A stretch of DNA of 64,000 bases from Microbulbifer sp. YPW16 (lineage in GTDB: Bacteria > Pseudomonadota > Gammaproteobacteria > Pseudomonadales > Cellvibrionaceae). Every line of letters begins with the position of its first letter. Positions within the stretch are counted from its first letter, which is position 1. A program made the translations under genes and the position numbers. The stretch lies in NCBI RefSeq assembly GCF_021290385.1, contig NZ_CP089928.1, positions 1,906,501-1,970,500 on the forward strand, written 5' to 3'. The notes beneath the pieces are model-generated. The model was not told where the DNA came from. It did not search any database and saw only the letters and a list, made by a program, of their open reading frames with translations. Positions 1 to 64,000 of this stretch are shown here, piece by piece.

Positions 1-548
1 ACCTCATTCGCATCCCTGACGGCGGCGGCCATATCGAAGTCATCCATTCTAATAAGGGAAAGATAACCACGGAGCTTATTACTAGGGGCTTTAACGAGCA
101 GCTCTTCCGCCTGGGTAATGGCATCTTTCTTCCTGCCCAGGTTGTGCAGGCTTGAAACAAGGTAGAAGCCAAGGTCGGGTAAATCCTGCAACTGGCCCTG
201 CAGCGATTCAAAAGCCAACAGGGCCTCTTCAAATTGCTTTGCGTAAAACTTCGCAAGACCAAGGTTGTACGTGAGGCCTGGATCCTCATCAGCGATTTTT
301 AGTGCATCCTCAAAGTATTTGATGGCTTCTTCAAATTTATGTTCAGAAAGACAGACATTCCCCATCCTGGAATGGTGGATACTGTTCTCGGGCTCCTGCT
401 CAAGTGCCTGGGAAAAATACTTACGCGCTTCCGCCAGGTCCCCCAGCTTGTGATACAGGTCGCCCAGCTGTACACACAGGATGCTATTACCCGGATCCAG
501 CTTCAGGTAGCCGAGATACTGGGAAATTTTTTCGTTTACATTATTCAT
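1..548 (-). CDS. TPR-repeat protein, C-terminus beyond window edge
   Basis: The frame opens at an ATG (548, minus strand) with MNNVNEKISQYL and stays open to the left edge, so the stop codon lies outside the window. About 182 residues are visible. The pattern is degenerate 34-residue TPR helices, with aromatic and Ala/Gly positions such as LGDLYHKLGDLAEARKYF followed by a second unit ending FEEAIKYFEDALKI and a third with YNLGLAKFYAKQFEEALLAF. No signal peptide is visible, so a cytoplasmic scaffold is likely. It is the last visible gene of a same-strand cluster, six bases downstream of the next TPR gene, which points to co-transcription. Specific function is not recognisable. TPR assignment is by eye; partner and pathway are unknown. 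Confidence 0.75.
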   Translation of the reverse strand, partial: MNNVNEKISQYLGYLKLDPGNSILCVQLGDLYHKLGDLAEARKYFSQALEQEPENSIHHSRMGNVCLSEHKFEEAIKYFEDALKIADEDPGLTYNLGLAKFYAKQFEEALLAFESLQGQLQDLPDLGFYLVSSLHNLGRKKDAITQAEELLVKAPSNKLRGYLSLIRMDDFDMAAAVRDANE

Positions 549-554
549 TTTCGA

Positions 555-1043
555 TTACGGCAGGCGGAAGTTCAGTTCGGCAGCTATCTTCTCTAGCTGC
601 TGGAACAGGGGATGGTTTTTAGGCATGTTCTTGCTACTGGCTTTGAATAGCTCAACCGCTAACTCGCGGTTGCCCAGGTTAATGTGGCTGACGGCACTGT
701 AGAAAGTCGCGGCGTAATCGTCATCTGAATCGACCAGTGGCTTCCATACTTCCAGCGCCGTATGCCAGTCTCGCGCCTGGAAATATGTCATCCCCAACTG
801 AAAGCGGGCCAGTGCATTATCCTGGTTCAGCTTCAAAATCTTCTGAAAATGCGTGCGAGCCTCTTCGATCATGCCCAGCTGTTGGTACGTGGCGGAGAGC
901 ATGCCCAATGCAACTTCATTTGCCGGAAACTCTTCGACAAATTCCTTCAGCAGCGGTAATGCATTTTCGTAGTTCTCTGCTTTTACCAGCGCCAGGATTG
1001 GCTTGAGGCGCTGCCTCTGTTCACTATCGTTGTTCGCAGACAA
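555..1043 (-). CDS. Small TPR-repeat protein
   Basis: This 162-residue soluble protein is built almost wholly of TPR-like helical pairs: PLLKEFVEEFPANEVALGML, then YQQLGMIEEARTHFQKIL, then FQLGMTYFQARDWHTALEVW, then SAVSHINLGNRELAVELF. The first codon is TTG (1043), preceded by a GA-rich stretch (gaagagag) at usable spacing; no in-frame ATG lies near the N-terminus. It sits between another TPR gene (6 bp downstream) and an unknown 119-residue gene (15 bp upstream), all on the minus strand, which argues for one operon. TPR domains bind partner proteins, so an assembly or chaperone role is possible. No partner can be named from sequence. Confidence 0.8.
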   Translation of the reverse strand: MSANNDSEQRQRLKPILALVKAENYENALPLLKEFVEEFPANEVALGMLSATYQQLGMIEEARTHFQKILKLNQDNALARFQLGMTYFQARDWHTALEVWKPLVDSDDDYAATFYSAVSHINLGNRELAVELFKASSKNMPKNHPLFQQLEKIAAELNFRLP

Positions 1044-1058
1044 TCTTCTATACTCTCT

Positions 1059-1418
1059 TCAGGAACCAAGCCGTGCGATGAGGTTGTGCAACGCCTGGCT
1101 GAGGTTTTTATCATTATTGAGATGATGATGAATCCGGGTTACCAGAAGGTTAAATTTTGGCTCATTCCGGACTTTATCGCCGAATTCCCATGCAAGAACG
1201 CTTTCGAGAACGGCCTTTGTTTTCTTCTCCGTATCGCCTGATTCTGCCTCTATCTGTTTCAATCTGGTCTTGAGTTCTTTTTCGAGCTCCGGCAATGACA
1301 CTCTTGCATTGGTCGATGCGGTTTTTTCCCGACCATCTACCTTCGTGTCTCTCTTTTCTGTGGAAACCCTGCTTCGCAATAAGCGTGAGAGCGCACCTAC
1401 GCCATCAATGGGATCCAA
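1059..1418 (-). CDS. Hypothetical 119-residue charged protein in TPR cluster
   Basis: I do not recognise this protein. The N-terminal half is highly charged and likely disordered (many K, R, E, T and S between residues 15 and 45). It is followed by a predicted amphipathic helix (LPELEKELKTRLKQIEAE) and a C-terminal helical part ending HNLIARLGS. It starts with TTG at 1418; a Shine-Dalgarno-like ggagcagg lies directly upstream, which supports that start over internal alternatives. Its start lies 15 bp after the stop of the upstream TPR gene and its stop 15 bp before the next TPR gene. No signal peptide or membrane segment is visible. It could be an adaptor bound by the neighbouring TPR proteins, but that is only inferred from position. 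Confidence 0.65.
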   Translation of the reverse strand: MDPIDGVGALSRLLRSRVSTEKRDTKVDGREKTASTNARVSLPELEKELKTRLKQIEAESGDTEKKTKAVLESVLAWEFGDKVRNEPKFNLLVTRIHHHLNNDKNLSQALHNLIARLGS

Positions 1419-1433
1419 GGTCCTGCTCCAGAT

Positions 1434-2018
1434 TTAGTGCTTCTTGAGGGACTGGCGGTAACCACTGAGGGCAATGTGCGTTCCTGCCCGGGTGGCAGGG
1501 GCTTCGGCCGGTTCCAGGTTAGCGCCCGCAGCCTGGCTCTCCAGTGCCGCCGCAGCTGACTCTATCACCCTGGACATATCGTTATTCAGTGGGGCATTGA
1601 AGTCATTTCTTGCTATGCCCATCTCCAGATGCTTGATACATCCTTCGAAGTCATCCTCGACAAGTGCCAGCATCCCCTGACTGAACAGCCTGAAAGCGTG
1701 GTCTTCAGGCAAACCTGACAGGCCTTCCCAGGTACTTCTCGCCTTTTCCACCTCGCCCGAGGTCAAGTAAAGCAGGCCGAGCTGGAAAACTGCTGTTTTC
1801 TCGCCAGCATCCATATCTATCGCACGCTGCATCCACTCTGCAGCACTATCCACCATCTGGATCTGTGCATACAACGCACCAATCATATAAGTAGCCTTTG
1901 CATGGTTTGGATCTGATTCAACACAGCGCTTGAACAGGTCCAGGGACTTTTCCACGTCGTCGGACTCCAGGGAATGTAGGCCGAGGTGAAATAGCTCATC
2001 GGATGTGAGTTGGCTCAT
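1434..2018 (-). CDS. TPR-repeat protein
   Basis: This 194-residue protein starts at an ATG (2018) and carries at least three consecutive TPR units (LFHLGLHSLESDDVEKSLDL, then ATYMIGALYAQIQMVDSAAE, then AVFQLGLLYLTSGEVEKA), followed by a looser helical segment and an Ala-rich tail (about residues 150-180). No export signal is visible. It is the first TPR gene of the minus-strand cluster; the lipoprotein gene upstream ends 34 bp before its start, so the lipoprotein and the TPR genes may share a transcript. The role is unknown; the arrangement of several small TPR proteins in a row suggests subunits or chaperones of one larger assembly. Confidence 0.8.
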   Translation of the reverse strand: MSQLTSDELFHLGLHSLESDDVEKSLDLFKRCVESDPNHAKATYMIGALYAQIQMVDSAAEWMQRAIDMDAGEKTAVFQLGLLYLTSGEVEKARSTWEGLSGLPEDHAFRLFSQGMLALVEDDFEGCIKHLEMGIARNDFNAPLNNDMSRVIESAAAALESQAAGANLEPAEAPATRAGTHIALSGYRQSLKKH

Positions 2019-2052
2019 TGCAGTATCCCAATTGAAACTTGCAGGCGAATGC

Positions 2053-2388
2053 TTAATCGAAGTGGATCAAACCTGATTCCACACCATCTATTGTTAATTC
2101 GCAGTGTGAATTTCGGTTGCTAAAGAAATTTCCGCTATGGCAGAAGGCCGTCAGCTTTGCCCCCATATAACGACCATGCAGAGTCGTTGTTCGGGCACAC
2201 CAACCGCCATTTCCGGCCATTACTGGTTGCCCATCAATAAAAATCTGGAGATGTCGCGTGACTGGAGAGAATTGCCCCTCAACCACCCAGGGGGTTCGAG
2301 TATAGAAAGCTGGCTGGACCACACTTGTGGGTGTAGTAATGGAACAAGCTGAGCACAGCAAGAGCGCGCAAAGAACTGCGTACCGCAT
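2053..2388 (-). CDS. Small predicted lipoprotein
   Basis: This 111-residue protein begins MRYAVLCALLLCSACS, a classic short lipoprotein signal with a lipobox-like LCSAC, so it should be exported and lipid-anchored at Cys15. The mature part is short and contains four further cysteines, with a beta-rich look (RTPWVVEGQF, HLQIFIDGQPVMAGNGGW). It resembles small periplasmic lipoproteins that bind a partner complex, but no family is recognised. It is the most upstream gene of the TPR cluster on the minus strand and probably the first gene of that operon. About 345 bp of non-coding DNA separates it from the duplicated segment further upstream. Confidence 0.75.
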   Translation of the reverse strand: MRYAVLCALLLCSACSITTPTSVVQPAFYTRTPWVVEGQFSPVTRHLQIFIDGQPVMAGNGGWCARTTTLHGRYMGAKLTAFCHSGNFFSNRNSHCELTIDGVESGLIHFD

Positions 2389-2733
2389 AGACTTCTAATT
2401 CCCCAAAAGCACCAAACCCGCCACTTCTATTTTTTTAAGGGTCGCGGACCGGCGAAATAATAAAGAAAATTTGACCCAATGTAACCCTGCAGACGGAACA
2501 GCGTCACACTTTTTCTGCTTACAACTAAATCTTTTTCACCCCGGTACAATTTTTAGACAGTTTCTGATTTGGTATCGGTGAGCCCCCAAGATGTAAGAGC
2601 GTGTAATTGCCGTAATTAGTTTTACATGGTATAGGAGCTCACCCCCGGTTATTAACCGAATATATTTTATTTGATGGAGCTTGCCGTAAACGCATTTATT
2701 TCTGGCAAATGGATAAATAGATATCGGTATTGC
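2389..2733. other. AT-rich non-coding stretch upstream of TPR cluster
   Basis: No convincing gene is seen. The base composition is AT-rich and contains a T-run near 2432-2438 and a short 7-bp inverted repeat (ggtgagc near 2577 and gctcacc near 2637). It probably holds the promoter of the minus-strand lipoprotein/TPR operon, but no clear -10/-35 pair could be assigned. Its right edge coincides with the start of the 621-bp direct repeat. Confidence 0.4.
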
Positions 2734-2918
2734 TGCTATTGCCGTTCGCACATGGTATCCGGCACTGATAAGAGTGGTGTGATATTTAGCCAGGCATGTG
2801 TATCGAGCAAGGTGAAGGGTAGCCGGTACCGTAACAGGAAGAGAAAAGAGACCGAGAGACGGAAGATAGGGGCGAAGGAGGCCGTGACGAATCCTTGGAT
2901 CGCTTTCTAGCCGGCGCC

Positions 2919-2960
2919 CCCTAACAACCAGCAGAAATAGCCGGCAGCTTCTTGTTAGGG
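2919..2960. repeat. Inverted repeat CCCTAACAA/TTGTTAGGG (also at 7512-7553)
   Basis: Perfect 9-bp arms are separated by 24 bases just downstream of the acyltransferase stop codon, and the structure is present in both copies of the long repeat. There is no T-run, so it is a poor intrinsic terminator on either strand. It may be an RNA stem-loop or a recombination structure. The arms loosely recall the outer ends of integron attC sites (TAAC...GTTA), but the inner boxes of an attC site are not visible. Confidence 0.5.
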
Positions 2961-3002
2961 CCCCCACCGCGGGGAGTCAGGCCCGGTAGCGGGCCCGGCA
3001 GT

Positions 3003-3354
3003 TCAGGAAAGCGCTGCAAGTCTTGTGCGCAAGTAGTTGATATCAAATGCCATCAGGGTCTTCTTGAAGCCCAGCGCTGGCTTTTCAACCAGGTTCCAGG
3101 AAGCATAGGCCAACCCGAAAACCAGAGGGGTAGCAACGAGTGTATGTGTATAGGGATTCAGTCCCGGGAAGAACTGCGCAATTATTTGCTGGACGGGCCA
3201 AGCATAAATATAAACACCATACGAGACATCACCCAAGGAGTTATCAATATTTATATGTTTCACGCCATAGGCCAGAAAGAAAATAGCGTAAGCGAAAAAC
3301 ACGGGGAATACGTATGCAAACCATGCCTCGCCGAAAGAAGCGTATATGATTATG
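3003..3354 (-). pseudogene. Truncated 3' fragment of acyltransferase gene
   Basis: The minus-strand frame encodes the last ~117 residues of the intact acyltransferase at 7596-8690, including FLAYGVKHINIDNSLGDVSY and the C-terminus ending YLRTRLAALS. Homology stops sharply at 3354, where the long direct repeat ends and the sequence changes to the AraC-flanking DNA. An internal ATG at 3302 could in theory start a 99-residue peptide, but this would be only the last few transmembrane helices and is very unlikely to function. It is best read as a by-product of the duplication. Confidence 0.85.
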
Positions 3355-3434
3355 TCAAATTTTCAGACAACTATAGTATGCATGCCTTCCTTTTCTCCAC
3401 CCACCCACTTCTACGTGTAAAAAAATATAAATAT

Positions 3435-4469
3435 CTAGTCCGATGAGAGGGGAGCTTCTTTTGATTTAGATTTCATATAATCCTCGACTTTCCCGCCAGT
3501 CCACCGCCTGAATGCTTTCGAGAAAGAACTTGCGTCTGAATACCCGAGCATTTCAGCAACATAGGAGGAACTGGAATAACCAAGGTCCAGGATTTTCTGG
3601 GTCTCACTCAACAAGAAAAGATCCTTTAACATAGAAAAGGATGTATCTTCGGACTGTAACTTTCTCTTTAGTGTGGCAACACTTAAGTTTAGCTCTTGAG
3701 ATACAGCATCAACTCTAGCCATGGCTGGGTGCTTATAACCCTCAAGAATTCTGAGAACTCTGTCACTATAGGTCTTGTGATTCAAGGATTCCAGGGATCG
3801 ATTTGCAATATTTGTAAAGAGCTCAAAAAGATCCTTTTGCGGGTTATGCACAGGAAGATCCAACACCCTGGCTGAAATGACGAAATAGTCTTCAGCTTGA
3901 GAGCCATACACTGGACAGCGAAAGTAGTCGGAATATAAATCTTCAAGGCCCTCTATATCGCGAGAGAACCCTACGCGAATAATCCCTATATCTTCGGAGT
4001 AAAGATTGTTTGTCAGGAAGTTAGCGATCTTAGCAAACTGCGAAAATAGCTTGAGAAATACGTGGTGCCAGTCAAACTCTACATCCAGTTTTTTTGCAGA
4101 AAGAGAAACCTTTACTTCCGACCCATTAATGACTGATGTCAAAAGAAAGCAATCCGACATCAGCCTGTCGTACATCACTGCACTTTTCAAGGCAAGACCG
4201 AGATTTTCTGAGTGCATCGAAATTAGCCCAGGCACACCAAGGTCAGATATGTGTACATGCTCTCCAATCTTGCAGGGCAACAGCGGGTCACCACTATTGG
4301 CCATCAGCTTTTTCCAGATACCAATGTAATCAAAAATTGAAACATACCCCGGACGAACCTCCCGTATCTTGTAGGAGCCGATAAAGCTGGCGTAGGTATG
4401 GTTCTGATCAATTCGATTGGCGCTTCTAATCAATGCTTCCACTTTGATCCGGGAAATAACGTTATCCAT
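3435..4469 (-). CDS. AraC-family transcriptional regulator
   Basis: This 344-residue protein has an N-terminal ligand-sensing or dimerisation region of the kind found in OruR/ArgR-like AraC proteins (about residues 20-210) and a C-terminal double helix-turn-helix (about 245-335). The first HTH contains VSQELNLSVATLKRKLQ; the second contains VAEMLGYSDASSFSKAFRRW, which matches the AraC family signature closely. The family binds DNA and usually activates a nearby operon. It is divergent from the metalloprotease-like lipoprotein gene at 4788, with 318 bp between start codons, so that gene is the most likely target. It lies inside the segment bounded by the 621-bp repeats and is AT-richer than the core genome. 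Confidence 0.92.
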   Translation of the reverse strand: MDNVISRIKVEALIRSANRIDQNHTYASFIGSYKIREVRPGYVSIFDYIGIWKKLMANSGDPLLPCKIGEHVHISDLGVPGLISMHSENLGLALKSAVMYDRLMSDCFLLTSVINGSEVKVSLSAKKLDVEFDWHHVFLKLFSQFAKIANFLTNNLYSEDIGIIRVGFSRDIEGLEDLYSDYFRCPVYGSQAEDYFVISARVLDLPVHNPQKDLFELFTNIANRSLESLNHKTYSDRVLRILEGYKHPAMARVDAVSQELNLSVATLKRKLQSEDTSFSMLKDLFLLSETQKILDLGYSSSSYVAEMLGYSDASSFSKAFRRWTGGKVEDYMKSKSKEAPLSSD

Positions 4470-4787
4470 TTATTGACCTATGAGATCCATTTCACATTTA
4501 TAGCCACCTCTAAAGTACGCATTTTAATGTGTCCACTGAAATCACAAAGCTCCACCCTTGTCATATCGGCTCATTATCGCTGTCATAAAGGATAAATGTC
4601 GTCTAGATCACAAGTCGGCATCCCCTGGCCACTTAGAGTGCATTCCTGCTTAGTAATTTTCAGCCCTGCACGAAACTAGGCAATTGTTGCCAGGTCCTTT
4701 CCTGGGTGGCAACTATCACTTAGATGGTGAAACCACAATCTAATACTTTCATTCAGTTTGGACTTTTGACCCCATAAAGAGAAAGAT
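4470..4787. promoter_or_regulatory. Divergent intergenic region, regulator/lipoprotein
   Basis: These 318 bp separate the AraC-type regulator (minus) from the lipoprotein gene (plus) and should contain both promoters and the regulator's operators. No gene is visible. The stretch is AT-rich. A purine-rich agagaaagat precedes the lipoprotein ATG and can act as its ribosome binding site. No operator repeats could be assigned with confidence by eye. Confidence 0.5.
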
Positions 4788-6647
4788 ATGAATATTAAAA
4801 TTTTAATTATCCTTTGTTCGCTTCTACTTGTAGCGTGTAAAGATGACGCGAAGCGGGAGGTCGACGAGCCTGCCCCTGTAGCCTCCGAGGACGAGACCCC
4901 TTCAGAAGACGAGACCCCTTCAGAGGAGGAGCCCCCTTCAGAGGATGTAGTTGACGAGGAGGTAGTTGACGAGGCCGATGGCACAGCCCCTCCATCCAGT
5001 GACATTCCCCCAGAAGTAGATGTCACTACTAACTCCGAAGAATTTTGGCTGAATTTCGACTGTGGGGAAAATTGCCAGAGTGCCAATCTGAGCTCGGACT
5101 TCAGCAAGTCGACATATGCCCAGACTGAGCTGTCCATGAAGCCTTCAAGTTTGGACTCGATTGTTGTGACCCAGGTCAGCAGTGAGGAAGTCATCTCAAA
5201 TATCGAGACTAGATACCTTGCAAATGACATCCGGGTTGAACCCCTCGGCAATGGACTGATATCGATTACTAACAATACATCAAGGCGCTTTTCATCCATT
5301 CTTGTCATGCATACGACGAATGCTGGATCTGCTCCGCTGAAGATTGTATTTGATAGCACGCTGAATGGCTTCTCCAGTACAACTTACTCCGGTGTTCCAG
5401 ACGGCAATCTGCAGTATGTAGAAACCGCGCCAATGCTTAATCTCGACATTTCTTATAGGGGAAAGGTTGCAAGTTGTGATGAGCCGAGAACTGGAGATAC
5501 CGCTTGGCACTGCTTGCGGCATCCAACTCCAGCAGAAGCGGATACCCTGAAGGCTCTTTCGGCAAATATTAAATGGTTTATGAACACCTATCACTTCACA
5601 GAGGCTCTCGACGCTTTCGCTTTCGGGGGGGAATATATGGGATATTCGGTAGGACGCCCCTGCAACGAATGGGAGGGGTGCGTAGCCACCCGTTCCCCCA
5701 GCGAATCCATCATGTATTACCTCTTTAGCCTGGCTTCCAGTGGCCAACGGTCGGATATATCGACAATGGAGGTCTATAAGAAAGGATGGGTAGGCTTAGG
5801 CGGTGGAAAGACCCCGAGCCAGTTTTGGGGGACGGGTCGCTCCGGCTTTTTGAGCTTGCGATATCTTGACAGCCTGACCAAGGGTAACTATAGAACCTAT
5901 ATGCACGAACTTGGCCATTCATTAGGTTTCAGCCATAAAACTGGATTTACTTATGGCTTCCCACACTACGCCACGGATCATGTCGTTGACCTGCTTGGTT
6001 TCACCCAAACCGTGGAGAGCGTACCACCTGAGGTAATTCTTACAAAAGGCTGGCGCGATGGTAATTTATACGTGAAGGTCTACTCTTCTGACGATCCCAC
6101 CGATGGAAAAATGAAGCTCCAGGGCCTCAGCCTGACAGCCTTCGACGCGACAGCGTACGTATCTGAAGATGGTAGCACCATAAAGATCGAATTTTCAGAG
6201 CCACCCAAGCAGCGCCTCCTTGTTCGAGTATTTTCTGGAGAATCTGATCTAGTAATGACTAAGGATGTTGCACCAGGGATGCTGATTTTGGATCATAGAT
6301 CCACTGAAGACTTGCTGGTTATAAACGATAACACCTTCAACGAAATCATTGCTAAAGAAAGTTTACTGAGATCTAGAATTGACAAGTCTCCTCGTAAGCT
6401 CAATACGCTTTGCACAGGGCTATTTCGCCAGGGTGATAGCTTGGTCATTCCCAGTGCAGACATGTTGACAATGCTATCAGGGGATTCCTATTATCACGAC
6501 AACTTCAAGGGTGAACCCTTCTACTCCAAGGGAGGTGCAGACAATAGCACCCCCGGTACGTTTAATTTCGAGACTCTGGTTTTTGCTCAGGCTCCAAATC
6601 GGGAACCGCTTGCCACTATTAACCTAGGCTGTAAGACCTCAAATTAA
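4788..6647 (+). CDS. Lipoprotein with metzincin-like zinc protease motif
   Basis: The 619-residue protein begins with a lipoprotein signal (lipobox LVAC, Cys17). It continues into a Glu/Asp/Ser/Pro-rich linker (about residues 20-70) that contains a tandem repeat of EDETPS, and then a large extracytoplasmic body. Residues 373-383 read HELGHSLGFSH, a full HExxHxxGxxH zinc-binding motif as in metzincin proteases, with three His ligands and the catalytic Glu. A Met-turn further on is not obvious. Upstream of the motif lies a Gly-rich GWVGLGGG segment. The family could not be named; an M66-like or other secreted-protease relationship is possible. The product is probably a surface or periplasmic protease. 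It is divergent from an AraC regulator and followed by an intrinsic terminator, so it appears monocistronic. Confidence 0.85.
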   Translation: MNIKILIILCSLLLVACKDDAKREVDEPAPVASEDETPSEDETPSEEEPPSEDVVDEEVVDEADGTAPPSSDIPPEVDVTTNSEEFWLNFDCGENCQSANLSSDFSKSTYAQTELSMKPSSLDSIVVTQVSSEEVISNIETRYLANDIRVEPLGNGLISITNNTSRRFSSILVMHTTNAGSAPLKIVFDSTLNGFSSTTYSGVPDGNLQYVETAPMLNLDISYRGKVASCDEPRTGDTAWHCLRHPTPAEADTLKALSANIKWFMNTYHFTEALDAFAFGGEYMGYSVGRPCNEWEGCVATRSPSESIMYYLFSLASSGQRSDISTMEVYKKGWVGLGGGKTPSQFWGTGRSGFLSLRYLDSLTKGNYRTYMHELGHSLGFSHKTGFTYGFPHYATDHVVDLLGFTQTVESVPPEVILTKGWRDGNLYVKVYSSDDPTDGKMKLQGLSLTAFDATAYVSEDGSTIKIEFSEPPKQRLLVRVFSGESDLVMTKDVAPGMLILDHRSTEDLLVINDNTFNEIIAKESLLRSRIDKSPRKLNTLCTGLFRQGDSLVIPSADMLTMLSGDSYYHDNFKGEPFYSKGGADNSTPGTFNFETLVFAQAPNREPLATINLGCKTSN

Positions 6648-6682
6648 GAAAGAGATCCTCACAGGATAAGTAGTTACTTAAT

Positions 6683-6705
6683 GCCCCCGTATGGGGGCTT
6701 TTTTT
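6683..6705 (+). terminator. Intrinsic terminator after metalloprotease-like gene
   Basis: A gccccc/gggggc stem with a four-base loop is followed by seven T residues, 35 bp after the stop codon of the lipoprotein gene. This is a textbook Rho-independent terminator on the plus strand and marks the 3' end of that transcript. Confidence 0.85.
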
Positions 6706-6792
6706 CATTCAGGAAAGAATTTTTATGTTTTGGCCTACTAATCCCGGACACCGGTCTAGGTGTTAGAGTTGCACCTTGCACAAAGGTGTTCA

Positions 6793-7319
6793 ATGAGAAG
6801 ACAGCAGCGATTCCTCTCTACGCAGTTCATGCGAGATGCCGTGCGTTTGGTCGTGGATCAGGGGTGCTCATTATCCGGGGCGGCCCACTCTTCGGGTAAC
6901 TTGCCGCATGGGCTGCCGGTCTGAAGCTCCGCTGACTTGCAACCAGCCCGACCGTCCAATATACAAAGAGCCAAGGGTAGAGCGACCAGATATCCCAAAC
7001 ACGCTTGACGCCAATTCAAAGTGGAAAAGCGGAACCAGGTTTGGCGTGGTGATATTACCTACATCCTGGGCGACTCAGCTGGTTCTGCCCTGCTATGATT
7101 AGCGAGCCTTATCCTCGTCGCAGGGTCTGGCCGGGCGAGCTAAGAGTATCCAGATTAAGCACTCACAGTAGAGGCACTGGAAGTCACTTGGAGCAGTGAT
7201 GCAAACCGAATAGTGTCATGTTCCACCAGGACCAGGTCAGTCAGTATAGTCGCTGCGTATTCCGGCTGAGATTATGGTGCTACAGGATGACACAGGGTAT
7301 GAGTCACCCCTGGAACTAA
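6793..7319 (+). mobile_element. Decayed IS3-family insertion sequence remnant
   Basis: Translation in shifting frames gives pieces of an IS3-family transposase. From 6793, a fragment resembling the OrfA start contains RDAVRLVVDQGCSLSGAA and stops at 6922. From about 6950, OrfB pieces follow: VERPDIPNT, then after a frame change RQFKVEKRNQVWRGDITYI, the conserved start of the DDE integrase core. From 7218, FHQDQVSQYS and LWCYRMTQGMS correspond to the FHSDQGSQY...YRMTQSMSRRG block. Most of OrfA and the early part of OrfB are missing, and there are in-frame stops, so it is inactive. The remnant ends at 7319, eight bases before the right 621-bp repeat, suggesting the repeat junction cut it. Confidence 0.85.
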
Positions 7320-7326
7320 TAGTGGA

Positions 7327-7947
7327 TGCTATTGCCGTTCGCACATGGTATCCGGCACTGATAAGAGTGGTGTGATATTTAGCCAGGCATGTGTATCGAG
7401 CAAGGTGAAGGGTAGCCGGTACCGTAACAGGAAGAGAAAAGAGACCGAGAGACGGAAGATAGGGGCGAAGGAGGCCGTGACGAATCCTTGGATCGCTTTC
7501 TAGCCGGCGACCCCTAACAACCAGCAGAAATAGCCGGCAGCTTCTTGTTAGGGCCCCCACCGCGGGGAGTCAGGCCCGGTAGCGGGCCCGGCAGTTCAGG
7601 AAAGCGCTGCAAGTCTTGTACGCAAGTAGTTGATATCAAATGCCATCAGGGTCTTCTTGAAGCCCAGCGCTGGCTTTTCAACCAGGTTCCAGGAAGCATA
7701 GGCCAACCCGAAAACCAGAGGGGTAGCAACGAGTGTATGTGTATAGGGATTCAGTCCCGGGAAGAACTGCGCAATTATTTGCTGGACGGGCCAAGCATAA
7801 ATATAAACACCATACGAGACATCACCCAAGGAGTTATCAATATTTATATGTTTCACGCCATAGGCCAGAAAGAAAATAGCGTAGGCGAAAAACACGGGGA
7901 ATACGTATGCAAACCATGCCTCGCCGAAAGAAGCGTATATGATTATG
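7327..7947. repeat. 621-bp direct repeat, right copy
   Basis: This is the partner of 2734-3354, in the same orientation with three mismatches. Here the repeat continues without a break into the rest of the acyltransferase gene, so this copy is joined to the intact gene. On its left it abuts the IS3-family remnant. The two copies bound about 3972 bp of intervening DNA. Confidence 0.95.
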
Positions 7948-8690
7948 AAGGATAGAATGGCGAGCTTCCCGTCCATGGGGATATCTTCTCGATTATGGTA
8001 AAAGAGAACCCCTACCAGGAAATACAGGCTCGGCCGCGACCATTTATCGTTGATTCCCAGCAGTGGGATATCGCTGAAATGGTAATAGCCGAAAGCCAAT
8101 ATCCCTGCAATGCTCAGGTTGGCCAAAAGCCGGTTTCTCAGCAACCCCCAGAAGCCGAAAACTGCCAGGATGATATAGCAGTACGCCTCTACAGTAAGCG
8201 TCCAGAGAGACCCATTGATGGCACCCCGGCGGTTTTCTTCGAAAACGCCCGGTAACGTCCATTCCATACGGAATACTACCAATGCGTTTCTAAGATATTC
8301 CAGGGTAGCCGGATTCTGGATGTACTCTCCCAACGGCAGTGTTGTCAGGAGTGGACCTAACACAAATACTGAAGCGACAACGCAGACCATTAGCGCAGGC
8401 AGAATTCGGATTGCACGCGAGATAACGTAATCCTTTACTCCACGGTTTTGCAGACTGGCACAAACCAGGAAACCGCTGATAACAAAAAAACCGTTGACTG
8501 CAAATTCACCAATCCAGGCCGATCCCTGGAAGATTGCATTCAGTGGGTTTTTCATGCCATGGGTTGGCTGGATTGGGAAACTGTGACCGAAAAGGACCAG
8601 CCACGCAAATACCAGCCGGATCAGCGTGAAATTATTGTTGCGATTCCCATCAAAATCCTGAAGTGAAATCACCTGTGATGACGTATGCAT
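7596..8690 (-). CDS. Acyltransferase family 3 (OafA/NodX-type) membrane protein
   Basis: The protein is predicted as a 364-residue multi-pass inner membrane acyltransferase of the Acyl_transf_3 family, which transfers acetyl or similar groups to surface sugars or lipids. Visible features are the N-terminal RLVFAWLVLFGHSF with its conserved His, the AVNGFFVISGFLV segment with the typical FFVISGF signature, an arginine-containing RAIRILPAL helix, and roughly ten hydrophobic helices. A longer frame begins at 8807, but the ATG at 8690 is preceded by ggag at good spacing, and the upstream residues overlap the parE 3' end, so 8690 is preferred. It follows parE on the same strand. Its 3' part is duplicated at 3003-3354. 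Confidence 0.88.
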   Translation of the reverse strand: MHTSSQVISLQDFDGNRNNNFTLIRLVFAWLVLFGHSFPIQPTHGMKNPLNAIFQGSAWIGEFAVNGFFVISGFLVCASLQNRGVKDYVISRAIRILPALMVCVVASVFVLGPLLTTLPLGEYIQNPATLEYLRNALVVFRMEWTLPGVFEENRRGAINGSLWTLTVEAYCYIILAVFGFWGLLRNRLLANLSIAGILAFGYYHFSDIPLLGINDKWSRPSLYFLVGVLFYHNREDIPMDGKLAILSFIIIYASFGEAWFAYVFPVFFAYAIFFLAYGVKHINIDNSLGDVSYGVYIYAWPVQQIIAQFFPGLNPYTHTLVATPLVFGLAYASWNLVEKPALGFKKTLMAFDINYLRTRLAALS

Positions 8691-8764
8691 TGCTTCTCCA
8701 TGCCGCCCTGAATCCAATCTCCTCCTGCGCCAAGGGCAGGAATTACCAACCCGGAGCGACCCCG

Positions 8765-10654
8765 TCAGCTTACGACTTCGGCCAGGTTCCCCTTGCTTTC
8801 CAGCCACTGCTTACGGTCTCCCGCACGCTTCTTGGCCAGCAGCATATCCATCACCTGGTTGCTGTCATCACCGTCTTCCACATAGAGCTGCACCAGGCGG
8901 CGGGTATCCGGGTCCATGGTGGTTTCACGCAATTGCAACGGGTTCATTTCCCCCAGGCCCTTGAACCGGGTTACCTGCACCTTGCCCTTTTTCTTTTCGG
9001 CGCTGATGCGATCGAGAATGCCCTGCTTCTCCGCCTCGTCCAGTGCGTAATAGGTATCCTTGCCGATATCGACCCGGTAGAGCGGCGGCATGGCGACAAA
9101 TACATGGCCGTTCTTTACCAGCGGGCGGAAGTGGCGCAGGAACAGGGCGCAGAGTAGTGTGGCGATGTGCAGGCCATCCGAGTCAGCGTCCGCCAGGATA
9201 CAGATCTTGTTGTAGCGCAGGCCGTCCAGGTTGTCGCTGCTGGGGTCCACCCCCAGGGCCACGGCAATATCGTGTACTTCCTGGTTGGAAAAGATCTCCC
9301 CGGAGTCCACCTCCCAGGTATTCAGGATCTTGCCGCGCAGCGGCATGATGGCCTGGAAGTCGCGGTCGCGGGCCTGCTTGGCGGAACCACCGGCGGAGTC
9401 GCCCTCCACCAGGAACAGTTCGGAGCGGCTGGTATCACCACTGGCACAGTCCGCCAGCTTGCCGGGCAGGGCCGGCCCCTGGGTGACTTTCTTGCGTGCC
9501 ACTTTCTTGGCCGAACGCAGTCGCTTCTGGGCATTGCCGATGCACAACTCCGCCAGCCGGTCGCCCTCTTCGGTATGCTGGTTCAGCCACAGGCTGAAGG
9601 CATCCTTGGCCACGCCGGAAACAAACGCGGTGGCCTCGCGCGAGGACAACCGCTCCTTGGTCTGGCCGGAGAACTGTGGATCCGCCAGTTTGGCGGACAA
9701 CACATACGAGCACTGCGCCCAGATATCCTCGGGCCCCAGCTTGACCCCGCGCGGTACCAGGTTACGGATCTCGCAGTACTCGCGCATCGCTTCCAGCAGG
9801 CCGGAGCGCAGGCCGTTCACATGTGTGCCGCCCTGGGCAGTGGGAATCAGGTTGACGTACGACTCGGCGGTGACCTCGCCGCCCTCGGGCAACCACTGCA
9901 CCGCCCAGTCTGCGGCTTCGGTGGAGGCACTGAAGCTGCCCACGAATGGCTCTGCCGGCAGTACTTCCCAGCCCTGGTTGGCGGCCGCCAGGTAATCCTT
10001 GAGGCCGTCCTCGTAAAACCACTGGTCCGACTCGCCATCCTGCTCGTTGATAAAGACCACGGTCAGGCCCGGGCATAGCACTGCCTTGGCGCGCAGCAGG
10101 TGGCGCAGGCGCGGCACCGAGAACTTCGGGGAGTCAAAATACTGCGGGTCCGGCATAAAGCGCAGGCTGGTACCGGTGGTGCGCTTGCCACAGGTGCCGA
10201 TCACCTCCAGGTCCGAGGCCTTGTTGCCGTTCTGGAAGCCCATCCTGTGTACCTGCCCATCCCGCTGGATGGTGATCTCCAGGACTTTGGAAAGAGCGTT
10301 CACCACCGACACGCCCACACCGTGCAGGCCACCGGAGAACTGGTAATTCTTGTTGGAGAACTTACCGCCGGCATGGAGCGTGGAGAGGATGACCTCAACA
10401 CCGGGGCGGCCCTGCTCCGGATGGATATCCACCGGCATGCCGCGCCCGTCGTCGCTGACGGACAGGGAGTTATCCTTGTGCAGGACCACTTCGATTTTCT
10501 TCGCATGCCCGGCCAGCGCCTCATCGACGCTGTTATCGATCACTTCCTGGGCCAGGTGGTTGGGGCGTGTGGTATCGGTATACATCCCCGGGCGCTTGCG
10601 CACCGGGTCCAGCCCCGTGAGTACCTCGATATCTTCTGCGGAATACTTGGCCAT
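8765..10654 (-). CDS. parE: DNA topoisomerase IV subunit B
   Basis: ParE is the ATPase subunit of topoisomerase IV, which decatenates daughter chromosomes together with ParC. The 629 residues match the usual length of about 630. The N-terminal GHKL ATPase carries IDNSVDEAL, DDGRGMP and the GGLHGVGVSVVNALS lid. The TOPRIM region carries LVEGDSAGG (about residue 415), PLRGKILN and ILADADSDG with the acidic metal ligands. The C-terminus has VTRFKGLGEMNP. The lack of the large insertion typical of gammaproteobacterial GyrB supports ParE. It is the last core gene of the nudF-yqiB-cpdA-yqiA-parE block, an order also known in E. coli. Confidence 0.97.
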   Translation of the reverse strand: MAKYSAEDIEVLTGLDPVRKRPGMYTDTTRPNHLAQEVIDNSVDEALAGHAKKIEVVLHKDNSLSVSDDGRGMPVDIHPEQGRPGVEVILSTLHAGGKFSNKNYQFSGGLHGVGVSVVNALSKVLEITIQRDGQVHRMGFQNGNKASDLEVIGTCGKRTTGTSLRFMPDPQYFDSPKFSVPRLRHLLRAKAVLCPGLTVVFINEQDGESDQWFYEDGLKDYLAAANQGWEVLPAEPFVGSFSASTEAADWAVQWLPEGGEVTAESYVNLIPTAQGGTHVNGLRSGLLEAMREYCEIRNLVPRGVKLGPEDIWAQCSYVLSAKLADPQFSGQTKERLSSREATAFVSGVAKDAFSLWLNQHTEEGDRLAELCIGNAQKRLRSAKKVARKKVTQGPALPGKLADCASGDTSRSELFLVEGDSAGGSAKQARDRDFQAIMPLRGKILNTWEVDSGEIFSNQEVHDIAVALGVDPSSDNLDGLRYNKICILADADSDGLHIATLLCALFLRHFRPLVKNGHVFVAMPPLYRVDIGKDTYYALDEAEKQGILDRISAEKKKGKVQVTRFKGLGEMNPLQLRETTMDPDTRRLVQLYVEDGDDSNQVMDMLLAKKRAGDRKQWLESKGNLAEVVS

Positions 10655-10689
10655 ATTTTTATTGGTTACTCGTTAACAACTATTGTCCC

Positions 10690-10710
10690 GTAGGAGCGGC
10701 CGCGAGCCGC
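10690..10710. repeat. REP-like palindrome
   Basis: The sequence GTAGGAGCGGC followed by cgcga and GCCGC contains a GCGGC/GCCGC stem and starts with the GTAGGAGCGG word common in Pseudomonas-type REP elements. It lies between yqiA and parE. Only one copy is seen in the window, so the assignment is tentative. Confidence 0.35.
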
Positions 10711-10729
10711 AGCCGGCAATCTGCCGTGC

Positions 10730-11338
10730 CTACCGGCCGAAAAGGAATTCGACAATGGGCTCACAATACTGCTCAAAGCCCTGGAAGCTGTGGTCCCCGC
10801 CTTCTTCAACGGTCTGGCGCTGCCCGCGATAGAAACCCTCCGCCTCGCGGCAGTCCAGAGTCTCGTCGCCGCGCTGCGCGAGCAGCCAGTAGCGCCCCCT
10901 GAACGCCCCTTGCAGCTCCGCCTCCAGACTGCGCATGTTAGCAACGTCGGCACCACTTAGGCGATACTCGTGCGGCTCACCGCTGTACGGCGCCAGTGGC
11001 TGCCCCACATAGGCGGGCATAAAACGGGCCGGGTGTACCGCCGGATTCACAACCACCGCGGGCAGCCCGTGGCGCTCGGCCAGCAGGGTCGCATAGAAGC
11101 CACCCATGGAGCTTCCGACCAGGCCGATGCTTGCGCCACGGTTCTGGTCCAGGATTTCCTCCAGTGCCGCGGAGGCAAGCGCCGGGTGCGGGGAGATCAG
11201 CGGGGCACGAAAGCTCATGTGAGGCCTGTGCCGCGCCACCCACTCCTCCATCAGGCGACACTTATACGACTGCGGGGAGGAGAGGAAACCGTGCAGGTAC
11301 AGTAATAGCGAATGATTTTTTTGCGGAAGTTCTGACAT
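10730..11338 (-). CDS. yqiA: YqiA-type alpha/beta-hydrolase esterase
   Basis: This 202-residue protein of the UPF0227/YqiA family is a small cytoplasmic alpha/beta-hydrolase with esterase activity. The nucleophile elbow is GSSMGG with Ser77. The oxyanion strand near the start reads YLHGFLSSP, and the likely catalytic His is in GGDHSFQGF near residue 182. The length agrees with the E. coli protein (about 193). It sits 75 bp upstream of parE on the same strand, in the conserved position between cpdA and parE, but here an additional lipoprotein gene separates it from cpdA. The natural substrate is not known. Confidence 0.92.
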   Translation of the reverse strand: MSELPQKNHSLLLYLHGFLSSPQSYKCRLMEEWVARHRPHMSFRAPLISPHPALASAALEEILDQNRGASIGLVGSSMGGFYATLLAERHGLPAVVVNPAVHPARFMPAYVGQPLAPYSGEPHEYRLSGADVANMRSLEAELQGAFRGRYWLLAQRGDETLDCREAEGFYRGQRQTVEEGGDHSFQGFEQYCEPIVEFLFGR

Positions 11339-11406
11339 GGGCGGGGATTATAGCGCCCTTCTACGGCAGGGCGAGTCCGCGAGTAATCTGCGGACCGCCC
11401 GGGGGA

Positions 11407-12129
11407 TCACCGCAGCGACCGGTCCAGGCTGGAGAAGGCACGGCGCATATCCACCCGCATGTCGGCCCAGAAGATGGGGCCACTGAACTGTTGCAGCTGG
11501 CCTCCCGAAGCCAGTGAGCCGGGATTCTCGCCGATATCCCGCCGGTCCCGGAACCGCATGACCAGGTTGCCATCGCGGTCGTACAGCTCACCGGCCAGCA
11601 CGCCATAGGCACTCTGCTCCGTGAATGTTCGCCGGCTCCAGGTTGGCGCCTCCAGCGGGGCGCTCAGGGCGAAATTCTCTAGACGCAACTGCAGCCGGTA
11701 ATCCGCCTGTGCCGGGCTGCCCGCCAAACGACTGTTGCGCGGCTGCAGGAAGCGCTCGGCAAGCGCCTCCTCCATCAATTGCTGCATTCGTTCACGCTCC
11801 CGCGCATCCAGCTGGAAGTCACCGGCATTCAGCCGCTCACGGACATCGGCACTGCGCTTGCGGTAGCCAATCTGCAATGGCGCCACGTAGACACTGGCAT
11901 TAGCCAGGTCGAAGGCAAAAGCGGCGGCGACACTGTCGAGCCCGCTGGCCCGCGGCTGCAACCCCGTGGCGGAAGCCGCCCCGGGGTTGGCAACAGCCAA
12001 TGCCGACCCGGAGGGATCGGTCTGCGCACACCCCGCCACGACCAGGACGAGGGCTCCCAGCCAGGCACTCGATAACATTTGCATCATGGCTCCCACTGCT
12101 TTCTGTTTCCGGTTCGGTGCTTTGGTCAT
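11407..12129 (-). CDS. Predicted lipoprotein, DUF3313-like
   Basis: The 240-residue frame has a lipoprotein signal with lipobox VVAGC. The region ahead of it is unusually long if the first ATG (12129) is used; ATGs at 12087/12084 follow a gggag and give a normal signal, so those starts are more likely. The mature protein has a helical ARERERMQQLMEEALAERF segment followed by beta-strand repeats (YRLQLRLENFALS, YGVLAGELYDRDGNLVMRF). This layout is typical of DUF3313-like outer membrane lipoproteins of unknown function; the family name is a tentative match. It is inserted between yqiA and cpdA, a place with no gene in the E. coli order. Confidence 0.7.
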   Translation of the reverse strand: MTKAPNRKQKAVGAMMQMLSSAWLGALVLVVAGCAQTDPSGSALAVANPGAASATGLQPRASGLDSVAAAFAFDLANASVYVAPLQIGYRKRSADVRERLNAGDFQLDARERERMQQLMEEALAERFLQPRNSRLAGSPAQADYRLQLRLENFALSAPLEAPTWSRRTFTEQSAYGVLAGELYDRDGNLVMRFRDRRDIGENPGSLASGGQLQQFSGPIFWADMRVDMRRAFSSLDRSLR

Positions 12130-12292
12130 TTGTTTCTACAGGCCTCTGCCTGGACCTCGGCTTGGGCCCAAGGGGTACCCGGCCGGCCCGGGTCCCAATA
12201 CCGGCATTGTAGGGTGACAGGCAGCGGATACGACAGGGAGCGGGGAAAGGCCGGACCAACGGATTGGCAGGACTGGCTCCTGTGCCGGACGG

Positions 12293-13117
12293 TCAGTATC
12301 CGGAGGAAGTGAGGTCGACGTTGTAGTCAGAAACCGGGACACGCTCGACAGCGGTGGTGTAGGTGCCGCTGTCGTCGAGGTCGAACCAGCGGTAACCCGG
12401 CAGCTTGTCATCCACAGCGAAGGGACCACTGCCCGGTGTGAATTGCACCGAGGTGGAGGGGGTAGCATGCAGGCCAATACCGTTCAGGTCGCCGTCAAAC
12501 TGCTGGTGTACATGACCCCAGACCAGGGCCTTCACATTACCTGCCGCGGACACCAGTTGAAGGAAGCGCTCGGCGCCTTCCTTGAGCATATGGCCATCAA
12601 TCCACTTGCTGCCCACCGGCACGGGTTGGTGATGCATCAGTACCATCACCGGGTGATGGCGGCACTCCTGCAACAGCTCGTCGAGACGATCGAGCTGGGC
12701 TTCGGTCATGCCGCCGCAGATCTCGCCCTCGACACTGGTATCCAGTAGCAACAGCCGCCAGTTGCCCAGGGCCACCAGCTCGGCGGTATTGCCCGGGGCC
12801 ACCTCATGCATTCGCTCGGCCTGGTCATGGTTGCCTGGCAACCAGAACCAGGGCGCGCTGACCTTGCGCATTTTGTGCAGGAAACGCTCGTAGGCCGCCT
12901 CGGCACCATTGGCGCTGATGTCGCCGGTGGCCAGCAGCATTTCAGCTGTCGACTGGTCCCGCTCGATGGCTCGCAGCACATCATCCAGGGTACGACCGGT
13001 ATCCAGCCCCAGGAGCTGGTAGTCCGGTCGCCCCCCGATATGGGGATCTGTAAACTGCACCAACCGGTGTTTCGATCCGCTCAACTTGTCCTGCCTGCTT
13101 CCGTCGCTTCCACTCAC
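12293..13117 (-). CDS. cpdA: 3',5'-cyclic-AMP phosphodiesterase
   Basis: CpdA hydrolyses cAMP to AMP and so tunes CRP-dependent regulation in the cytoplasm. The 274 residues carry the complete metallophosphoesterase ligand set in order: D24 and H26 (TDPHIGG), GD at 65-66 (TGDISANG), GNHD at 95-98, a His pair at 162-163 (MHHQPV) and GHVH at 201-204. The start is GTG at 13117; the first ~15 residues are polar, as in other CpdA proteins. It lies 44 bp after yqiB on the same strand, in the nudF-yqiB-cpdA order known from E. coli. Confidence 0.95.
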   Translation of the reverse strand: MSGSDGSRQDKLSGSKHRLVQFTDPHIGGRPDYQLLGLDTGRTLDDVLRAIERDQSTAEMLLATGDISANGAEAAYERFLHKMRKVSAPWFWLPGNHDQAERMHEVAPGNTAELVALGNWRLLLLDTSVEGEICGGMTEAQLDRLDELLQECRHHPVMVLMHHQPVPVGSKWIDGHMLKEGAERFLQLVSAAGNVKALVWGHVHQQFDGDLNGIGLHATPSTSVQFTPGSGPFAVDDKLPGYRWFDLDDSGTYTTAVERVPVSDYNVDLTSSGY

Positions 13118-13161
13118 TTGCTTACCCTGTCACCACATCCATGTGACCACCGACAGCGGCG

Positions 13162-13668
13162 TCAGAGCTGTCGGCCATCTAAAACCAGTTCAAAATCCAC
13201 CCGGCCATTCGCGAGGCAATGCCCCAGCCACTCCCCCAGGAAGCGGTTGGCCTGCTGTCGTTCGTCGGCCCCCTGCATGCGGGCCCCCGCGTGCAGCACA
13301 CCCGGGGCTTTCTCACCCAGGGGACCGCGGCCGTCCACCGCGACCACCTCGGCCATGCGCGCGTCGTGGTAGAGCCGCACCGTAATCCTGGGCGGCGCCA
13401 TCCAGCGCTGCTCGCTGGCGGAAGACGCGCTCAGGCTCACCTCGGTGGTGTAACGGGAGCGCTCGATCACCTCCAGCTCCAGGGAGCCGTGGGGCATGCT
13501 GTACCTCCAGCGCTCCCGCTCACCCAGCTGCGGCAACAGCTTGCTCAGGCGCAGGTAGTTGGCATCGCAGTCGGCGTGATAAGCCGGCAAGTCCATCCGA
13601 TATTCCGATTTTTGACGACTTTTCAGTCGCAATTTGCTTCCAGGATGGGCCTGTTTCTGAACCGCCAT
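13162..13668 (-). CDS. yqiB: YqiB-type DUF1249 protein
   Basis: This 168-residue cytoplasmic protein of the DUF1249 family is encoded between nudF and cpdA, as E. coli yqiB is. Characteristic parts are YHADCDANYLRLSKLLPQL near the N-terminus, a beta-rich middle (LELEVIERSRYTTEVSL, ITVRLYHDARMAEV), and the C-terminal helix QANRFLGEWLGHCL. A GTG at 13692 would add eight residues, but the ATG at 13668 is preceded by ggag eight bases away and is the better start. The biochemical role is unknown. Confidence 0.9.
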   Translation of the reverse strand: MAVQKQAHPGSKLRLKSRQKSEYRMDLPAYHADCDANYLRLSKLLPQLGERERWRYSMPHGSLELEVIERSRYTTEVSLSASSASEQRWMAPPRITVRLYHDARMAEVVAVDGRGPLGEKAPGVLHAGARMQGADERQQANRFLGEWLGHCLANGRVDFELVLDGRQL

Positions 13669-13755
13669 TATCGACACTCCAATTCTATCCACGCCGTGAC
13701 TTGGATCTCAGTTTGCGGTCCTTCTCGGTAAACGCAGGATATATACGATGACCCG

Positions 13756-14427
13756 TTAACCATGGGTCGCCCCTTTTCTGCCCGTCAGTCGCTCACGATG
13801 CAACTGCAGCCACTGCAGGCAGATCAGCGTGGCCGCGTTGTCCACCGCGCCGGCGTCGGGCGAGTCCCCGGCCAGGGCCGCCAGCAGGGTATCCAGCGGC
13901 AGGACCCGCAGGCGGATATCCTCCTGCTCTTCCGGCAACCCGAAGATGCCCCCTGCCCCACCCAGGTCGACACAGCCACAGAACAGGTGCAGGCGTTCCG
14001 AGCTGCCGCCGGGGCTCGGCAAATAGCTGTGGATTGGTTCCAGCCGGCCGACCTCCAGCCCGGACTCCTCCTGCACCTCGCGACGGGCGACCTCTTCGAG
14101 GCTCTCCCCCCGCTCCACCATGCCCGCCACCACTTCCAGGCACCAGGGACCGTAGGGCCGCTCCAGGGCTCCCACCCGGAACTGCTCGATCAGGCCCACC
14201 TGCTCGCGCCGGGGATCGAATAACAGCACGCCCACGGCGTTGTCGCGGACGAACAGCTCGCGGGTAAAGATCTCGCTCCACCCCCCGCGGAACAACCGGT
14301 GACGCAGGCGCAGGCGCAGCATCTTGAAGAAACCGTCAAAGACGGTTTCACGCTCGACCACCTCGACCGCATCGGTGGAGAACTCGGGGACAAGATCGGT
14401 ATTTCTCTCCCTGGTGGTTTCGGTCAT
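13756..14427 (-). CDS. nudF: ADP-ribose pyrophosphatase (Nudix hydrolase)
   Basis: This 223-residue Nudix enzyme probably splits ADP-ribose into AMP and ribose 5-phosphate. The Nudix box runs from about residue 102 to 124 (G102, E108, then REVQEESG), with all catalytic glutamates present. The preceding LEVVAG and VGLIEQFRVGALERP segments are typical of the ADP-ribose pyrophosphatase subgroup, as is the C-terminal LPEEQEDIRLRVLPLD. It is the first gene of the nudF-yqiB-cpdA-yqiA-parE block. A strong GC-rich hairpin just upstream separates it from the DUF4136 genes, so it may have its own promoter. Confidence 0.95.
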   Translation of the reverse strand: MTETTRERNTDLVPEFSTDAVEVVERETVFDGFFKMLRLRLRHRLFRGGWSEIFTRELFVRDNAVGVLLFDPRREQVGLIEQFRVGALERPYGPWCLEVVAGMVERGESLEEVARREVQEESGLEVGRLEPIHSYLPSPGGSSERLHLFCGCVDLGGAGGIFGLPEEQEDIRLRVLPLDTLLAALAGDSPDAGAVDNAATLICLQWLQLHRERLTGRKGATHG

Positions 14428-14456
14428 GAATCAGGTCTCTGGGAATAGTAGGGTGG

Positions 14457-14479
14457 CACCCCCGGTCCCGCCGGGGGTG
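14457..14479 (-). terminator. GC-rich hairpin, possible terminator
   Basis: A perfect nine-base-pair stem (cacccccgg/ccgggggtg, five-base loop) lies between the DUF4136-like gene and nudF. It lacks a clear U-tract, so it may act as a weak terminator or an mRNA-stabilising stem at the 3' end of the upstream transcript. Confidence 0.35.
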
Positions 14480-14487
14480 GGGGGCTG

Positions 14488-15027
14488 TCAGTAGGCCGGC
14501 GGGAAACGGTTCAGCAGCAGCGCGGCCTCTTCGCGCAGCCGCTGCTGGCGTTGCGCCGGATCCTGGTAGCGCCCGGCGCTGGAGGGCATACTGCCCCGCC
14601 ACAGGGGCGAGCTCTCGGGTGAGAGGATATCCACCACCAGTGTATCCTGCCGGTACTGGCGCACCTCGACCGGCGAGCGCCAGCCAAACCCCCAGTAGCG
14701 GTAGCCGCCATAAAGGCCAAAGCTGTCCTCGTAAACCGCTACCTTCTCCACGGCCTGGAACTGTACTTGTACCAGGAAGTCCGCGTCGTCCGTGTTATCC
14801 ACTGCCCGGTAGCGATTTTGCAGGATGCCTTCCACCGCCTGGCGCGCCCGCTTGATCTCCAGCGGCGTTACCGGGCCAGTGGCGACTGGGTCCAGCAGGT
14901 AATAGGTGCGCATCCCGGCAAAATCGGCCTGGGGATCGTAATCCACCGCGACCTGCGGGGCGGCGGCGCAGCCGCCGAGCACCAGTAACAAGAGCATCAC
15001 CATCGATGCCCGCAATCCGACTTTCAT
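14488..15027 (-). CDS. DUF4136-like lipoprotein
   Basis: This is a 179-residue predicted lipoprotein. An ATG at 15045 is possible, but the ATG at 15027 has gggag at six bases and gives a compact signal ending in the lipobox LGGC. The mature region has the DUF4136 layout: DYDPQADFAGMRTYYLLDP at the N-terminus, a helix KRARQAVEGIL, the NTDDADFLVQVQF strand, a Gly/Tyr-rich patch (GLYGGYRYWGFGW), then a C-terminal helix ending LLNRFPPAY. Proteins of this family are envelope lipoproteins of unknown function. A second gene of the same layout lies directly upstream, so the two look like diverged tandem paralogues. Confidence 0.82.
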   Translation of the reverse strand: MKVGLRASMVMLLLLVLGGCAAAPQVAVDYDPQADFAGMRTYYLLDPVATGPVTPLEIKRARQAVEGILQNRYRAVDNTDDADFLVQVQFQAVEKVAVYEDSFGLYGGYRYWGFGWRSPVEVRQYRQDTLVVDILSPESSPLWRGSMPSSAGRYQDPAQRQQRLREEAALLLNRFPPAY

Positions 15028-15109
15028 GTGTGTCTCCCGAACCATGGTGTCAGTATGTCTTTATACAAATCTGGCTTCCATGCCGGAATTCAACCCCGCT
15101 TCCCGGGGA

Positions 15110-15664
15110 TCAGTAGCTGGCGGCCGGGGGCAGGTCGCTCAACAGCTGCTTGATCATATTGGCAAGCAGCCGCTGGCGATCAGTTGCGTCTTCGGGCCTT
15201 CCCAATACCTCACTGGAGGTGCCCCCCCAGATAGCCCCACCCTGGGGGCGGCCGATCTCAAGGCTCAGGGTCAGCCGCGGCGCACCGGTGTCACTGGGCA
15301 GCTCTACCGCGCCCCGGGTCGCATTGCTGTCGAACTGTGCATCCCAGCCCGGATTGCTCTGCTCGGTGGAGATCTCGCCCTCGACCACCGCAACCTGGTA
15401 GCTCACCAGCATATCGGCATTCTCGGCGTCCTCCACCCGGCGGTAACCCCGGTTGCGGAGGTACCCCTCGACGATCTGTCGCAACTCGTCATCCATCTCA
15501 ACCAGCTGGGCCGAGGCATCGGGGACATCTACGAGTGGAGCCACGCCCCAAGCATAGGTGGAAAATGAAACTGGCGCCTCCGCAGGCTGCACCCGCTCTA
15601 CCAGGGTCGCGTCACACCCAGCGAGGAGCAACGTGAGTAAAAGTCCTGTCATTATCTTACGCAT
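15110..15664 (-). CDS. DUF4136-like lipoprotein
   Basis: The 184-residue protein starts MRKIMTGLLLTLLLAGCDA, a clear lipoprotein signal with lipobox LAGC. The mature part follows the DUF4136 order: SFSTYAWGVAPL, a helix DDELRQIVEGYLRNRGYR, the ADMLVSYQVAVVEG strand, a WGG-containing strand, and a C-terminal helix NMIKQLLSDLP. It lies 82 bp upstream of the related gene at 14488 and 19 bp after the letB-type gene, so it may belong to the letAB-like transcript. The role is unknown; an envelope location is clear from the signal. Confidence 0.82.
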   Translation of the reverse strand: MRKIMTGLLLTLLLAGCDATLVERVQPAEAPVSFSTYAWGVAPLVDVPDASAQLVEMDDELRQIVEGYLRNRGYRRVEDAENADMLVSYQVAVVEGEISTEQSNPGWDAQFDSNATRGAVELPSDTGAPRLTLSLEIGRPQGGAIWGGTSSEVLGRPEDATDRQRLLANMIKQLLSDLPPAASY

Positions 15665-15683
15665 AGTGAATCCTTACTTCGGT

Positions 15684-18044
15684 TTATTTTTCCGGCAATG
15701 CGGGGTCATACAGTTCAATCTTGGGACTCCAGCCCAGCCACTCCGGTTTCGCCTCCGGATATAGCGGATAGTGGCTGCCCGACACCACCTCGCGGCCCAT
15801 CTCACCGGCCTCCGGCGTAGCGAAGGCAACACCGCCGGCCAGTAGTGCCTGCGTGGACTCGGTGTGCACATTCAGCCCCGTCTGCAGGCCAAAGTTGACC
15901 TCTACACCGCTGGCATTCCAGAACACCGTGTGCTCGCGTACCAGGGTCTGGTAACGGGGCTCGATATATACGTAGATGTATACACGGTCTGCCAGTTCCC
16001 CCAATTCGAAGCCGGTCACCTCACCCACCTGCACCTGGCGGTAGTACACCGGGCTGCCGGGCACCAGCGAGCCGCGCCGCGGCGCATTGAGGATAACCGT
16101 CAGTCCCGGTCGCATCATGGTGTCGGCCAGGTCTGGCCGCGGCGGCTCCGCCAGCGCGACAAATTCAGTCTGCGCCTCGCCCTCGCCCGGCTCCAGGGCG
16201 AGGTAACGACCGGTCACCAGGGTGTCCAGGTTGGCCACCTTGTCGATGCCGATTTCCGGCCCCACAACCCACATGCGGGTGCCGCTGCGGGCAAAGTGCT
16301 CGGCGCGCTGGTACAGCTTGGCATAGGCGATCACTTCCGACGCACTGTCCCCCAGGCGCAGGCGGGTAACCTCACCCACCTGCACACCCTTGTGCCGGAT
16401 TGGCGCGCCGTCACGGAACCCCTCCGCCGAAGGCAGGGTGATGCGAATGCGCAGGCCTGCCTCGAGTGCCGACTCGCGGCTGCGGTAGAGATGGAAACGG
16501 TCGCCATCCTCCACCGGCCCCTTTTCGTCGCGCGCTCGCGGGTCACTGCCAAACGCGATCCCCCCGCGCAGCAATGACAGTAGCGAATCGGCCTGCACCT
16601 CGATACCACTGAGGCCTGCCTTGGCGCGCACGCCACTGACGTTCCAGAAACGGGTTCTGTGGTTCACCAGGTGTGCATAGCGGGGGTCGATTACCACATA
16701 GACCTCCACCCCATCGCCCTCGGGGTTCAGCTCCATGCCCTGCACTTTGCCCACCTCAATGCGCCGGTAATAGACACTGGCACCGCGCTGCAGGGAGCCC
16801 GGCGAGCGTGCAGTGAGGCGCAGGTGTAACCCCGGCACGCGGGGGTCCCGCGGTGGCGCCGACGCCTGGGCAGAAAAGGTCCGCTGCGAGCGCTGGCCGC
16901 GGCGCAGGTCCACCTCGATACGGTTGCCGGACAGCAGGTCGTCCAGCCCCGAGGAGATATCCAGGGTCGGCGGTGCCATCCAGAAACGGGTGTTTTCACT
17001 CAGCAGGTCATCGGTAATCGGGTCCATCAGGACCCGCACTTCCATTCCATCGATATTGCGACTGGCCTTGACCTCGCTCACCTCGCCCACCTTGATCCCC
17101 TGGTAGACCACGTTGGTGCTGCCGGGCGTGACATTGACCCCGCGATCAAAATTCAGGGTCACCTCGATACCGGCATCCGCTGCGGCAAAACTGCGATATA
17201 GCTTGAATTCACTGCCATTGACCGCCAGCGGCGACTGGCGCCGGGTTTCCGGGGTGTGGAAGCTGACCCCGCCGGCCACCAGTGCCGCCAGGGATTCCAT
17301 GTTCACGGTGATGCCACTGATGCCGCCTTCCACCGACAGGCCCGAGCTATTCCAGAAACGGCTGCCGCGGTGTACCAGGTGCGCGTATTCCTGGCGGATA
17401 AACAGGTCCACCTCCACCTGGGAGTCGTCGTCGGCGAGCCGGTAGTCCTCTACCTGGCCAACCCGCAGCTGGCGGTAGTAAACCGGTGAACCGCGGTTGA
17501 GCGAGCCGAGCCGCGGGGCCTTCAGCACCACCCGCAGCCCCTCGCCACGCACGCTGGCGGGCGGTCGCTCGAGGGCGACAAACTCGCGTTTGCGTTCGCC
17601 ACTGCCCGGCTCCATGCCGATATAGTTTCCCGATACGAGGGTTTCCAGGCCGCGCACGCCGGTGATCGAGAGCTCTGGCTTCACCAACCAGAAATTGGTG
17701 CCCTGCACCAGCAGGTACTCGGCGCTGCGATTGAATTCCACCTGGGCCAGCACACCGTCCTTGCCATCCAGCTCTGGCGCATTGGGCACCAGCTGGAAAT
17801 CGCGCACCACCCCGATATCCACGCCCGCGTACTTGACCACGGTCTTGCCCTTGACCAGGCCCTCGCCGGAGGTAAACAGTATCTCGGTGCGGATATCACC
17901 GGAGGTAAAATCCTTGTAAACCAGCCAGCCGGCGATCAGTGCCGCCACCAGGGGTAGCAACCAGATTAATGGCAGGCCGCGGCTGCGCCTGACGACCGCC
18001 TGCTGTTCACGATGCGACTGTTCGTGGGGAAACTCCTCAGACAT
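15684..18044 (-). CDS. LetB/PqiB-type MCE-domain lipid transport protein
   Basis: This 786-residue protein has one N-terminal transmembrane helix (LIWLLPLVAALIAGWLVY, residues 25-42) and a periplasmic chain of MCE domains. Six MCE starts can be counted, each with a strand plus VYYRQ/VKYAG and a VGxV turn: LVKGKTVVKYAGVDIG, SPVYYRQLRVGQV, VVYQGIKVGEV, SVYYRRIEVGKV, IRHKGVQVGEV and SPVYYRQVQVGEV. PqiB has three and LetB seven in E. coli, so this is nearer to LetB. Such proteins form a hydrophobic tunnel that moves lipids between inner and outer membrane. Its start overlaps the upstream LetA-like gene by eight bases, indicating translational coupling. Confidence 0.92.
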   Translation of the reverse strand: MSEEFPHEQSHREQQAVVRRSRGLPLIWLLPLVAALIAGWLVYKDFTSGDIRTEILFTSGEGLVKGKTVVKYAGVDIGVVRDFQLVPNAPELDGKDGVLAQVEFNRSAEYLLVQGTNFWLVKPELSITGVRGLETLVSGNYIGMEPGSGERKREFVALERPPASVRGEGLRVVLKAPRLGSLNRGSPVYYRQLRVGQVEDYRLADDDSQVEVDLFIRQEYAHLVHRGSRFWNSSGLSVEGGISGITVNMESLAALVAGGVSFHTPETRRQSPLAVNGSEFKLYRSFAAADAGIEVTLNFDRGVNVTPGSTNVVYQGIKVGEVSEVKASRNIDGMEVRVLMDPITDDLLSENTRFWMAPPTLDISSGLDDLLSGNRIEVDLRRGQRSQRTFSAQASAPPRDPRVPGLHLRLTARSPGSLQRGASVYYRRIEVGKVQGMELNPEGDGVEVYVVIDPRYAHLVNHRTRFWNVSGVRAKAGLSGIEVQADSLLSLLRGGIAFGSDPRARDEKGPVEDGDRFHLYRSRESALEAGLRIRITLPSAEGFRDGAPIRHKGVQVGEVTRLRLGDSASEVIAYAKLYQRAEHFARSGTRMWVVGPEIGIDKVANLDTLVTGRYLALEPGEGEAQTEFVALAEPPRPDLADTMMRPGLTVILNAPRRGSLVPGSPVYYRQVQVGEVTGFELGELADRVYIYVYIEPRYQTLVREHTVFWNASGVEVNFGLQTGLNVHTESTQALLAGGVAFATPEAGEMGREVVSGSHYPLYPEAKPEWLGWSPKIELYDPALPEK

Positions 18045-18777
18045 CCCCGGCCACTCCCTCTTCCGGTGGTTCTTTTATGATTGGGTCGCTCTTCTCTCCC
18101 CGCCGGCTTCCGGCTGCGGCGGGCGCGCGATGATCGGGCCCCGCATTCCTGTACGGATTCCCGTAATAGGTATCCCAGACCAGGCGCGGATCAAAACAGC
18201 GCACTGCCAGCATGGTGATCACCACCACCGAGGCAAACGCGGTGGCGCCGGGGCCGGCGGCCACACTGGCGACAGCCCCCATATCCACCAGCGCCACCAG
18301 AATCGAAATCATGAACAGGTCCAGAAGTGACCAGCGCCCGATAGCCGACACGATACGATAGGTGGTCATTGCCTGCGAGGGGTTGATCGGCAATCTGCCC
18401 TGCACCTGCAGCAGCAACAGTACCAGCCCCACCAGCTTCATCACCGGCACGGCGATACTGGCAATAAAGACAATCAGCGCGATGCCCCACAAGCCTGCGG
18501 TATAGAGCTGCATCACCCCACCGATGATCGTGGCCGGCTCGCCGGAGCCCAGGTAAACCACCGTCATTACCGGAAGGATATTGGCAGGTATCAACAATAG
18601 CGCGCCAGTAATGGTAAGGGCCCAGGTCAGCATCACACTTCCCTCGATCCGCCCATGCACCTTGCCGCCACAGCGCGGGCAGCGGCAGCCGCCGCCACCG
18701 CGCGGCAATGTCACCAGCCAGTGGCAACTCAGGCAGCAGGTACGTCCCTGTGACAGGGCCCTGTCCATAGTACTCAT
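18037..18777 (-). CDS. LetA/PqiA-type membrane protein, second half
   Basis: This 246-residue inner membrane protein has an N-terminal zinc ribbon (CLSCHWLVTL, then CPRCGGKVH) and four hydrophobic helices, one single PqiA/LetA domain. E. coli LetA and PqiA contain two such domains in one chain of about 420 residues; here the halves are separate genes. Its ATG (18777) overlaps the stop of the upstream half in an ATGA arrangement, and its end overlaps the MCE gene. The tandem coupling implies the two halves form a LetA-like complex that loads lipids onto the MCE tunnel. The C-terminal tail after about residue 215 is charged and disordered. Confidence 0.9.
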   Translation of the reverse strand: MSTMDRALSQGRTCCLSCHWLVTLPRGGGGCRCPRCGGKVHGRIEGSVMLTWALTITGALLLIPANILPVMTVVYLGSGEPATIIGGVMQLYTAGLWGIALIVFIASIAVPVMKLVGLVLLLLQVQGRLPINPSQAMTTYRIVSAIGRWSLLDLFMISILVALVDMGAVASVAAGPGATAFASVVVITMLAVRCFDPRLVWDTYYGNPYRNAGPDHRAPAAAGSRRGEKSDPIIKEPPEEGVAGDV

Positions 18778-19463
18778 AACTGCTCCCCGGAGCCCACCAG
18801 CGGCCCCTCGCCCGGGGACGGGCCGGGAGCGCGCTTCCTGCGCCGCTCCAGCCGCGACCAGACCGCCTGCTGGTCGAAACTCAACGTGGTGAGGTTCGAG
18901 ATCACCATCATTGCCACAAAGCTGTACAGGCCCGGCTCCACCTGCATCTTGCCCAGGTCACTCATCTTGATCAGCGCGACCAGCAGGCCCAGCATGTAGA
19001 CATCCAGCATGCCCCACTCTTTCAGGTGCTGGTACCAGCGCACCGACCAGGTTACCGGGCGGTCCAGTAACCGCCAGTGGCAACCCAGGGAAATAAACCC
19101 GAGCAGGAGGAACTTGGCCAGCGGCGCGATCACACTGCAAAACAATACCAGCCCCGCCATCCACAGGTAGCCCTCGGCAAACAGCGCACGCACACCATTC
19201 AACAGCGTGTTTTCCGCACCGAATGCGAGAATGGAAAAACTCAGCAGCGGCAGGGAAAGGGAAGGGAAGAACAACAGCAGGCCGGTCAGGCTCAGGGCCG
19301 CCGTATGGTTGACGCTACCGCGGGGGTTGCGGTGCAGGGTCGCATTGCAGCGCGGACATTCCAGTTTGTTCCCGGGCGGCGCCACCGCATCACCCAGCAC
19401 CTGGTCGCACTCATGGCAGGCGCGTTGCCGGCGGCTCCAGGGGACGTCAGGCGCATCCGCCAT
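18774..19463 (-). CDS. LetA/PqiA-type membrane protein, first half
   Basis: This 229-residue protein begins MADAPDVP at the ATG at 19463, which follows a strong aaggggagg; the open frame extends to 19598 but that N-terminus is arginine-rich and not family-like. It has a zinc ribbon (CHECDQVLGDAV, then CPRCNATLHR) and four membrane helices (including LTGLLLFFPSLSLPLLSF and LFCSVIAPLAKFLLLGFISLG), the same layout as the next gene. It is the first gene of the letA-letA-letB operon on the minus strand and points away from tolC. Confidence 0.9.
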   Translation of the reverse strand: MADAPDVPWSRRQRACHECDQVLGDAVAPPGNKLECPRCNATLHRNPRGSVNHTAALSLTGLLLFFPSLSLPLLSFSILAFGAENTLLNGVRALFAEGYLWMAGLVLFCSVIAPLAKFLLLGFISLGCHWRLLDRPVTWSVRWYQHLKEWGMLDVYMLGLLVALIKMSDLGKMQVEPGLYSFVAMMVISNLTTLSFDQQAVWSRLERRRKRAPGPSPGEGPLVGSGEQL

Positions 19464-19826
19464 CCGGCGCCTCCCCTTGCCCAATTCTTTTGAATGATTG
19501 CTGCATCCGAATGGCCACCGCCTGCGTCTATTGAAAAAACGACGCCATTGTCGATCATGCCGGGACGCAGCAACGCCCCGCTGCACCGATGACCGCACAT
19601 TCGCGTCGGTTTAACGAAGATATACCAAAATGCTGCCAGCGTCGCCTCGACGCTCACTCTGTGCACAGGTACACTCTCGCGACTGCTAAAACCGGGCTCG
19701 CGGGCCGTACAGACAGGCGCTTTCGGCATTCCCCATGGCGCTGCACCACCCGCAAAATGCGCCCGCCAGTGGGGAGACTGGCAGTGAGTTTGCAGCTTTG
19801 AGACCCGCCACAGGAAGTTGAGACAG
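19464..19826. promoter_or_regulatory. Divergent region between letA-like operon and tolC
   Basis: This 363-bp non-coding interval separates the minus-strand letA-like operon from plus-strand tolC and should hold both promoters. I see no gene in it; the open frames here have no ribosome binding site or family resemblance. A ribosome binding site aggaag (19812-19817) lies at its right end in front of tolC. Confidence 0.5.
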
Positions 19827-21383
19827 ATGAAAACGAAAGAATTCTCAAGGGCAGGCCGCGTTGCGGGCCCGCTGAAAAAAGTGCTCGCCGCAGCGATTAT
19901 CAGTTTCGGTTCAATGCAGGCACAGGCGGATACCCTGTGGGAGATCTACCAGCTGGCGCTGGAAAACGACCCCCAGCTGGCCGCGGACCGCGCCGCCTAT
20001 GAAGCCGGGCTGGAGGCCAAGAACCTGGGCCGCTCCGCACTGCTGCCGCAGATCAACGGTAGTGCAGAGGCCAACAATACCGACACCACTGCCACCCAGT
20101 TTGACTACACCTTTGGACCTACCGGGGTCATCGCCACTCCCAACAGCAGCGACACGGACGTGGACGAGCGCATCTACTCGGCGCGCCTCGACCAGGCCCT
20201 GTTCGATGCCAGCGCCTGGTTCGGTTACAAGCAGGGCAAGAAAGTCAGCGAACAGGCTGCTGCAGAATTCAGTGCCAACCAACAGGCAATGATGCTACGG
20301 GTGTCAGACGCTTACTTCGATGTGTTGCGGGCAGTGGACGACCTGGAAACCGCCCGCGCCGAAGAGGAGGCCCTGGCCCAGCAGCTCGAGCAGACCCAGC
20401 AGCGTTTCGAGGTGGGCCTGACCGCGATTACCGATGTCTACGATGCCCGCGCCGCCCACGATTCCGCCGTGGCCCGACTCTACGACGCCCAGGACATCCT
20501 GCTCAGCGCCTTCGACGCCCTGTCCGTACTGACCGGCCAGCACCACGACGATATCGCCCCGCTGAGCGAGACCTTTTCGGTGGCACCGCCGGAGCCGGTG
20601 GATCGCAGCGCCTGGGTGGATTTCGCCCTGGCCAACAACTTCGACCTGAAGGCGGCGCGCCTGAACGCCGAAGCCGCGCGCTACAATGCCCGCGCGGCAG
20701 CCAGCGAACACCTGCCCACGCTCACAGGCTCGGTGAGCTACCAGGATTTCCGCCGTGAGGGGGATTCCTCGACCACCGTCGCCGGTGAACCCACCGTCGA
20801 CCTGCCCATCGACACTACCCGAGAGACTACGATTACGGCGGTGACGCTGAACGTGCCGATCTTCTCCGGTGGCCGTATCAGCGCCAGCCGCCGCGAGGCG
20901 CGCAACCTGTCCTTCCAGGCCGAGGACCTGCGCAACCTCGTCCAGCGCAGTACGATCCAGGATACCCGCACACTGCACCGCTCGGTGGTCACCGACGTAT
21001 CCCGTGTTAACGCGCGCAAGCAGGCCATCATTTCCGCCCGCAGCGCCCTGGACGCCACCCAGGCCGGCTATGAGGTGGGCACGCGCAATGTGGTCGACGT
21101 GCTGCTGGCACAGCAGACCCTGTTCCAGGCCCGCCGGGATTATTCCGCTTCGCTGTACAGCTACATCCTCAATACCCTGCGTCTCAAGCGCGCTGCCGGC
21201 CTGCTGGCACCCAAGGACCTGCAGGACCTGGAAACCCGCCTGAACCCGGGCAGCGCCGTTTCACGCGCCATCGCACGCCAGGGCGCCTCCATGCCGCTGG
21301 GCGGCAGCCAGGACACCGTAGAGCCGACCAGCCCGGCCGCGATCGAGGAGTCTGCCGAGGAGCCCGGCACGTCCCCCAACTAA
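19827..21383 (+). CDS. tolC: TolC-family outer membrane efflux/secretion channel
   Basis: TolC forms the trimeric outer membrane duct for drug efflux pumps and type I secretion. The 518 residues begin with a signal peptide ending near MQAQA-D, then the OEP repeats: TLWEIYQLALENDPQLAADR, the LLPQINGSAE strand, RLDQALFDASAWFGYKQGK and, in the second half, TLNVPIFSGGRISASRREAR and a VGTRNVVDVLLAQQTLFQA helix. A TTG at 19818 is open too, but the ATG at 19827 with aggaag nine bases upstream is preferred. tolC beside the nudF-yqiB-cpdA-yqiA-parE block recalls the E. coli order, here with the letA/letB genes in between. Confidence 0.94.
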   Translation: MKTKEFSRAGRVAGPLKKVLAAAIISFGSMQAQADTLWEIYQLALENDPQLAADRAAYEAGLEAKNLGRSALLPQINGSAEANNTDTTATQFDYTFGPTGVIATPNSSDTDVDERIYSARLDQALFDASAWFGYKQGKKVSEQAAAEFSANQQAMMLRVSDAYFDVLRAVDDLETARAEEEALAQQLEQTQQRFEVGLTAITDVYDARAAHDSAVARLYDAQDILLSAFDALSVLTGQHHDDIAPLSETFSVAPPEPVDRSAWVDFALANNFDLKAARLNAEAARYNARAAASEHLPTLTGSVSYQDFRREGDSSTTVAGEPTVDLPIDTTRETTITAVTLNVPIFSGGRISASRREARNLSFQAEDLRNLVQRSTIQDTRTLHRSVVTDVSRVNARKQAIISARSALDATQAGYEVGTRNVVDVLLAQQTLFQARRDYSASLYSYILNTLRLKRAAGLLAPKDLQDLETRLNPGSAVSRAIARQGASMPLGGSQDTVEPTSPAAIEESAEEPGTSPN

Positions 21384-21388
21384 AACCC

Positions 21389-21418
21389 GGTCGGCGCGCC
21401 ATTCCCCGGCCGCCGACC
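21389..21418. terminator. Hairpin between convergent tolC and waaA
   Basis: A perfect GGTCGGCG/CGCCGACC stem with a 14-base loop sits in the 38-bp gap between the two convergent genes. There is no T-run on either side, so it may only be a weak or protein-assisted bidirectional terminator. Confidence 0.4.
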
Positions 21419-21421
21419 TGA

Positions 21422-22717
21422 TCAGGGACCTGCGACGGCATCCACCTCATTGACCAGCCGCTGCAGGGCCCCGGTATTTTCCGTCGCCACCTGCCGCCCG
21501 CGGGCGCCTGCAGCGCGTCTTTCCTCTTCATCCTCCAGCCATGCTACGACCTGCGCAGCCATCTGCGGCGCGTTTTCCGCCACCTGCAGGGCCCGGGCCT
21601 CGCGCAGCAACGCAGCCACGCGGGAGAAGTTATGCAGGTGCGGACCACAGATCACCGGCACGCCCCAGGCGGCCGGCTCGATCATGTTGTGCCCCCCCAC
21701 CGGCACCAGGCTGCCACCGACAAATGCCACGTCACAGGCACCGTAAAACCGCAGCAACTCTCCCATGGTGTCACCCAGAAGCACCTGGTCCGAGCCGGCA
21801 GGCACCCCACCATCACTGCGGCGCGCCAGGGAAAAACCGCGATCACGGACCAGCTGTGCCACGCTGTCGAAGCGCTGCGGGTGTCGCGGTACCAGTACCA
21901 GCAGCAGGTCCGGAAAACGCCGTTGCACTTCGGCGAAGGCGTCCAGCACCGTGGCCTCCTCACCATCGTGGGTGCTCGCCGCCAGCCAAACCGGGCGCGT
22001 GCCCCCCGGGCCGGCTGCGCGCCACTGGTGCGCGAGGGCCTGGGCCTCGCTGGACAGGCCCAGGTCGATATTGAGATCGAACTTGATATTGCCCACCGCA
22101 ACGATGCGCGCCTCATCCAGGCCCAGCTCGACAAAGCGCCGCGCATCCTCCGGGTACTGGGCCACCACACGGGTCAGGTGACCCAGCATCTTTGCGGCCA
22201 GGCGGGCAAAGCGCGCGTAGCCCTGTGCCGACTTGTCGCTCAGGCGCGCATTGGCCAGCACCACCGGCACCTTGCGCCTGGCACAGGCCGACAGCAGGTT
22301 CGGCCACAGCTCGGTCTCCATGATCACCAGCATCCGCGGCCGCAGCGCCGACAGGAAGCGCCGGTGATATTCGGGCAGGTCGTAGGGGAGGTAGTAATGC
22401 AGCAGGCGACCGCCCAGCAGCGGTCGCATCGCAGACTCGACCCGCTCGGAGCCGGTCGGGGTGGTGGTGGTGACCAGCCACTGCCAGTCAGGGTGGCGGG
22501 CTGCCAGCTGCTCGATCAACGGCACCGCGGCGAGGGTCTCCCCCACGGAAACCGAATGCACCCATACCAGCGGGCGCCGGCTGGCCCTGCGCGGCACCCG
22601 TCCCAGGCGTTCGCGCCAGCGCTGCCGGTAGGCGGGCATGGTGCGCCCGCGCCACCAGAGGCGCAGCAGGATAAACGGCAGGGCGAGGCGTAATAGCCAG
22701 GTGTAGAGGAACTGCAT
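21422..22717 (-). CDS. waaA: 3-deoxy-D-manno-octulosonic acid (Kdo) transferase
   Basis: WaaA adds Kdo residues to lipid IVA at the inner membrane, the first core step of lipopolysaccharide assembly. The 431 residues match the family length. An N-terminal membrane anchor (LYTWLLRLALPFILLRLWW) is followed by the signature WVHSVSVGE with the catalytic Glu, the LVTTTTPTGSERV segment, the LPYDLP motif, METELWPNLL, and in the C-terminal half VGGSLVPVGGHNMIEPAAW. It is convergent with tolC and upstream of a glycan cluster, consistent with a cell-envelope role. Confidence 0.96.
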   Translation of the reverse strand: MQFLYTWLLRLALPFILLRLWWRGRTMPAYRQRWRERLGRVPRRASRRPLVWVHSVSVGETLAAVPLIEQLAARHPDWQWLVTTTTPTGSERVESAMRPLLGGRLLHYYLPYDLPEYHRRFLSALRPRMLVIMETELWPNLLSACARRKVPVVLANARLSDKSAQGYARFARLAAKMLGHLTRVVAQYPEDARRFVELGLDEARIVAVGNIKFDLNIDLGLSSEAQALAHQWRAAGPGGTRPVWLAASTHDGEEATVLDAFAEVQRRFPDLLLVLVPRHPQRFDSVAQLVRDRGFSLARRSDGGVPAGSDQVLLGDTMGELLRFYGACDVAFVGGSLVPVGGHNMIEPAAWGVPVICGPHLHNFSRVAALLREARALQVAENAPQMAAQVVAWLEDEEERRAAGARGRQVATENTGALQRLVNEVDAVAGP

Positions 22718-22872
22718 GCAGGTGTCGGGATCCCGGGTTGAACTTGCTGGAAAAGCGGCATTTTAACTGTCCGCGACCGGCACGTCGCCCACCGCGACAG
22801 ACGCCGTGCGGGAACCCTACCGCTGAGACTTGAACAGGGCCGGGGGATGGACTGCCCCGGCCGGGAGGGAAG

Positions 22873-23784
22873 TCAGGAATTCACGCCGCGGTAAAACTGC
22901 GATTCTGCCCCGAGGGCACCGCAGGCCATACCGGCGGAGCGGCAGGCACGCAGCCAGGCGCGCGCACGCTGCCGGCTGATAGCGACACCCAGCACACATA
23001 CCAGCGAGGCATTCAGCAGCTGCACCATCGCTGATGCGAAAACCATCCCGCGACTGCGCCCGGCGAGCACTTTCTGGCGCGCCAGCGTAATACCTACCGA
23101 ATACTTGCGCCGCGACAGCCAGCGGATGGTGGCCCGGCATTCCGGCACATCCTCGTACACCACCGCCTCGGCGCAGTGAAATATCGACATGCCCTGCAGG
23201 TTGGCCTCGGTAAAGAACAGGACATCCTCACCGCCGGCAAACGGCCGGTTTTCATCGAAACGCAGACCCAGCCTGGCAATTTCAGCCATTGGCATCAACA
23301 CGTTATTGGTGGCGCAGTACGGCAGGCGCTCACCGGTGCGGCGACGCTTGCGGGAAAAGAACATGGAATAGTAATCGGGGGCCGCGGCGGGCATCAGGCT
23401 GATCACGCTGCCACACACCACCGTGTTGCCACCGGCGTCGTGGGCGAAGCCATAGAGTTTCTGCAGCCAGTCGCCGGCAACCCACTCATCGTCGTCGATA
23501 AATACCAGGTAATCGGCCCCCTTTGCCTGCGCCTCGTCCAGGCAGCGGTTGCGGGCAAAGGGAATTCCCCGACGGGACTCGGCGGCATACACAAGTGGCA
23601 GCGGGAAAGAGGGCTCGACTTCCTCCACCACCGGCCGGGCGCTCTCGGCGGGATCGTTGTCGACTACCGTAACCGAGACCTCCAGTGACTCGGGCAGCTC
23701 CATCGCGGCCAGGCTGGCGAGCGCGCGGCGCAGTAACTCGGGCCTGTGGCAAGTGCAGATACAGATATCGAGATGGGGATGCAA
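22873..23784 (-). CDS. Family 2 glycosyltransferase
   Basis: This 303-residue GT-A glycosyltransferase has the family 2 layout: CICTCHRPELLRRALASL at the N-terminus, VTVVDNDPAE, a RNRCLDEAQAKGADYLVFID segment followed by a DDD metal/nucleotide site (FIDDDEWV), and GEDVLFF in the acceptor half. A C-terminal hydrophobic stretch (MVQLLNASLVCVLGVAIS) suggests membrane association. The start is TTG at 23784, supported by ggag six bases upstream. It lies 155 bp upstream of waaA on the same strand and diverges from the GT at 23991. The sugar and acceptor cannot be read from sequence; an LPS-core or capsule role is inferred from context. Confidence 0.9.
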   Translation of the reverse strand: MHPHLDICICTCHRPELLRRALASLAAMELPESLEVSVTVVDNDPAESARPVVEEVEPSFPLPLVYAAESRRGIPFARNRCLDEAQAKGADYLVFIDDDEWVAGDWLQKLYGFAHDAGGNTVVCGSVISLMPAAAPDYYSMFFSRKRRRTGERLPYCATNNVLMPMAEIARLGLRFDENRPFAGGEDVLFFTEANLQGMSIFHCAEAVVYEDVPECRATIRWLSRRKYSVGITLARQKVLAGRSRGMVFASAMVQLLNASLVCVLGVAISRQRARAWLRACRSAGMACGALGAESQFYRGVNS

Positions 23785-23990
23785 CGTAAACTCCAGTCAC
23801 TGACCATGCCCCGGGACAGCACCTGCCGGGCGGGAAGTTGGCAGCCTATACCCCATTGCCGGGGATGTCTATAATACCCGGCTTTGCACTGCGGATGGCG
23901 GCGCATCCCCCCTGTACCGACCGTACGGACAGGGAAGTGCCAGGCTGCAAACGCCAGCCAGCCCTGCTCACCCAGAATAACGAGGCCCCG
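23785..23990. promoter_or_regulatory. Divergent promoter region of the glycan cluster
   Basis: The 206-bp interval separates the family 2 glycosyltransferase (minus) from the family 4 glycosyltransferase (plus) and should carry promoters for both. A cgagg ribosome binding site precedes the plus-strand ATG. No clear -10/-35 hexamers were assigned. Confidence 0.4.
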
Positions 23991-25106
23991 ATGAAAGTCA
24001 TGCAGTTGCTGCCAGCGCTGAATTCCGGTGGCGTTGAGCGGGGAACCCTGGACCTGGCGCGCGCACTGGTGGCGGCCGGGCACGAATCCGTCGTGGTTTC
24101 CAGTGGCGGCCGGATGGTGGAGCAGCTGGAACTGGAGGGCTCCCGCCACCTGTCCCGCCCCATCCACCGCAAGTCCCTGCTCAGCCTGCGGGAAGTGCGC
24201 CCGCTGCGGGAGCTGATCCGCGCCGAACAGCCGGACATACTGCACGTGCGCTCCCGGATACCCGCCTGGCTCACTTATTTTGCCTGGAAGAAGCTGCCGG
24301 CCGGAAACCGCCCGCGCCTGGTAAGCACGGCCCACGGTCTCTATTCCGTCAACCGGTACAGCGCCATTATGGCCCGCAGCGAACAGGTAATCGCTATCTC
24401 CGGGTGTGTCCGCGACTACCTGGTGGAGCACTACAGCCGTTACCTGCAGCGCCCCCCGGAAATTATCTACCGCGGCGTCGACACCGCTGAGTTTCACCCC
24501 GGCCTCCAGCCACCCGAGGGCTGGCGCGAATCGGTCGAGGCAGAGTTCCCGGCATTGCGCGACCGGCGCTGGCTGTTGCTGCCTGGCCGCCTGACCCGCT
24601 GGAAGGGCCAGGAAGACTTCCTGCAGCTCCTGGCCGAGCTGGACCGGCACGACCTGCACGGGGTAATCCTGGGTGGCGCCGAGCCCAACAAACAACATTA
24701 CGCGGAAGAGCTGCGCCAGCGAGCCCGGGCGCTGGGGCTCGATGGGCGGGTGTCATTTGTGGGACAGCGCAGCGATATCCGCTACTGGTACAGCGCCGCA
24801 GCCCTGGTCTACAACCTGTCAAAACGTCCCGAACCCTTCGGAAGAACCGTTATCGAGGCGGCGGCGATTGGCACCCCCATAATCGGCTACGACATCGGCG
24901 GCCCGGCGGAATCCCTGAGCGCCTGCTTCCCCGAAGGGCTGGTGGCAAACGGCAGCATCGCCGGACTGCGGGAAAAGACGCTGGAACTACTGGAAAGCGA
25001 CGCCCGGCCGGTGTTGCAACGGGACTTTACCCTCGCTACCCAGGCCGAGAACACCCTGTCGCTCTACCGTGGACTGCTGGCCGAATCGGGGCGGGACGCA
25101 ACATGA
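23991..25106 (+). CDS. Family 4 (group 1) glycosyltransferase
   Basis: This 371-residue GT-B enzyme starts at the ATG at 23991 (MKVMQLLPALNSGGVERG); the longer frame from 23838 adds 51 non-family residues. Hallmarks are the Rossmann-like N-terminus with SGGVERGTLDLARAL, IYRGVDTAEFHPG, the C-terminal LLLPGRLTRWKGQEDFLQLL, SFVGQRSDI and the E-x7-E type motif PEPFGRTVIEAAAIGTPIIG. It is probably involved in LPS-core or surface-glycan assembly at the cytoplasmic face. Its stop overlaps the start of the YrbL-like gene by four bases (ATGA), so the two are translationally coupled. Confidence 0.93.
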   Translation: MKVMQLLPALNSGGVERGTLDLARALVAAGHESVVVSSGGRMVEQLELEGSRHLSRPIHRKSLLSLREVRPLRELIRAEQPDILHVRSRIPAWLTYFAWKKLPAGNRPRLVSTAHGLYSVNRYSAIMARSEQVIAISGCVRDYLVEHYSRYLQRPPEIIYRGVDTAEFHPGLQPPEGWRESVEAEFPALRDRRWLLLPGRLTRWKGQEDFLQLLAELDRHDLHGVILGGAEPNKQHYAEELRQRARALGLDGRVSFVGQRSDIRYWYSAAALVYNLSKRPEPFGRTVIEAAAIGTPIIGYDIGGPAESLSACFPEGLVANGSIAGLREKTLELLESDARPVLQRDFTLATQAENTLSLYRGLLAESGRDAT

Positions 25107-25765
25107 TTGACCTCAGCGGCCAAAAGCCATTCGCCAGCGGCGGCAACCGCCACTGCTATCGCCATCCGTCCGATGCCGGGAAGTGCGTCAAGGTCATGCG
25201 TACCGGTCGTATCGACGAACTGCGCAACCGCGCTCCGTGGTACAAGCGCCTGGCCGGCAACGACCGCTTCGACGACAACCTCCGTGAACTCGCGGGCTAC
25301 CGGCAGCGCGCCCTGCGTCATGTGGGCGACAACAGCCCGGTCTGGCGTCACCTGGCCCGCTGGTACGGGCTGGTGGACACCAGCGAGGGCACCGCTGCCG
25401 TTTCCCAGCTGATCCTCGACGACAGCGGCAATCCGGCCCCCACGCTGGAAAGCTACCTGCAGCAGCACGGCCTGGACGCACCGATTACCGCCGCCCTGGA
25501 GCAGTTTGCCCAGTGGCTGTGGGAAACCCGCGTCCTGACCAAGAACATCCTGCCCCACAACCTGGTGGTGCGCATGCGGGACGGGACTCCGGAACTGGTC
25601 CTGATTGACGGACTCGGCCGGGCCACCCTGCTGCCTTTCCCGGAGTGGTTTGAATTCTCCAACAGGCACTACATCCAGCGGCGCATCCAGCGTATGTGGC
25701 GCCGCATACACTGGGAAGTGTCGGACAAATCCCTGTCCTGGAAAGAGGCGGAACGCCACAGTTAG
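25103..25765 (+). CDS. YrbL-like kinase-fold protein
   Basis: This 220-residue protein is similar to the YrbL family, which E. coli controls through PhoP and BasR. The start SGQKPFASGGNRHCYRHPSDAGKCVKVM corresponds to the YrbL glycine-rich loop and Lys of a protein-kinase-like fold. The NILPHNLVVRM and VLIDGLGRATLLPFPEW segments correspond to its catalytic-loop and metal-binding parts; the usual DFG-type Asp is the D of IDG. Coupling by a four-base overlap to a glycosyltransferase suggests it phosphorylates a sugar on LPS or another glycan, or modifies the partner protein. That role is inferred from position only. Confidence 0.85.
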   Translation: MIDLSGQKPFASGGNRHCYRHPSDAGKCVKVMRTGRIDELRNRAPWYKRLAGNDRFDDNLRELAGYRQRALRHVGDNSPVWRHLARWYGLVDTSEGTAAVSQLILDDSGNPAPTLESYLQQHGLDAPITAALEQFAQWLWETRVLTKNILPHNLVVRMRDGTPELVLIDGLGRATLLPFPEWFEFSNRHYIQRRIQRMWRRIHWEVSDKSLSWKEAERHS

Positions 25766-25934
25766 GCCCTGACCACACGGTCCCCCCCTCCTTGCCGGCC
25801 CCGGGACCGGTCCCACCGCCTCCCTGATGGCCCCTCCCCCCGGCCAAGTCCATACTTACCAGTTCAGGGGTGGCGATCCCGGCAACAGTGCGGGCGCCTC
25901 CTGTCCAGTGCGTTTGCAGGGACCAGGTCGGAAA

Positions 25935-27341
25935 ATGATCGTGCCAGTAATCATGGCCGGAGGCTCGGGCTCACGACTGTGGCCACTCTCCCGCCAGTTA
26001 TACCCGAAACAGTTTCTTCCACTATTTGGCGAACAGACCATGTTGCAGGAAACCTGTGCCAGGCTGGCCGGGCTGGAGCATGAACCGCCGCTGCTGGTAT
26101 GCGGGGAAGAGCACCGCTTTATGGTGGCCGAACAGTTGCGCGCCGCGGGCCAGCCCCACGGTGGCATCCTGCTGGAACCGGTCGGCCGCAATACGGCGCC
26201 GGCGGTGGCGCTGGCGGCACTGCAATGCCTGGCGGCGGGCAACGAGGACCCCCTGCTGCTGGTGCTGGCAGCGGACCATGTCATCCGGGATATCCCCGCC
26301 TTCCAGGGGGCGATTGATCGCGCGCGCCCCTGCGCCCAGCGCGGGCAACTGGTGACATTCGGGATTGTTCCCACCGGGCCGGAGACCGGTTACGGCTATA
26401 TTCGCCGCGGCCCCGCCAGCGGGAGGGCATTCACGGTCGAGCAATTTGTCGAGAAACCGGACCGGGTAACGGCAGAGGGTTATGTGCGCAGCGGGGACTA
26501 TTTCTGGAACAGTGGCATGTTTCTTTTCCGCGCCCGCCGCTATATCGAGGAGCTGCAGGCACATCGACCGGATATTCTCAGTGCCTGTGAGCGGGCCATG
26601 GCCTCTGCCCATGTGGATGTGGATTTTGTACGGCCGGATCGCGCCGCATTCCTCGAATGCCCGGATGAATCGATCGACTATGCGGTAATGGAGAAAACCC
26701 GCGACGCCGTGGTAGTTCCCATGGACTGCGGCTGGAGCGACGTGGGCTCCTGGTCGGCGTTATGGGAGGTCTCGGACAAGGACGGCAACGGCAACACGAT
26801 CAAGGGTGACGTGATGATCGAGGACAGCCGCAACTGCTTTATCCAGAGTGACAGTAAGCTGGTCGCGGCGATCGGTCTCGACAACGTGGTGCTGGTCGAG
26901 AGTGACGATGCAATCATGGTGGCCGCCAAGGATCGCGTGCAGGAAGTCAAGAAAGTAGTGGAGAGGCTCAAGGCAGGCAACCGCCCGGAAGCCCGGATAC
27001 ACCGCAAGGTCTACCGGCCCTGGGGGTTCTACGATTCGGTGGATTCGGGCCAGCGATTCCAGGTAAAGCGGATCGTGGTTAACCCGGGGGCACAGCTAAG
27101 CCTGCAGATGCACCATCACCGCGCCGAGCACTGGGTCGTCGTATCCGGCACTGCCAGGGTGACCTGCGGGGAGGAAGAGTTACTGGTGACCGAAAACCAG
27201 TCCACCTACATCCCGCTGGGAGTGAAACACCGGCTGGAGAACCCGGGCACTATCCCCCTGGAGCTGATCGAGGTGCAGTCCGGCTCCTACCTGGGCGAGG
27301 ATGACATTGTCCGCTTCGCCGACAAGTACTCCCGCAGCTGA
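25935..27341 (+). CDS. manC: Mannose-1-phosphate guanylyltransferase / mannose-6-phosphate isomerase
   Basis: This 468-residue bifunctional enzyme supplies GDP-mannose. The N-terminal nucleotidyltransferase starts at the ATG at 25935 with [20 protein letters not shown] and KQFL, and contains [18 protein letters not shown] and the [10 protein letters not shown] segment. The C-terminal type II isomerase cupin has [32 protein letters not shown] and [17 protein letters not shown] with metal-binding His residues. The length equals AlgA/ManC proteins. A longer frame from 25827 adds residues with no family match. It is in the glycan cluster, so it probably feeds mannose, or GDP-mannose derivatives, to the nearby transferases. 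Confidence 0.95.
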
Positions 27342-27359
27342 GCCGACTAATCGCCCCGG

Positions 27360-28448
27360 CTACAGCGCCTCGAGAAAACGCCGGACCGAGGCCTGCCACT
27401 GAGCAATACCCCGTGCCAACCCTGCGGCATTTTCGCCCATCCGGCGAAGCTTATCGTCGTCCTCCAGCAGGGACAGGATATGGGCGGTGACGTCAGCCTG
27501 GTCAGCAGCATCGCACAACAGGCCCGTCTCGCCATCAACTACCGCATCTGCAGCGCCCCCATCGCGCCCCGCCAGCACCGGCACGCCGTACCAGTTGGCC
27601 TCACGGTAGACAATGCCAAAGCCCTCTACCGAATCACCTTCCCGCCGTGCCGGCATCACAAACAGGTCGGCACGGGAAAACAGCGCCGCCTTTTCCTCAT
27701 CACTGACGCCTCCGGCAAAGTGGACATTGTCGGCAACGCCCTCGGATAGCGCGAGCTCCTCGAGCCGCGCGCGATCCTCACCCCTGCCGGCCACAATGTA
27801 GAGCAGGTCCGGGTGACGGCGGAGCAGTTCCGGCAGCGCGCGGATCACCGCGTCCACGCCCTTGCGTGGCTCCAGCCGTGCAAGTGTCAGCAGGACCGGC
27901 CCCCGCCCGCCAATGACTGCGTCCACCGTCTCGAGCTGGTCGGGGAGGGCCACGGGCTGCGGGCCAATTGGCGGATTGATCACCACCAGGCGCGTCTTTG
28001 CACTGAGATAGGGCCGGACCAGGTCGGCGGTATAGGCGGAGTTGGCGATCACTACACCTGCCCCAGAGAGGGCCTTGCGAATACGCGCGCGCTTGGCAGC
28101 ATCGGGGTTGGCAGGGAATTCCATGCCGTGAGCCAACACCGCAAGTGGCACTCCCAGGTCAGACAGGAGCTCGGCACTCTTCCAGGAATCGGCAAACACC
28201 CCTTCGATGCCGCCTTTCCTGACCAGGGAGCGGACCGCCTGCGCCTTGCGACGTCGCCGCCACAGCTTCCAGCCGCCATAGACCCGCAGCTGGTAAGTGT
28301 CGCTGCGCGGCACCTCGCCGCCCTCGACACGGTCGGCGAGCACCAGCACCTCCCGCCCCGCGCGACCGAGATTGTCCGCCAGGCCCTCCATAAGAACCTC
28401 TATGCCCCCACGACGGGGCGGAAAGCACTGGGTTGTAATCAGGATCAT
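27360..28448 (-). CDS. Family 4 (group 1) glycosyltransferase
   Basis: This 362-residue GT-B enzyme starts at the ATG at 28448 with ggag five bases upstream (MILITTQCFPPRRGGIEVLM); the frame from 28517 adds 23 residues without support. Typical features are PPRRGGIEVLMEGLADNL, GVVIANSAYTADLV, LLTLARLEPRKGVDAVIRAL, YIVAGRGEDRARLEELA and the VEGFGIVYREANWYGVPVLA motif with its two glutamates. It converges on manC (18 bp apart) and follows the ELM1-family gene on the minus strand. Donor and acceptor sugars are not identifiable. Confidence 0.93.
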   Translation of the reverse strand: MILITTQCFPPRRGGIEVLMEGLADNLGRAGREVLVLADRVEGGEVPRSDTYQLRVYGGWKLWRRRRKAQAVRSLVRKGGIEGVFADSWKSAELLSDLGVPLAVLAHGMEFPANPDAAKRARIRKALSGAGVVIANSAYTADLVRPYLSAKTRLVVINPPIGPQPVALPDQLETVDAVIGGRGPVLLTLARLEPRKGVDAVIRALPELLRRHPDLLYIVAGRGEDRARLEELALSEGVADNVHFAGGVSDEEKAALFSRADLFVMPARREGDSVEGFGIVYREANWYGVPVLAGRDGGAADAVVDGETGLLCDAADQADVTAHILSLLEDDDKLRRMGENAAGLARGIAQWQASVRRFLEAL

Positions 28449-28513
28449 GTTATCTCCGGGACGGTGCCGCCGGCTCGAATCGCTGGTCCGGTCTTCAGGT
28501 GGCAGCGGCGGCC

Positions 28514-29410
28514 TCAATCAATCGGGTGGCTGCGGCGCCTCAGCAACGCGCGCGCACAGGTTACCTGCTGGCCCAGGGGGGGGCGTGCATTCTCAATTGG
28601 CTGGCCGGCATCGGCCGTGCAGTCGGTTACCAGGCCCTGGTCGAGCAGCCGCTGCACTGCGGCGCGGACCTTGTTGGCCCGCCGGCGGCTGGGCAGCGGG
28701 ATTACCCCCACCTGCGCCTGACTCTGCAAGGCCTCGAACAGCATCGACACACTGTCGCCGGTCACCCAGATGCGCTCAGCCTGCGCCAGTTGCTCCACCA
28801 GCCAGCCCGGGGGGCAGTCGCGCCAGTGGCAGAGTTCTGCCCCACTACCGGCGAGCCCCTCAAGCGTGCCGTCCGGCGTGCGGCGACTATCGGAAATTAC
28901 CCATTGCAGCGGGGCCTGCAGCAACTGCTCCACCGTCGCCTGAACACCACCTGCATCCCAGGCAAAGTGCTTGCTGGGACCACCCAGCAGGATAAGCCCC
29001 CGCCCCGGGCGGACCTGGTCACCGGGCAATGGCTCGGTGAGTGCCCCCTGGCTGAGAATCACATTGGCCAGTGGTGGCGGCCGGTCATGCTCGGGAATGA
29101 TGGCAAAATCGAACCAGCGCAGGGGCAGTGACGGGCGCATGATAACCACCACCTGGCCGCCGAACCGGCGACGCGCCATCAGCATCGGCAGGTGGCTGCG
29201 ATGGCCTGCGCCGATGATCAGGTCCGGCTGCGGCAATTCCGCCAGGTGGGCGGGGAGCCCGTGACGCAACAGCGAAAACACCCCGACGGCGCCAATTTCG
29301 TGGCAATCAACCGCGTCGCCGGCACAGTCGCGCAGGCCGCTGACCAGGGCAGCACTCTGCTTCTCGTGCGCGCGGTTACCATCGAGAAAACGCCAGACTG
29401 TCAGCCGCAA
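28514..29410 (-). CDS. ELM1/GtrOC1-family glycan-cluster protein
   Basis: The 298-residue protein resembles the ELM1 family, named for a plant mitochondrial fission factor but common in bacteria within sugar-biosynthesis clusters, where it probably acts as a GT-B-like transferase. Key blocks are DGNRAHEKQSAALVSGL at the N-terminus, LIIGAGHRSHLPML, ILLGGPSKHFAWD, WVISDSRRTP, and VTGDSVSMLFEALQS in the C-terminal half. The start is a TTG at 29410 with a gggg some nine bases upstream, so the exact N-terminus is uncertain. It is 65 bp upstream of the family 4 transferase and probably co-transcribed with it. Confidence 0.85.
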   Translation of the reverse strand: MRLTVWRFLDGNRAHEKQSAALVSGLRDCAGDAVDCHEIGAVGVFSLLRHGLPAHLAELPQPDLIIGAGHRSHLPMLMARRRFGGQVVVIMRPSLPLRWFDFAIIPEHDRPPPLANVILSQGALTEPLPGDQVRPGRGLILLGGPSKHFAWDAGGVQATVEQLLQAPLQWVISDSRRTPDGTLEGLAGSGAELCHWRDCPPGWLVEQLAQAERIWVTGDSVSMLFEALQSQAQVGVIPLPSRRRANKVRAAVQRLLDQGLVTDCTADAGQPIENARPPLGQQVTCARALLRRRSHPID

Positions 29411-29661
29411 TTGGGAAACCCCGACTTAATGAATATAGGTACTGCGCCGCTCCGGGCGCGGGCGCTCATGCTAACCGATACCCCCGTCGTATTGAAGCCA
29501 GGCACAGGCCGGGCACAGCGTGGACTTGCTCTCGGGCAGCCCGTTATAATCGCAGCCCTGAATTTCGCCAATTGTCCCGGTCCCGGACTGGCCCGCTCGT
29601 GGTTCGGGCGCCGCCATTACCGTAAAACGGCTCGCCACAACGCCGACGGCTATCCACCCCT

Positions 29662-30678
29662 ATGCGTATTATTCACGTCGACAATCACCAGCAACGCAAG
29701 TACGGCCATACGTCCGTCAGCTGGGCCCTCAAACTGTATACCGGCCTGGTCAGGGCCGGCCATAACGTACTCGCCTTCAGCGACCGGGACGTCGCCGCAT
29801 TCGAAGCGCCGCTGCGCATCCGTGAGCTGGTGAGTCGCAAGAAGGTGAACCAGCGCCTGTTGCAGTCGGTGGAGGGATTCGAGCCGGACCTGGTGATCCT
29901 CGGCCACTGCGACCTGATCGACAATGAGACCTTTGCCGAAATCCGCCGTATGCGGCCGCAGACAGTGATCGCCGCCTGCAATAACGATCCGCTGTTCGTG
30001 CCCCGCAATTCGGACAATATCGCCAAACGCTGTGAAATCGCCGACGCCATGTTCGTTTCCACCGGCGTCGATGACCTGAAGCGCTATGAGGGCAGGCGGG
30101 CCAGCCTGTGGCATATGCCCAATCCCGTAGACCCCTCGGTCGAGACAGCCGACTGCAGCCAGCGGAGCGACCTGGAAGTGGACCTGCTGTTCTGCAGCAA
30201 GTCACAGGCGCACACGGAGCGCGGCAAGATTGCGCAGTACCTGAAAGAGCACCTGCCGCCCGACCTCAGGTTTCGCACGCCCGGCATGTTCGGCGAGCCG
30301 ACCCTGTGGGGGCGCGACTACGACCGAATCCTGGCCAACAGCAAGATGGGGCTGAACCTGAACCGCCAGGAGGGTTACCAGTGGTATTCCTCGGCACGGA
30401 TGGCACAACTGGCGGGCAACGGCGTACTGGTATTCACCCATGCCGCCGGCGCTTTTGACGAATTTATGCCCCCGGAAACCCTGGTCTATTTCGACAGTGA
30501 GGAATCTCTCCTGAAACGGATTGTCGAATTCCACTCCGACGACGACAAGCGCCGCCACTGGGCCAGCCGTTGCCGGGAATTTTTTCACCGCGAAATCAAT
30601 AACACACTGTACGCCCAGTACATTGTCGAGTCCGCCATGAATTTGCCACACAGTCACAACTATGTCTGGATCAAGTAA
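29662..30678 (+). CDS. CgeB-like glycosyltransferase
   Basis: This 338-residue protein has a GT-B layout of the Glyco_trans_1_2/CgeB type. The N-terminal half (MRIIHVDNHQQRKYG, GFEPDLVILGHCDL) is a Rossmann-like domain. The C-terminal half contains the signature block MGLNLNRQEGYQWYSSARM, then LAGNGVLVFTHAAGAFDEF and TLVYFDSEESLL, typical for nucleotide-sugar binding in this family. It starts at the ATG at 29662 and its 3' end overlaps the next gene by 17 bp, showing operon coupling with the ligase/polymerase. The product is probably a cytoplasmic sugar transferase for surface glycan. Confidence 0.87.
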   Translation: MRIIHVDNHQQRKYGHTSVSWALKLYTGLVRAGHNVLAFSDRDVAAFEAPLRIRELVSRKKVNQRLLQSVEGFEPDLVILGHCDLIDNETFAEIRRMRPQTVIAACNNDPLFVPRNSDNIAKRCEIADAMFVSTGVDDLKRYEGRRASLWHMPNPVDPSVETADCSQRSDLEVDLLFCSKSQAHTERGKIAQYLKEHLPPDLRFRTPGMFGEPTLWGRDYDRILANSKMGLNLNRQEGYQWYSSARMAQLAGNGVLVFTHAAGAFDEFMPPETLVYFDSEESLLKRIVEFHSDDDKRRHWASRCREFFHREINNTLYAQYIVESAMNLPHSHNYVWIK

Positions 30679-31954
30679 TACCATTCCCTCCCTCCACGGA
30701 CTCTATCGCCAGCCCGAATCCCGATGGGTATCCGGGCTGCTCCATGTCGCCGGTGCCAGCCTGCTGTTGATGCTGGTGGGCTTTCACCTGCTGCCCGAGG
30801 TGGGGCGCATCCAGACCATCTTCTACCTGACCCTGATACCCTCAACCATCCTGCTGCTGGCCTGGCGCCGTGACTGGCGTTTCCTGCGCTCCTGGCAGTT
30901 TGCCTGCTTTATCAGCGTGCCGCTGGTCCTGGCCCTGTCGACGCTCTGGGCCGACCCCGCCAGTGCCACCGTCGAGCGGGAGGTCTCTTTTTATTTCAAG
31001 GTGCTGGTCTATTTTGTGCTCTTTTACTGCGCCCTCTACCTGGTAATGGAGCGGCGTGGTGACCAGATGGACGGACTCCTGCACCAGTGGCTGCGCTGGC
31101 TGATCGTGCTGGGCACAGTGTCCTGCGCCGCATCGCTGGTGGTTTACGGCCTCGATGGCGGTTTCAGCAAGCTGTATCGCATCGGCGGTATCTCGATGCA
31201 GAACAATATCGACAAGACGGCCATGCTGTATGGCTTTCATGTCCTGTTCTGCTGCTACGGCCTGTCGCTGGACTCCCGCCGCTGGCGCTGGCTGTCCTGG
31301 ACCGGCCTGGGTCTAGGGTGTGTCTATATCGTCGTATCGCAGACCAAGATCCCTCTCGTGATGGCCGCCTTCGCCATTTGCCTGGCAGCAATGGTCAGCC
31401 GCTCACTGGTATTGCGGGTACTGGTCCTGCTCGGTGCCCTTGCGGCGCTGCCAGCCGCCTACCTGTTGCTGTTCGGCGACCTGCCACTGGTGCATCGCGG
31501 TGCCGCCTATTCCATCCGGCTGGAGCTCTGGGCCAGGAGCCTGGACCCATTCCTGGAATCGCCGTGGATCGGCACAGGACTGGTGCACAAACAGTTTATC
31601 GACGTGGCCGGAGTGTTGCCGCACCCGCACAATTACCTGCTGGACGTGGCCCGCTTTGCCGGCCTGCTGGGCGTGGCAGCCTGCCTCTGGCAGCTGGTCG
31701 CAGTGGCCTGGACCGGCCTGCGCCGCGAGCAGCTGCTAAGCTGGGTACCCGGCCTCTACCTGGTGTGGTTTGGATTCGGCGTGCTGGCTATGCTGATCTA
31801 CGCCCAGCAGCCACTGGTGAAGCCCAGCTACATCTGGTTCTTCTACTGGATTCCGCTGGCGATCGTGCTGGTACGCCACCAGCTGTGCGACGCCCGGACC
31901 CGGGCCGACCGGGAAGTGAGCAGGCCGGATATTACCGACGCAGCGGTAGCCTGA
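30662..31954 (+). CDS. O-antigen ligase/polymerase-like (Wzy_C/WaaL) membrane protein
   Basis: This 430-residue inner membrane protein has about ten to twelve hydrophobic helices, starting with LLHVAGASLLLMLVGFHLL. The large periplasmic loop near residues 270-330 contains RLELWARSLDPFLESPWIGTG and PHPHNYLLDVARFAGLLG; the conserved Arg and the His in PHPHN are hallmarks of O-antigen ligases and polymerases (Wzy_C domain). Such enzymes join undecaprenyl-linked glycan to lipid A-core or polymerise repeat units. The overlap with the upstream transferase and the position before ugd support a role in surface polysaccharide assembly. Ligase versus polymerase cannot be settled. Confidence 0.9.
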   Translation: MSGSSNTIPSLHGLYRQPESRWVSGLLHVAGASLLLMLVGFHLLPEVGRIQTIFYLTLIPSTILLLAWRRDWRFLRSWQFACFISVPLVLALSTLWADPASATVEREVSFYFKVLVYFVLFYCALYLVMERRGDQMDGLLHQWLRWLIVLGTVSCAASLVVYGLDGGFSKLYRIGGISMQNNIDKTAMLYGFHVLFCCYGLSLDSRRWRWLSWTGLGLGCVYIVVSQTKIPLVMAAFAICLAAMVSRSLVLRVLVLLGALAALPAAYLLLFGDLPLVHRGAAYSIRLELWARSLDPFLESPWIGTGLVHKQFIDVAGVLPHPHNYLLDVARFAGLLGVAACLWQLVAVAWTGLRREQLLSWVPGLYLVWFGFGVLAMLIYAQQPLVKPSYIWFFYWIPLAIVLVRHQLCDARTRADREVSRPDITDAAVA

Positions 31955-32014
31955 GGCACCTTGCCAATCACCGGGCTGCCATGACACTGACCTGAACAGG
32001 ACACCGTCTCGAGG

Positions 32015-33352
32015 ATGAAAGTAACCGTATTCGGCACCGGCTATGTCGGGCTGGTGCAGGCCGCCGTGCTGGCGGAGTCCGGCAATAACGTGGCCTGTAT
32101 TGATATCGATGCAGACAAGGTGGAGCGGCTGCGCCGGGGTGAAATCCCGATTTACGAGCCGGGACTGGCACCGCTGGTGGAAGAGAGCATTGCCAATGGC
32201 AACCTGTCCTTTTCCACTGACGCCGCGGAGGGTGTTGCCCATGGTGAGCTGATCTTTATCGCCGTGGGTACCCCACCCGATGAGGACGGTTCCGCCGACC
32301 TGCGCCATGTGCTCACGGTAGCCCGCACTATCGCCACCCACATGGACAGCAAGAAGTACATCATCAACAAGTCCACCGTGCCGGTTGGCACCGCGGACAA
32401 GGTCCGCGCCGCAGTGAGCGAAGTACTCGCCGAGCGCGGACTGGCCGAGCTGGAATTTGATGTCATCTCCAACCCGGAATTCCTCAAGGAAGGATCCGCG
32501 GTCGCCGACTGCATGCGCCCCGACCGCATCATCATCGGCACCTCCGAGAGAGAGTCCGAACACAAGCTGCGCCAGCTCTACGCGCCCTTTAACCGCAACC
32601 ACGAGAAGATCCTGGTGATGGATGTGAAGAGCGCCGAGCTGACCAAGTATGCGGCCAACTGCATGCTGGCCACCAAGATCAGCTTCATGAATGAGATGGC
32701 GAATATCGCCGACCGGGTCGGGGCGGATATCGAGGCAGTGCGCCGCGGCATCGGTTCGGACCCCCGTGTCGGCTACCAGTTTATCTATGCCGGCATCGGC
32801 TACGGCGGCTCCTGCTTTCCCAAGGACGTCAAGGCGCTGATCAACTCCGCCGGGCAGCTGGGGCTCTCCACCGAAATACTGTCGGCAGTGGAATCCCGCA
32901 ATAACAGCCAGAAGTATTACCTGCTGGACAAAATTGACGCCCATTTCGGCGGCAATGTGAAAGGCAGGACCTTCGCCCTGTGGGGCCTTTCGTTCAAGCC
33001 CAATACCGACGATATGCGCGAGGCTCCCAGCCGCGTCCTGATGGAGGGCCTGTGGGAGCGCGGGGCGCGGGTGCGCGCCTTCGACCCGGAGGCCATGGAC
33101 GAATGCCGCCGCATATACGGCGAGCGGGAAGACCTGGAGCTGTGTGATTCCCGCGATGCGGTACTCGAGGGTGCCGATGCCCTGGTCGTCGCCACCGAAT
33201 GGCAGCAGTTCAAGGCGCTGGATATCGCCACGGTAAGGGACACCCTGCACGAGCCAGTGATTTTCGACGGCCGCAACCAGTACGAACCGCAAGATATGCG
33301 CGCTGCCGGTTTCCACTATTACTGTGTCGGCAGGCCCGACACCACGTCTTAG
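32015..33352 (+). CDS. ugd: UDP-glucose 6-dehydrogenase
   Basis: This 445-residue enzyme oxidises UDP-glucose to UDP-glucuronate, a precursor of acidic polysaccharides and of some LPS modifications. The N-terminal NAD domain begins [20 protein letters not shown], and the central domain contains [22 protein letters not shown] and [17 protein letters not shown]. The catalytic Cys267 lies in [13 protein letters not shown]. The C-terminal domain has [18 protein letters not shown]. Length and motifs are complete. It is the last gene of the plus-strand glycan run; an intrinsic terminator follows 20 bp later. Confidence 0.96.
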
Positions 33353-33371
33353 CGAAGCCAACCCCGCAGAC

Positions 33372-33404
33372 AAAAAAAAGCCCGGGCAATCCCGGGCTTT
33401 TTTT
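33372..33404. terminator. Bidirectional intrinsic terminator, ugd/ilvE
   Basis: An eight-base-pair stem (agcccggg/cccgggct) with a four-base loop is flanked by an A-run on the left and a T-run on the right. It can terminate both ugd from the left and the convergent ilvE from the right. Confidence 0.92.
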
Positions 33405-33452
33405 GCGCTGAAATCAGCAGCACACTCTTCCTGGCAATTCGCGCCGCTGGCT

Positions 33453-34424
33453 TCAGGCGATTCTTGCCTCAAGCGGCGCCGGCGTATCAGCCACATCGGT
33501 AAGCCAGCCGGCGTGGGCCGGGCTGCGTCCCTGCACCACATCAAAGTAAAGTTCCTGCAGCTGCCGCGTAATCGGCCCCCGCCGGCCCGCACCGATGGTG
33601 CGGCCATCCAGCATGCGGATGGGCAGCACTTCAGCAGCGGTGCCGGTAAAGAACGCCTCGTCGGCGATATACACCTCATCCCGCGTGATGCGCTTTTCCA
33701 CCACCCGGTAACCGCACTCGTGGGCCAGCTCGATCACCGAGCTGCGGGTGATGCCATCCAGGCAGGAGGTCAGCTCGGGGGTGTAGAGCACACCGTCACT
33801 GACGATAAAGATATTCTCGCCACTGCCCTCGGCCACATAGCCCTCCGGGTCCAGCAGCAGCGCCTCCTCACAGCCGTTGCGCACCGCCTCCTGCAGGGCC
33901 AGCATGGAATTGATGTAATTGCCGTTGGCCTTGGCCTTGCACATGCTGATATTCACATGGTGGCGCGTGTACGAGGAGGTATTGACCTTGATCCCCAGCT
34001 CCCGCGCTTCCGGTGTCATGTAACTCGGCCATTCCCAGGCCGCGACAATTACGTGGGTCTGCAGCGCGTCGGCGCGCAACCCCATACCCTCGGAGCCGTA
34101 AAACACCATCGGGCGCAGGTAGGCCTCGCGCAGGTTATTCTCACGCACAACAGTGCGCTGCGCCTCATTGAGCTGTTCCGCATCAAAGGGCATCGGCATG
34201 TTCATGATCTTGGCAGAACGGAACAGGCGACGGGTGTGGTCGTGCAGGCGGAAGATACTGGTGCCGCCCCCCGCCTGGGCACCCGGGGTCTGGTAGGCGC
34301 GCACGCCTTCGAAAACCCCCATTCCGTAGTGCAGTGTGTGGGTGAGGACATGGACCCGGGCATCCCGCCAGGGAACCAGCTCACCATCGAACCAGATAAG
34401 GCCGTCGCGATCGGCAAAAGACAT
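33453..34424 (-). CDS. ilvE: Branched-chain amino acid aminotransferase
   Basis: This class IV PLP aminotransferase carries out the last step of Leu, Ile and Val synthesis. The 323 residues contain HTLHYGMGVFEGVRAY near the start, the PLP-binding Lys165 in AKANGNYINSMLAL, EALLLDPEGYVAEGSGENIF, and the cofactor-phosphate region FFTGTAAEVLP. Gene size is slightly above the ~310 norm. It lies 85 bp downstream of glnE on the same strand and next to glycan-assembly genes, an arrangement also known in Pseudomonas (waa genes, ilvE, glnE). Confidence 0.96.
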   Translation of the reverse strand: MSFADRDGLIWFDGELVPWRDARVHVLTHTLHYGMGVFEGVRAYQTPGAQAGGGTSIFRLHDHTRRLFRSAKIMNMPMPFDAEQLNEAQRTVVRENNLREAYLRPMVFYGSEGMGLRADALQTHVIVAAWEWPSYMTPEARELGIKVNTSSYTRHHVNISMCKAKANGNYINSMLALQEAVRNGCEEALLLDPEGYVAEGSGENIFIVSDGVLYTPELTSCLDGITRSSVIELAHECGYRVVEKRITRDEVYIADEAFFTGTAAEVLPIRMLDGRTIGAGRRGPITRQLQELYFDVVQGRSPAHAGWLTDVADTPAPLEARIA

Positions 34425-34509
34425 GGGTAACTCCTACAAATCCAAAAATCCGGATTGCTGAAAAACAGTTTAATCATTGCGCAGCAGCAACGGGCCCCGG
34501 CGAGGACAA

Positions 34510-37377
34510 TCAGCCGAGAATTTGCTGCCAGCTTGTTTGAACGGTCTTTCTTTCCGCTTCGAACTGGTCACCGTTAACAACTCCCGGCAGCTGTTGTAAT
34601 GCCAGGCGATGACCCTCAGATCGGTAGGCTTTGTAGGCGTCGATCATTTGTCCGGCTTGGTGGGCCGACATCAGGCCTGCCTCAATGAGGCTTTCGAGAA
34701 TGCGGATATTATCGGTGAACCGCACGATCGAGGGCGCCTTGTGCGCCCAGGCCAATGTGGAATATTGAACCAAAAACTCGATATCGACAATACCGCCCGG
34801 GCCCTGCTTGAGATCGAATTCCTGATCGTTGCTCTTATCGAGATGGGTGCGCATTTTATCGCGCATGGCCACCACTTCCTTACGCAGTTCCTGCTCATCG
34901 CGCCGCTCACAAAGCAACGCGTTGCGCAGCTCCCCGAAGTCATGGCAGAGCCGTTCACTGCCCGCCACCGGGCGCGCCCGCACCAGGGCCTGGTGCTCCC
35001 AGGTCCAGGCACTCTCGCGCTGGTACTTCTCGAACGCCGCCAGCGAGGTCACCAGCAGGCCGGAGTTACCGGAGGGCCGCAGGCGGGTATCCACCTCGTA
35101 CAGCGGGCCACTGAGGGTGCGGGTCTGCAGGATATGGATCAGGCGCTGGGCCAGGCGGGTATAGAAGCTCAGGCTGTCGATACTGCGCTCACCATCGGTC
35201 ATACCCTGGCCGTCGGCATCGTGCACGAACACGATATCCAGGTCGGACCCATGCCCAAGCTCCAGCCCACCCAGCTTGCCATAGGCGATGATCGCAAAGC
35301 GCATGTCCTCCACCGAGGCACCAGCGGGCACACCGTGCTTTTCCGTCACCTGGTGCCACGCCTGTTGCAGCGCCTGCTGCAGGATCGCCTCCGCCAGCCA
35401 GGTCAGGGAATCGCTGACCTTCATCAGTGGCAGGGCGCCGCTCACTTCCTGGGCGGCGATTCGCAGGCTCTGGCTCTGCTTGAAGTGGCGCAGGGCCTCC
35501 ATCTGTGCCTCGAGATCATCGCGATCCACGCGCAGCATTTCCCGGCGCAGCTCGTCGGCAATATCCTCTTTCGAGGCAGGCGCCAGCAGCCGGCGGGAAT
35601 CCAGCAGCTCGTCCAGCAGGATCGGGTGCCTGGCGAGCTGCTCGGCAATCCAGGGACTGGCGGCACACAGGCGCAGCAGCTGGGCCAGTACCGGCGGGTT
35701 TTCATTGACCAGCACCAGGTAGGCGCTGCGGCGCAGCACCGCACGCACCAGCGGCAGCACCCGCCGCAGCGCCAGCAGCGGCTCGGCTTCCTCTGCTGCC
35801 GCCGCCAGCAACAGCGGCATAAACTGGTCGAGGCGCTGCCGCGCCGCCGTGGGCAGGGCCGCAACGATACGGGCACCTCCCAGGTCCGCCAGCAATTCCA
35901 GGGCCTCTTGCTCCGGGGTAAAGCCTGCCTCGCGCAGGCTGGCGAGGTTCACTTCCTCGCTGTCGTCGGCGGTACAGGTTCCCCAGAGGCTCTGCCATTC
36001 CTCTGCGGCATCCGCCTCGGCAATTTCCTCGGGCGGTGCGATCACCTGGTCGAACTCGCGCTGGATGGTTGTGCGCGCTTCGAGCAGGGCCTGCTCCAGC
36101 CCCTCCCAGTCGCCGTAACCCAGGGCGAATGCCAGCCGCGCACGGGCCTCGTCGTCGCGCGGTAGCGTCTGCGTCTGCTGGTCGCGCTCCGCCTGCAGCC
36201 CGTGCTCCACCCGGCGCAGCAGCAGGTAGGCATCCGCCAGCTCTTCCGCCACCCCCTGCTCCAGGTGTCCCTCGCTCTCCAGGAGTGGCAGCAGGCGCAG
36301 CAGGTTGCGCTCCCGCAATGCCGGCTCGCGACCGCCACGGATCAGCTGGAACGACTGCACGATAAATTCAACCTCGCGGATGCCGCCACGCCCCAGCTTG
36401 ATATTGTCCGCCAGGCCGCGGGCGCGCACCTGCCGCTGGATTAGCGCCTTCATCTCGCGCAGGGCGTCGATGGCGCTGAAATCGATATAGCGCCGGTAGG
36501 TGAACGGCCGCAGCATTTCCATCAGTGCCGCGCCGATCTCCTCGTCGCCGGCGATCGGTCGAGCCTTCACCATGGCGAAGCGCTCCCACTCGCGCCCCTG
36601 GGTCTGGTAGTAATCCTCCAGTGCGGCGAAGTGGCTCACCAGCGGCCCGCTGTCCCCGTATGGGCGCAGGCGCATATCCACCCGGAATACAAAGCCATCG
36701 GCGCTGATCGCGTCGAGGGAGCGGATCAGGTTCTGGCCCAGGCGCTGGAAGAATTTCTGGTTTTCCACCGGGCGCTCACCGTCGGTTTCCCCCGGCTCCG
36801 GGTAGGCGAAAATCAGGTCGATATCCGAGGACAGGTTGAGCTCCCGCGCCCCCAACTTGCCCATCCCCAGCACCACCATCGACTGCGCATTGCCGTCGCC
36901 GTCCCGCGGTTCACCATAGCGCGCCGCCAGCTGGCGGTGGTGCCAGGCCAGGCCCACCCGGGTGCAGGTTTCTGCCAGGTCGGTCAGGCGGCCACAGACA
37001 CGGGGAATATCCCACTGCCCGGCGAAGTCACGCCAGATCACCTCGGCAATCACGCGATTGCGCAGGCGGCGCAGGCTCCGGTCCAGCCCTGCGTCGTCGG
37101 CGGCGTCATCCAGCCCGGATTCGTCCAGGCCCAGGTCGTCCCGGCCCAGCAGCTCCGGCAGGAGTTCTGGTACGCGGCAGCACTGGTCGAGGAAAAAGTC
37201 GGACCCCACAAAGGCCCGGCAGACTGCCTGCTGCAGGGTCTCACTGTCCGCCATGGCCTCCTCGGCCCGGGCAAGGGCGGACTCGCCTGCGGCGTCGGCC
37301 CAGCGCTGCCAGCGCTCGCGAAACAGTGGCTGCAGGGCGTCGGGGCACAGTCGGGCATCGGCCATGGGAAGTCTCAT
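34510..37377 (-). CDS. glnE: Glutamine synthetase adenylyltransferase / adenylyl-removing enzyme
   Basis: GlnE adds and removes AMP on glutamine synthetase in response to PII signals. The 955 residues fit the family. The N-terminal deadenylylase half has the nucleotidyltransferase motif LNLSSDIDLIFAYPE, and the C-terminal adenylylase half has the second copy, LELGHGSDLDIVFVHDAD. Other markers are GGIREVEFIVQSFQLIRGG and the C-terminal GPGGIVDIEFLVQYSTL repeat of that block. Starts at 37377 or 37365 are both possible (MRLPMADAR). It lies between ilvE and a GspE-like ATPase gene on the same strand. Confidence 0.96.
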   Translation of the reverse strand: MRLPMADARLCPDALQPLFRERWQRWADAAGESALARAEEAMADSETLQQAVCRAFVGSDFFLDQCCRVPELLPELLGRDDLGLDESGLDDAADDAGLDRSLRRLRNRVIAEVIWRDFAGQWDIPRVCGRLTDLAETCTRVGLAWHHRQLAARYGEPRDGDGNAQSMVVLGMGKLGARELNLSSDIDLIFAYPEPGETDGERPVENQKFFQRLGQNLIRSLDAISADGFVFRVDMRLRPYGDSGPLVSHFAALEDYYQTQGREWERFAMVKARPIAGDEEIGAALMEMLRPFTYRRYIDFSAIDALREMKALIQRQVRARGLADNIKLGRGGIREVEFIVQSFQLIRGGREPALRERNLLRLLPLLESEGHLEQGVAEELADAYLLLRRVEHGLQAERDQQTQTLPRDDEARARLAFALGYGDWEGLEQALLEARTTIQREFDQVIAPPEEIAEADAAEEWQSLWGTCTADDSEEVNLASLREAGFTPEQEALELLADLGGARIVAALPTAARQRLDQFMPLLLAAAAEEAEPLLALRRVLPLVRAVLRRSAYLVLVNENPPVLAQLLRLCAASPWIAEQLARHPILLDELLDSRRLLAPASKEDIADELRREMLRVDRDDLEAQMEALRHFKQSQSLRIAAQEVSGALPLMKVSDSLTWLAEAILQQALQQAWHQVTEKHGVPAGASVEDMRFAIIAYGKLGGLELGHGSDLDIVFVHDADGQGMTDGERSIDSLSFYTRLAQRLIHILQTRTLSGPLYEVDTRLRPSGNSGLLVTSLAAFEKYQRESAWTWEHQALVRARPVAGSERLCHDFGELRNALLCERRDEQELRKEVVAMRDKMRTHLDKSNDQEFDLKQGPGGIVDIEFLVQYSTLAWAHKAPSIVRFTDNIRILESLIEAGLMSAHQAGQMIDAYKAYRSEGHRLALQQLPGVVNGDQFEAERKTVQTSWQQILG

Positions 37378-37430
37378 CGTTAGAATGCTTCAGGTAGAAA
37401 GTCTTGCAGAAATCCCTGTGCGGGCATGTA

Positions 37431-39218
37431 TCAGAAGGCGATATCCGGCGGCGGTGCCACCCGCAGCACCTCGGAAACGGTGGTGATCCCCGCCGCCACC
37501 TTGCGCGCCCCGGAGAGTCGCAGGCTGTTCATGCCCTCGCGCATGGCGCGATGGCGTACCTGCTGCAGGTCGCAGTCATGGGTCACCAGGGCCTGGATGG
37601 CTTCACTGAACGGCAGGATCTCGTAGATGCCCTGGCGACCGCGATAGCCGGTATTGCGACACTCCAGGCAGCCTTCGGGACGATAAACGGTTTCCGGGCG
37701 CGGCGCCTTCCAGGGGCGGGTCAGCGCCAGCCAGTCTTCCTCGCTCACCGTATCCGGCTGCTTGCACGCGGGACACAGGGTACGCACCAGGCGCTGCGCC
37801 ATTACCCCCAGCACGGTGGACTTCAGCAGGTAGTGGGGCAGGCCCAGGTCCAGCAGGCGCGTAACGGCAGTGGGCGCATCGTTGGTATGCAGGGTGGAAA
37901 TCACCAGGTGCCCGGTCAGGGCCGCCTGTACCGCCATCTGGGCAGTCTCCAGGTCACGGATCTCACCCACCATGATGATATCCGGGTCCTGGCGCATCAG
38001 CGTGCGGATGCCGGCGGCAAAGTCCAGGCCGATACTGTGGTGTACCTGAGTCTGGTTGAAGGTCTCCTCCACCATCTCGATCGGGTCCTCGATGGTGGAG
38101 ACATTCACCTCGCTGGTGGCCAGTTGCTTGAGGCCGGTATACAGGGTGGTGGTCTTGCCCGAGCCGGTGGGGCCGGTAACCAGTACGATGCCGTTGGGGC
38201 GCCCCAGCATGGCCTGCCAGCGCGCCAGGTCCTCGCCCCCCAGGCCCAGGTCGCTGTAGGAGCGGGCCAGCACCTCGGGGTCGAAGATCCGCATTACCAG
38301 CTTCTCGCCGAAGGCCGTGGGCAGGGTGGACAGGCGCAGCTCCACCTCGCTGCCATCGGGGCGCTTGGTCTTGATCCGGCCGTCCTGGGGCTTGCGTTTC
38401 TCCGCCACATTCATCCGGCCGAGAATCTTCAGGCGGCTGGTGACGGCGGCATTCACCTGGTCGGGAAACTCGTGGATCGGGTGCAGCACCCCGTCGATAC
38501 GGAAGCGGATACGGGCCATCTCGCGGCGCGGCTCGATATGGATATCACTGGCCCGCTGGTCGAAGGCATGCTGCAGCAGCCAGTCGACGATATTGACGAT
38601 ATGCTGGTCGTTGGCCTCGGGGTCCTTGAGGTTACCCAGTTCCAGCAGCTGCTCGAAGTTGCCGGCGCCGGAGCTGCCCTTGAGGCCACTGGCGCCGGAG
38701 ATGGAGCGGGACAGCGAATAGAACTCCACACAGTAGCGCTGGATGTCCGCCGGGTCCGCCACCACCCGGCGCACGCTGCGACCACTGGTGTGTTCCAGCT
38801 GGTCCTCCCAGCCGGCGGTGAAGGGCTGGGCCGTGGCCACCAGCAGGCTGTCCTTGTTTGCCTCCACACAGAGGATTTCGTGGCGCTTGGCGAACTGGAA
38901 GCTCATCACCTCGGTCACCGACGCCACGTTAATCTTGAGCGGGTCGATATGGTAGACACTGTGGCCGGCACTCTCCGCCAGCCAGTCCGTGAGCACTGCC
39001 GCCGAGAGCACTTTGCCCGGGACCTGGCGGTTCTCCAGTTCACAGCTGGCGATATAGCTGAGCGGGTGCATCTGGGCCTGCTCGGCGCTGCGCGGCGTGC
39101 CGATCAGGCGGTTGGCGTCCTCGCGGCTCACCAGCCCCTGTTCCACCAGGTCCTCCAGCAACCCCCGCAGGTCCAGGATCCGGTCCGCCATTTTTCCCGC
39201 CACTTTTCCCGACGCCAT
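37431..39218 (-). CDS. GspE/PilB-family secretion ATPase
   Basis: This 595-residue cytoplasmic hexameric-type ATPase belongs to the type II secretion/type IV pilus assembly group. The N-terminal N1/N2-like region is followed by the N2E core: DIHIEPRREMARIRFRIDG, the Walker A GPTGSGKTTT (about residue 350), the Asp box FNQTQVHHSIGLDFAAGIR, Walker B PDIIMVGEIRD, and the His box ALTGHLVISTLHTND. A four-Cys zinc site (CPACKQ, CLECRNTGY) is present near residues 485-530, as in GspE and PilB. No gsp or pil genes flank it, so it is an orphan beside glnE; its partner machinery is elsewhere. Confidence 0.92.
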   Translation of the reverse strand: MASGKVAGKMADRILDLRGLLEDLVEQGLVSREDANRLIGTPRSAEQAQMHPLSYIASCELENRQVPGKVLSAAVLTDWLAESAGHSVYHIDPLKINVASVTEVMSFQFAKRHEILCVEANKDSLLVATAQPFTAGWEDQLEHTSGRSVRRVVADPADIQRYCVEFYSLSRSISGASGLKGSSGAGNFEQLLELGNLKDPEANDQHIVNIVDWLLQHAFDQRASDIHIEPRREMARIRFRIDGVLHPIHEFPDQVNAAVTSRLKILGRMNVAEKRKPQDGRIKTKRPDGSEVELRLSTLPTAFGEKLVMRIFDPEVLARSYSDLGLGGEDLARWQAMLGRPNGIVLVTGPTGSGKTTTLYTGLKQLATSEVNVSTIEDPIEMVEETFNQTQVHHSIGLDFAAGIRTLMRQDPDIIMVGEIRDLETAQMAVQAALTGHLVISTLHTNDAPTAVTRLLDLGLPHYLLKSTVLGVMAQRLVRTLCPACKQPDTVSEEDWLALTRPWKAPRPETVYRPEGCLECRNTGYRGRQGIYEILPFSEAIQALVTHDCDLQQVRHRAMREGMNSLRLSGARKVAAGITTVSEVLRVAPPPDIAF

Positions 39219-39385
39219 GGGACAACCCCTTCATCTATATTCTTGTCTGTGCCCGATCGCGCATTGTAGCGGCAAGCCGCCGCCGTGACAGTGCACCAAT
39301 CCCCCTGAAAGTACCGGATTACCCCGCACGGGCCAAGTTGGGGTACCATGCCGCCCGTTTCGCACCCTGAGCCAAGGAGCTACCC

Positions 39386-40063
39386 ATGCCCCTGTCCAAT
39401 ATCGCCAACCTGTTTGGCCGCTCCCCGATCAAGCCGATCAAGGAGCACATGGCCAAGGCCCACGAGGCCTCGGCAGACCTGGTTCCCTTCTTCGAGGCCC
39501 TGATGAAGGGCGACCTGGTCGAAGCGGAGGAAGTGCAGAAGCGCATTTCCACCAGTGAGAACCAGGCCGATGACATCAAGCGCGACCTGCGCCTGCACCT
39601 GCCGGACAGCCTGTTTATGCCGGTATCCCGCTCGGACCTGCTGGAGCTGTTGCACGCCCAGGACGAGGTGGCCAATACCGCCCAGGACATCGCCGGGCTG
39701 GCCGTCGGCCGCAAGATGCAGATTCCCGCGCCACTGCAGGTACAGATGAAGACCTTTGTCGACAGCGCCGTGGCCACCTCGGCCCAGGCCCTGCGCGCCA
39801 TCAACGAGCTCGACGAGCTGCTGGAGAGCGGCTTTGCCGGGCGCGAGGTGGACATCGCCCAGCGCATGACCGAGGAGCTGGATGACCTGGAGCGCAAGTC
39901 GGACAAGCTAGAAGTGGAAATCCGCGCCGCACTGTTCGATATCGAAAAAGACCTGCCGCCGGTGGACGTGATCTTCCTGTATCGCGTCATCGAGTGGATT
40001 GGCGACCTGGCCGACAAATCCCACAGCGTGGGTAATCGCCTGCAATTGCTGTTAGCACGCTAA
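39386..40063 (+). CDS. DUF47 (PhoU-like) phosphate transport accessory protein
   Basis: This 225-residue helical protein is of the TIGR00153/DUF47 family, related to PhoU. It begins PLSNIANLFGRSPIKPIKEH and continues in four-helix-bundle style with acidic metal-binding helices (STSENQADDIKRDLRLHL, LLELLHAQDEVANTAQDIAG, ERKSDKLEVEIRAALFD). It stands 13 bp upstream of the PiT transporter gene, and this pair is a common arrangement in which the DUF47 protein regulates the transporter. The product is soluble, with no signal peptide. Confidence 0.92.
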   Translation: MPLSNIANLFGRSPIKPIKEHMAKAHEASADLVPFFEALMKGDLVEAEEVQKRISTSENQADDIKRDLRLHLPDSLFMPVSRSDLLELLHAQDEVANTAQDIAGLAVGRKMQIPAPLQVQMKTFVDSAVATSAQALRAINELDELLESGFAGREVDIAQRMTEELDDLERKSDKLEVEIRAALFDIEKDLPPVDVIFLYRVIEWIGDLADKSHSVGNRLQLLLAR

Positions 40064-40076
40064 GGGGGGTAGTACC

Positions 40077-41351
40077 GTGGAAGTTATTAGCCAGTACGGC
40101 AGCATCCTGCTGATTCTCGCCTGCGTTTTCGGGTTCTTCATGGCCTGGGGCGTAGGTGCCAACGACGTTGCCAATGCCATGGGCACGTCCGTGGGCTCGC
40201 GCGCCCTGACCATCAAACAGGCGATCCTGATCGCCATGGTGTTCGAGTTTGCCGGCGCCTACCTGGCCGGTGGAGAAGTTACCTCTACCATCCGCAAGGG
40301 CATCATCGATTCGGACATTTTCGCCGAGCAACCGGAGTTGCTGGTTTACGGCATGCTCTCGGCACTGCTGGCCGCGGGCACCTGGTTGCTGATCGCCAGC
40401 ATCCTGGGCTGGCCCGTGTCCACCACCCATTCCATCGTCGGCGCCATTGTCGGTTTCTCCGCTGTGGGTATCTCGGTAGACGCCGTGGCCTGGGGCAAGG
40501 TGGGCAGCATCGTCGCCAGCTGGGTGGTGTCACCGGTACTCGCCGGCACCATCTCATTCCTGCTGTTCCGCAGTGTGCAGCGCCTGATCCTCAACACCGA
40601 GGACCCGTTCGGCAACGCCAAGCGCTATATCCCCATCTACATGTTCGCCGTGGGCTGGATGATCGCCATGGTCACCCTGACCAAGGGCCTGAAGCATGTA
40701 TTCAAGGATCTCAATATCGAGCTGAACTTCCTGCAGGACGCCGGCATCGCCGCCCTCGTCGGCCTGGTGGTAATGGGCCTTGGTATCGTGATGCTCAAGC
40801 GCATCAAGCGCGACCCGGAGCGCGAGCGCGAGAACCGCTTCGCCAACGTGGAGCGGGTCTTCGCCATCCTGATGATCTTCACCGCCTGTGCCATGGCCTT
40901 CGCGCACGGCTCCAACGACGTGGCCAATGCCGTCGGCCCGCTGGCGGCGGTGGTCAATACCGTGCAGATGGGCGCGGTCACCGCCAAGGCCACCATGCCC
41001 TCCTGGATCCTGCTGCTCGGTGGTGCGGGTATCGTGGTGGGCCTGGCCACCTATGGCTTCAAGGTGATGGCCACCATCGGCCGCAAGATCACCGAGCTGA
41101 CCCCGAGCCGCGGTTTCGCCGCCGAGCTGGGGGCCGCCGCCACCGTGGTACTGGCCTCGGGTACCGGCCTGCCGATTTCCACCACCCACACCCTGGTGGG
41201 CGCGGTACTGGGCGTTGGCCTGGCGCGGGGTATCGGCGCGCTGAACCTGCGCATGATCACCACGATCGCCGCGTCCTGGGTAGTTACCCTGCCCGCCGGC
41301 GCCGGTATCGCCATCCTGTTTTTCTTCTTCTTCAAGGGCGTATTTGGCTAG
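40077..41351 (+). CDS. PiT-family inorganic phosphate transporter
   Basis: This 424-residue inner membrane protein transports phosphate with protons or metal ions. The two inverted repeat signatures of the family are present: FMAWGVGANDVANAMGTSVG near the N-terminus and FAHGSNDVANAVGPLAAV in the second half, plus the two LPISTTHTLVGAVLG/WPVSTTHSIVGAIVG blocks. About ten membrane helices are visible. The start is GTG at 40077, with gggggg upstream. It is coupled with the DUF47 gene and followed by an intrinsic terminator. Low-affinity phosphate uptake is the expected role. Confidence 0.94.
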   Translation: MEVISQYGSILLILACVFGFFMAWGVGANDVANAMGTSVGSRALTIKQAILIAMVFEFAGAYLAGGEVTSTIRKGIIDSDIFAEQPELLVYGMLSALLAAGTWLLIASILGWPVSTTHSIVGAIVGFSAVGISVDAVAWGKVGSIVASWVVSPVLAGTISFLLFRSVQRLILNTEDPFGNAKRYIPIYMFAVGWMIAMVTLTKGLKHVFKDLNIELNFLQDAGIAALVGLVVMGLGIVMLKRIKRDPERERENRFANVERVFAILMIFTACAMAFAHGSNDVANAVGPLAAVVNTVQMGAVTAKATMPSWILLLGGAGIVVGLATYGFKVMATIGRKITELTPSRGFAAELGAAATVVLASGTGLPISTTHTLVGAVLGVGLARGIGALNLRMITTIAASWVVTLPAGAGIAILFFFFFKGVFG

Positions 41352-41374
41352 CCATAGAAGCGGCAAGACGGTAC

Positions 41375-41409
41375 AAAAGGGGGAGTCGGGTAACCGGCTC
41401 CCCTTTTTT
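41375..41409. terminator. Intrinsic terminator after phosphate transporter
   Basis: A ggggagtcgg/ccggctcccc stem (one G-T pair, three- to four-base loop) is followed by six T residues, about 30 bp after the transporter stop codon. A-rich sequence on the left side could make it act on the other strand too. Confidence 0.85.
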
Positions 41410-41456
41410 GTGCCGGTACCGCGCCCACTGAACCAATAATCGAGAAAGGAATTTCG

Positions 41457-42254
41457 ATGCAACTCCCCATCTACCAGGCAGATGCCTTCACCTCCCAGCT
41501 GTTTGGCGGCAACCCCGCGGCACTGGTGCCGCTGCAGCAATGGCTCGCCGACGATGTCCTGCAGGCCATCGCCGCGGAAAACAACCTGGCGGAGACCGCC
41601 TTTACCGTACCCAGCGGGCGCGGCTACGAGCTGCGCTGGTTTACCCCCGCCGTGGAGGTGCCCCTGTGCGGCCACGCCACCCTGGCCAGCGCCCACCTGC
41701 TGTGGACCGAGCTGGGCTGCCTGGAGGAGGAGATCCGCTTTTTCACCCGCAGTGGCGAACTGCGCGTGCGTCGTGAGGGCGAGCTGATTGCGATGGATTT
41801 TCCCGCCCAGGGCACCCGGCCGGTCGAAGTACAGCAGTCTTTTGCCGAGGCTTTCGGCATCGGCCCCCGCCGTGCCGCAACCGAGACCCGGGAGGGCGGC
41901 AAGCTGGTGCTGGAGTTTGACAGCGCCGAGCAGGTGGCGAGCCTGTCACCGGACTTTGCCAGGGTAGTGCCCCTGTCCGCGGACGGGGTGATCTGCACGG
42001 CCGTGGGAGAGCCGCTCGGCTGTGATTTCGCCAGTCGCTTTTTTGCCCCGGGAATCGGTATTGACGAGGACCCGGTCACGGGTTCTGCACACACGGTCCT
42101 CACCCCCTACTGGGCGGAGAGGCTCGACCAGACCCGCTTCCGCGCCCTGCAGCTATCCCCCCGGGGCGGCGAGCTGGAGTGCGAGCTGAACGGGGACCGG
42201 GTGCTGTTACGGGGCGCGGCAGTGACCTACCTGCGCGGCCAGATCAGCCTGTAA
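41457..42254 (+). CDS. PhzF-family isomerase/epimerase
   Basis: The 265-residue cytoplasmic enzyme has the two-lobed PhzF/diaminopimelate-epimerase fold. Family signatures are YQADAFTSQLFGGNPAALV at the start, NNLAETAF with the catalytic Glu46, LRWFTPAVEVPLCGHATLASA, and in the second lobe DEDPVTGSAHTVL. The ordinary members are of uncertain substrate; only true PhzF makes phenazines, and no phenazine genes are nearby. The ATG at 41457 follows an aaagga ribosome binding site. It converges with the M24 peptidase gene only six bases away. Confidence 0.92.
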   Translation: MQLPIYQADAFTSQLFGGNPAALVPLQQWLADDVLQAIAAENNLAETAFTVPSGRGYELRWFTPAVEVPLCGHATLASAHLLWTELGCLEEEIRFFTRSGELRVRREGELIAMDFPAQGTRPVEVQQSFAEAFGIGPRRAATETREGGKLVLEFDSAEQVASLSPDFARVVPLSADGVICTAVGEPLGCDFASRFFAPGIGIDEDPVTGSAHTVLTPYWAERLDQTRFRALQLSPRGGELECELNGDRVLLRGAAVTYLRGQISL

Positions 42255-42260
42255 CCGGCT

Positions 42261-43532
42261 TCAGGCCAGCTCGCCCAGCGGGGAGGCAATGCTCTCGGGG
42301 GGACGGGTGAACCAGGCCGGGCCGTCCTCTGTCATGTACAGGCAGTCCTCGAGGCGCACACCGAATTCACCCGGCAGGTACAGGCCCGGCTCATTGGAAA
42401 AGCACATTCCCGGTGCCAGCGGTGTGGACTCCCCGCGCACGAAATTGATCGGCTCATGGCCTTCCATGCCGATGCCGTGCCCGGTGCGGTGGGAAAGCCC
42501 CGGCAGGCGGTAGTCGGGGCCGAAGCCGCTTTTGCGGTAGAAGTCGCGCACAGCGTCATCCACCCGTCCGGCCGGCTCGCCGATCCTGGCCGCGGCAAAC
42601 GCCACATCCTGGCCCTCGCGCACCAGTTGCCAGATGCGCTGCTCCTTTTTACCGGGCTCGCCGTAGACGAAGGTGCGGGAGATATCTGACTGGTAGCCCT
42701 CGACACTGCAACCGCAGTCCATCAGCACGATCTGTCCCTCGCGGATTTTCTGGGGCTGGTCGGTACCGTGGGGATAGGCGCTGGCCTCGCCAAACAGGGC
42801 CATGGTCCAGGCATCGGTGCCGCCATAGGCCGCCTGTGCCTCGCGCATCAGGCGATTGACGTCGGCCGGCGTCATGCCCGGCTCCAGCTGGCGGTAAACC
42901 TGGCCATAGGCCGCCAGGGTAATCTCGTTGGCCTTTTTCATCAGGGCCAGCTCAGCGGGGCTCTTGATCATGCGACAGCCGCGCGTCACCGGGTCGGCAC
43001 TGGCCAGGGCGAAACCCGGCGCTGCCGCACGGATACCATCCGCCACGAACCAGCGCACCGAGGCCTCCATACCGATGCGGCCGGACTTCAGTTTGCGATC
43101 CCGGAGGAAGCCTGCCACCTGCACAAACGGGCTCTCGTGCTCGTGCCAGGTGCGCACGTCCTCGCCGAAGGTCATGGATTCCCGAACCGAAGGCTCTTCG
43201 AAAAACGGCGTGACCACACCGATCTCGCCATCGCGGGGAATGATCACACAGGTCAGCCGCTCCGAGCGCCACCAGCGGATGCCGGTGAAATAGCGCATGG
43301 CCGCGCCCGGCTCGAGGATAACCGCATCAATTTTGAACTTGCCCATCAACTCCTGGGCCCGCGCTATGCGGGCGCGGCGCTCGGCGACGGTGATCGGCTG
43401 GACATCACCGGTCAGGGGCTCAATCTTATCTTTCGGGGAACTGCTTGTGGATTGGCTGGCCGCGCGCAGTGGCAGGGCCGGTGCCACTGCGAGCATTGCG
43501 GCGGATTTCAGTAACTGGCGTTTTGTCGGCAT
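42261..43532 (-). CDS. Exported M24-family metallopeptidase (Xaa-Pro type)
   Basis: This 423-residue protein starts at the ATG at 43532 with a signal sequence (TKRQLLKSAAMLAVAPALPLRA), so it should act in the periplasm; the frame from 43574 adds 14 residues ahead of the signal. The signal has a KRQ rather than a twin-Arg core. The C-terminal pita-bread domain has the metal ligands in order: VLMDCGCSVEGYQSDISRTF (two Asp), THGIGMEGHE-like GHGIGMEGHE (His), SNEPGLYLPGEFGVRLEDCL (two Glu). The N-terminal creatinase-like half is present. Dipeptidase or prolidase activity on imported peptides is the likely role. Confidence 0.92.
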   Translation of the reverse strand: MPTKRQLLKSAAMLAVAPALPLRAASQSTSSSPKDKIEPLTGDVQPITVAERRARIARAQELMGKFKIDAVILEPGAAMRYFTGIRWWRSERLTCVIIPRDGEIGVVTPFFEEPSVRESMTFGEDVRTWHEHESPFVQVAGFLRDRKLKSGRIGMEASVRWFVADGIRAAAPGFALASADPVTRGCRMIKSPAELALMKKANEITLAAYGQVYRQLEPGMTPADVNRLMREAQAAYGGTDAWTMALFGEASAYPHGTDQPQKIREGQIVLMDCGCSVEGYQSDISRTFVYGEPGKKEQRIWQLVREGQDVAFAAARIGEPAGRVDDAVRDFYRKSGFGPDYRLPGLSHRTGHGIGMEGHEPINFVRGESTPLAPGMCFSNEPGLYLPGEFGVRLEDCLYMTEDGPAWFTRPPESIASPLGELA

Positions 43533-43693
43533 GGGGATATTTCCTGACAGAGTCGGCGACGGGGCCCTGACCACTGCTTTTATCGCAAAGCCAGTACGGC
43601 GTAATCGCCCTTGGGATCAGGAAAACACTTTAGCCCTTTTCGGCCCCGAAAAACATTGGAACGCCAGTTTCCGGTTCACCCCCGGCAACCGCA

Positions 43694-44158
43694 CTACCAG
43701 TAGTGGTAGTGCAGCTGTTCATTTTTGTGGGGACCGTGGATCTGCCAGATCAATTCCAGCTGTCCTTTCCTCAGCAACAGCTGCGCGGTATAGGTGTCCG
43801 CGCCGCACAGGTGTGGCTGCACCTCACGGAATCCATGTTCGGTGACCGGTTGCAACTCGAACAGCAGCACCGGCTCGCTGCGGCGGAGGTGCTCCAGCCG
43901 CAGGGAACCGGGCAACCGCGTCCAGCGATAACAGTTTTGCATATCCAGTTCACGGCCGTCGCTGCTGGTAAATCGGGCCCGCTCGCGAAACAATATCCGG
44001 CTATCGTCGCGTTCGGCGGCCACACTGCCGCGCGCGTGGCCGCGCCAGTCGGTTGCCGAGCCGGGACCATTACTGGCGGTGAAACTGAATTCGGATATTT
44101 TGGCCAGGCGCTCCCACAGGCTGTCGATGGCCCGGGACGCCCCGTTATTTACTGACAA
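43694..44158 (-). CDS. DUF6314-like protein
   Basis: This 154-residue soluble protein probably belongs to DUF6314: it has the beta-rich flow (ERARFTSSDGRELDMQNCYR, LPGSLRLEHLRRSEPVLLF) and the family-like C-terminus WQIHGPHKNEQLHYHY. The start is a TTG at 44158 with aaaggtg a few bases upstream. It diverges from the EamA transporter gene with a 42-bp gap, so promoters must be compressed there. Its function is unknown; the family link is my recollection of the domain pattern and moderate in strength. Confidence 0.72.
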   Translation of the reverse strand: MSVNNGASRAIDSLWERLAKISEFSFTASNGPGSATDWRGHARGSVAAERDDSRILFRERARFTSSDGRELDMQNCYRWTRLPGSLRLEHLRRSEPVLLFELQPVTEHGFREVQPHLCGADTYTAQLLLRKGQLELIWQIHGPHKNEQLHYHYW

Positions 44159-44200
44159 AATTCACCTTTCAATAACAATGCTATTTACCCGGTCGATGCC

Positions 44201-45082
44201 ATGCCACTGTTGATTTTCGTCACCCTCCTCTGGGCCTTTTCCTTCAGCCTGATCGGCGTTTACCTGGCCGGGTCCGTGGACAGCTATTTTGCCGTATTCA
44301 CTCGCGTGTTGCTGGCCGCACTGCTGTTCCTGCCGCTGCTACGCTGGCGCGCCTGCAGTCCCCGCACCGCCCTGGCACTGATGGCCATCGGTGCCGTGCA
44401 GCTGGGCATCATGTACCTGTTTTACTACCAGTCGTTCCTGCTACTCAGCGTGCCGGAAGTGCTGCTGTTCACCATCTTCACGCCGGTGTACATCGCCCTG
44501 CTGTACGACCTGCTGGAGTGGCGCTTCTCCCCCTGGAACCTGCTGGTTGCCCTGCTCGCCGTGGCCGGGGCCGCGGTGATTCGCTGGGGCCGGCCGCATG
44601 GGGACTTCTGGCTGGGGTTCCTGGTGGTCCAGGGTGCCAACCTCTGCTTTGCCCTGGGCCAGGTGGCCTACAAGCAGTTTATGCAACAATTCACACAGCG
44701 GGGACCGGCCCTGCCGGGCCGGCAGGTCTTTGCCTGGTTTTACCTGGGTGCCCTGCTGGTGGTGACCGCCGCCTGGCTGGTGCTGGGGGAGCCGGCCTAC
44801 CCCCGCAGCGGCCTGCAGTGGGGCATCCTGGTATGGCTCGGGCTGGTGGCCTCGGGGCTGGGCTACTTCCTCTGGAACAAAGGCGCGACACAGGTTTCAG
44901 CTGGCACCCTGGCGGCGATGAATAATGCCCTGATCCCGGCAGGCCTGCTGGTGAATCTGTTAATCTGGAACCGTGATGCGGACCTCCCCCGGCTGGCGCT
45001 GGGCGGCAGTATCATCGTCGGTGCGGTCGCACTCAATGAATGGCGGCAACGGCGCAGCGGGTCGCCGGTGCCAGCGCGCTAG
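44201..45082 (+). CDS. EamA/DMT-superfamily transporter
   Basis: This 293-residue inner membrane protein has about ten hydrophobic helices in the two EamA repeats. The first repeat carries TLLWAFSFSLIGVYLAGSVDSY and the second LGYFLWNKGATQVSAGTLAAMNN, both typical of drug/metabolite transporters; the conserved LWNKG signature is clear. The start is the ATG at 44201. It lies 27 bp before argE. The substrate, possibly an amino acid or related metabolite, cannot be stated from sequence. Confidence 0.9.
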   Translation: MPLLIFVTLLWAFSFSLIGVYLAGSVDSYFAVFTRVLLAALLFLPLLRWRACSPRTALALMAIGAVQLGIMYLFYYQSFLLLSVPEVLLFTIFTPVYIALLYDLLEWRFSPWNLLVALLAVAGAAVIRWGRPHGDFWLGFLVVQGANLCFALGQVAYKQFMQQFTQRGPALPGRQVFAWFYLGALLVVTAAWLVLGEPAYPRSGLQWGILVWLGLVASGLGYFLWNKGATQVSAGTLAAMNNALIPAGLLVNLLIWNRDADLPRLALGGSIIVGAVALNEWRQRRSGSPVPAR

Positions 45083-45109
45083 CGCCCAGACACATCCAGG
45101 AGCAGGGTT

Positions 45110-46270
45110 ATGGACAACGCGGTACCGGATATCAGGCAGCAATTGCAGCAGCTGGTGGCCATCCCCAGTGTCAGCGCCACAAACCCAAAGCTGGATATGG
45201 GCAACCGCGCGGTGGTGGAACTGCTGGGCGAGTGGCTTGAGGCGCTGGGCTTTGCGGTGGAACTGATGCCACTGCCCGGCCAGCCGCACAAGGCCAACAT
45301 GATCGCCACTCTCAGCAGCGGGGGCCCTGCGGACGGCGGGCTGGTGCTGGCCGGGCATACCGACACGGTCCCCTACGACGAGGGCCGCTGGCAGTCCGAC
45401 CCGTTCAAGCTGGAAGAGCGGGACAACCGCTGGTACGGCCTCGGCAGTACCGATATGAAAGGCTTTTTCCCGCTGGCCATCGAGGCCGCCCGGGCCATTG
45501 CCGGCAGCCCCCTGAAGCAGCCGCTGACCATCCTCGCCACGGCTGACGAGGAAACCTCCATGGCCGGCGCGCGGGCGCTGGTTGACGCCGGGCGGCCACG
45601 CGCACGCTTCGCCGTGGTGGGTGAGCCCACCGGGCTCAGGCCGGTGCGCATGCACAAGGGCATGATGATGGAGGCCGTGCGGATCACCGGGCAGGCCGGG
45701 CACTCCTCTGACCCGTCACTGGGCGCCAGCGCGCTGGAGGCAATGCATGGCGCGATCGGGGAACTGCTGTCGCTGCGGTCAGAGTGGCAGCAGCGCTATA
45801 ACAATCCCGGCTTCGCCGTCCCCGTGCCCACCATGAACCTGGGCTGCATCCACGGTGGCGATAACCCCAACCGCATATGCGGCTTTACCGAGCTGCAATT
45901 CGATATACGCCCCCTGCCCGGCATGGCACTGGACGACCTGCGCAGCGAGTTACAGCAACGGCTGGCCGCATCAGTGCACGGGGAACGGCTGCACCTGGAT
46001 TACGGCCCGTTGTTTGCCGGGGTAGAGGCCTTTGAACAACCGGCCACGTCGGAACTGGTGGCAGCGGCAGAGAAGCTCACCGGCCACAGTGCCGAGAGCG
46101 TGGCCTTTGCCACCGAGGCGCCATTTTTCCGCGAAATGGGCATGGACACCATCGTGCTGGGCCCGGGCGATATCGACCAGGCCCACCAGCCGGATGAGTA
46201 CCTGGGCCTCGACCGTATCGAGCCGATGCTGGATGTGCTGCGCGGACTGATCGCCAGGTTCTGCCTGTGA
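45110..46270 (+). CDS. argE: Acetylornithine deacetylase
   Basis: ArgE removes the acetyl group from N-acetylornithine in arginine synthesis. The 386-residue M20-family protein has the metal-binding set in order: VLAGHTDTVPYDEG (His, Asp), GLGSTDMKGFFPLAIE (Asp), ATADEETSMAGAR (catalytic Glu pair), VVGEPTGLRPVRMHKG (Asp/Glu region) and a C-terminal His in GPGDIDQAHQPDEY. Ends and length match ArgE rather than the related DapE. It is directly upstream of argA, the first enzyme of the pathway, with 61 bp between, and follows an EamA transporter. Confidence 0.95.
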   Translation: MDNAVPDIRQQLQQLVAIPSVSATNPKLDMGNRAVVELLGEWLEALGFAVELMPLPGQPHKANMIATLSSGGPADGGLVLAGHTDTVPYDEGRWQSDPFKLEERDNRWYGLGSTDMKGFFPLAIEAARAIAGSPLKQPLTILATADEETSMAGARALVDAGRPRARFAVVGEPTGLRPVRMHKGMMMEAVRITGQAGHSSDPSLGASALEAMHGAIGELLSLRSEWQQRYNNPGFAVPVPTMNLGCIHGGDNPNRICGFTELQFDIRPLPGMALDDLRSELQQRLAASVHGERLHLDYGPLFAGVEAFEQPATSELVAAAEKLTGHSAESVAFATEAPFFREMGMDTIVLGPGDIDQAHQPDEYLGLDRIEPMLDVLRGLIARFCL

Positions 46271-46331
46271 TTAGGCGGCCGGAATTGCGGTATATTGCGC
46301 CTGAATCCCGGGAATACACGGAAGTCTGCTC

Positions 46332-47645
46332 GTGAGTGCCAACAACGCCTCTCTCAACTGGTTTCGCCACGCCGCGCCCTACATCAACGACCTGCGCGAA
46401 CGCACCCTGGTCATCGCCATTCCCGGCGATGCCCTGGAGCACGGCAATTTCCGCAACCTGGTGCATGACCTGGCACTGCTGGCCAGCCTCGGCATCCGCC
46501 TGGTGGTGGTGCACGGGGCGCGCCCCCAGATCAATCGCGCCCTGGCCGAGCGCGGCATCGATAACCAGTTCCACGCCAACGCCCGGGTGACCGACCGGGA
46601 AACACTCGAGGTCATCAAGGCCGCGGTGGGCAAACTGCGATTCGATATCGAGGCGGCTTTCAGCCAGGGCCTGCCGGATTCGCCCATGGCCCGTTCATCC
46701 CTGAAGGTGATTTCCGGCAACCTGGTGACAGCCCGCCCGATCGGCGTGCTCGACGGCGTCGACCTGCGCTGGACCGGGCAGGTGCGGCGGATGGAGGTCA
46801 ACACCATCAACAGTGCGCTGGAACAGGGCGCGCTGGTGCTCCTGTCGCCGCTGGGAACCTCGCTCACCGGCGAGCTGTTCAATCTCAATTTCCTCGACCT
46901 TGCGGCGGAGGCGGCCCGCGCCCTGCAGGCGGAGAAGCTGGTATTGTTTCGCGAGGAGCCGCAATTGCTCGTGGACGGCGAGCCGGTACGCGAACTCAGT
47001 ATCCTGCAGGCGGAACAGTCGGTGACCCAGACCGACAGTGAGTCCCTGCGCTGTGCCATCAGTGCCTGCAATGCCGGTACTCCCCGTACCCACCTGCTCA
47101 GCTATACCGACGACGGCGCCCTGGTGCAGGAGCTGTTCCGCCGCGAGGGCACAGGCACCATGATCTACCGCGACAGCTACGAGGTGATCCGCCGCGCGCG
47201 CATCACCGACGTGGGCGGTATCCTCGGGCTGATCCGCCCACTGGAAAAGCAGGGCATCCTGGTGCGCCGCTCGCGGGAAAAACTGGAGGCGGAAATCGAT
47301 CACTTCACGCTGGTGGAAGTGGACGGTACCGCCGTGGCCTGTGCCGCCCTGTACCCGATCCAGGACGACGAAGGCAATACGCTGGCGGCCGAGCTGGCCT
47401 GCGTGGCCATCCACCCGGAGTTCCGTGGCGGTGGCCGTGGCGCCAAGCTGTTGCACCACCTGGAGCGGCAGGCACGGGCACTGGACATCCCCGAGCTATA
47501 CGTGCTCACCACGCAGGCGGAGCACTGGTTTATCGAGCAGGGCTTCCGCCAGGTGGCGGTGGGCGACCTGCCCGCGCCCAGGCAGTCCCTTTACAACATC
47601 CAGCGGAATTCCCGTGTACTGCGCAAGGGGCTCACCGCGCAATAA
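46332..47645 (+). CDS. argA: N-acetylglutamate synthase
   Basis: ArgA starts arginine synthesis by acetylating glutamate. The 437 residues contain an N-terminal amino-acid-kinase-like regulatory domain (LVVVHGARPQINRALAERGI, VISGNLVTARPIGVLDG, LLSPLGTSLTGELFNL) that carries arginine feedback inhibition, and a C-terminal GNAT acetyltransferase (ACVAIHPEFRGGGRGAKLLHHLE, YVLTTQAEHWFIEQGF). The start codon is GTG at 46332. The pairing with argE upstream is common in gammaproteobacteria. Confidence 0.95.
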   Translation: MSANNASLNWFRHAAPYINDLRERTLVIAIPGDALEHGNFRNLVHDLALLASLGIRLVVVHGARPQINRALAERGIDNQFHANARVTDRETLEVIKAAVGKLRFDIEAAFSQGLPDSPMARSSLKVISGNLVTARPIGVLDGVDLRWTGQVRRMEVNTINSALEQGALVLLSPLGTSLTGELFNLNFLDLAAEAARALQAEKLVLFREEPQLLVDGEPVRELSILQAEQSVTQTDSESLRCAISACNAGTPRTHLLSYTDDGALVQELFRREGTGTMIYRDSYEVIRRARITDVGGILGLIRPLEKQGILVRRSREKLEAEIDHFTLVEVDGTAVACAALYPIQDDEGNTLAAELACVAIHPEFRGGGRGAKLLHHLERQARALDIPELYVLTTQAEHWFIEQGFRQVAVGDLPAPRQSLYNIQRNSRVLRKGLTAQ

Positions 47646-47675
47646 ACTCAGTCTCGGCCCGATCGCAGCGAAATA

Positions 47676-47694
47676 ACCATCCTAGCAGGATGGT
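47676..47694. promoter_or_regulatory. Perfect palindrome between argA and ilvD
   Basis: An eight-base inverted repeat (accatcct/aggatggt) with a three-base spacer lies 31 bp after the argA stop and about 94 bp before the ilvD start. There is no T-run, so it is not an ordinary intrinsic terminator; it could be an operator or a stem-loop in the ilvD leader. Which regulator would bind it is not known. Confidence 0.4.
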
Positions 47695-47787
47695 GAATTG
47701 CCAGCAGCCGGGGAAAACCATCCCGAATCAGGCTGTTTTTTGTTAAGCTGTCGCTCCATTTACCGCAGGACAGCCGGACCCAGATTT

Positions 47788-49623
47788 ATGCCAGAATACC
47801 GCTCCCGCACCACTACGGCCGGCCGCAATATGGCCGGTGCCCGGGCCCTGTGGCGTGCCACGGGCATGAAGGACGACGATTTCCAGAAACCCATCATCGC
47901 TGTGGCGAACTCCTTCACCCAGTTCGTGCCCGGCCATGTCCACCTGAAGGACATGGGCCAGCTGGTGGCGCGTGAAATCGAGCGCGCCGGCGGCGTAGCC
48001 AAGGAGTTCAACACCATTGCCGTGGATGACGGCATCGCCATGGGCCACGACGGCATGCTCTACAGCCTGCCCAGCCGCGAAATCATTGCCGACTCGGTGG
48101 AATACATGGTCAATGCCCACTGTGCCGACGCACTGGTGTGCATTTCCAATTGCGACAAGATCACGCCCGGCATGCTGATGGCGGCGATGCGCCTCAATAT
48201 CCCGGTGATCTTCGTATCCGGGGGCCCCATGGAGGCGGGCAAGACCAAGCTGGCCGAGCACAAGCTCGACCTGGTGGACGCGATGGTGATTGCCGCCACC
48301 GACTCGGCCAGTGACGAGACCGTGGCCGAGTACGAGCGCTCCGCCTGCCCCACCTGCGGTTCCTGTTCCGGCATGTTCACGGCCAACTCCATGAACTGCC
48401 TGACCGAGGCCCTGGGGCTCTCCCTGCCCGGCAACGGTACGCTGCTGGCCACCCACGCGGATCGCGAGGAGCTGTTCCTGCGCGCCGGCCGCGAAATCGT
48501 GGCGCTGGCCAAGCGCTACTACGAGGGCGATGACGACCGGGCCCTGCCCCGCAGCATTGCCAACCGGGCGGCATTCGAGAACGCCATGGCACTGGATATC
48601 GCCATGGGCGGCTCCACCAATACCATCCTGCACCTGCTGGCGGCAGCCCAGGAGGGCGAGGTTGAGTTCGGGCTGGATGACATCGACAGGCTGTCACGAC
48701 AAATCCCCCAGCTGTGCAAGGTGGCCCCCAATACGCAGAAATACCACATCGAGGACGTGCACCGCGCTGGCGGGGTGATGGCCATCCTGGGGGAGCTTGA
48801 AGCCGCCGGGCTGATCGACGCATCGCTGCCCACCGTGCATTCCAGCTCCATGCGCGAGGCCCTCGATCGGTGGGACATCCGGCGCACCGACGATCCGAAG
48901 GTACATAAATTTTTCCGCGCGGGCCCCGCGGGCATACCCACCCAGACGGCATTCAGCCAGGACTGCCGCTGGAACAACCTGGACGGCGACCGCACCCACG
49001 GCTGCATCCGCTCGGTGGAAAGTGCCTACTCCGCCGAGGGCGGGCTGGCGGTGCTGTTTGGCAACCTTGCCCCCAATGGCTGTGTGGTGAAAACCTCCGG
49101 GGTGGAAGAATCCCTGTGGCAGTTCGAGGGCCCGGCCCATATTGTCGAAAGCCAGGAAGCCGCCGTGGCGGATATCCTCGAGGGGCGGGTAACCGAAGGG
49201 AAAGCGGTGATCGTGCGCTATGAGGGCCCCAAGGGCGGCCCCGGGATGCAGGAAATGCTCTACCCAACCAGCTACCTGAAGTCCCGTGGGCTGGGCAAGT
49301 CCTGTGCCCTCATCACCGACGGGCGCTTTTCCGGCGGCACCTCGGGCCTGTCGATCGGCCATGTATCACCGGAGGCTGCCGCGGGCGGCAATATTGCCCT
49401 GGTGCAGGACGGCGACCCCATCCGCATCGACATCCCGGCGCGGACGATTGAAATCGCCATCAGCGACGAGGAGCTCGGCAAGCGGCGCACGGCCATGAAG
49501 GCCCGCGGCAAGGACGCGTGGCAACCAGTGGAACAGCGACCGCGCAAGGTCAGCCGGGCACTGAAAGCCTACGCCCTGCTGGCCACCAGCGCCGACCGGG
49601 GCGCGGTTCGCGAGATCGACTGA
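47788..49623 (+). CDS. ilvD: Dihydroxy-acid dehydratase
   Basis: IlvD dehydrates dihydroxy acids in valine and isoleucine synthesis using an Fe-S cluster. The 611 residues begin at the ATG at 47788 ([20 protein letters not shown]); the frame from 47698 adds 30 residues that do not fit the family. Cluster ligands and neighbouring motifs are [19 protein letters not shown] and [19 protein letters not shown]; the C-terminal [16 protein letters not shown] block closes the fold. ilvD lies between argA and a TonB gene with which it converges. It is close to folA-thyA-lgt as in Pseudomonas. Confidence 0.96.
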
Positions 49624-49647
49624 CACCTCCGGCCAGCAGGCAGCTAG

Positions 49648-49670
49648 CGGGGGCGGGCATTCCGCCCCCG
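49648..49670. terminator. GC-rich hairpin between ilvD and tonB
   Basis: A cgggggcgg/ccgcccccg stem, perfect over eight to nine base pairs with a five-base loop, sits in the 73-bp gap between the convergent genes. The U-tract is poor, so the assignment as a two-way terminator is moderate. Confidence 0.5.
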
Positions 49671-49696
49671 GCAGCTTGCCATTAGCGGGCCTAACG

Positions 49697-50347
49697 CTAC
49701 TCCGCCAGCCTGAAGGAAATCCGGTTGCGCACCCCGTGGCGCCGGACGGGCTTGCCATCGTCCATCTGTGGCTGGTACTTGAACCGGCTTACTGCACTCA
49801 GCGCCGCCCTGTTGAACACACGCGTCTCGTTGCCGGCACTGTCATAACCAGCCACCACCTGCGGTGAGAGCACACTGCCGGTTTCACTGATGGTGAACTC
49901 CACCACTACATAACCCTCAAGCCCGCGCCGCAGTGCTGCCGACGGGTAGCGGGGCGCCGGCTTGAAGACCGGTACCGGATCTCGGTTAACCACAACCGGG
50001 CCCTGTCGCTTCACGGTCGGTCCCGGGGGTGCCATTACCGTGGTCAGCTTGGTCGGATCAACCTCACGATTTACCTCGGTTACAGGCGGCTGGGCGGGCG
50101 GGGTCACCGGCCTTTCCGGCACTGGCTCCCTGTGGACCGTGGGACGGGTATCCGGAATATGGATGGGTTTTATCTGGATCGGGTCGGGCCCCACAGGCTC
50201 CTCATAGTTCGTGGCCACCAGCCGGCTCATCACCAGCAGCAGTAGCAATGTGACCAGGGCGGCGGGAGCCAGGCTTCGCACGGATCCGGCAAATCCTGGT
50301 AGGGCGGGATTGAGAACAGGGGTATTGACTGAACAAGCTCTATCCAT
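49697..50347 (-). CDS. TonB-family energy transducer
   Basis: This 216-residue inner-membrane-anchored protein starts at the ATG at 50347, which follows a strong aaggag; the longer frame from 50389 is less likely. It has one N-terminal transmembrane helix (AALVTLLLLLVMSRLV), a proline-rich periplasmic linker (about residues 50-125, many P, E and V) and the C-terminal TonB domain with YPSAALRRGLEGYVVVEFTI and the AVSRFKYQPQMDDGKPV motif. The lone gene is separated from the main operon by a terminator and has its own -35/-10. It probably transmits proton-motive force from ExbB/ExbD to outer membrane receptors. Confidence 0.92.
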   Translation of the reverse strand: MDRACSVNTPVLNPALPGFAGSVRSLAPAALVTLLLLLVMSRLVATNYEEPVGPDPIQIKPIHIPDTRPTVHREPVPERPVTPPAQPPVTEVNREVDPTKLTTVMAPPGPTVKRQGPVVVNRDPVPVFKPAPRYPSAALRRGLEGYVVVEFTISETGSVLSPQVVAGYDSAGNETRVFNRAALSAVSRFKYQPQMDDGKPVRRHGVRNRISFRLAE

Positions 50348-50427
50348 AACACCACTCCTTATTATTCTGGTGTCGATCTTGGCCGGCACTCCGGCCGGGT
50401 CTGGAAAAGCTGATCAGCTATGTACAC

Positions 50428-50455
50428 TTATAGCTTATCTGGTCACAAATGCAAA
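50428..50455 (-). promoter_or_regulatory. Predicted sigma-70 promoter for solo tonB
   Basis: On the minus strand TTGCAT (50450-50455) and TATAAG (50428-50433) are separated by 16 bp, a good -35/-10 pair. Transcription would start near 50421, about 74 bases before the tonB ATG. AT-rich sequence next to and upstream of the -35 element could hold an iron-dependent operator, but no clear Fur box was confirmed. Confidence 0.55.
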
Positions 50456-50506
50456 CTATTCTTAATCGCGAAGGATGGGCGCGGGGGATGCTCTTTATCC
50501 CGGGCA

Positions 50507-50538
50507 TAAAAAAAGCCGCACATTGCTGTGCGGCTTTT
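50507..50538 (-). terminator. Intrinsic terminator of TonB-system operon
   Basis: On the minus strand the stem aaaagccgcaca/tgtgcggctttt (12 bp, four-base loop) is followed by a T-run. It lies 21 bp downstream of the TPR gene stop and closes the seven-kilobase-scale operon that starts at the DUF3450 gene. Confidence 0.93.
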
Positions 50539-50558
50539 CAAGCGGCAGGACCGGCATA

Positions 50559-51896
50559 TCAGATCGCCAGTTGCTCCTCGCGCTTTTTCTCCTTCTCGAC
50601 AAAATCCATCCACTGTTCGGCGAACTTCTTGGATCGATCGTCTTTCAGGGCCTTCTTGAACTGCTCCAGCGCTGCGTCGTACTGCTTCAGGTTGGCGTTG
50701 GCCATCCCCAATACGATGTAGAGCTGGTCCGGACGCTTGACGTCACCCTTCGCCAGGGCGCGTTTGCCCATGGTGATGGCTTTCTCATTCTTGTCCAGGT
50801 CCAGGTAAATACCGGCCAGGCGAGAATAGAGATCACCCTTGTCGGACAGCTTGGCCGCACCTTCCAGCTCAGGAATAGACTTCTGCAGTTCCTGCGCCAT
50901 CTGGTAAGCCTGCGCCAGGGTTTCCAGGTTCTTGGAAGTGCGCTCGATCTTTTTCTCGTCGAGGCCCTTCTTGATTACCTTGGCCCCTTTGTAAGGCATC
51001 TCGTGTCCCATAAAGAGATAAGCCATGTTCAACAGCTCTTTCTCTTTCTGCAGGGCACCGGCGATATAGGCCGCTTCCATCATGTGAAGCTGGTCTTTCT
51101 CACGCTTCAGCTCACCGTACATACCTGCCAGCTGCTTGTAGTAGTCAGCTTTGGGGTAGTGCTTGACGAGCTTTTCCAGGATGCTGGTGACCTTCTTGTA
51201 GTCGTTCTTCTCGAAGTAGAGGAAACGCTGCAGGCTCAGCCAGTTCTCCTTCGGAATCTTGCCTTCCTTCTCATACATGGACACCGCACGATTGATGTCC
51301 TGCAGGGCCTTGGCCTCGTCACCTTTCTGGTAGTACACCTGGCCACGCATCGCGTAGTCTTCGGCACCAACCTTTTCAGACGCCTTGAACCATTTGTTCA
51401 GGTAAGTCAGGGCGTTGTTGTAGTCCTCGGTGACAAAGTACAGCTGGGCGATGGTCTTGAGTGTGTTCAGCTCAACACCCACCGGGATGTTCTCCACCCC
51501 CTGGGCCAGTACTTTCTTATAGGCGTTGATGGCGTCGCGATAGCGCTCCATGCTGTAGTAGACAAAGCCGTAGAAGAAGTACATCTGCGCGGTTTCATAC
51601 GCATTGTACTTGCTCTTGCCGGCTTCCATCTCGCGCAGCGCCGCCATGGCAGCATTCCAGTCCTGCGCGTCAGCAGCTTCCTGCACCTTGCCCAGCTTCT
51701 TGAACACGTTTTCCCGCATCGCCGGGACCTTACGTGTCTTCTGCTCGCTCTGCGCCTCGGCCTGTGCGAAGGGCGCGGATACGCCCATTGCCTCAAGCAC
51801 GGTCACGCTCACCGCGGGTGCCATTACCAGGGGCAGCGCCACGGACGTGCGCAAGACGAACTTGGACAAACCTTTCGTCATGGTCGTCAACTTCAT
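50559..51896 (-). CDS. TPR protein of the TonB-ExbBD system
   Basis: This 445-residue protein has an N-terminal signal peptide (KFVLRTSVALPLVMAPAVSVTV, cleaved near AFAQA-like APFAQAEA), so it is periplasmic. The rest is TPR helices: YFFYGFVYYSMERYRDAINAY, TIAQLYFVTEDYNNALTYLNKWF, YAMRGQVYYQKGDEAKALQDI, LAGMYGELKREKDQLHMM, and at the end VLGMANANLKQYDAALEQFKKAL. It is the last gene of the operon, 11 bp after TonB. TPR proteins in this location in related bacteria accompany the TtpC-type TonB2 systems and probably help coordinate TonB with receptors. Confidence 0.9.
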   Translation of the reverse strand: MKLTTMTKGLSKFVLRTSVALPLVMAPAVSVTVLEAMGVSAPFAQAEAQSEQKTRKVPAMRENVFKKLGKVQEAADAQDWNAAMAALREMEAGKSKYNAYETAQMYFFYGFVYYSMERYRDAINAYKKVLAQGVENIPVGVELNTLKTIAQLYFVTEDYNNALTYLNKWFKASEKVGAEDYAMRGQVYYQKGDEAKALQDINRAVSMYEKEGKIPKENWLSLQRFLYFEKNDYKKVTSILEKLVKHYPKADYYKQLAGMYGELKREKDQLHMMEAAYIAGALQKEKELLNMAYLFMGHEMPYKGAKVIKKGLDEKKIERTSKNLETLAQAYQMAQELQKSIPELEGAAKLSDKGDLYSRLAGIYLDLDKNEKAITMGKRALAKGDVKRPDQLYIVLGMANANLKQYDAALEQFKKALKDDRSKKFAEQWMDFVEKEKKREEQLAI

Positions 51897-51907
51897 AGTG
51901 CTTCCCC

Positions 51908-52531
51908 TTAGTTACTGGCCATGTTAAAGCTGATCTTGGTGCGCACACCCGGCACTTCGATCGGCTCACCATCGACCACACGCGGCTTGTACTTGTACTT
52001 CAGCGCCGACTTCACCGCTGCACGGTTGAAGATCGTGGTGGGGTTGCCATCCGCAGTGAAGGCTTCAACCACTCGCGCATCCCGTACAGAGCCGTTTTTG
52101 GTCACGGTGTACTCGACGATTGCGTAGCCCTCGATACCACGCTGCAGGGCGCGACGCGGGTACTGGGGAGCAACCTTCACGATCGGCAGGTAGTCACCCT
52201 CACTGGCAAAGCCGCCGATACCGCCTACTTTCAGGTCTGCACTCGCACTCGGCGCTGACATGTTGAGGGCGTTATCCATATTGGGATCGTCGAACTCAGG
52301 CTCCGGCATTTCCGGCGGCGGGGTCTCCGGCTCGTCGGGCTTGTCCGGTTTACTGGTGTCGTACTTGGTTTCGATCTTCTGTTCCGGCATCACGACGTCA
52401 GCAACCTTGATCTGCTCCTCCTCTTCGGGAGAGCCCAGGTTTGCCTCAATCAGCGCATGCATGGTGAAGATCAGGCCAAAGGTGGTGGCTACCGCCAGCG
52501 CACCCGCCCCTAATAATCTTACCGGGTTCAT
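51908..52531 (-). CDS. TonB-family energy transducer (operon member)
   Basis: This 207-residue protein has an N-terminal membrane anchor (LLGAGALAVATTFGLIFTMHAL), an acidic, proline-rich linker (DKPDEPETPPPEMPEPEFDD at about residues 64-83), and a C-terminal TonB domain (VKVAPQYPRRALQRGIEGYA, FNRAAVKSALKYKYKPRVV). It is the short TonB2-type transducer. Six bases separate it from exbD and 11 from the TPR gene. The start is the ATG at 52531. It should transmit proton-motive force from the ExbB/ExbD motor to outer membrane transporters. Confidence 0.94.
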   Translation of the reverse strand: MNPVRLLGAGALAVATTFGLIFTMHALIEANLGSPEEEEQIKVADVVMPEQKIETKYDTSKPDKPDEPETPPPEMPEPEFDDPNMDNALNMSAPSASADLKVGGIGGFASEGDYLPIVKVAPQYPRRALQRGIEGYAIVEYTVTKNGSVRDARVVEAFTADGNPTTIFNRAAVKSALKYKYKPRVVDGEPIEVPGVRTKISFNMASN

Positions 52532-52537
52532 AAGCTG

Positions 52538-52939
52538 TTAACTCTTTTCTGTCGCGACCGAAACTTTCTCAATACCGATTTTCCTGGCTGCATCGGCAAT
52601 CAGGGCAATCTTCTCGATACTGGCCTTCTTATCGGGCTGAATCACCAACCACCCCTTGGGGTTTTCCGCGTAGAGTCGCTCGAGGGTGACTTTCACCATG
52701 CGATCGTCTACTTCTTCCTTGGCAATCCAGATCTCATCGTTCTCGTTGATCGCAACCAGAATAGAGGCGGCTTTGAGTTCAGCGGTTGTCGCTTCCGGCT
52801 TGACCACTTCTTCACCCGGCTCCTTGATAAAGGTCGCGGTGACGATAAAGAAGATCAGCATGATGAACACCACGTCCAACATGGGCGTGAGGTCGATCGC
52901 GCCCTGTTCTTCCTGGGCCGTATTTTGTTTTCTGCTCAT
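52538..52939 (-). CDS. exbD: ExbD-type biopolymer transport protein
   Basis: This 133-residue protein has one N-terminal transmembrane helix with the essential Asp of ExbD/TolR (DLTPMLDVVFIMLIFFIVTATF) and a periplasmic domain (ASILVAINENDEIWIAKEEV, WLVIQPDKKASIEKI). The ATG at 52939 follows a gagagag; the frame from 52966 adds nine residues. It forms the proton channel with ExbB. It lies between tonB (six bases) and exbB (126 bases). Confidence 0.93.
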   Translation of the reverse strand: MSRKQNTAQEEQGAIDLTPMLDVVFIMLIFFIVTATFIKEPGEEVVKPEATTAELKAASILVAINENDEIWIAKEEVDDRMVKVTLERLYAENPKGWLVIQPDKKASIEKIALIADAARKIGIEKVSVATEKS

Positions 52940-53065
52940 AGCAACTCTCTCAGCGAACTTCCTCAACAGGGCCCCGCAGGGGCCCCGCGAGAGTTTCTGG
53001 CTTGGCTAAACCTTCACAGCAAATCACCGCACATATTGGCCAGGCTCTTTGCTAGTTGTGGTGCC

Positions 53066-53593
53066 TTAGTGATCCATCGTCAGATGGTCTTCAAGCAGCT
53101 GGGTTTCGCGCTCCGCCTTACGGGTGAGATAGGTATTGGCGAACACTCCGGACAGGGCAGTTACCATGCCTGCCATCGTCGGGATTGTCGCCATTGATAC
53201 ACCACTCGCCATCTGCTTGGCGTCGCCGCCGCCGGTGATCGCGAGGACCTCGAACACGTTGATCATGCCCCAGACCGTACCCAGCAGCCCGAACAGGGGC
53301 GCCAGGGATACACAGGCCTGGATCATGTCCATATTGCTCTTGATCTTCTCGGATACCCGGGAAATCAGCGCTTCGCGGATGCGATGGGCATTCCAGGATT
53401 TGCGCTCGGCACGCCCTTCCCACTGGTCCATCGCAGCCTGGACATCTCCCTTCAAGCTTTTGTTGAAGAAGAAGATGCGCTCGAAAATCAGCGTCCACAT
53501 AAAGAAGGTCAGGCCGGCGATCAGAAATAGTACTGGCCCGCCCGACGCCATAAAGGCGTTGACGGCGGCCCATGCGTCATACAATGCGTGCAT
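53066..53593 (-). CDS. exbB: ExbB/TolQ-type motor protein
   Basis: This 175-residue inner membrane protein has three transmembrane helices, a short N-terminal periplasmic part, and the MotA/TolQ/ExbB signature in the C-terminal half (SLAPLFGLLGTVWGMINVFEVLA, then SVSMATIPTMAGMVTALSGVFANTYL). The pore-lining Thr and Glu positions resemble ExbB. It sits 14 bp downstream of the long ExbB-like gene and 126 bp upstream of exbD. With ExbD it powers TonB. Confidence 0.93.
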   Translation of the reverse strand: MHALYDAWAAVNAFMASGGPVLFLIAGLTFFMWTLIFERIFFFNKSLKGDVQAAMDQWEGRAERKSWNAHRIREALISRVSEKIKSNMDMIQACVSLAPLFGLLGTVWGMINVFEVLAITGGGDAKQMASGVSMATIPTMAGMVTALSGVFANTYLTRKAERETQLLEDHLTMDH

Positions 53594-53607
53594 GTTGCCG
53601 CCTCCTC

Positions 53608-54978
53608 TTATTTACGCTCGGCGTTTTCAGCAACGATACCTGCGCTCTGCTCATCAAGGATGTGCAGGATACGCTGGGCGCGGCCGTTAACGATGGTGTG
53701 CATCAGCACGGTCGGGATCGCCACACACAGACCCAGTACGGTAGTTACCAGGGCGGAGGAGATACCACCGGCCATGGCTTTAGGATCGCCTGCACCGAAG
53801 ATGGTGATCGCCTGGAAGGTGATGATCATACCGGTAACGGTACCCAGCAGACCCAGCAGCGGGGCAACCATGGCAATGATCTTCAGCAGGTTCAGGCCGG
53901 ATTCGATGGCCGGACGCTCTTTCAGAACCGCCTCTTCCATCTTCAGCTCCAGGGTCTCGCCGTCGATACCCTTGTTCTCGTCTGCCACAGCCAGAACACG
54001 ACCCAGCGGGTTGTTGGTGTTCGGGGTGGAGTCGCGCAGCTGGGCGTTAACCTTGGCGTTCACACCAGACAGCACGATCAGGCGCCAGATGGCCAGCAGC
54101 ATGGCGAATACACCAACGGCAGTGATGATGTAACCAACCAGCTTACCCTGGTGCCAGCGCTCGACGATGTCCGGGCTGTTGATCATGGCTTTCAGGTAGG
54201 AACCGCCAGTCGGGCCAGTCGGGTCAACACCGAACGCGGTGAAGCCGGAGGTGGCTGCCTGCAGCTCTTCCGCCATAGCCAGGTACTCGCCGTCGGGCTG
54301 GCGAATCAGCTCGGCCATTTTCTGGGCGTCGTTCATTTCCAGGTACTTGCCATTGGAAACCAGGTTGAAGTTACCTACACGGACAACTTCCTGTTCAACC
54401 TGCTCACCGTCGGGCTTGATTACGGTACCAGCGAACTTCACGACCTTGCCGGACTCGACAGTCTCGCGCTGCAGTTCGAACCACAGGCGCTCGATCTCTT
54501 CGATGGTCGGCAGCTTGGTCTGGGAGTTCATCTTCTCGATCAGCTGGTCGAGGAACTCGCCACGGCCCGGGTACTGCGCGGAAACAATGGAGGTTTCCAG
54601 GGTGGCGCGCAGGTCGCCGGCGGTGGAGGTCATGTGACCGAACAGCTCTTTCAGGGAGCCCATACGCTCGTCCAGCTGCTCACGCTTCTGCTGAACCTGC
54701 AGTTCCTGCTCCTGGTACTTGGCTTCCAGGCGCGCGGAACGCTCTTCCTCGGCGGTACGGGTGTTCTTGGCCTGGGTCAGCAGGGACTGCTGGTTGGCCT
54801 TCTGGCGACGGAACTGGGCTTCGCGCTGCTTGTGTTCCTTGGACTCCGCAATCTTGGAGTTACGGACCATCTGCAGCAGCTCATCCAGGGAGCCAGCCTT
54901 TTCCTGTGCAACGGCGGAAGCGCTGATCAGGCCTGCCGCTGCTACTGCAATTACGCGTTTGGCGATAGAGGTTTTCAT
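53608..54978 (-). CDS. TtpC-like long MotA/TolQ/ExbB proton channel protein
   Basis: This 456-residue protein starts with a signal peptide (MKTSIAKRVIAVAAAGLISASAVAQE). A long periplasmic coiled-coil region follows (about residues 28-120, rich in R, Q, E, K; QLDERMGSLKELFGHMTSTAG), and then a globular part. The C-terminal third has ExbB-type transmembrane helices (LVGYIITAVGVFAMLLAIW, NLLKIIAMVAPLLGLLGTVTGM, GGISSALVTTVLGLCVAIPTV). This is the layout of TtpC from TonB2 systems of Vibrio. It overlaps the DUF3450 gene by four bases. It probably builds a second proton-channel layer around the ExbB/ExbD/TonB complex. Confidence 0.92.
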   Translation of the reverse strand: MKTSIAKRVIAVAAAGLISASAVAQEKAGSLDELLQMVRNSKIAESKEHKQREAQFRRQKANQQSLLTQAKNTRTAEEERSARLEAKYQEQELQVQQKREQLDERMGSLKELFGHMTSTAGDLRATLETSIVSAQYPGRGEFLDQLIEKMNSQTKLPTIEEIERLWFELQRETVESGKVVKFAGTVIKPDGEQVEQEVVRVGNFNLVSNGKYLEMNDAQKMAELIRQPDGEYLAMAEELQAATSGFTAFGVDPTGPTGGSYLKAMINSPDIVERWHQGKLVGYIITAVGVFAMLLAIWRLIVLSGVNAKVNAQLRDSTPNTNNPLGRVLAVADENKGIDGETLELKMEEAVLKERPAIESGLNLLKIIAMVAPLLGLLGTVTGMIITFQAITIFGAGDPKAMAGGISSALVTTVLGLCVAIPTVLMHTIVNGRAQRILHILDEQSAGIVAENAERK

Positions 54979-55757
54979 TGCGCTGCCTCCGGAGCCGCAA
55001 TCGGCATGGTCATGATGTCAGTGGTAGCCTGCTTCTTGGCGATCTTCAGGCCTTCCATGATGGCGCGACGGTAGTCGCCGGCATCGATCTCAACCCAACC
55101 TTTCTGCTCTTTGTCGTAGGCAAGGGAGATCTTGGAGTCGGTGGTCTGCGCCACCAGGGCGATACGACCGATCTGCAGGACGTTAACTTCGCGGTCCTGG
55201 CCGTTCACGTTCAGGGTGGTGCCGTAAGCATCGATACCACGCGCGTACTCGGCTTCGAAGTTGTACAGTTCCAGCACCTGGCGGAATTTCTCCGCAACGG
55301 TGATATCGGAACGGTCCATGTTGTTCTTAACGCCTTCGAGGTTGGCCAGGCGCTCTTCCAGCTTGAACGGGGCGTCCAGCTTGATGAACTGCTCAAGGGC
55401 ATCGAGCATGCGCAGGATCAGCGGCTGGATCTGGCGCTCGATAACAGTAACGTTCTCAATGGACTCTTCCAGGTCCTTGATCACGGCCAGCTGGTTGGCC
55501 AGCTGCTTTTCCAATTGACGGTTGTAGACACGCAGGCCGTCAATTTCCTTGTTCACTACCTTGAAATCCTGCAGCAGGCTGCTGGTTTCTTCGGCAATCT
55601 TGTCAATGCGCTTCTGTGAAGCCTGAGCCGCAGTAGTTTTCTGCTGGCCAACGGCGAGCACATTGTCGAGTGTATCCGCAGTGGCTACGCTGCCGTAGAG
55701 CGCGCCGGCAGACAGCGCAGTGGTCAGCGCCACAGCCATGAATCGCTTGGTTTTCAT
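54975..55757 (-). CDS. DUF3450 periplasmic protein of the TonB system
   Basis: This 260-residue protein starts at the ATG at 55757 (MKTKRFMAVALTTALSAGALYGSVATA) with a signal peptide; the frame from 55814 adds 19 non-signal residues and is unlikely. The mature protein has a long coiled coil (TTAAQASQKRIDKIAEETSS, then RQLEKQLANQLAVIKDLEES) and a globular tail ending TDIMTMPIAAPEAAQ. It matches DUF3450, regularly found upstream of ExbB/TtpC-type genes. It is the first gene of the operon and overlaps the next gene by ATGA. A role in assembling the periplasmic part of the complex is inferred. Confidence 0.9.
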   Translation of the reverse strand: MKTKRFMAVALTTALSAGALYGSVATADTLDNVLAVGQQKTTAAQASQKRIDKIAEETSSLLQDFKVVNKEIDGLRVYNRQLEKQLANQLAVIKDLEESIENVTVIERQIQPLILRMLDALEQFIKLDAPFKLEERLANLEGVKNNMDRSDITVAEKFRQVLELYNFEAEYARGIDAYGTTLNVNGQDREVNVLQIGRIALVAQTTDSKISLAYDKEQKGWVEIDAGDYRRAIMEGLKIAKKQATTDIMTMPIAAPEAAQ

Positions 55758-56029
55758 TAGACCCCCCAGTGGGTTCAATATTTCACAACATGGTCGCGAT
55801 GAGTTAGCTGCCACAACGCGGTAGTTTTAGGCTTGAAGACAGCTAAGAGCCGCACATTGTAAACAGCCGATTTGATTATTCAAATGCCGTTTAACAGTAT
55901 CAGCCCGCATGTGTAGCACAGTAACAAACAGGTAACACCTGCGAGTCGTGTGCACTCATTTGCGGCGGCAAATCCAATGTGCGAAGACAGGAAAAGTAAC
56001 AGATTGTACAGTTTTTGTGCAACCCACTG
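55758..56029. promoter_or_regulatory. Leader and promoter region of the TonB-system operon
   Basis: The 272-bp stretch between the DUF3450 gene and folA is AT-rich and non-coding. It should contain the operon promoter on the minus strand, and downstream sequence of folA at its right end. A short caggtgttacctg partial palindrome lies near 55928-55940. No reliable Fur box or -10/-35 pair was assigned. Confidence 0.45.
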
Positions 56030-56536
56030 CTATTTCGACCTGTCCAAACGGACTAAGCAGTAGTTGTATTCGTCCTTTTCCGAGGCCGGGTAGCACTCGC
56101 GATAAGACTCGACCCAAGAGTCACCCAGGTCCGGAAAAAACGCATCCCCCTCGACCTCGGCATCCACTTCAGTCAGATACAATCGCCGTGCCAGTGGCAG
56201 CGCCTGCCGGTAGATCTCGGCACCGCCGATGACCATGACCTCTTCCGCACCGCTGGCAGCCGCCGATGCCGAGGCGGTCGCCAGCGCCTCATCCAGCGAC
56301 GCCACACAGATTACACCGTCCGCACGCCACTCCGGGTTGCGGGAGATCACGATATTGTCGCGCCCCGGCAGGGGCCGACCGATGGATTCATAGGTTTTGC
56401 GCCCCATGACCACCGGCTTCCCCAGGGTGGTGCGCTTGAAGTACTGCAGGTCGCCGGAAATACGCCAGGGCAGGCGGTTACCCATGCCGATGGCGCCATT
56501 GCGCGCCACGGCCGCAATCAGTGCTACCGGCGCCAT
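56030..56536 (-). CDS. folA: Dihydrofolate reductase
   Basis: This 168-residue enzyme reduces dihydrofolate to tetrahydrofolate. The family landmarks are visible: ALIAAVARNGAIGMGNRLPWRISGDLQYFK at the start, with the Trp-loop and substrate-binding residues, KPVVMGRKTYESIGRPLPGR for NADPH binding, and VIGGAEIYRQALPLARRLYLTEVDAE. The ATG at 56536 overlaps the last base of the thyA stop region, consistent with a thyA-folA transcript. Length equals typical DHFR. Confidence 0.96.
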   Translation of the reverse strand: MAPVALIAAVARNGAIGMGNRLPWRISGDLQYFKRTTLGKPVVMGRKTYESIGRPLPGRDNIVISRNPEWRADGVICVASLDEALATASASAAASGAEEVMVIGGAEIYRQALPLARRLYLTEVDAEVEGDAFFPDLGDSWVESYRECYPASEKDEYNYCLVRLDRSK

Positions 56537-57369
56537 CAGACAGCCACCGGTGCCGGGATATGCGGGTGCGCCTCGTAACCGCGCAACTCGAAGTCCTCGA
56601 AGCGGAAGGCAAACAGGTCGGTGACTTCCGGGTTCAAGTGCATCTGCGGCTGCGGCAGCGGTGTGCGGGAGAGCTGCTCCTCCACCTGCTCCATGTGGTT
56701 GGAATAGAGATGGGCGTCACCCAGCGTATGGATAAACTCCCCCGGCTGCAGGCCACAGACCTGGGCGATCATCAGTGTCAGCAGGCTGTAAGAGGCGATA
56801 TTGAACGGCACGCCCAGGAAGATATCTGCGCTGCGCTGGTAAAGCTGGCAGGACAGCTTGCCGTCGGCAACGTAGAACTGGAACAGCGCGTGGCAGGGAG
56901 CCAGGGCCATGCGGCCAGCTGCCGCATTGGCGGCCGGGGAGGTCCCCTCGTCCGGCAGGTCGGCCGGGTTCCAGGCACTGACCAGCAACCGGCGCGAATC
57001 CGGGCGGGTCCGCAACTGCTCCAGCAGCTGCCCGATCTGGTCGATGTGGCGGCCGTCAGCGGTGGGCCAGGAGCGCCACTGGTGCCCATACACAGGCCCC
57101 AGGTCTCCCTCCGGCGTGGCCCACTCATCCCAGATGCGGACGCCGTTCTCTTTCAGGTAGGCGATATTGGTATCGCCCTTCAGGAACCAGAGCAGCTCGT
57201 GGATGATTGAGCGCAGGTGGCACTTCTTGGTGGTCACCAGCGGAAAGCCGGCGGCCAGGTCGAACCGCATCTGGTAACCAAACACGCTGAGGGTGCCGGT
57301 GCCAGTACGATCATCCTTGCGGGTGCCGTGATCGCGCACATGGCGCATCAGCTCAAGGTATTGCTTCAT
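56536..57369 (-). CDS. thyA: Thymidylate synthase
   Basis: ThyA makes dTMP from dUMP with methylene-tetrahydrofolate as donor, producing dihydrofolate for FolA. The 277 residues are close to the E. coli 264. Motifs: [26 protein letters not shown] at the start, then [28 protein letters not shown], the catalytic Cys in [14 protein letters not shown], and [17 protein letters not shown]. It lies 30 bp downstream of lgt and overlaps folA; the lgt-thyA-folA order is also known in Pseudomonas. Confidence 0.97.
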
Positions 57370-57399
57370 CTATTACACCTAATTAAACAGTAGGGCTTC

Positions 57400-58239
57400 T
57401 TACGCGCCACCCTTGGCCTGAGAGCCGGGCTTTACCGAGTTCTGCTCCCCCGCCAGTGGCTGGGTGCGGTAACTCCATACCAGAATGGCGATACCCGCCA
57501 GGATCATCGGTATGCTCAGCAGCTGGCCACGGGTCATCCAGCCGAACAGGTCGAAACCAATATGGCCATCGGGCTCCCGCACGAACTCCACCAGGAAGCG
57601 GAAGAACCCGTATAAAAGAAGGAAGACTCCACCCACCGCCAGGCGCGGCCGGGGCTTGCGGGAGAACCACCACAGGACCGCGAACAGCACCAGCCCTTCC
57701 AGGAACGCCTGGTACAACTGCGACGGGTGCCGGGCCAGCAGCTCCGGGTCCCGCGGGAACACCATGCCCCAGGGCCCGTCGGTGGGGCGCCCCCACAGTT
57801 CCTGGCCGATAAAGTTACCGATCCGCCCCAGCCCCAGCCCGATGGGCACCAGCGGGGCAACAAAGTCGATCAGGTCGATAAAAGTTGTACCAATCTTGCG
57901 GGCATAGATGGTGGTCGCGAGCATCACCCCGACCAGGCCGCCATGGAAACTCATGCCGCCTTCCCACACCCGCAGGATCGACAAAGGTTCCTCCTGCAAC
58001 TGCGGGAAGTTATAAAAGAACATGTAACCGAGGCGCCCGCCCACTACGACACCGATGGCGCAGTAGAGGATCAGGTCTTCCACCTCCGACTTGACCAGCG
58101 GCGTCCAGGGCTTGGCCGCACGGCGCAGCGCCAGCCACCAGGCGGCCACAAAGCCGGCCAGGTACATGAGTCCGTACCAGTGCACCTTGAGGGGCCCGAT
58201 GGCCACGGCCACCGGGTCGAGTTCGGGGTAAGTCAGCAT
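57400..58239 (-). CDS. lgt: Prolipoprotein diacylglyceryl transferase
   Basis: Lgt attaches diacylglycerol to the lipobox Cys of prelipoproteins in the inner membrane, so it serves the several lipoproteins seen in this window. The 279-residue polytopic protein starts LTYPELDPVAVAIGPLKVHWYGLMY, and contains MSFHGGLVGVMLATTIYAR and the conserved signature GRIGNFIGQELWGRPTD with essential Arg and Asn. Seven hydrophobic helices are visible. It is upstream of thyA in the same direction. Confidence 0.96.
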   Translation of the reverse strand: MLTYPELDPVAVAIGPLKVHWYGLMYLAGFVAAWWLALRRAAKPWTPLVKSEVEDLILYCAIGVVVGGRLGYMFFYNFPQLQEEPLSILRVWEGGMSFHGGLVGVMLATTIYARKIGTTFIDLIDFVAPLVPIGLGLGRIGNFIGQELWGRPTDGPWGMVFPRDPELLARHPSQLYQAFLEGLVLFAVLWWFSRKPRPRLAVGGVFLLLYGFFRFLVEFVREPDGHIGFDLFGWMTRGQLLSIPMILAGIAILVWSYRTQPLAGEQNSVKPGSQAKGGA

Positions 58240-58368
58240 GGGTAAATCGGCTCAGTTGGCAAAGGGCGTATTATGGGCGTAAACGCGCCTGCTGCCAAAA
58301 TGTCACCGCCTCGCCCGGTGCCCGGGGCATGTCAACCAGGCCGAGAAGCAAGAAGGAAAAGCCCGCGC

Positions 58369-59196
58369 ATGTGCCTGCTGCTGTTCGCATACCGTACCCA
58401 CCCCCATTACCCGCTGCTGCTGGCGGCCAACCGCGATGAGTTTTTCGCCCGTCCCACGGCAGCCGCGGACCACTGGGGAGACTCCGGGGTCGTCGCCGGC
58501 CGCGACCTGGAGGCCGGCGGCACCTGGGCCGGCGCGGCAGCCGGGCGGGTGGCGGCGGTGACCAACATCCGTGAACCCCAGGTGCCCTCACCCACCGCGC
58601 CGCTCTCCCGCGGGGATATCCCGCGCGACTTCCTGCTGGGCCCGGACAAGCCGCGCGAATTTGCCGCACAACTTGCGGCAGAGCGCTACCGTGGCTACAA
58701 CGCGCTGCTGTTCCAGCTCGGGGAACAGCCGGAACTGGTCTGCGCCGGCAACCGGCACCCGGCTTTTGCTTTCGCCCCCGGGGTGCACGGTATCTCCAAC
58801 GGCGCACCGGATGCGCCCTGGCCCAAGGTGGTCAGGGGCCGGGCGCAACTGGCGCAGCTGGTGGCAGGACTGGGTACGGGCCTCGGGCAGGACAATTTCG
58901 TCACCCCGGCCCTGGCGCTGCTCGGCGACCGGCAGCCAGCCCCTGTGCAAGAGCTACCGGATACCGGCGTGGGAAGGGCGCTCGAACGGGCCCTGTCGCC
59001 GATGTTTGTGCATATCGAGCGCGGCGAACTTGCTGTTCCCCGCGATGGCGACAAGACTCCGCCGGACGTCTATGGCACCCGCGCCAGCACGCTGGTGGCG
59101 GTTGACCGGGACGGCGTCACACAGTTCTGGGAACAGACTTTCACCGAGACCGGCCAGTCGGGCCCACTGCGGCACTTCACCCTGTCCCCCCACTGA
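58369..59196 (+). CDS. NRDE (TANGO2-like) family protein
   Basis: The 275-residue protein starts MCLLLFAYRTHPHYPLLLAANRDEFFARP, with Cys2 and the NRDE motif typical of the family. Exposure of the Cys after Met removal recalls Ntn-hydrolase folds. A longer frame from 58273 adds 32 residues ahead of the conserved Cys and is rejected. Other parts: GGTWAGAAAGRVAAVTNIRE, RGDIPRDFLLG, YNALLFQLGEQPELVC and the C-terminal GTRASTLVAVDRDG. Function is not settled for bacteria. It diverges from lgt with about 130 bp between. Confidence 0.92.
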   Translation: MCLLLFAYRTHPHYPLLLAANRDEFFARPTAAADHWGDSGVVAGRDLEAGGTWAGAAAGRVAAVTNIREPQVPSPTAPLSRGDIPRDFLLGPDKPREFAAQLAAERYRGYNALLFQLGEQPELVCAGNRHPAFAFAPGVHGISNGAPDAPWPKVVRGRAQLAQLVAGLGTGLGQDNFVTPALALLGDRQPAPVQELPDTGVGRALERALSPMFVHIERGELAVPRDGDKTPPDVYGTRASTLVAVDRDGVTQFWEQTFTETGQSGPLRHFTLSPH

Positions 59197-59652
59197 CGGG
59201 GGAAGCTGCTGTGGCTCCCCCATCACCCCCAACAGCTACCCGCATTCCTGCGGTGCCTGCCCCCCCTGTCCCGCGCCCATCCCTGCCGTCGCGATCATTA
59301 CCGCCCACCCCGGAGACAGCGCTCACGGCTGAACCCCGGTCAATATTTGACCTGTTAGTCCCAAATAGCGCTGTCACATAAGGTGAAATGAACCAGGCGC
59401 CAAGCAAATCCCGGATTTGTTGCCATACTTAATTTCACGGGCCGGCCAATGTTGATATACGCGCAACAGCGCGCACTGGCTGGCCCATAAAAAGGAACGT
59501 CGCGCGGGACGCAAGACAAAGGCGGGCCGTCGATAAGTCACTATCGACGAACAACAGGACGGGCTCGCCGCAGGTTGGGAAGGTATGAACGATCTGGCGC
59601 CCGGCGTCTCAACATGACAGAGCACCGGGCCCTGCAGCATCGCTGAGGTACC
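59197..59652 (+). other. Structured leader/intergenic region upstream of L,D-transpeptidases
   Basis: No gene is supported in these 456 bp. A GC-rich hairpin lies at about 59201-59222. Two better stems follow: ggGCCgGCCAatg near 59437 with a matching arm near 59487 (two mismatches), and a perfect CGTCGATA/TATCGACG stem at 59528-59549. The remaining part is GC-rich and ends in a weak gaggt before the ATG at 59653. It may be a long 5' leader with regulatory folds, but it did not match any riboswitch consensus I know. Confidence 0.4.
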
Positions 59653-61557
59653 ATGTCGTATTTCAACCCTGAGCGCCACAAACGCAAGTCTTTACTGCCA
59701 CTGTTAATGCTTGGCAGTCTGTGCCTTGTTGCCCTTTATTACGCCTTTACCGCGAACCAGAAGACGGTACCGGTGCTACCGGAAAATGCCGTGCGCCCGC
59801 ACCTGATTCGCTGGCTGGTTGAAAATCCCGACTCCTGGCCAGCCCAGGATCCCATTTTCAATCCCGTGGCGGTGCGCCGCATCTACGAGCGCACCGATTA
59901 TCGGCTGCTGTGGTTCGACAACTACAGCCTCAGCGATACCGCCAATGACCTGCTCAAGCAGCTCACGGCCTCCAGTTCCGGCAATCCCAGCAGCATGGTG
60001 GATTACCGCTACCACCTGGGCTACTTCGACCGCACCCTGCGCGACACCCCACAGCGCCTGCAGATGGCGGCAGTGCTCGATGTCCTGCTAACCGATGCCT
60101 TCGTCTCCTACGCCCAGGACACACAGCTGGACAAGATGAAGCCGCGCACGCGCCAGCAGCGCGACATCACCCCGGTGCACAACGGTGAAGGCGGCTTCGC
60201 GCTGGTGGCTTACACTGCGCCCCGCCAGGCCAGCACCGACGGTCGCAAGTATTTCCGTGGTTATGACCGCAGCGCCGAGACTCGCCGCGGCACGGGCATC
60301 GACCGCTATCGACACTACACCCGCAGCCGCAATATCGACCGCTCGCGCCACTACAGCCAGCCCCGCACATCGCGTTTTGCCCCCGGTGGCCTGCCCCCGC
60401 GCAATGGCCAGCGCAGCTACGGCAACAGTGACGGCCAGCCCCAGGTGGGCCGCGTGCCGGATCACAGCGAGGGGCCCTTCATCGAGGAAAATACCCCCTA
60501 TGGCGGTGACGAACAGGCCCTGCGCGAGCAGCTCGCGCTCTACCGCAGCATTGCCGCCAGTGGCCGCTGGCGCCCGATCCCGGCGGGACCCGCCATGACC
60601 ATCGGCGCCAAGCACCCGCATGTCGCCCACCTGCGCAACCTGCTTTCCCTGTACGGCGACTACCGCAGCTATTACGGCGAGGCCAACAGCAATCACTTTG
60701 ACCGGCGCCTGCACGAGGCCGTGCTGCGCTTCCAGCGCCGGCACGGGCTCAAGTCCGACGGTATCGTCGGTCGTGAGACCCGCAAGCGCCTCAACCTGTC
60801 GCCGACTGCCCGGGCACATATCATCGAGAAGAACATCCGCCGCCGGCGGGAACTCCCGGCAACCCTGGGGGACCGCTTTATCCAGGTCAATGTGCCCGCC
60901 TACGAACTCTATTACGTCGAGGACGACCGCATTCGCCTGTCCATGAATGTGGTGGTGGGCAAGAAGAAGCACGCCACACCGGAGATCAAGACCCGTGTCA
61001 GCCGCGTGGTGTTCAACCCCACCTGGACGGTACCGCGCAGCATCCTGGTCAACGAGATCCTGCCCAAGGCCCGGGCCAACCCCCAGGGAATGGAAAACAT
61101 GGGGTACCGGGTGGTCAGCGGCAGCGGTGAGCACCTGCCCCTGACCTCCAAGAACCTGTCCGCGGCCGGTGCCGGGTCCTACCTGATGCGCCAGCTGGGT
61201 GGCGAGCAGAACATCCTCGGCCGGGTGAAGTTCGAGATCCCCAACACCGATGATATCTACCTGCACGACACCCGCGCGCGCAGCCTGTTCTCCCTCACCG
61301 ACCGCGATTACAGCCACGGCTGTATCCGGCTGGAAAAACCCCGCCACCTCGCCGAGGCCCTGCTGCGGCCCCAGGGTGACTGGGACCAGTGGCGCATCAA
61401 CCAGCTCACCACCGGTGATGAAACCACCGAGGTGAAGATGGAGGACAATGTGAAGGTCTACGTGACTTACTGGACAGCCTGGGTCGATGGCCAGGGCGAG
61501 CTGCACTTCCGGCCGGATATCTACGGCAAAGACGGGCTTGCAGCCAACCAGTTCTGA
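59653..61557 (+). CDS. L,D-transpeptidase (YcbB-like), with long Arg/Tyr-rich linker
   Basis: This 634-residue protein has an N-terminal membrane anchor (LLPLLMLGSLCLVALYYAFTA, residues 14-34), then a domain typical of YcbB-type L,D-transpeptidases. A low-complexity linker follows (about residues 160-285, rich in R, Y, S, G, D and H; SAETRRGTGIDRYRHYTRSR). Next come a peptidoglycan-binding unit (HPHVAHLRNLLSLYGDY, RFQRRHGLKSDGIVG, about 315-378) and the YkuD domain (about 400-560) with RFIQVNVPAYELYYVED and the active-site HGC in SHGCIRLEK, Cys557. It builds meso-Dap-meso-Dap crosslinks, or anchors proteins to peptidoglycan, in the periplasm. It is the first of three tandem homologues. Confidence 0.93.
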   Translation: MSYFNPERHKRKSLLPLLMLGSLCLVALYYAFTANQKTVPVLPENAVRPHLIRWLVENPDSWPAQDPIFNPVAVRRIYERTDYRLLWFDNYSLSDTANDLLKQLTASSSGNPSSMVDYRYHLGYFDRTLRDTPQRLQMAAVLDVLLTDAFVSYAQDTQLDKMKPRTRQQRDITPVHNGEGGFALVAYTAPRQASTDGRKYFRGYDRSAETRRGTGIDRYRHYTRSRNIDRSRHYSQPRTSRFAPGGLPPRNGQRSYGNSDGQPQVGRVPDHSEGPFIEENTPYGGDEQALREQLALYRSIAASGRWRPIPAGPAMTIGAKHPHVAHLRNLLSLYGDYRSYYGEANSNHFDRRLHEAVLRFQRRHGLKSDGIVGRETRKRLNLSPTARAHIIEKNIRRRRELPATLGDRFIQVNVPAYELYYVEDDRIRLSMNVVVGKKKHATPEIKTRVSRVVFNPTWTVPRSILVNEILPKARANPQGMENMGYRVVSGSGEHLPLTSKNLSAAGAGSYLMRQLGGEQNILGRVKFEIPNTDDIYLHDTRARSLFSLTDRDYSHGCIRLEKPRHLAEALLRPQGDWDQWRINQLTTGDETTEVKMEDNVKVYVTYWTAWVDGQGELHFRPDIYGKDGLAANQF

Positions 61558-61722
61558 CCCCGGTGCCCGGCGGAGCCCCCGCCGGGCCATGCATATGCCT
61601 TTTTGAGCGAAGAGGGCTCCCGGCGCATTCCCCATAGGTATTGGTTCGGGCCCATGCATTAATTATCACTGTGAGCACGGCGTTCAGTCCGCCTGACCGT
61701 TTCCGTCTCACAGGGGTAAGTC

Positions 61723-62958
61723 ATGGGTGCCGACAATCCGTTCCGTTCCCGCACATTTGCGTCAATTCGCCACTGTAGCGCCCTGGCGCTCGCACTGGCC
61801 CTGGGCCTTACTGCGCCCCAGCCACTGATCGGCAGCACCGCTGACACACCCGTTGCCAGCGCCATTGCCGACCTCTCCGACCCGTTTGCCCCTTACGGCC
61901 GCCAACACACCCTGCTCCGCGAAGAGCTGGAACGCTATCGCTCGCTGGCGGCGGGCGATGACTGGCAGCCGCTTGCCGACGGCCCGGCACTGGCACCGGG
62001 AGCGCGCGACCCGCGGGTCGTACAGCTGCGGAGCCTGCTTATGCAGTATGGGGATTACACCCTGGAGGACCACGACGGCCCGGCACACAACCCGGACGAA
62101 TATGACCCGCGCCTGCAACAGGCCACCCAGCGCTTCCAGCGCCGCCACGGCCTGCGGGATAACGGGCTGGTGGATGATGCCACCCGCAGCCACCTGAACG
62201 TGGCCCCGGCAAAGAGGGTGGAGACCCTCACTGCGAACCTGGTGCGCCTCCAACAGATGCCGCGGGAACTGGGTCCGCGCTTTATCCTGGTCAATATCCC
62301 GGACTACCAGCTGCGCCTGATGGACGGTGAGCGGGAGGCTTTCCGCATGCGGGTGGTAGTGGGCAAACCCAAGCATGCCACCCCGCAGATTGCGACCCGC
62401 ATGACCCGGGTGATCTTCAACCCGGTCTGGCGCGTGCCCCAGAATATCGCCCTGCGCGAGCTACTGCCCAAGGGCAGCGCCAACCTCACAGCCAACGGTT
62501 ACCGCCTGGTCAACCACCGCGGCCGTTCCGTCCCCTTTACCCGCGGCAATATCGCCGCGATCCGCCGGGGCAAGGTGATGCTGCACCAGAAGGGTGGCCC
62601 GGGTAATGCCCTGGGGCGGGTCAAGTTTTTAATCCCCAACCGCGAGGCCATTTTCCTGCACGACACGAACAGCAAGCACCTGTTCAAGAAAAATGAGCGC
62701 GCCTTCAGCCACGGCTGTATCCGGCTGGAAAAACCGCTGGAATTCGCCCGCCTGATGCTCGCGGAGCAGAATAACTGGAGCGAAAACCGGATCCAGCACT
62801 ACCTGAACACCCGCCGTACCCGTGGCGTGCCACTGGAACAGCCGTTGCCGGTTTACATCGTGTACTGGACTGCATGGGTGGATGAAGAGGGCATGCTGCA
62901 GTTCCGGCGCGACATCTACGACCGGGATCCGGAGGATGCCGCCCGGGCGGCTGAGTAA
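61723..62958 (+). CDS. L,D-transpeptidase (YcbB-like)
   Basis: This 411-residue protein has an N-terminal signal (ALALALALGLTAPQPLIGSTA), a short linker, a peptidoglycan-binding unit (RDPRVVQLRSLLMQYGDY, RFQRRHGLRDNGLVDDATRS) and a YkuD catalytic domain (RFILVNIPDYQLRLMDGERE, TRVIFNPVWRVPQNI) with the active site SHGCIRLEK (Cys332). Compared with the gene before it, it lacks the N-terminal YcbB domain and the Arg/Tyr-rich linker. It is separated from the first gene by 165 bp and from the third by two bases, so the last two are clearly one operon. Confidence 0.93.
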   Translation: MGADNPFRSRTFASIRHCSALALALALGLTAPQPLIGSTADTPVASAIADLSDPFAPYGRQHTLLREELERYRSLAAGDDWQPLADGPALAPGARDPRVVQLRSLLMQYGDYTLEDHDGPAHNPDEYDPRLQQATQRFQRRHGLRDNGLVDDATRSHLNVAPAKRVETLTANLVRLQQMPRELGPRFILVNIPDYQLRLMDGEREAFRMRVVVGKPKHATPQIATRMTRVIFNPVWRVPQNIALRELLPKGSANLTANGYRLVNHRGRSVPFTRGNIAAIRRGKVMLHQKGGPGNALGRVKFLIPNREAIFLHDTNSKHLFKKNERAFSHGCIRLEKPLEFARLMLAEQNNWSENRIQHYLNTRRTRGVPLEQPLPVYIVYWTAWVDEEGMLQFRRDIYDRDPEDAARAAE

Positions 62959-62960
62959 AC

Positions 62961-64000
62961 ATGGCCATTTCCATGAGTTACTGGCGACGCTGCCTCTCCG
63001 GCTTCGTGGCAATCGCCCTGACCGGTGCTCTCGCCGCATCCGCCATCGCCATCAGCCCGCCAGCCGATTCCCGCCGCGCCGCCGAACAGCTGCGCGCCGA
63101 GGCGTCGCGCTACCGGGAAATGCAGGATCGCTGGCAGCCTGTCGGCGAGGGCGCAGCACTACAGCCCGGTGATCGCGATCGCCGTGTCGAACAGCTGCGG
63201 GAACTGCTGCAGCTGCTGGGCGACTACCGCGGCCTGCCCGGCCCCATCACCCTGTTACCGCCGGATGCGAGCCGCTACGACAGTGCAGTGCAGAGTGCGG
63301 TGGAGCGCTTCCAGCGACGCCACGGGCTCGAGGTAACCGGTGACGCAGGCGAGGCAACCCTGGCCGAACTCGCAATCAGCCCCGCCGTTCGGGCACACCA
63401 GCTGGAGTTGAATGCAGAGCGCTGGGAGAAACTGCCGCTGCCGGACCGGGATCGCTATGTGCTGGTCAATATTCCCGACTACCGCCTGCAACTGATCGAG
63501 GACGGCCGCGAGGTGCTGGGTATGCGCACGGTGGTGGGCAAGAGCAGCACCCGCACCCCGCCGATCACCAGCCGTATCACCAATGTGGTCTTCAATCCAA
63601 CCTGGACCGTGCCGCGCAGCATCCTGCTCACCGACCTCCTGCCCAAGGCACGCAACAATCCCGAGGCGATGCACAATCGCGGTTACCGGGTAGTGTCCTA
63701 CCGCAGTGGCAACACCACCACCATATCCCCGGACAGTATTGACCGCGCAGCACATGGCCACGCCACCCTGCGCCAGATAAGCGGTCCCGGCAATACCCTG
63801 GGCCGGGTCAAGTTCGTGCTGCCCAACAAGCAATCGATCTTCCTGCACGACACCCAGGCCCAGAGCCTGTTCGAGGAGCACCAGCGGGCATTCAGCCACG
63901 GGTGTGTGCGCCTCGAACATCCCGAGGAACTGGCCTACGCCCTGTTGCGCAAGCAGGGCTGGGACCGCACCCGTATCGCCCAGGTCACCACCGGCACCGA
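62961..64000 (+). CDS. L,D-transpeptidase (YcbB-like), cut by window edge
   Basis: This gene begins at the ATG at 62961, two bases after the stop of the preceding homologue, and stays open to the end of the window, giving at least 346 residues. Its N-terminus is a signal (GFVAIALTGALAASAIAI). It has the peptidoglycan-binding unit (DRRVEQLRELLQLLGDYRG, RFQRRHGLEVTGDAGEAT) and the YkuD domain (RYVLVNIPDYRLQLIEDGRE, TNVVFNPTWTVPRSI) with the active-site block SHGCVRLEH, Cys315. It is a third tandem copy; sequence difference from the other two suggests an old duplication. Confidence 0.93.
   Translation, partial: MAISMSYWRRCLSGFVAIALTGALAASAIAISPPADSRRAAEQLRAEASRYREMQDRWQPVGEGAALQPGDRDRRVEQLRELLQLLGDYRGLPGPITLLPPDASRYDSAVQSAVERFQRRHGLEVTGDAGEATLAELAISPAVRAHQLELNAERWEKLPLPDRDRYVLVNIPDYRLQLIEDGREVLGMRTVVGKSSTRTPPITSRITNVVFNPTWTVPRSILLTDLLPKARNNPEAMHNRGYRVVSYRSGNTTTISPDSIDRAAHGHATLRQISGPGNTLGRVKFVLPNKQSIFLHDTQAQSLFEEHQRAFSHGCVRLEHPEELAYALLRKQGWDRTRIAQVTTGT

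Follow-up and report, generated by a model that had tools for sequence, protein, structure and literature searches.

A 4-kb accessory segment between long direct repeats 3' of parE in a Microbulbifer genome

In Campbell-type insertion-duplication, a circle integrates by a single homologous crossover. Foreign genes can also be imported in the course of transformation by homology-facilitated illegitimate recombination, in which a homologous anchor is combined with an illegitimate end, as outlined in PMC5361080. Merodiploids arising by transformation of Streptococcus pneumoniae are described as tandem duplications of approximately 100–900 kb, the first of which is bordered by incomplete copies of IS861 (PMC3784515). 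The integron of Saccharophagus degradans 2-40 is accompanied by satellite cassette sites, which form repeat clusters away from the core integron (PMC2386152); the main text of that report mentions neither parE nor topoisomerase IV. Among the literature matches listed, neither Microbulbifer integrons nor parE is a topic of the titles or abstract openings.

The locus described here lies in a 64,000-nucleotide stretch of the genome of Microbulbifer sp. YPW16, hereafter the window. The host of the insert is a marine Microbulbifer. The features on which the comparison is based are as follows.

2053..2388, minus strand: small lipoprotein gene of the left flank, 87% identical in the relative G026, where it lies beside parE
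2734..3354, unstranded: R1, the left direct repeat, with 269 bp of spacer and the last 352 bp of an acyltransferase gene
2782..2796, plus strand: 15-mer common to R1 and the orthologous spacer of G026, with a second copy in R2 (7375-7389)
2921..2957 and 7514..7550, minus strand: two copies of an attC-like hairpin in the repeat, the latter scoring 12.4 bits (E 0.083 in 7 kb), weak and non-significant
3003..3354, minus strand: acyltransferase 3' fragment of ~117 codons without the 5' part, with PF01757 below the cut-off
3355..7326, unstranded: accessory segment between R1 and R2, 3,972 bp with 46.9% G+C (parE, 62.3%)
3435..4469, minus strand: AraC-family regulator (PF12625, PF12833), frame intact
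4788..6647, plus strand: lipoprotein and putative metalloprotease of 619 aa with the sequence HELGHSLGFSH, divergent from the AraC gene, frame intact
6726..7320, plus strand: decayed element, presumably of the IS3 family, with its left end kept, an internal deletion and a truncation at R2 that removes the last ~230 bp
7327..7947, unstranded: R2, the right direct repeat, with content as in R1, running on into the intact acyltransferase gene
7596..8690, minus strand: intact acyltransferase of ~364 aa with an ATG at 8690; PF01757 (Acyl_transf_3), E 8e-24
8765..10654, minus strand: parE, the 3' side of which is an insertion hotspot in the genus

R1 and R2 are direct repeats of 621 bp with 99.5% identity, no indels and abrupt ends, and are distinguished by three substitutions (2917/7510, 3027/7620 and 3291/7884); their length, the number of differences and the abrupt ends agree with a first-pass annotation of this DNA. 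Near-identity over such a length is not a product of chance. When the whole genome (one contig of 4,194,587 bp, rated 100% complete) was searched with the repeat, exactly two places were returned, corresponding to R1 and R2, with no third copy. The same annotation had placed an acyltransferase 3' end in both repeats, with the intact gene on the right and a fragment on the left, and this arrangement was found again (7596-~8690 and 3003-3354, respectively); the fragment matches residues 287–403 of the frame of the intact gene at 100%. The start of that gene is taken to be the ATG at 8690, a longer GTG start at 8807 being unlikely, and its length is supported by the four nearest homologues among the matches listed, which measure 364–367 aa. 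The nearest homologue among the best 120 proteins listed is 85% identical and is encoded on contigs of no more than 2.7 kb. Both coding differences between R1 and R2 are synonymous, which weakly suggests two alleles under selection, the expectation being matched by two events only. An Rfam search of positions 2300-9000 gave no match to a structured RNA.

The segment between the repeats holds the AraC regulator, the protease-like lipoprotein and the decayed IS3 element that had been annotated there. In the lipoprotein, the pattern HExxHxxGxxH is what we take to be a metzincin-type zinc motif, and on the strength of this motif the protein is a putative metzincin-like metalloprotease; HELGHxxGxxH is conserved in all five aligned proteins of this type. 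Sequence searches of Pfam, NCBIfam and the PDB gave no match to this orphan protein, and its structure model (mean pLDDT 33.8) was unusable for recognizing a metzincin fold. Homologues of the lipoprotein with 60–66% identity are encoded in the relatives G028 and G011, the latter with three tandem copies, and behind parE the AraC regulator has partners that are 66% identical in G028 and 61% in G011. The module formed by the two genes is, however, in the opposite orientation relative to parE here than in either of those genomes. Full-length relatives of the protease were found in 3 of 48 genomes, and all three hold the module 3' of parE. A wider contig search, from which the records closest to the window were possibly excluded, returned relatives at one locus, in M. 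elongatus, and a search of plasmid proteins gave one weak match from Vibrio (24% identity over 43%).

The native place of the repeat is indicated by comparison with G026. DNA of the window is homologous to this genome from 17 to 2673, and the 15-mer, which lies in the non-coding half of the repeat, recurs in G026 solely at the matching place; the left flank and the repeat are collinear with that genome. As controls, the stretches that border R2 on its left (p 0.60) and R1 on its right (p 0.42) were unaligned in G026. In the shuffle tests (34 in all, 17 targets with two query stretches each), p 0.010 was reached once, for 3372-3393 to the right of R1 against the parE-proximal spacer of G026; this candidate homology is non-significant after correction and was rejected. 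The remaining low p values, in the stretch from the protease to the IS element (lowest 0.004), reflect terminator-like hairpins with T runs. As the repeat is native at the left flank and its coding half enters the intact gene, the locus was probably once arranged as left flank, repeat, acyltransferase and parE, and the event would probably have added the island together with one copy of the repeat. An insertion with a duplicated acyltransferase end, as first proposed, is thus supported, the repeat being native on the left and continuing into the intact gene on the right; of the mechanisms first put forward, the single crossover of a circle and a segmental duplication are both candidates.

The accessory status assigned to the island is likewise supported by the syntenic spacer of G026, which lacks the island, and by the small number of genomes that encode a full-length relative of the protease. 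Accessory as well is the acyltransferase, which is missing at this locus in G026, the sole relative with common left neighbours. The parE locus of G047, the parE DNA of which is about as close as that of G026, is also free of both the module and the acyltransferase. An empty site with a single repeat copy, which the first-pass annotation had suggested seeking in close relatives, was not seen: near-identical copies of the repeat occur in none of the 47 relatives, none of which belongs to the same species, and an unoccupied counterpart is available only for a second, comparable case, in G042, for which G020 has the matching site without an insert.

For the IS3 remnant, copies of 1.24 kb whose limits were set in G041 served in the alignment along with related ones in G005 and G006; by segment, the remnant is 65–76% identical to the copies of relatives. 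It is the sole match of its kind in its own genome, where a search with the missing 3' part returned only a 29-bp match (C1:3202313). Given this divergence, the deletions and the cut in the element, against only 0.5% between R1 and R2, its decay is probably older than the duplication, and the IS3 element would in that case not be the agent. It ends within ~6 bp of R2, and the cut at about 7320-7326 fits an illegitimate join. A composite transposon or other IS-mediated insertion, which would place IS copies or ends at both borders with a short target duplication, is not supported: there is a single decayed IS, lying inside the segment with its right end missing, and the duplication at the border is 621 bp long.

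The explanation that we favour, and to which we would give roughly an even chance, is a passive integration that added DNA by recombination at the homologous repeat, the incoming DNA being derived from another strain. The recipient chromosome would have been ordered left flank, repeat, intact acyltransferase and parE. The donor would most likely have been a strain with another allele of the hotspot, in which the acyltransferase end was fused to the AraC/protease module and the dead IS3 element. Either a circle comprising the repeat and the island could have entered by one crossover at the repeat, or a linear piece could have been joined by homology in the left flank and repeat and illegitimately at the IS3/R2 border (7326/7327); by both routes the module would be gained and the acyltransferase would stay intact. 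The donor, the order of events and the kind of DNA entry are what we infer for this model. The insertion looks fairly recent and passive, at a site where the genus often carries extra genes, although gene conversion between R1 and R2 could mask an older age. Judged from the sequence, excision of the island by recombination between R1 and R2 is possible in principle. The protease gene is single-copy in its own genome, which counts against a copy-and-paste event from elsewhere in the chromosome with the source kept. By analogy, additive integration is also supported by the G042 locus, which has a like anatomy beside parE (the 3' end of an mmsB-like gene in a 296-bp repeat of 90.2% identity), and by the insert-free site in G020. 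Against it, rejoining the left edge of the repeat in an additive product takes either a circle or a sister chromosome, and such an outcome is rarer than replacement. The opposite orientation of the module is predicted by neither import nor residence. The element is not of a new kind.

The main rival, which we consider possible but unlikely, is a rearrangement in place, whereby local duplication or a template switch during repair copied the 621 bp and re-set a module already resident beside parE, with no incoming DNA. The position of the module 3' of parE in all three carrier genomes suggests long residence, and may mean that it is resident rather than imported. Local repeats are moreover frequent here, with self-matches of at least 150 bp in 5 of 48 parE loci, every pair being on the 3' side. 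In G042 the two copies share 90.2% identity, compared with 84.1 and 83.8% to G020, and local duplication therefore explains that case as well as a close donor would. This reading is opposed by the parE loci of G026 and G047, with neither module nor acyltransferase, and by the borders of the repeat, both of which look native, so that the module must have moved in between them; a source copy is absent.

A relic of a site-specific integrative element is improbable. Such an element would have used the acyltransferase 3' end as its attachment site, carried a replacement 3' end and since lost its integrase. The topology fits, with a 3' fragment on one side, the intact gene on the other and direct repeats, and the G042 case likewise involves the 3' end of a gene. 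However, the AraC protein was the only Pfam match among the 11 ORFs of the island (3355-7326), with no integrase, recombinase or other mobility gene recognized, and the target genes differ between this genome and G042. Searches of plasmid DNA with the repeats and island (near mode), and of phage DNA with the island and with R2 plus the acyltransferase (distant mode), gave no match. There is no tRNA in 1-14000, which is not decisive since targets may equally lie at the 3' end of a gene.

More improbable still is an integron event, in which the acyltransferase and the module would be decayed cassettes of an attC array behind parE and the repeats would stem from cassette duplication. The setting is suggestive: 8 of the 48 genomes have attC sites 3' of parE, each site being on the strand of parE, and none was found on the opposite side; in G011 an attC lies behind copy three of the protease gene; integron integrases exceed the cut-off in 42 of 48 genomes, with two in this one; and the acyltransferase lies on the strand of parE, with the attC-like hairpin ~46 nt behind its stop. 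Against this, no significant attC was found in the window, and the repeat ends within a gene rather than at an attC core site. With default filters the attC covariance model gave no match in the window up to E 1, and a pattern scan of the window returned none. With filters off, over 2000-64000, the hairpin was the best match in 2000-9000, the best in 9001-64000 reaching 12.1 bits. The region of the hairpin folds no better than shuffled sequence (z -0.94), and the hairpin itself, at 37 nt, is shorter than every one of the 20 sites behind the model. As an attC site it was rejected, the pattern scan being empty and the covariance score weak. Finally, although mis-joins classically arise at repeats, a collapsed or mis-joined assembly is scarcely credible for a one-contig, 100% complete genome in which the copies differ at three sites and the flanks are distinct.

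It is tempting, if rather doubtful, to see in the 3' side of parE a genus-wide docking site served by two routes, namely integron cassettes and additive insertions that duplicate several hundred base pairs from the end of a neighbouring gene while the target gene survives. The locus illustrates how accessory genes, without recognizable mobility machinery, may be added to a chromosome with no damage to the gene at which they enter, and the 3' side of parE offers a defined hotspot where such additions could be tracked in a genus from the environment. In some Microbulbifer species, the clusters of attC sites on this side of parE, with no integrase seen at the locus, mark a cassette location that can be surveyed.

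Among the known systems, Campbell-type insertion-duplication shares with this locus the long direct repeats of recipient sequence around a foreign part, one whole and one partial gene copy, and reversibility through recombination of the repeats. Near-identical repeats of a pre-existing sequence are present on both sides (621 bp, 99.5%, native on the left). It differs in that no vector, replication or mobility genes are recognized here, and the circle is hypothetical. The satellites of S. degradans 2-40, as presented in PMC2386152, resemble the clusters of attC sites 3' of parE in Microbulbifer, and both organisms are marine, whereas the window is without a significant attC. As in the S. pneumoniae merodiploids, where a short donor fragment acting with repeats yields duplications with direct-repeat borders, the repeats here are direct, but the insert is heterologous and 4 kb long (compare PMC3784515). 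In homology-facilitated illegitimate recombination, as outlined in PMC5361080, an orphan gene part is similarly left displaced; there the recipient gene is displaced, while here recipient DNA is duplicated with no visible loss.

Two direct repeats, R1 and R2, bound the island, and the duplication-bounded island described in the first-pass annotation is real and was described well. The repeat coordinates given there (2734–3354 and 7327–7947) proved exact; the copies are 621 bp each and differ by three substitutions and no indels. Across the entire genome, a single contig, only R1 and R2 were found, with no third copy. The features of the region are as follows.

2734–3354, left repeat (R1)
3003–3354, 3' fragment of the acyltransferase gene, the terminal part of R1
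Within the island, AraC-family regulator (PF12625, PF12833)
4788–6647, lipoprotein of 619 aa, transcribed divergently from the AraC gene, with the metzincin-like motif HELGHSLGFSH
From ~6726, IS3-family remnant, ending ~6 bp short of R2
7327–7947, right repeat (R2)
7596 to ~8690, intact acyltransferase gene, into which R2 continues

Two of the three differences between the repeats are coding and synonymous (CGC/CGT and GCT/GCC), and the third falls in the spacer. The acyltransferase, whose four nearest homologues are 364–367 aa long, is an accessory gene as well. Outside YPW16 its only match at E < 1e-100 is in the relative G019, on a contig different from that genome's parE contig, with weaker matches in G032, G026 and G014. 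G+C content is 47–51% in the stretches 3' of parE (window positions 1–8690), and 62–63% in parE and the remainder of the window (8765–64000).

The segment between the repeats is 3,972 bp long. Its lipoprotein, a putative protease, returned no match in Pfam, NCBIfam or PDB sequences, and nine other small or antisense ORFs of the island gave no Pfam match. G041 has 1.24-kb IS3-family copies whose limits could be set, and G005 and G006 have related ones; compared with these, the remnant is 65–76% identical by segment, retains its outer left end and lacks an internal part and the final ~230 bp. It is the sole match of its kind in the YPW16 genome. Given the 99.5% identity of the repeats, the element had probably died before the duplication occurred, provided that the repeats have not been kept alike by gene conversion.

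The AraC/protease pair is rare. Full-length matches to the lipoprotein were found in three of the 48 genomes (YPW16 and 47 Microbulbifer relatives), with short N-terminal matches only in G024 and G036; a search of 5.8 billion sequences, in which 7,986 candidates received a score, added two further proteins. Few sequences of this lipoprotein family, with its metzincin-like motif, were seen. In all three genomes that have it, the module sits 3' of parE; its orientation relative to parE in G011 and G028 is opposite to that in YPW16, and in G028 it stands behind a cassette cluster. At the parE locus L027 of G011 (M. elongatus; 6990–13293), three tandem HExxHxxGxxH lipoprotein copies (~72–75% DNA identity) adjoin an AraC gene and are followed by an attC site.

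Integron attC sites were sought with a covariance model built from 20 sites of G028, G025, G027 and YPW16's own integron, counting matches with E up to 0.001. The model identified 38 sites in eight of the 48 parE loci: 11 each in L032 (G027) and L030 (G025), five in L026 (G028), four in L110 (G033), three in L118 (G040), two in L131 (G039) and one each in L031 (G010) and L027 (G011). Five of these eight genomes lie outside the training set. All 38 sites lie 3' of parE and share its strand; none was found in 384 kb of 5' flank from the 47 relatives, versus 418 kb on the 3' side, flanks being uneven (only ~0.3 kb 3' in G019 and ~0.1 kb 5' in G015). Integron integrases scored above the family cut-off in 42 of 48 genomes. 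The two of YPW16 (20785–21726 and 2076920–2077849 of contig C1 of its genome, G000) are far from this locus, with three strong and one weak attC sites near one and one strong site near the other in the stretches read. Significant attC sites are absent from the window: the best match in 2000–9000 (12.4 bits) is a short hairpin present in both repeats, and the best in 9001–64000 reaches 12.1. Cassette activity is a less likely origin of the island.

The left neighbours of the island (two TPR genes, a 119-aa ORF and a small lipoprotein) are found at parE in only one of the 47 relatives, G026, whose ParE is 99% identical to that of YPW16. There, homology to the left flank can be followed to within only ~0.7 kb of parE, and the remaining spacer holds no acyltransferase, AraC or protease. 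G047 is about equally close by parE DNA (90% each); its parE has other neighbours, and the island genes were not found there. No same-species strains were found in the collections searched. The spacer half of the repeat extends the left-flank homology with G026. With one mismatch allowed, a 15-mer of the repeat is confined to R1, R2 and a single site in G026, the orthologous one; the exact 15-mer is at parE in G026 alone among the 47 relatives. Local alignment of the repeat spacer with G026 scores 32 (maximum 28 in 300 shuffles) and global alignments give p 0.006 and 0.012, versus p 0.60 and 0.42 for the sequences that adjoin R2 on its left and R1 on its right. Since the repeat is native at the left flank and its other border is the intact gene, the ancestral order was likely left flank, repeat, acyltransferase, parE, and the event likely added the island and one repeat copy.

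Self-comparison of all 48 parE loci (pairs of at least 150 bp) revealed direct repeats in five, all on the 3' side: R1/R2 in YPW16, paralogous proteases in G011, cassette-array duplications in G025 and G027, and a second case in G042. In the latter (L100, 11110–16783) the end of an mmsB-like gene (PF03446, PF14833) recurs over 296 bp at 90%, the fragment lying ~220 bp behind parE and separated from the intact gene by ~4.5 kb of accessory genes. This anatomy is the same as in YPW16, with another gene. The insert encodes a 328-aa protein without a Pfam match, which resembles REP-associated transposases in its motif. G020 (L101) is the unoccupied counterpart of this site; in the stretch read, a single mmsB-like gene stands directly beside parE, ~170 bp off, without insert. 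The G008 locus (L104) has a lone mmsB-like fragment at parE. Over the 296 bp, the G042 copies are 90.2% identical to each other and 84.1 and 83.8% to G020; the duplication would therefore be either specific to this lineage or derived from a close donor.

Any account of the YPW16 island must explain two native repeat borders, a single module copy, the lack of a recognised recombinase, low divergence that is synonymous in the coding part, and a dead IS cut at one island border. Additive recombination between alleles of the hotspot is the simplest account: two alleles would recombine through homology at the repeat, the incoming DNA being a circle or a linear piece joined illegitimately at one end, in the IS. 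The main rival is local rearrangement of a resident module, favoured by the constant linkage of the module to parE and by the closeness of the G042 copies to each other. Site-specific integration is less likely, with no recombinase recognised in the island, as is an assembly error. The YPW16 island is ordinary in kind and informative in its setting; the parE hotspot, and the G042 example within it, may be worth a specialist's attention.
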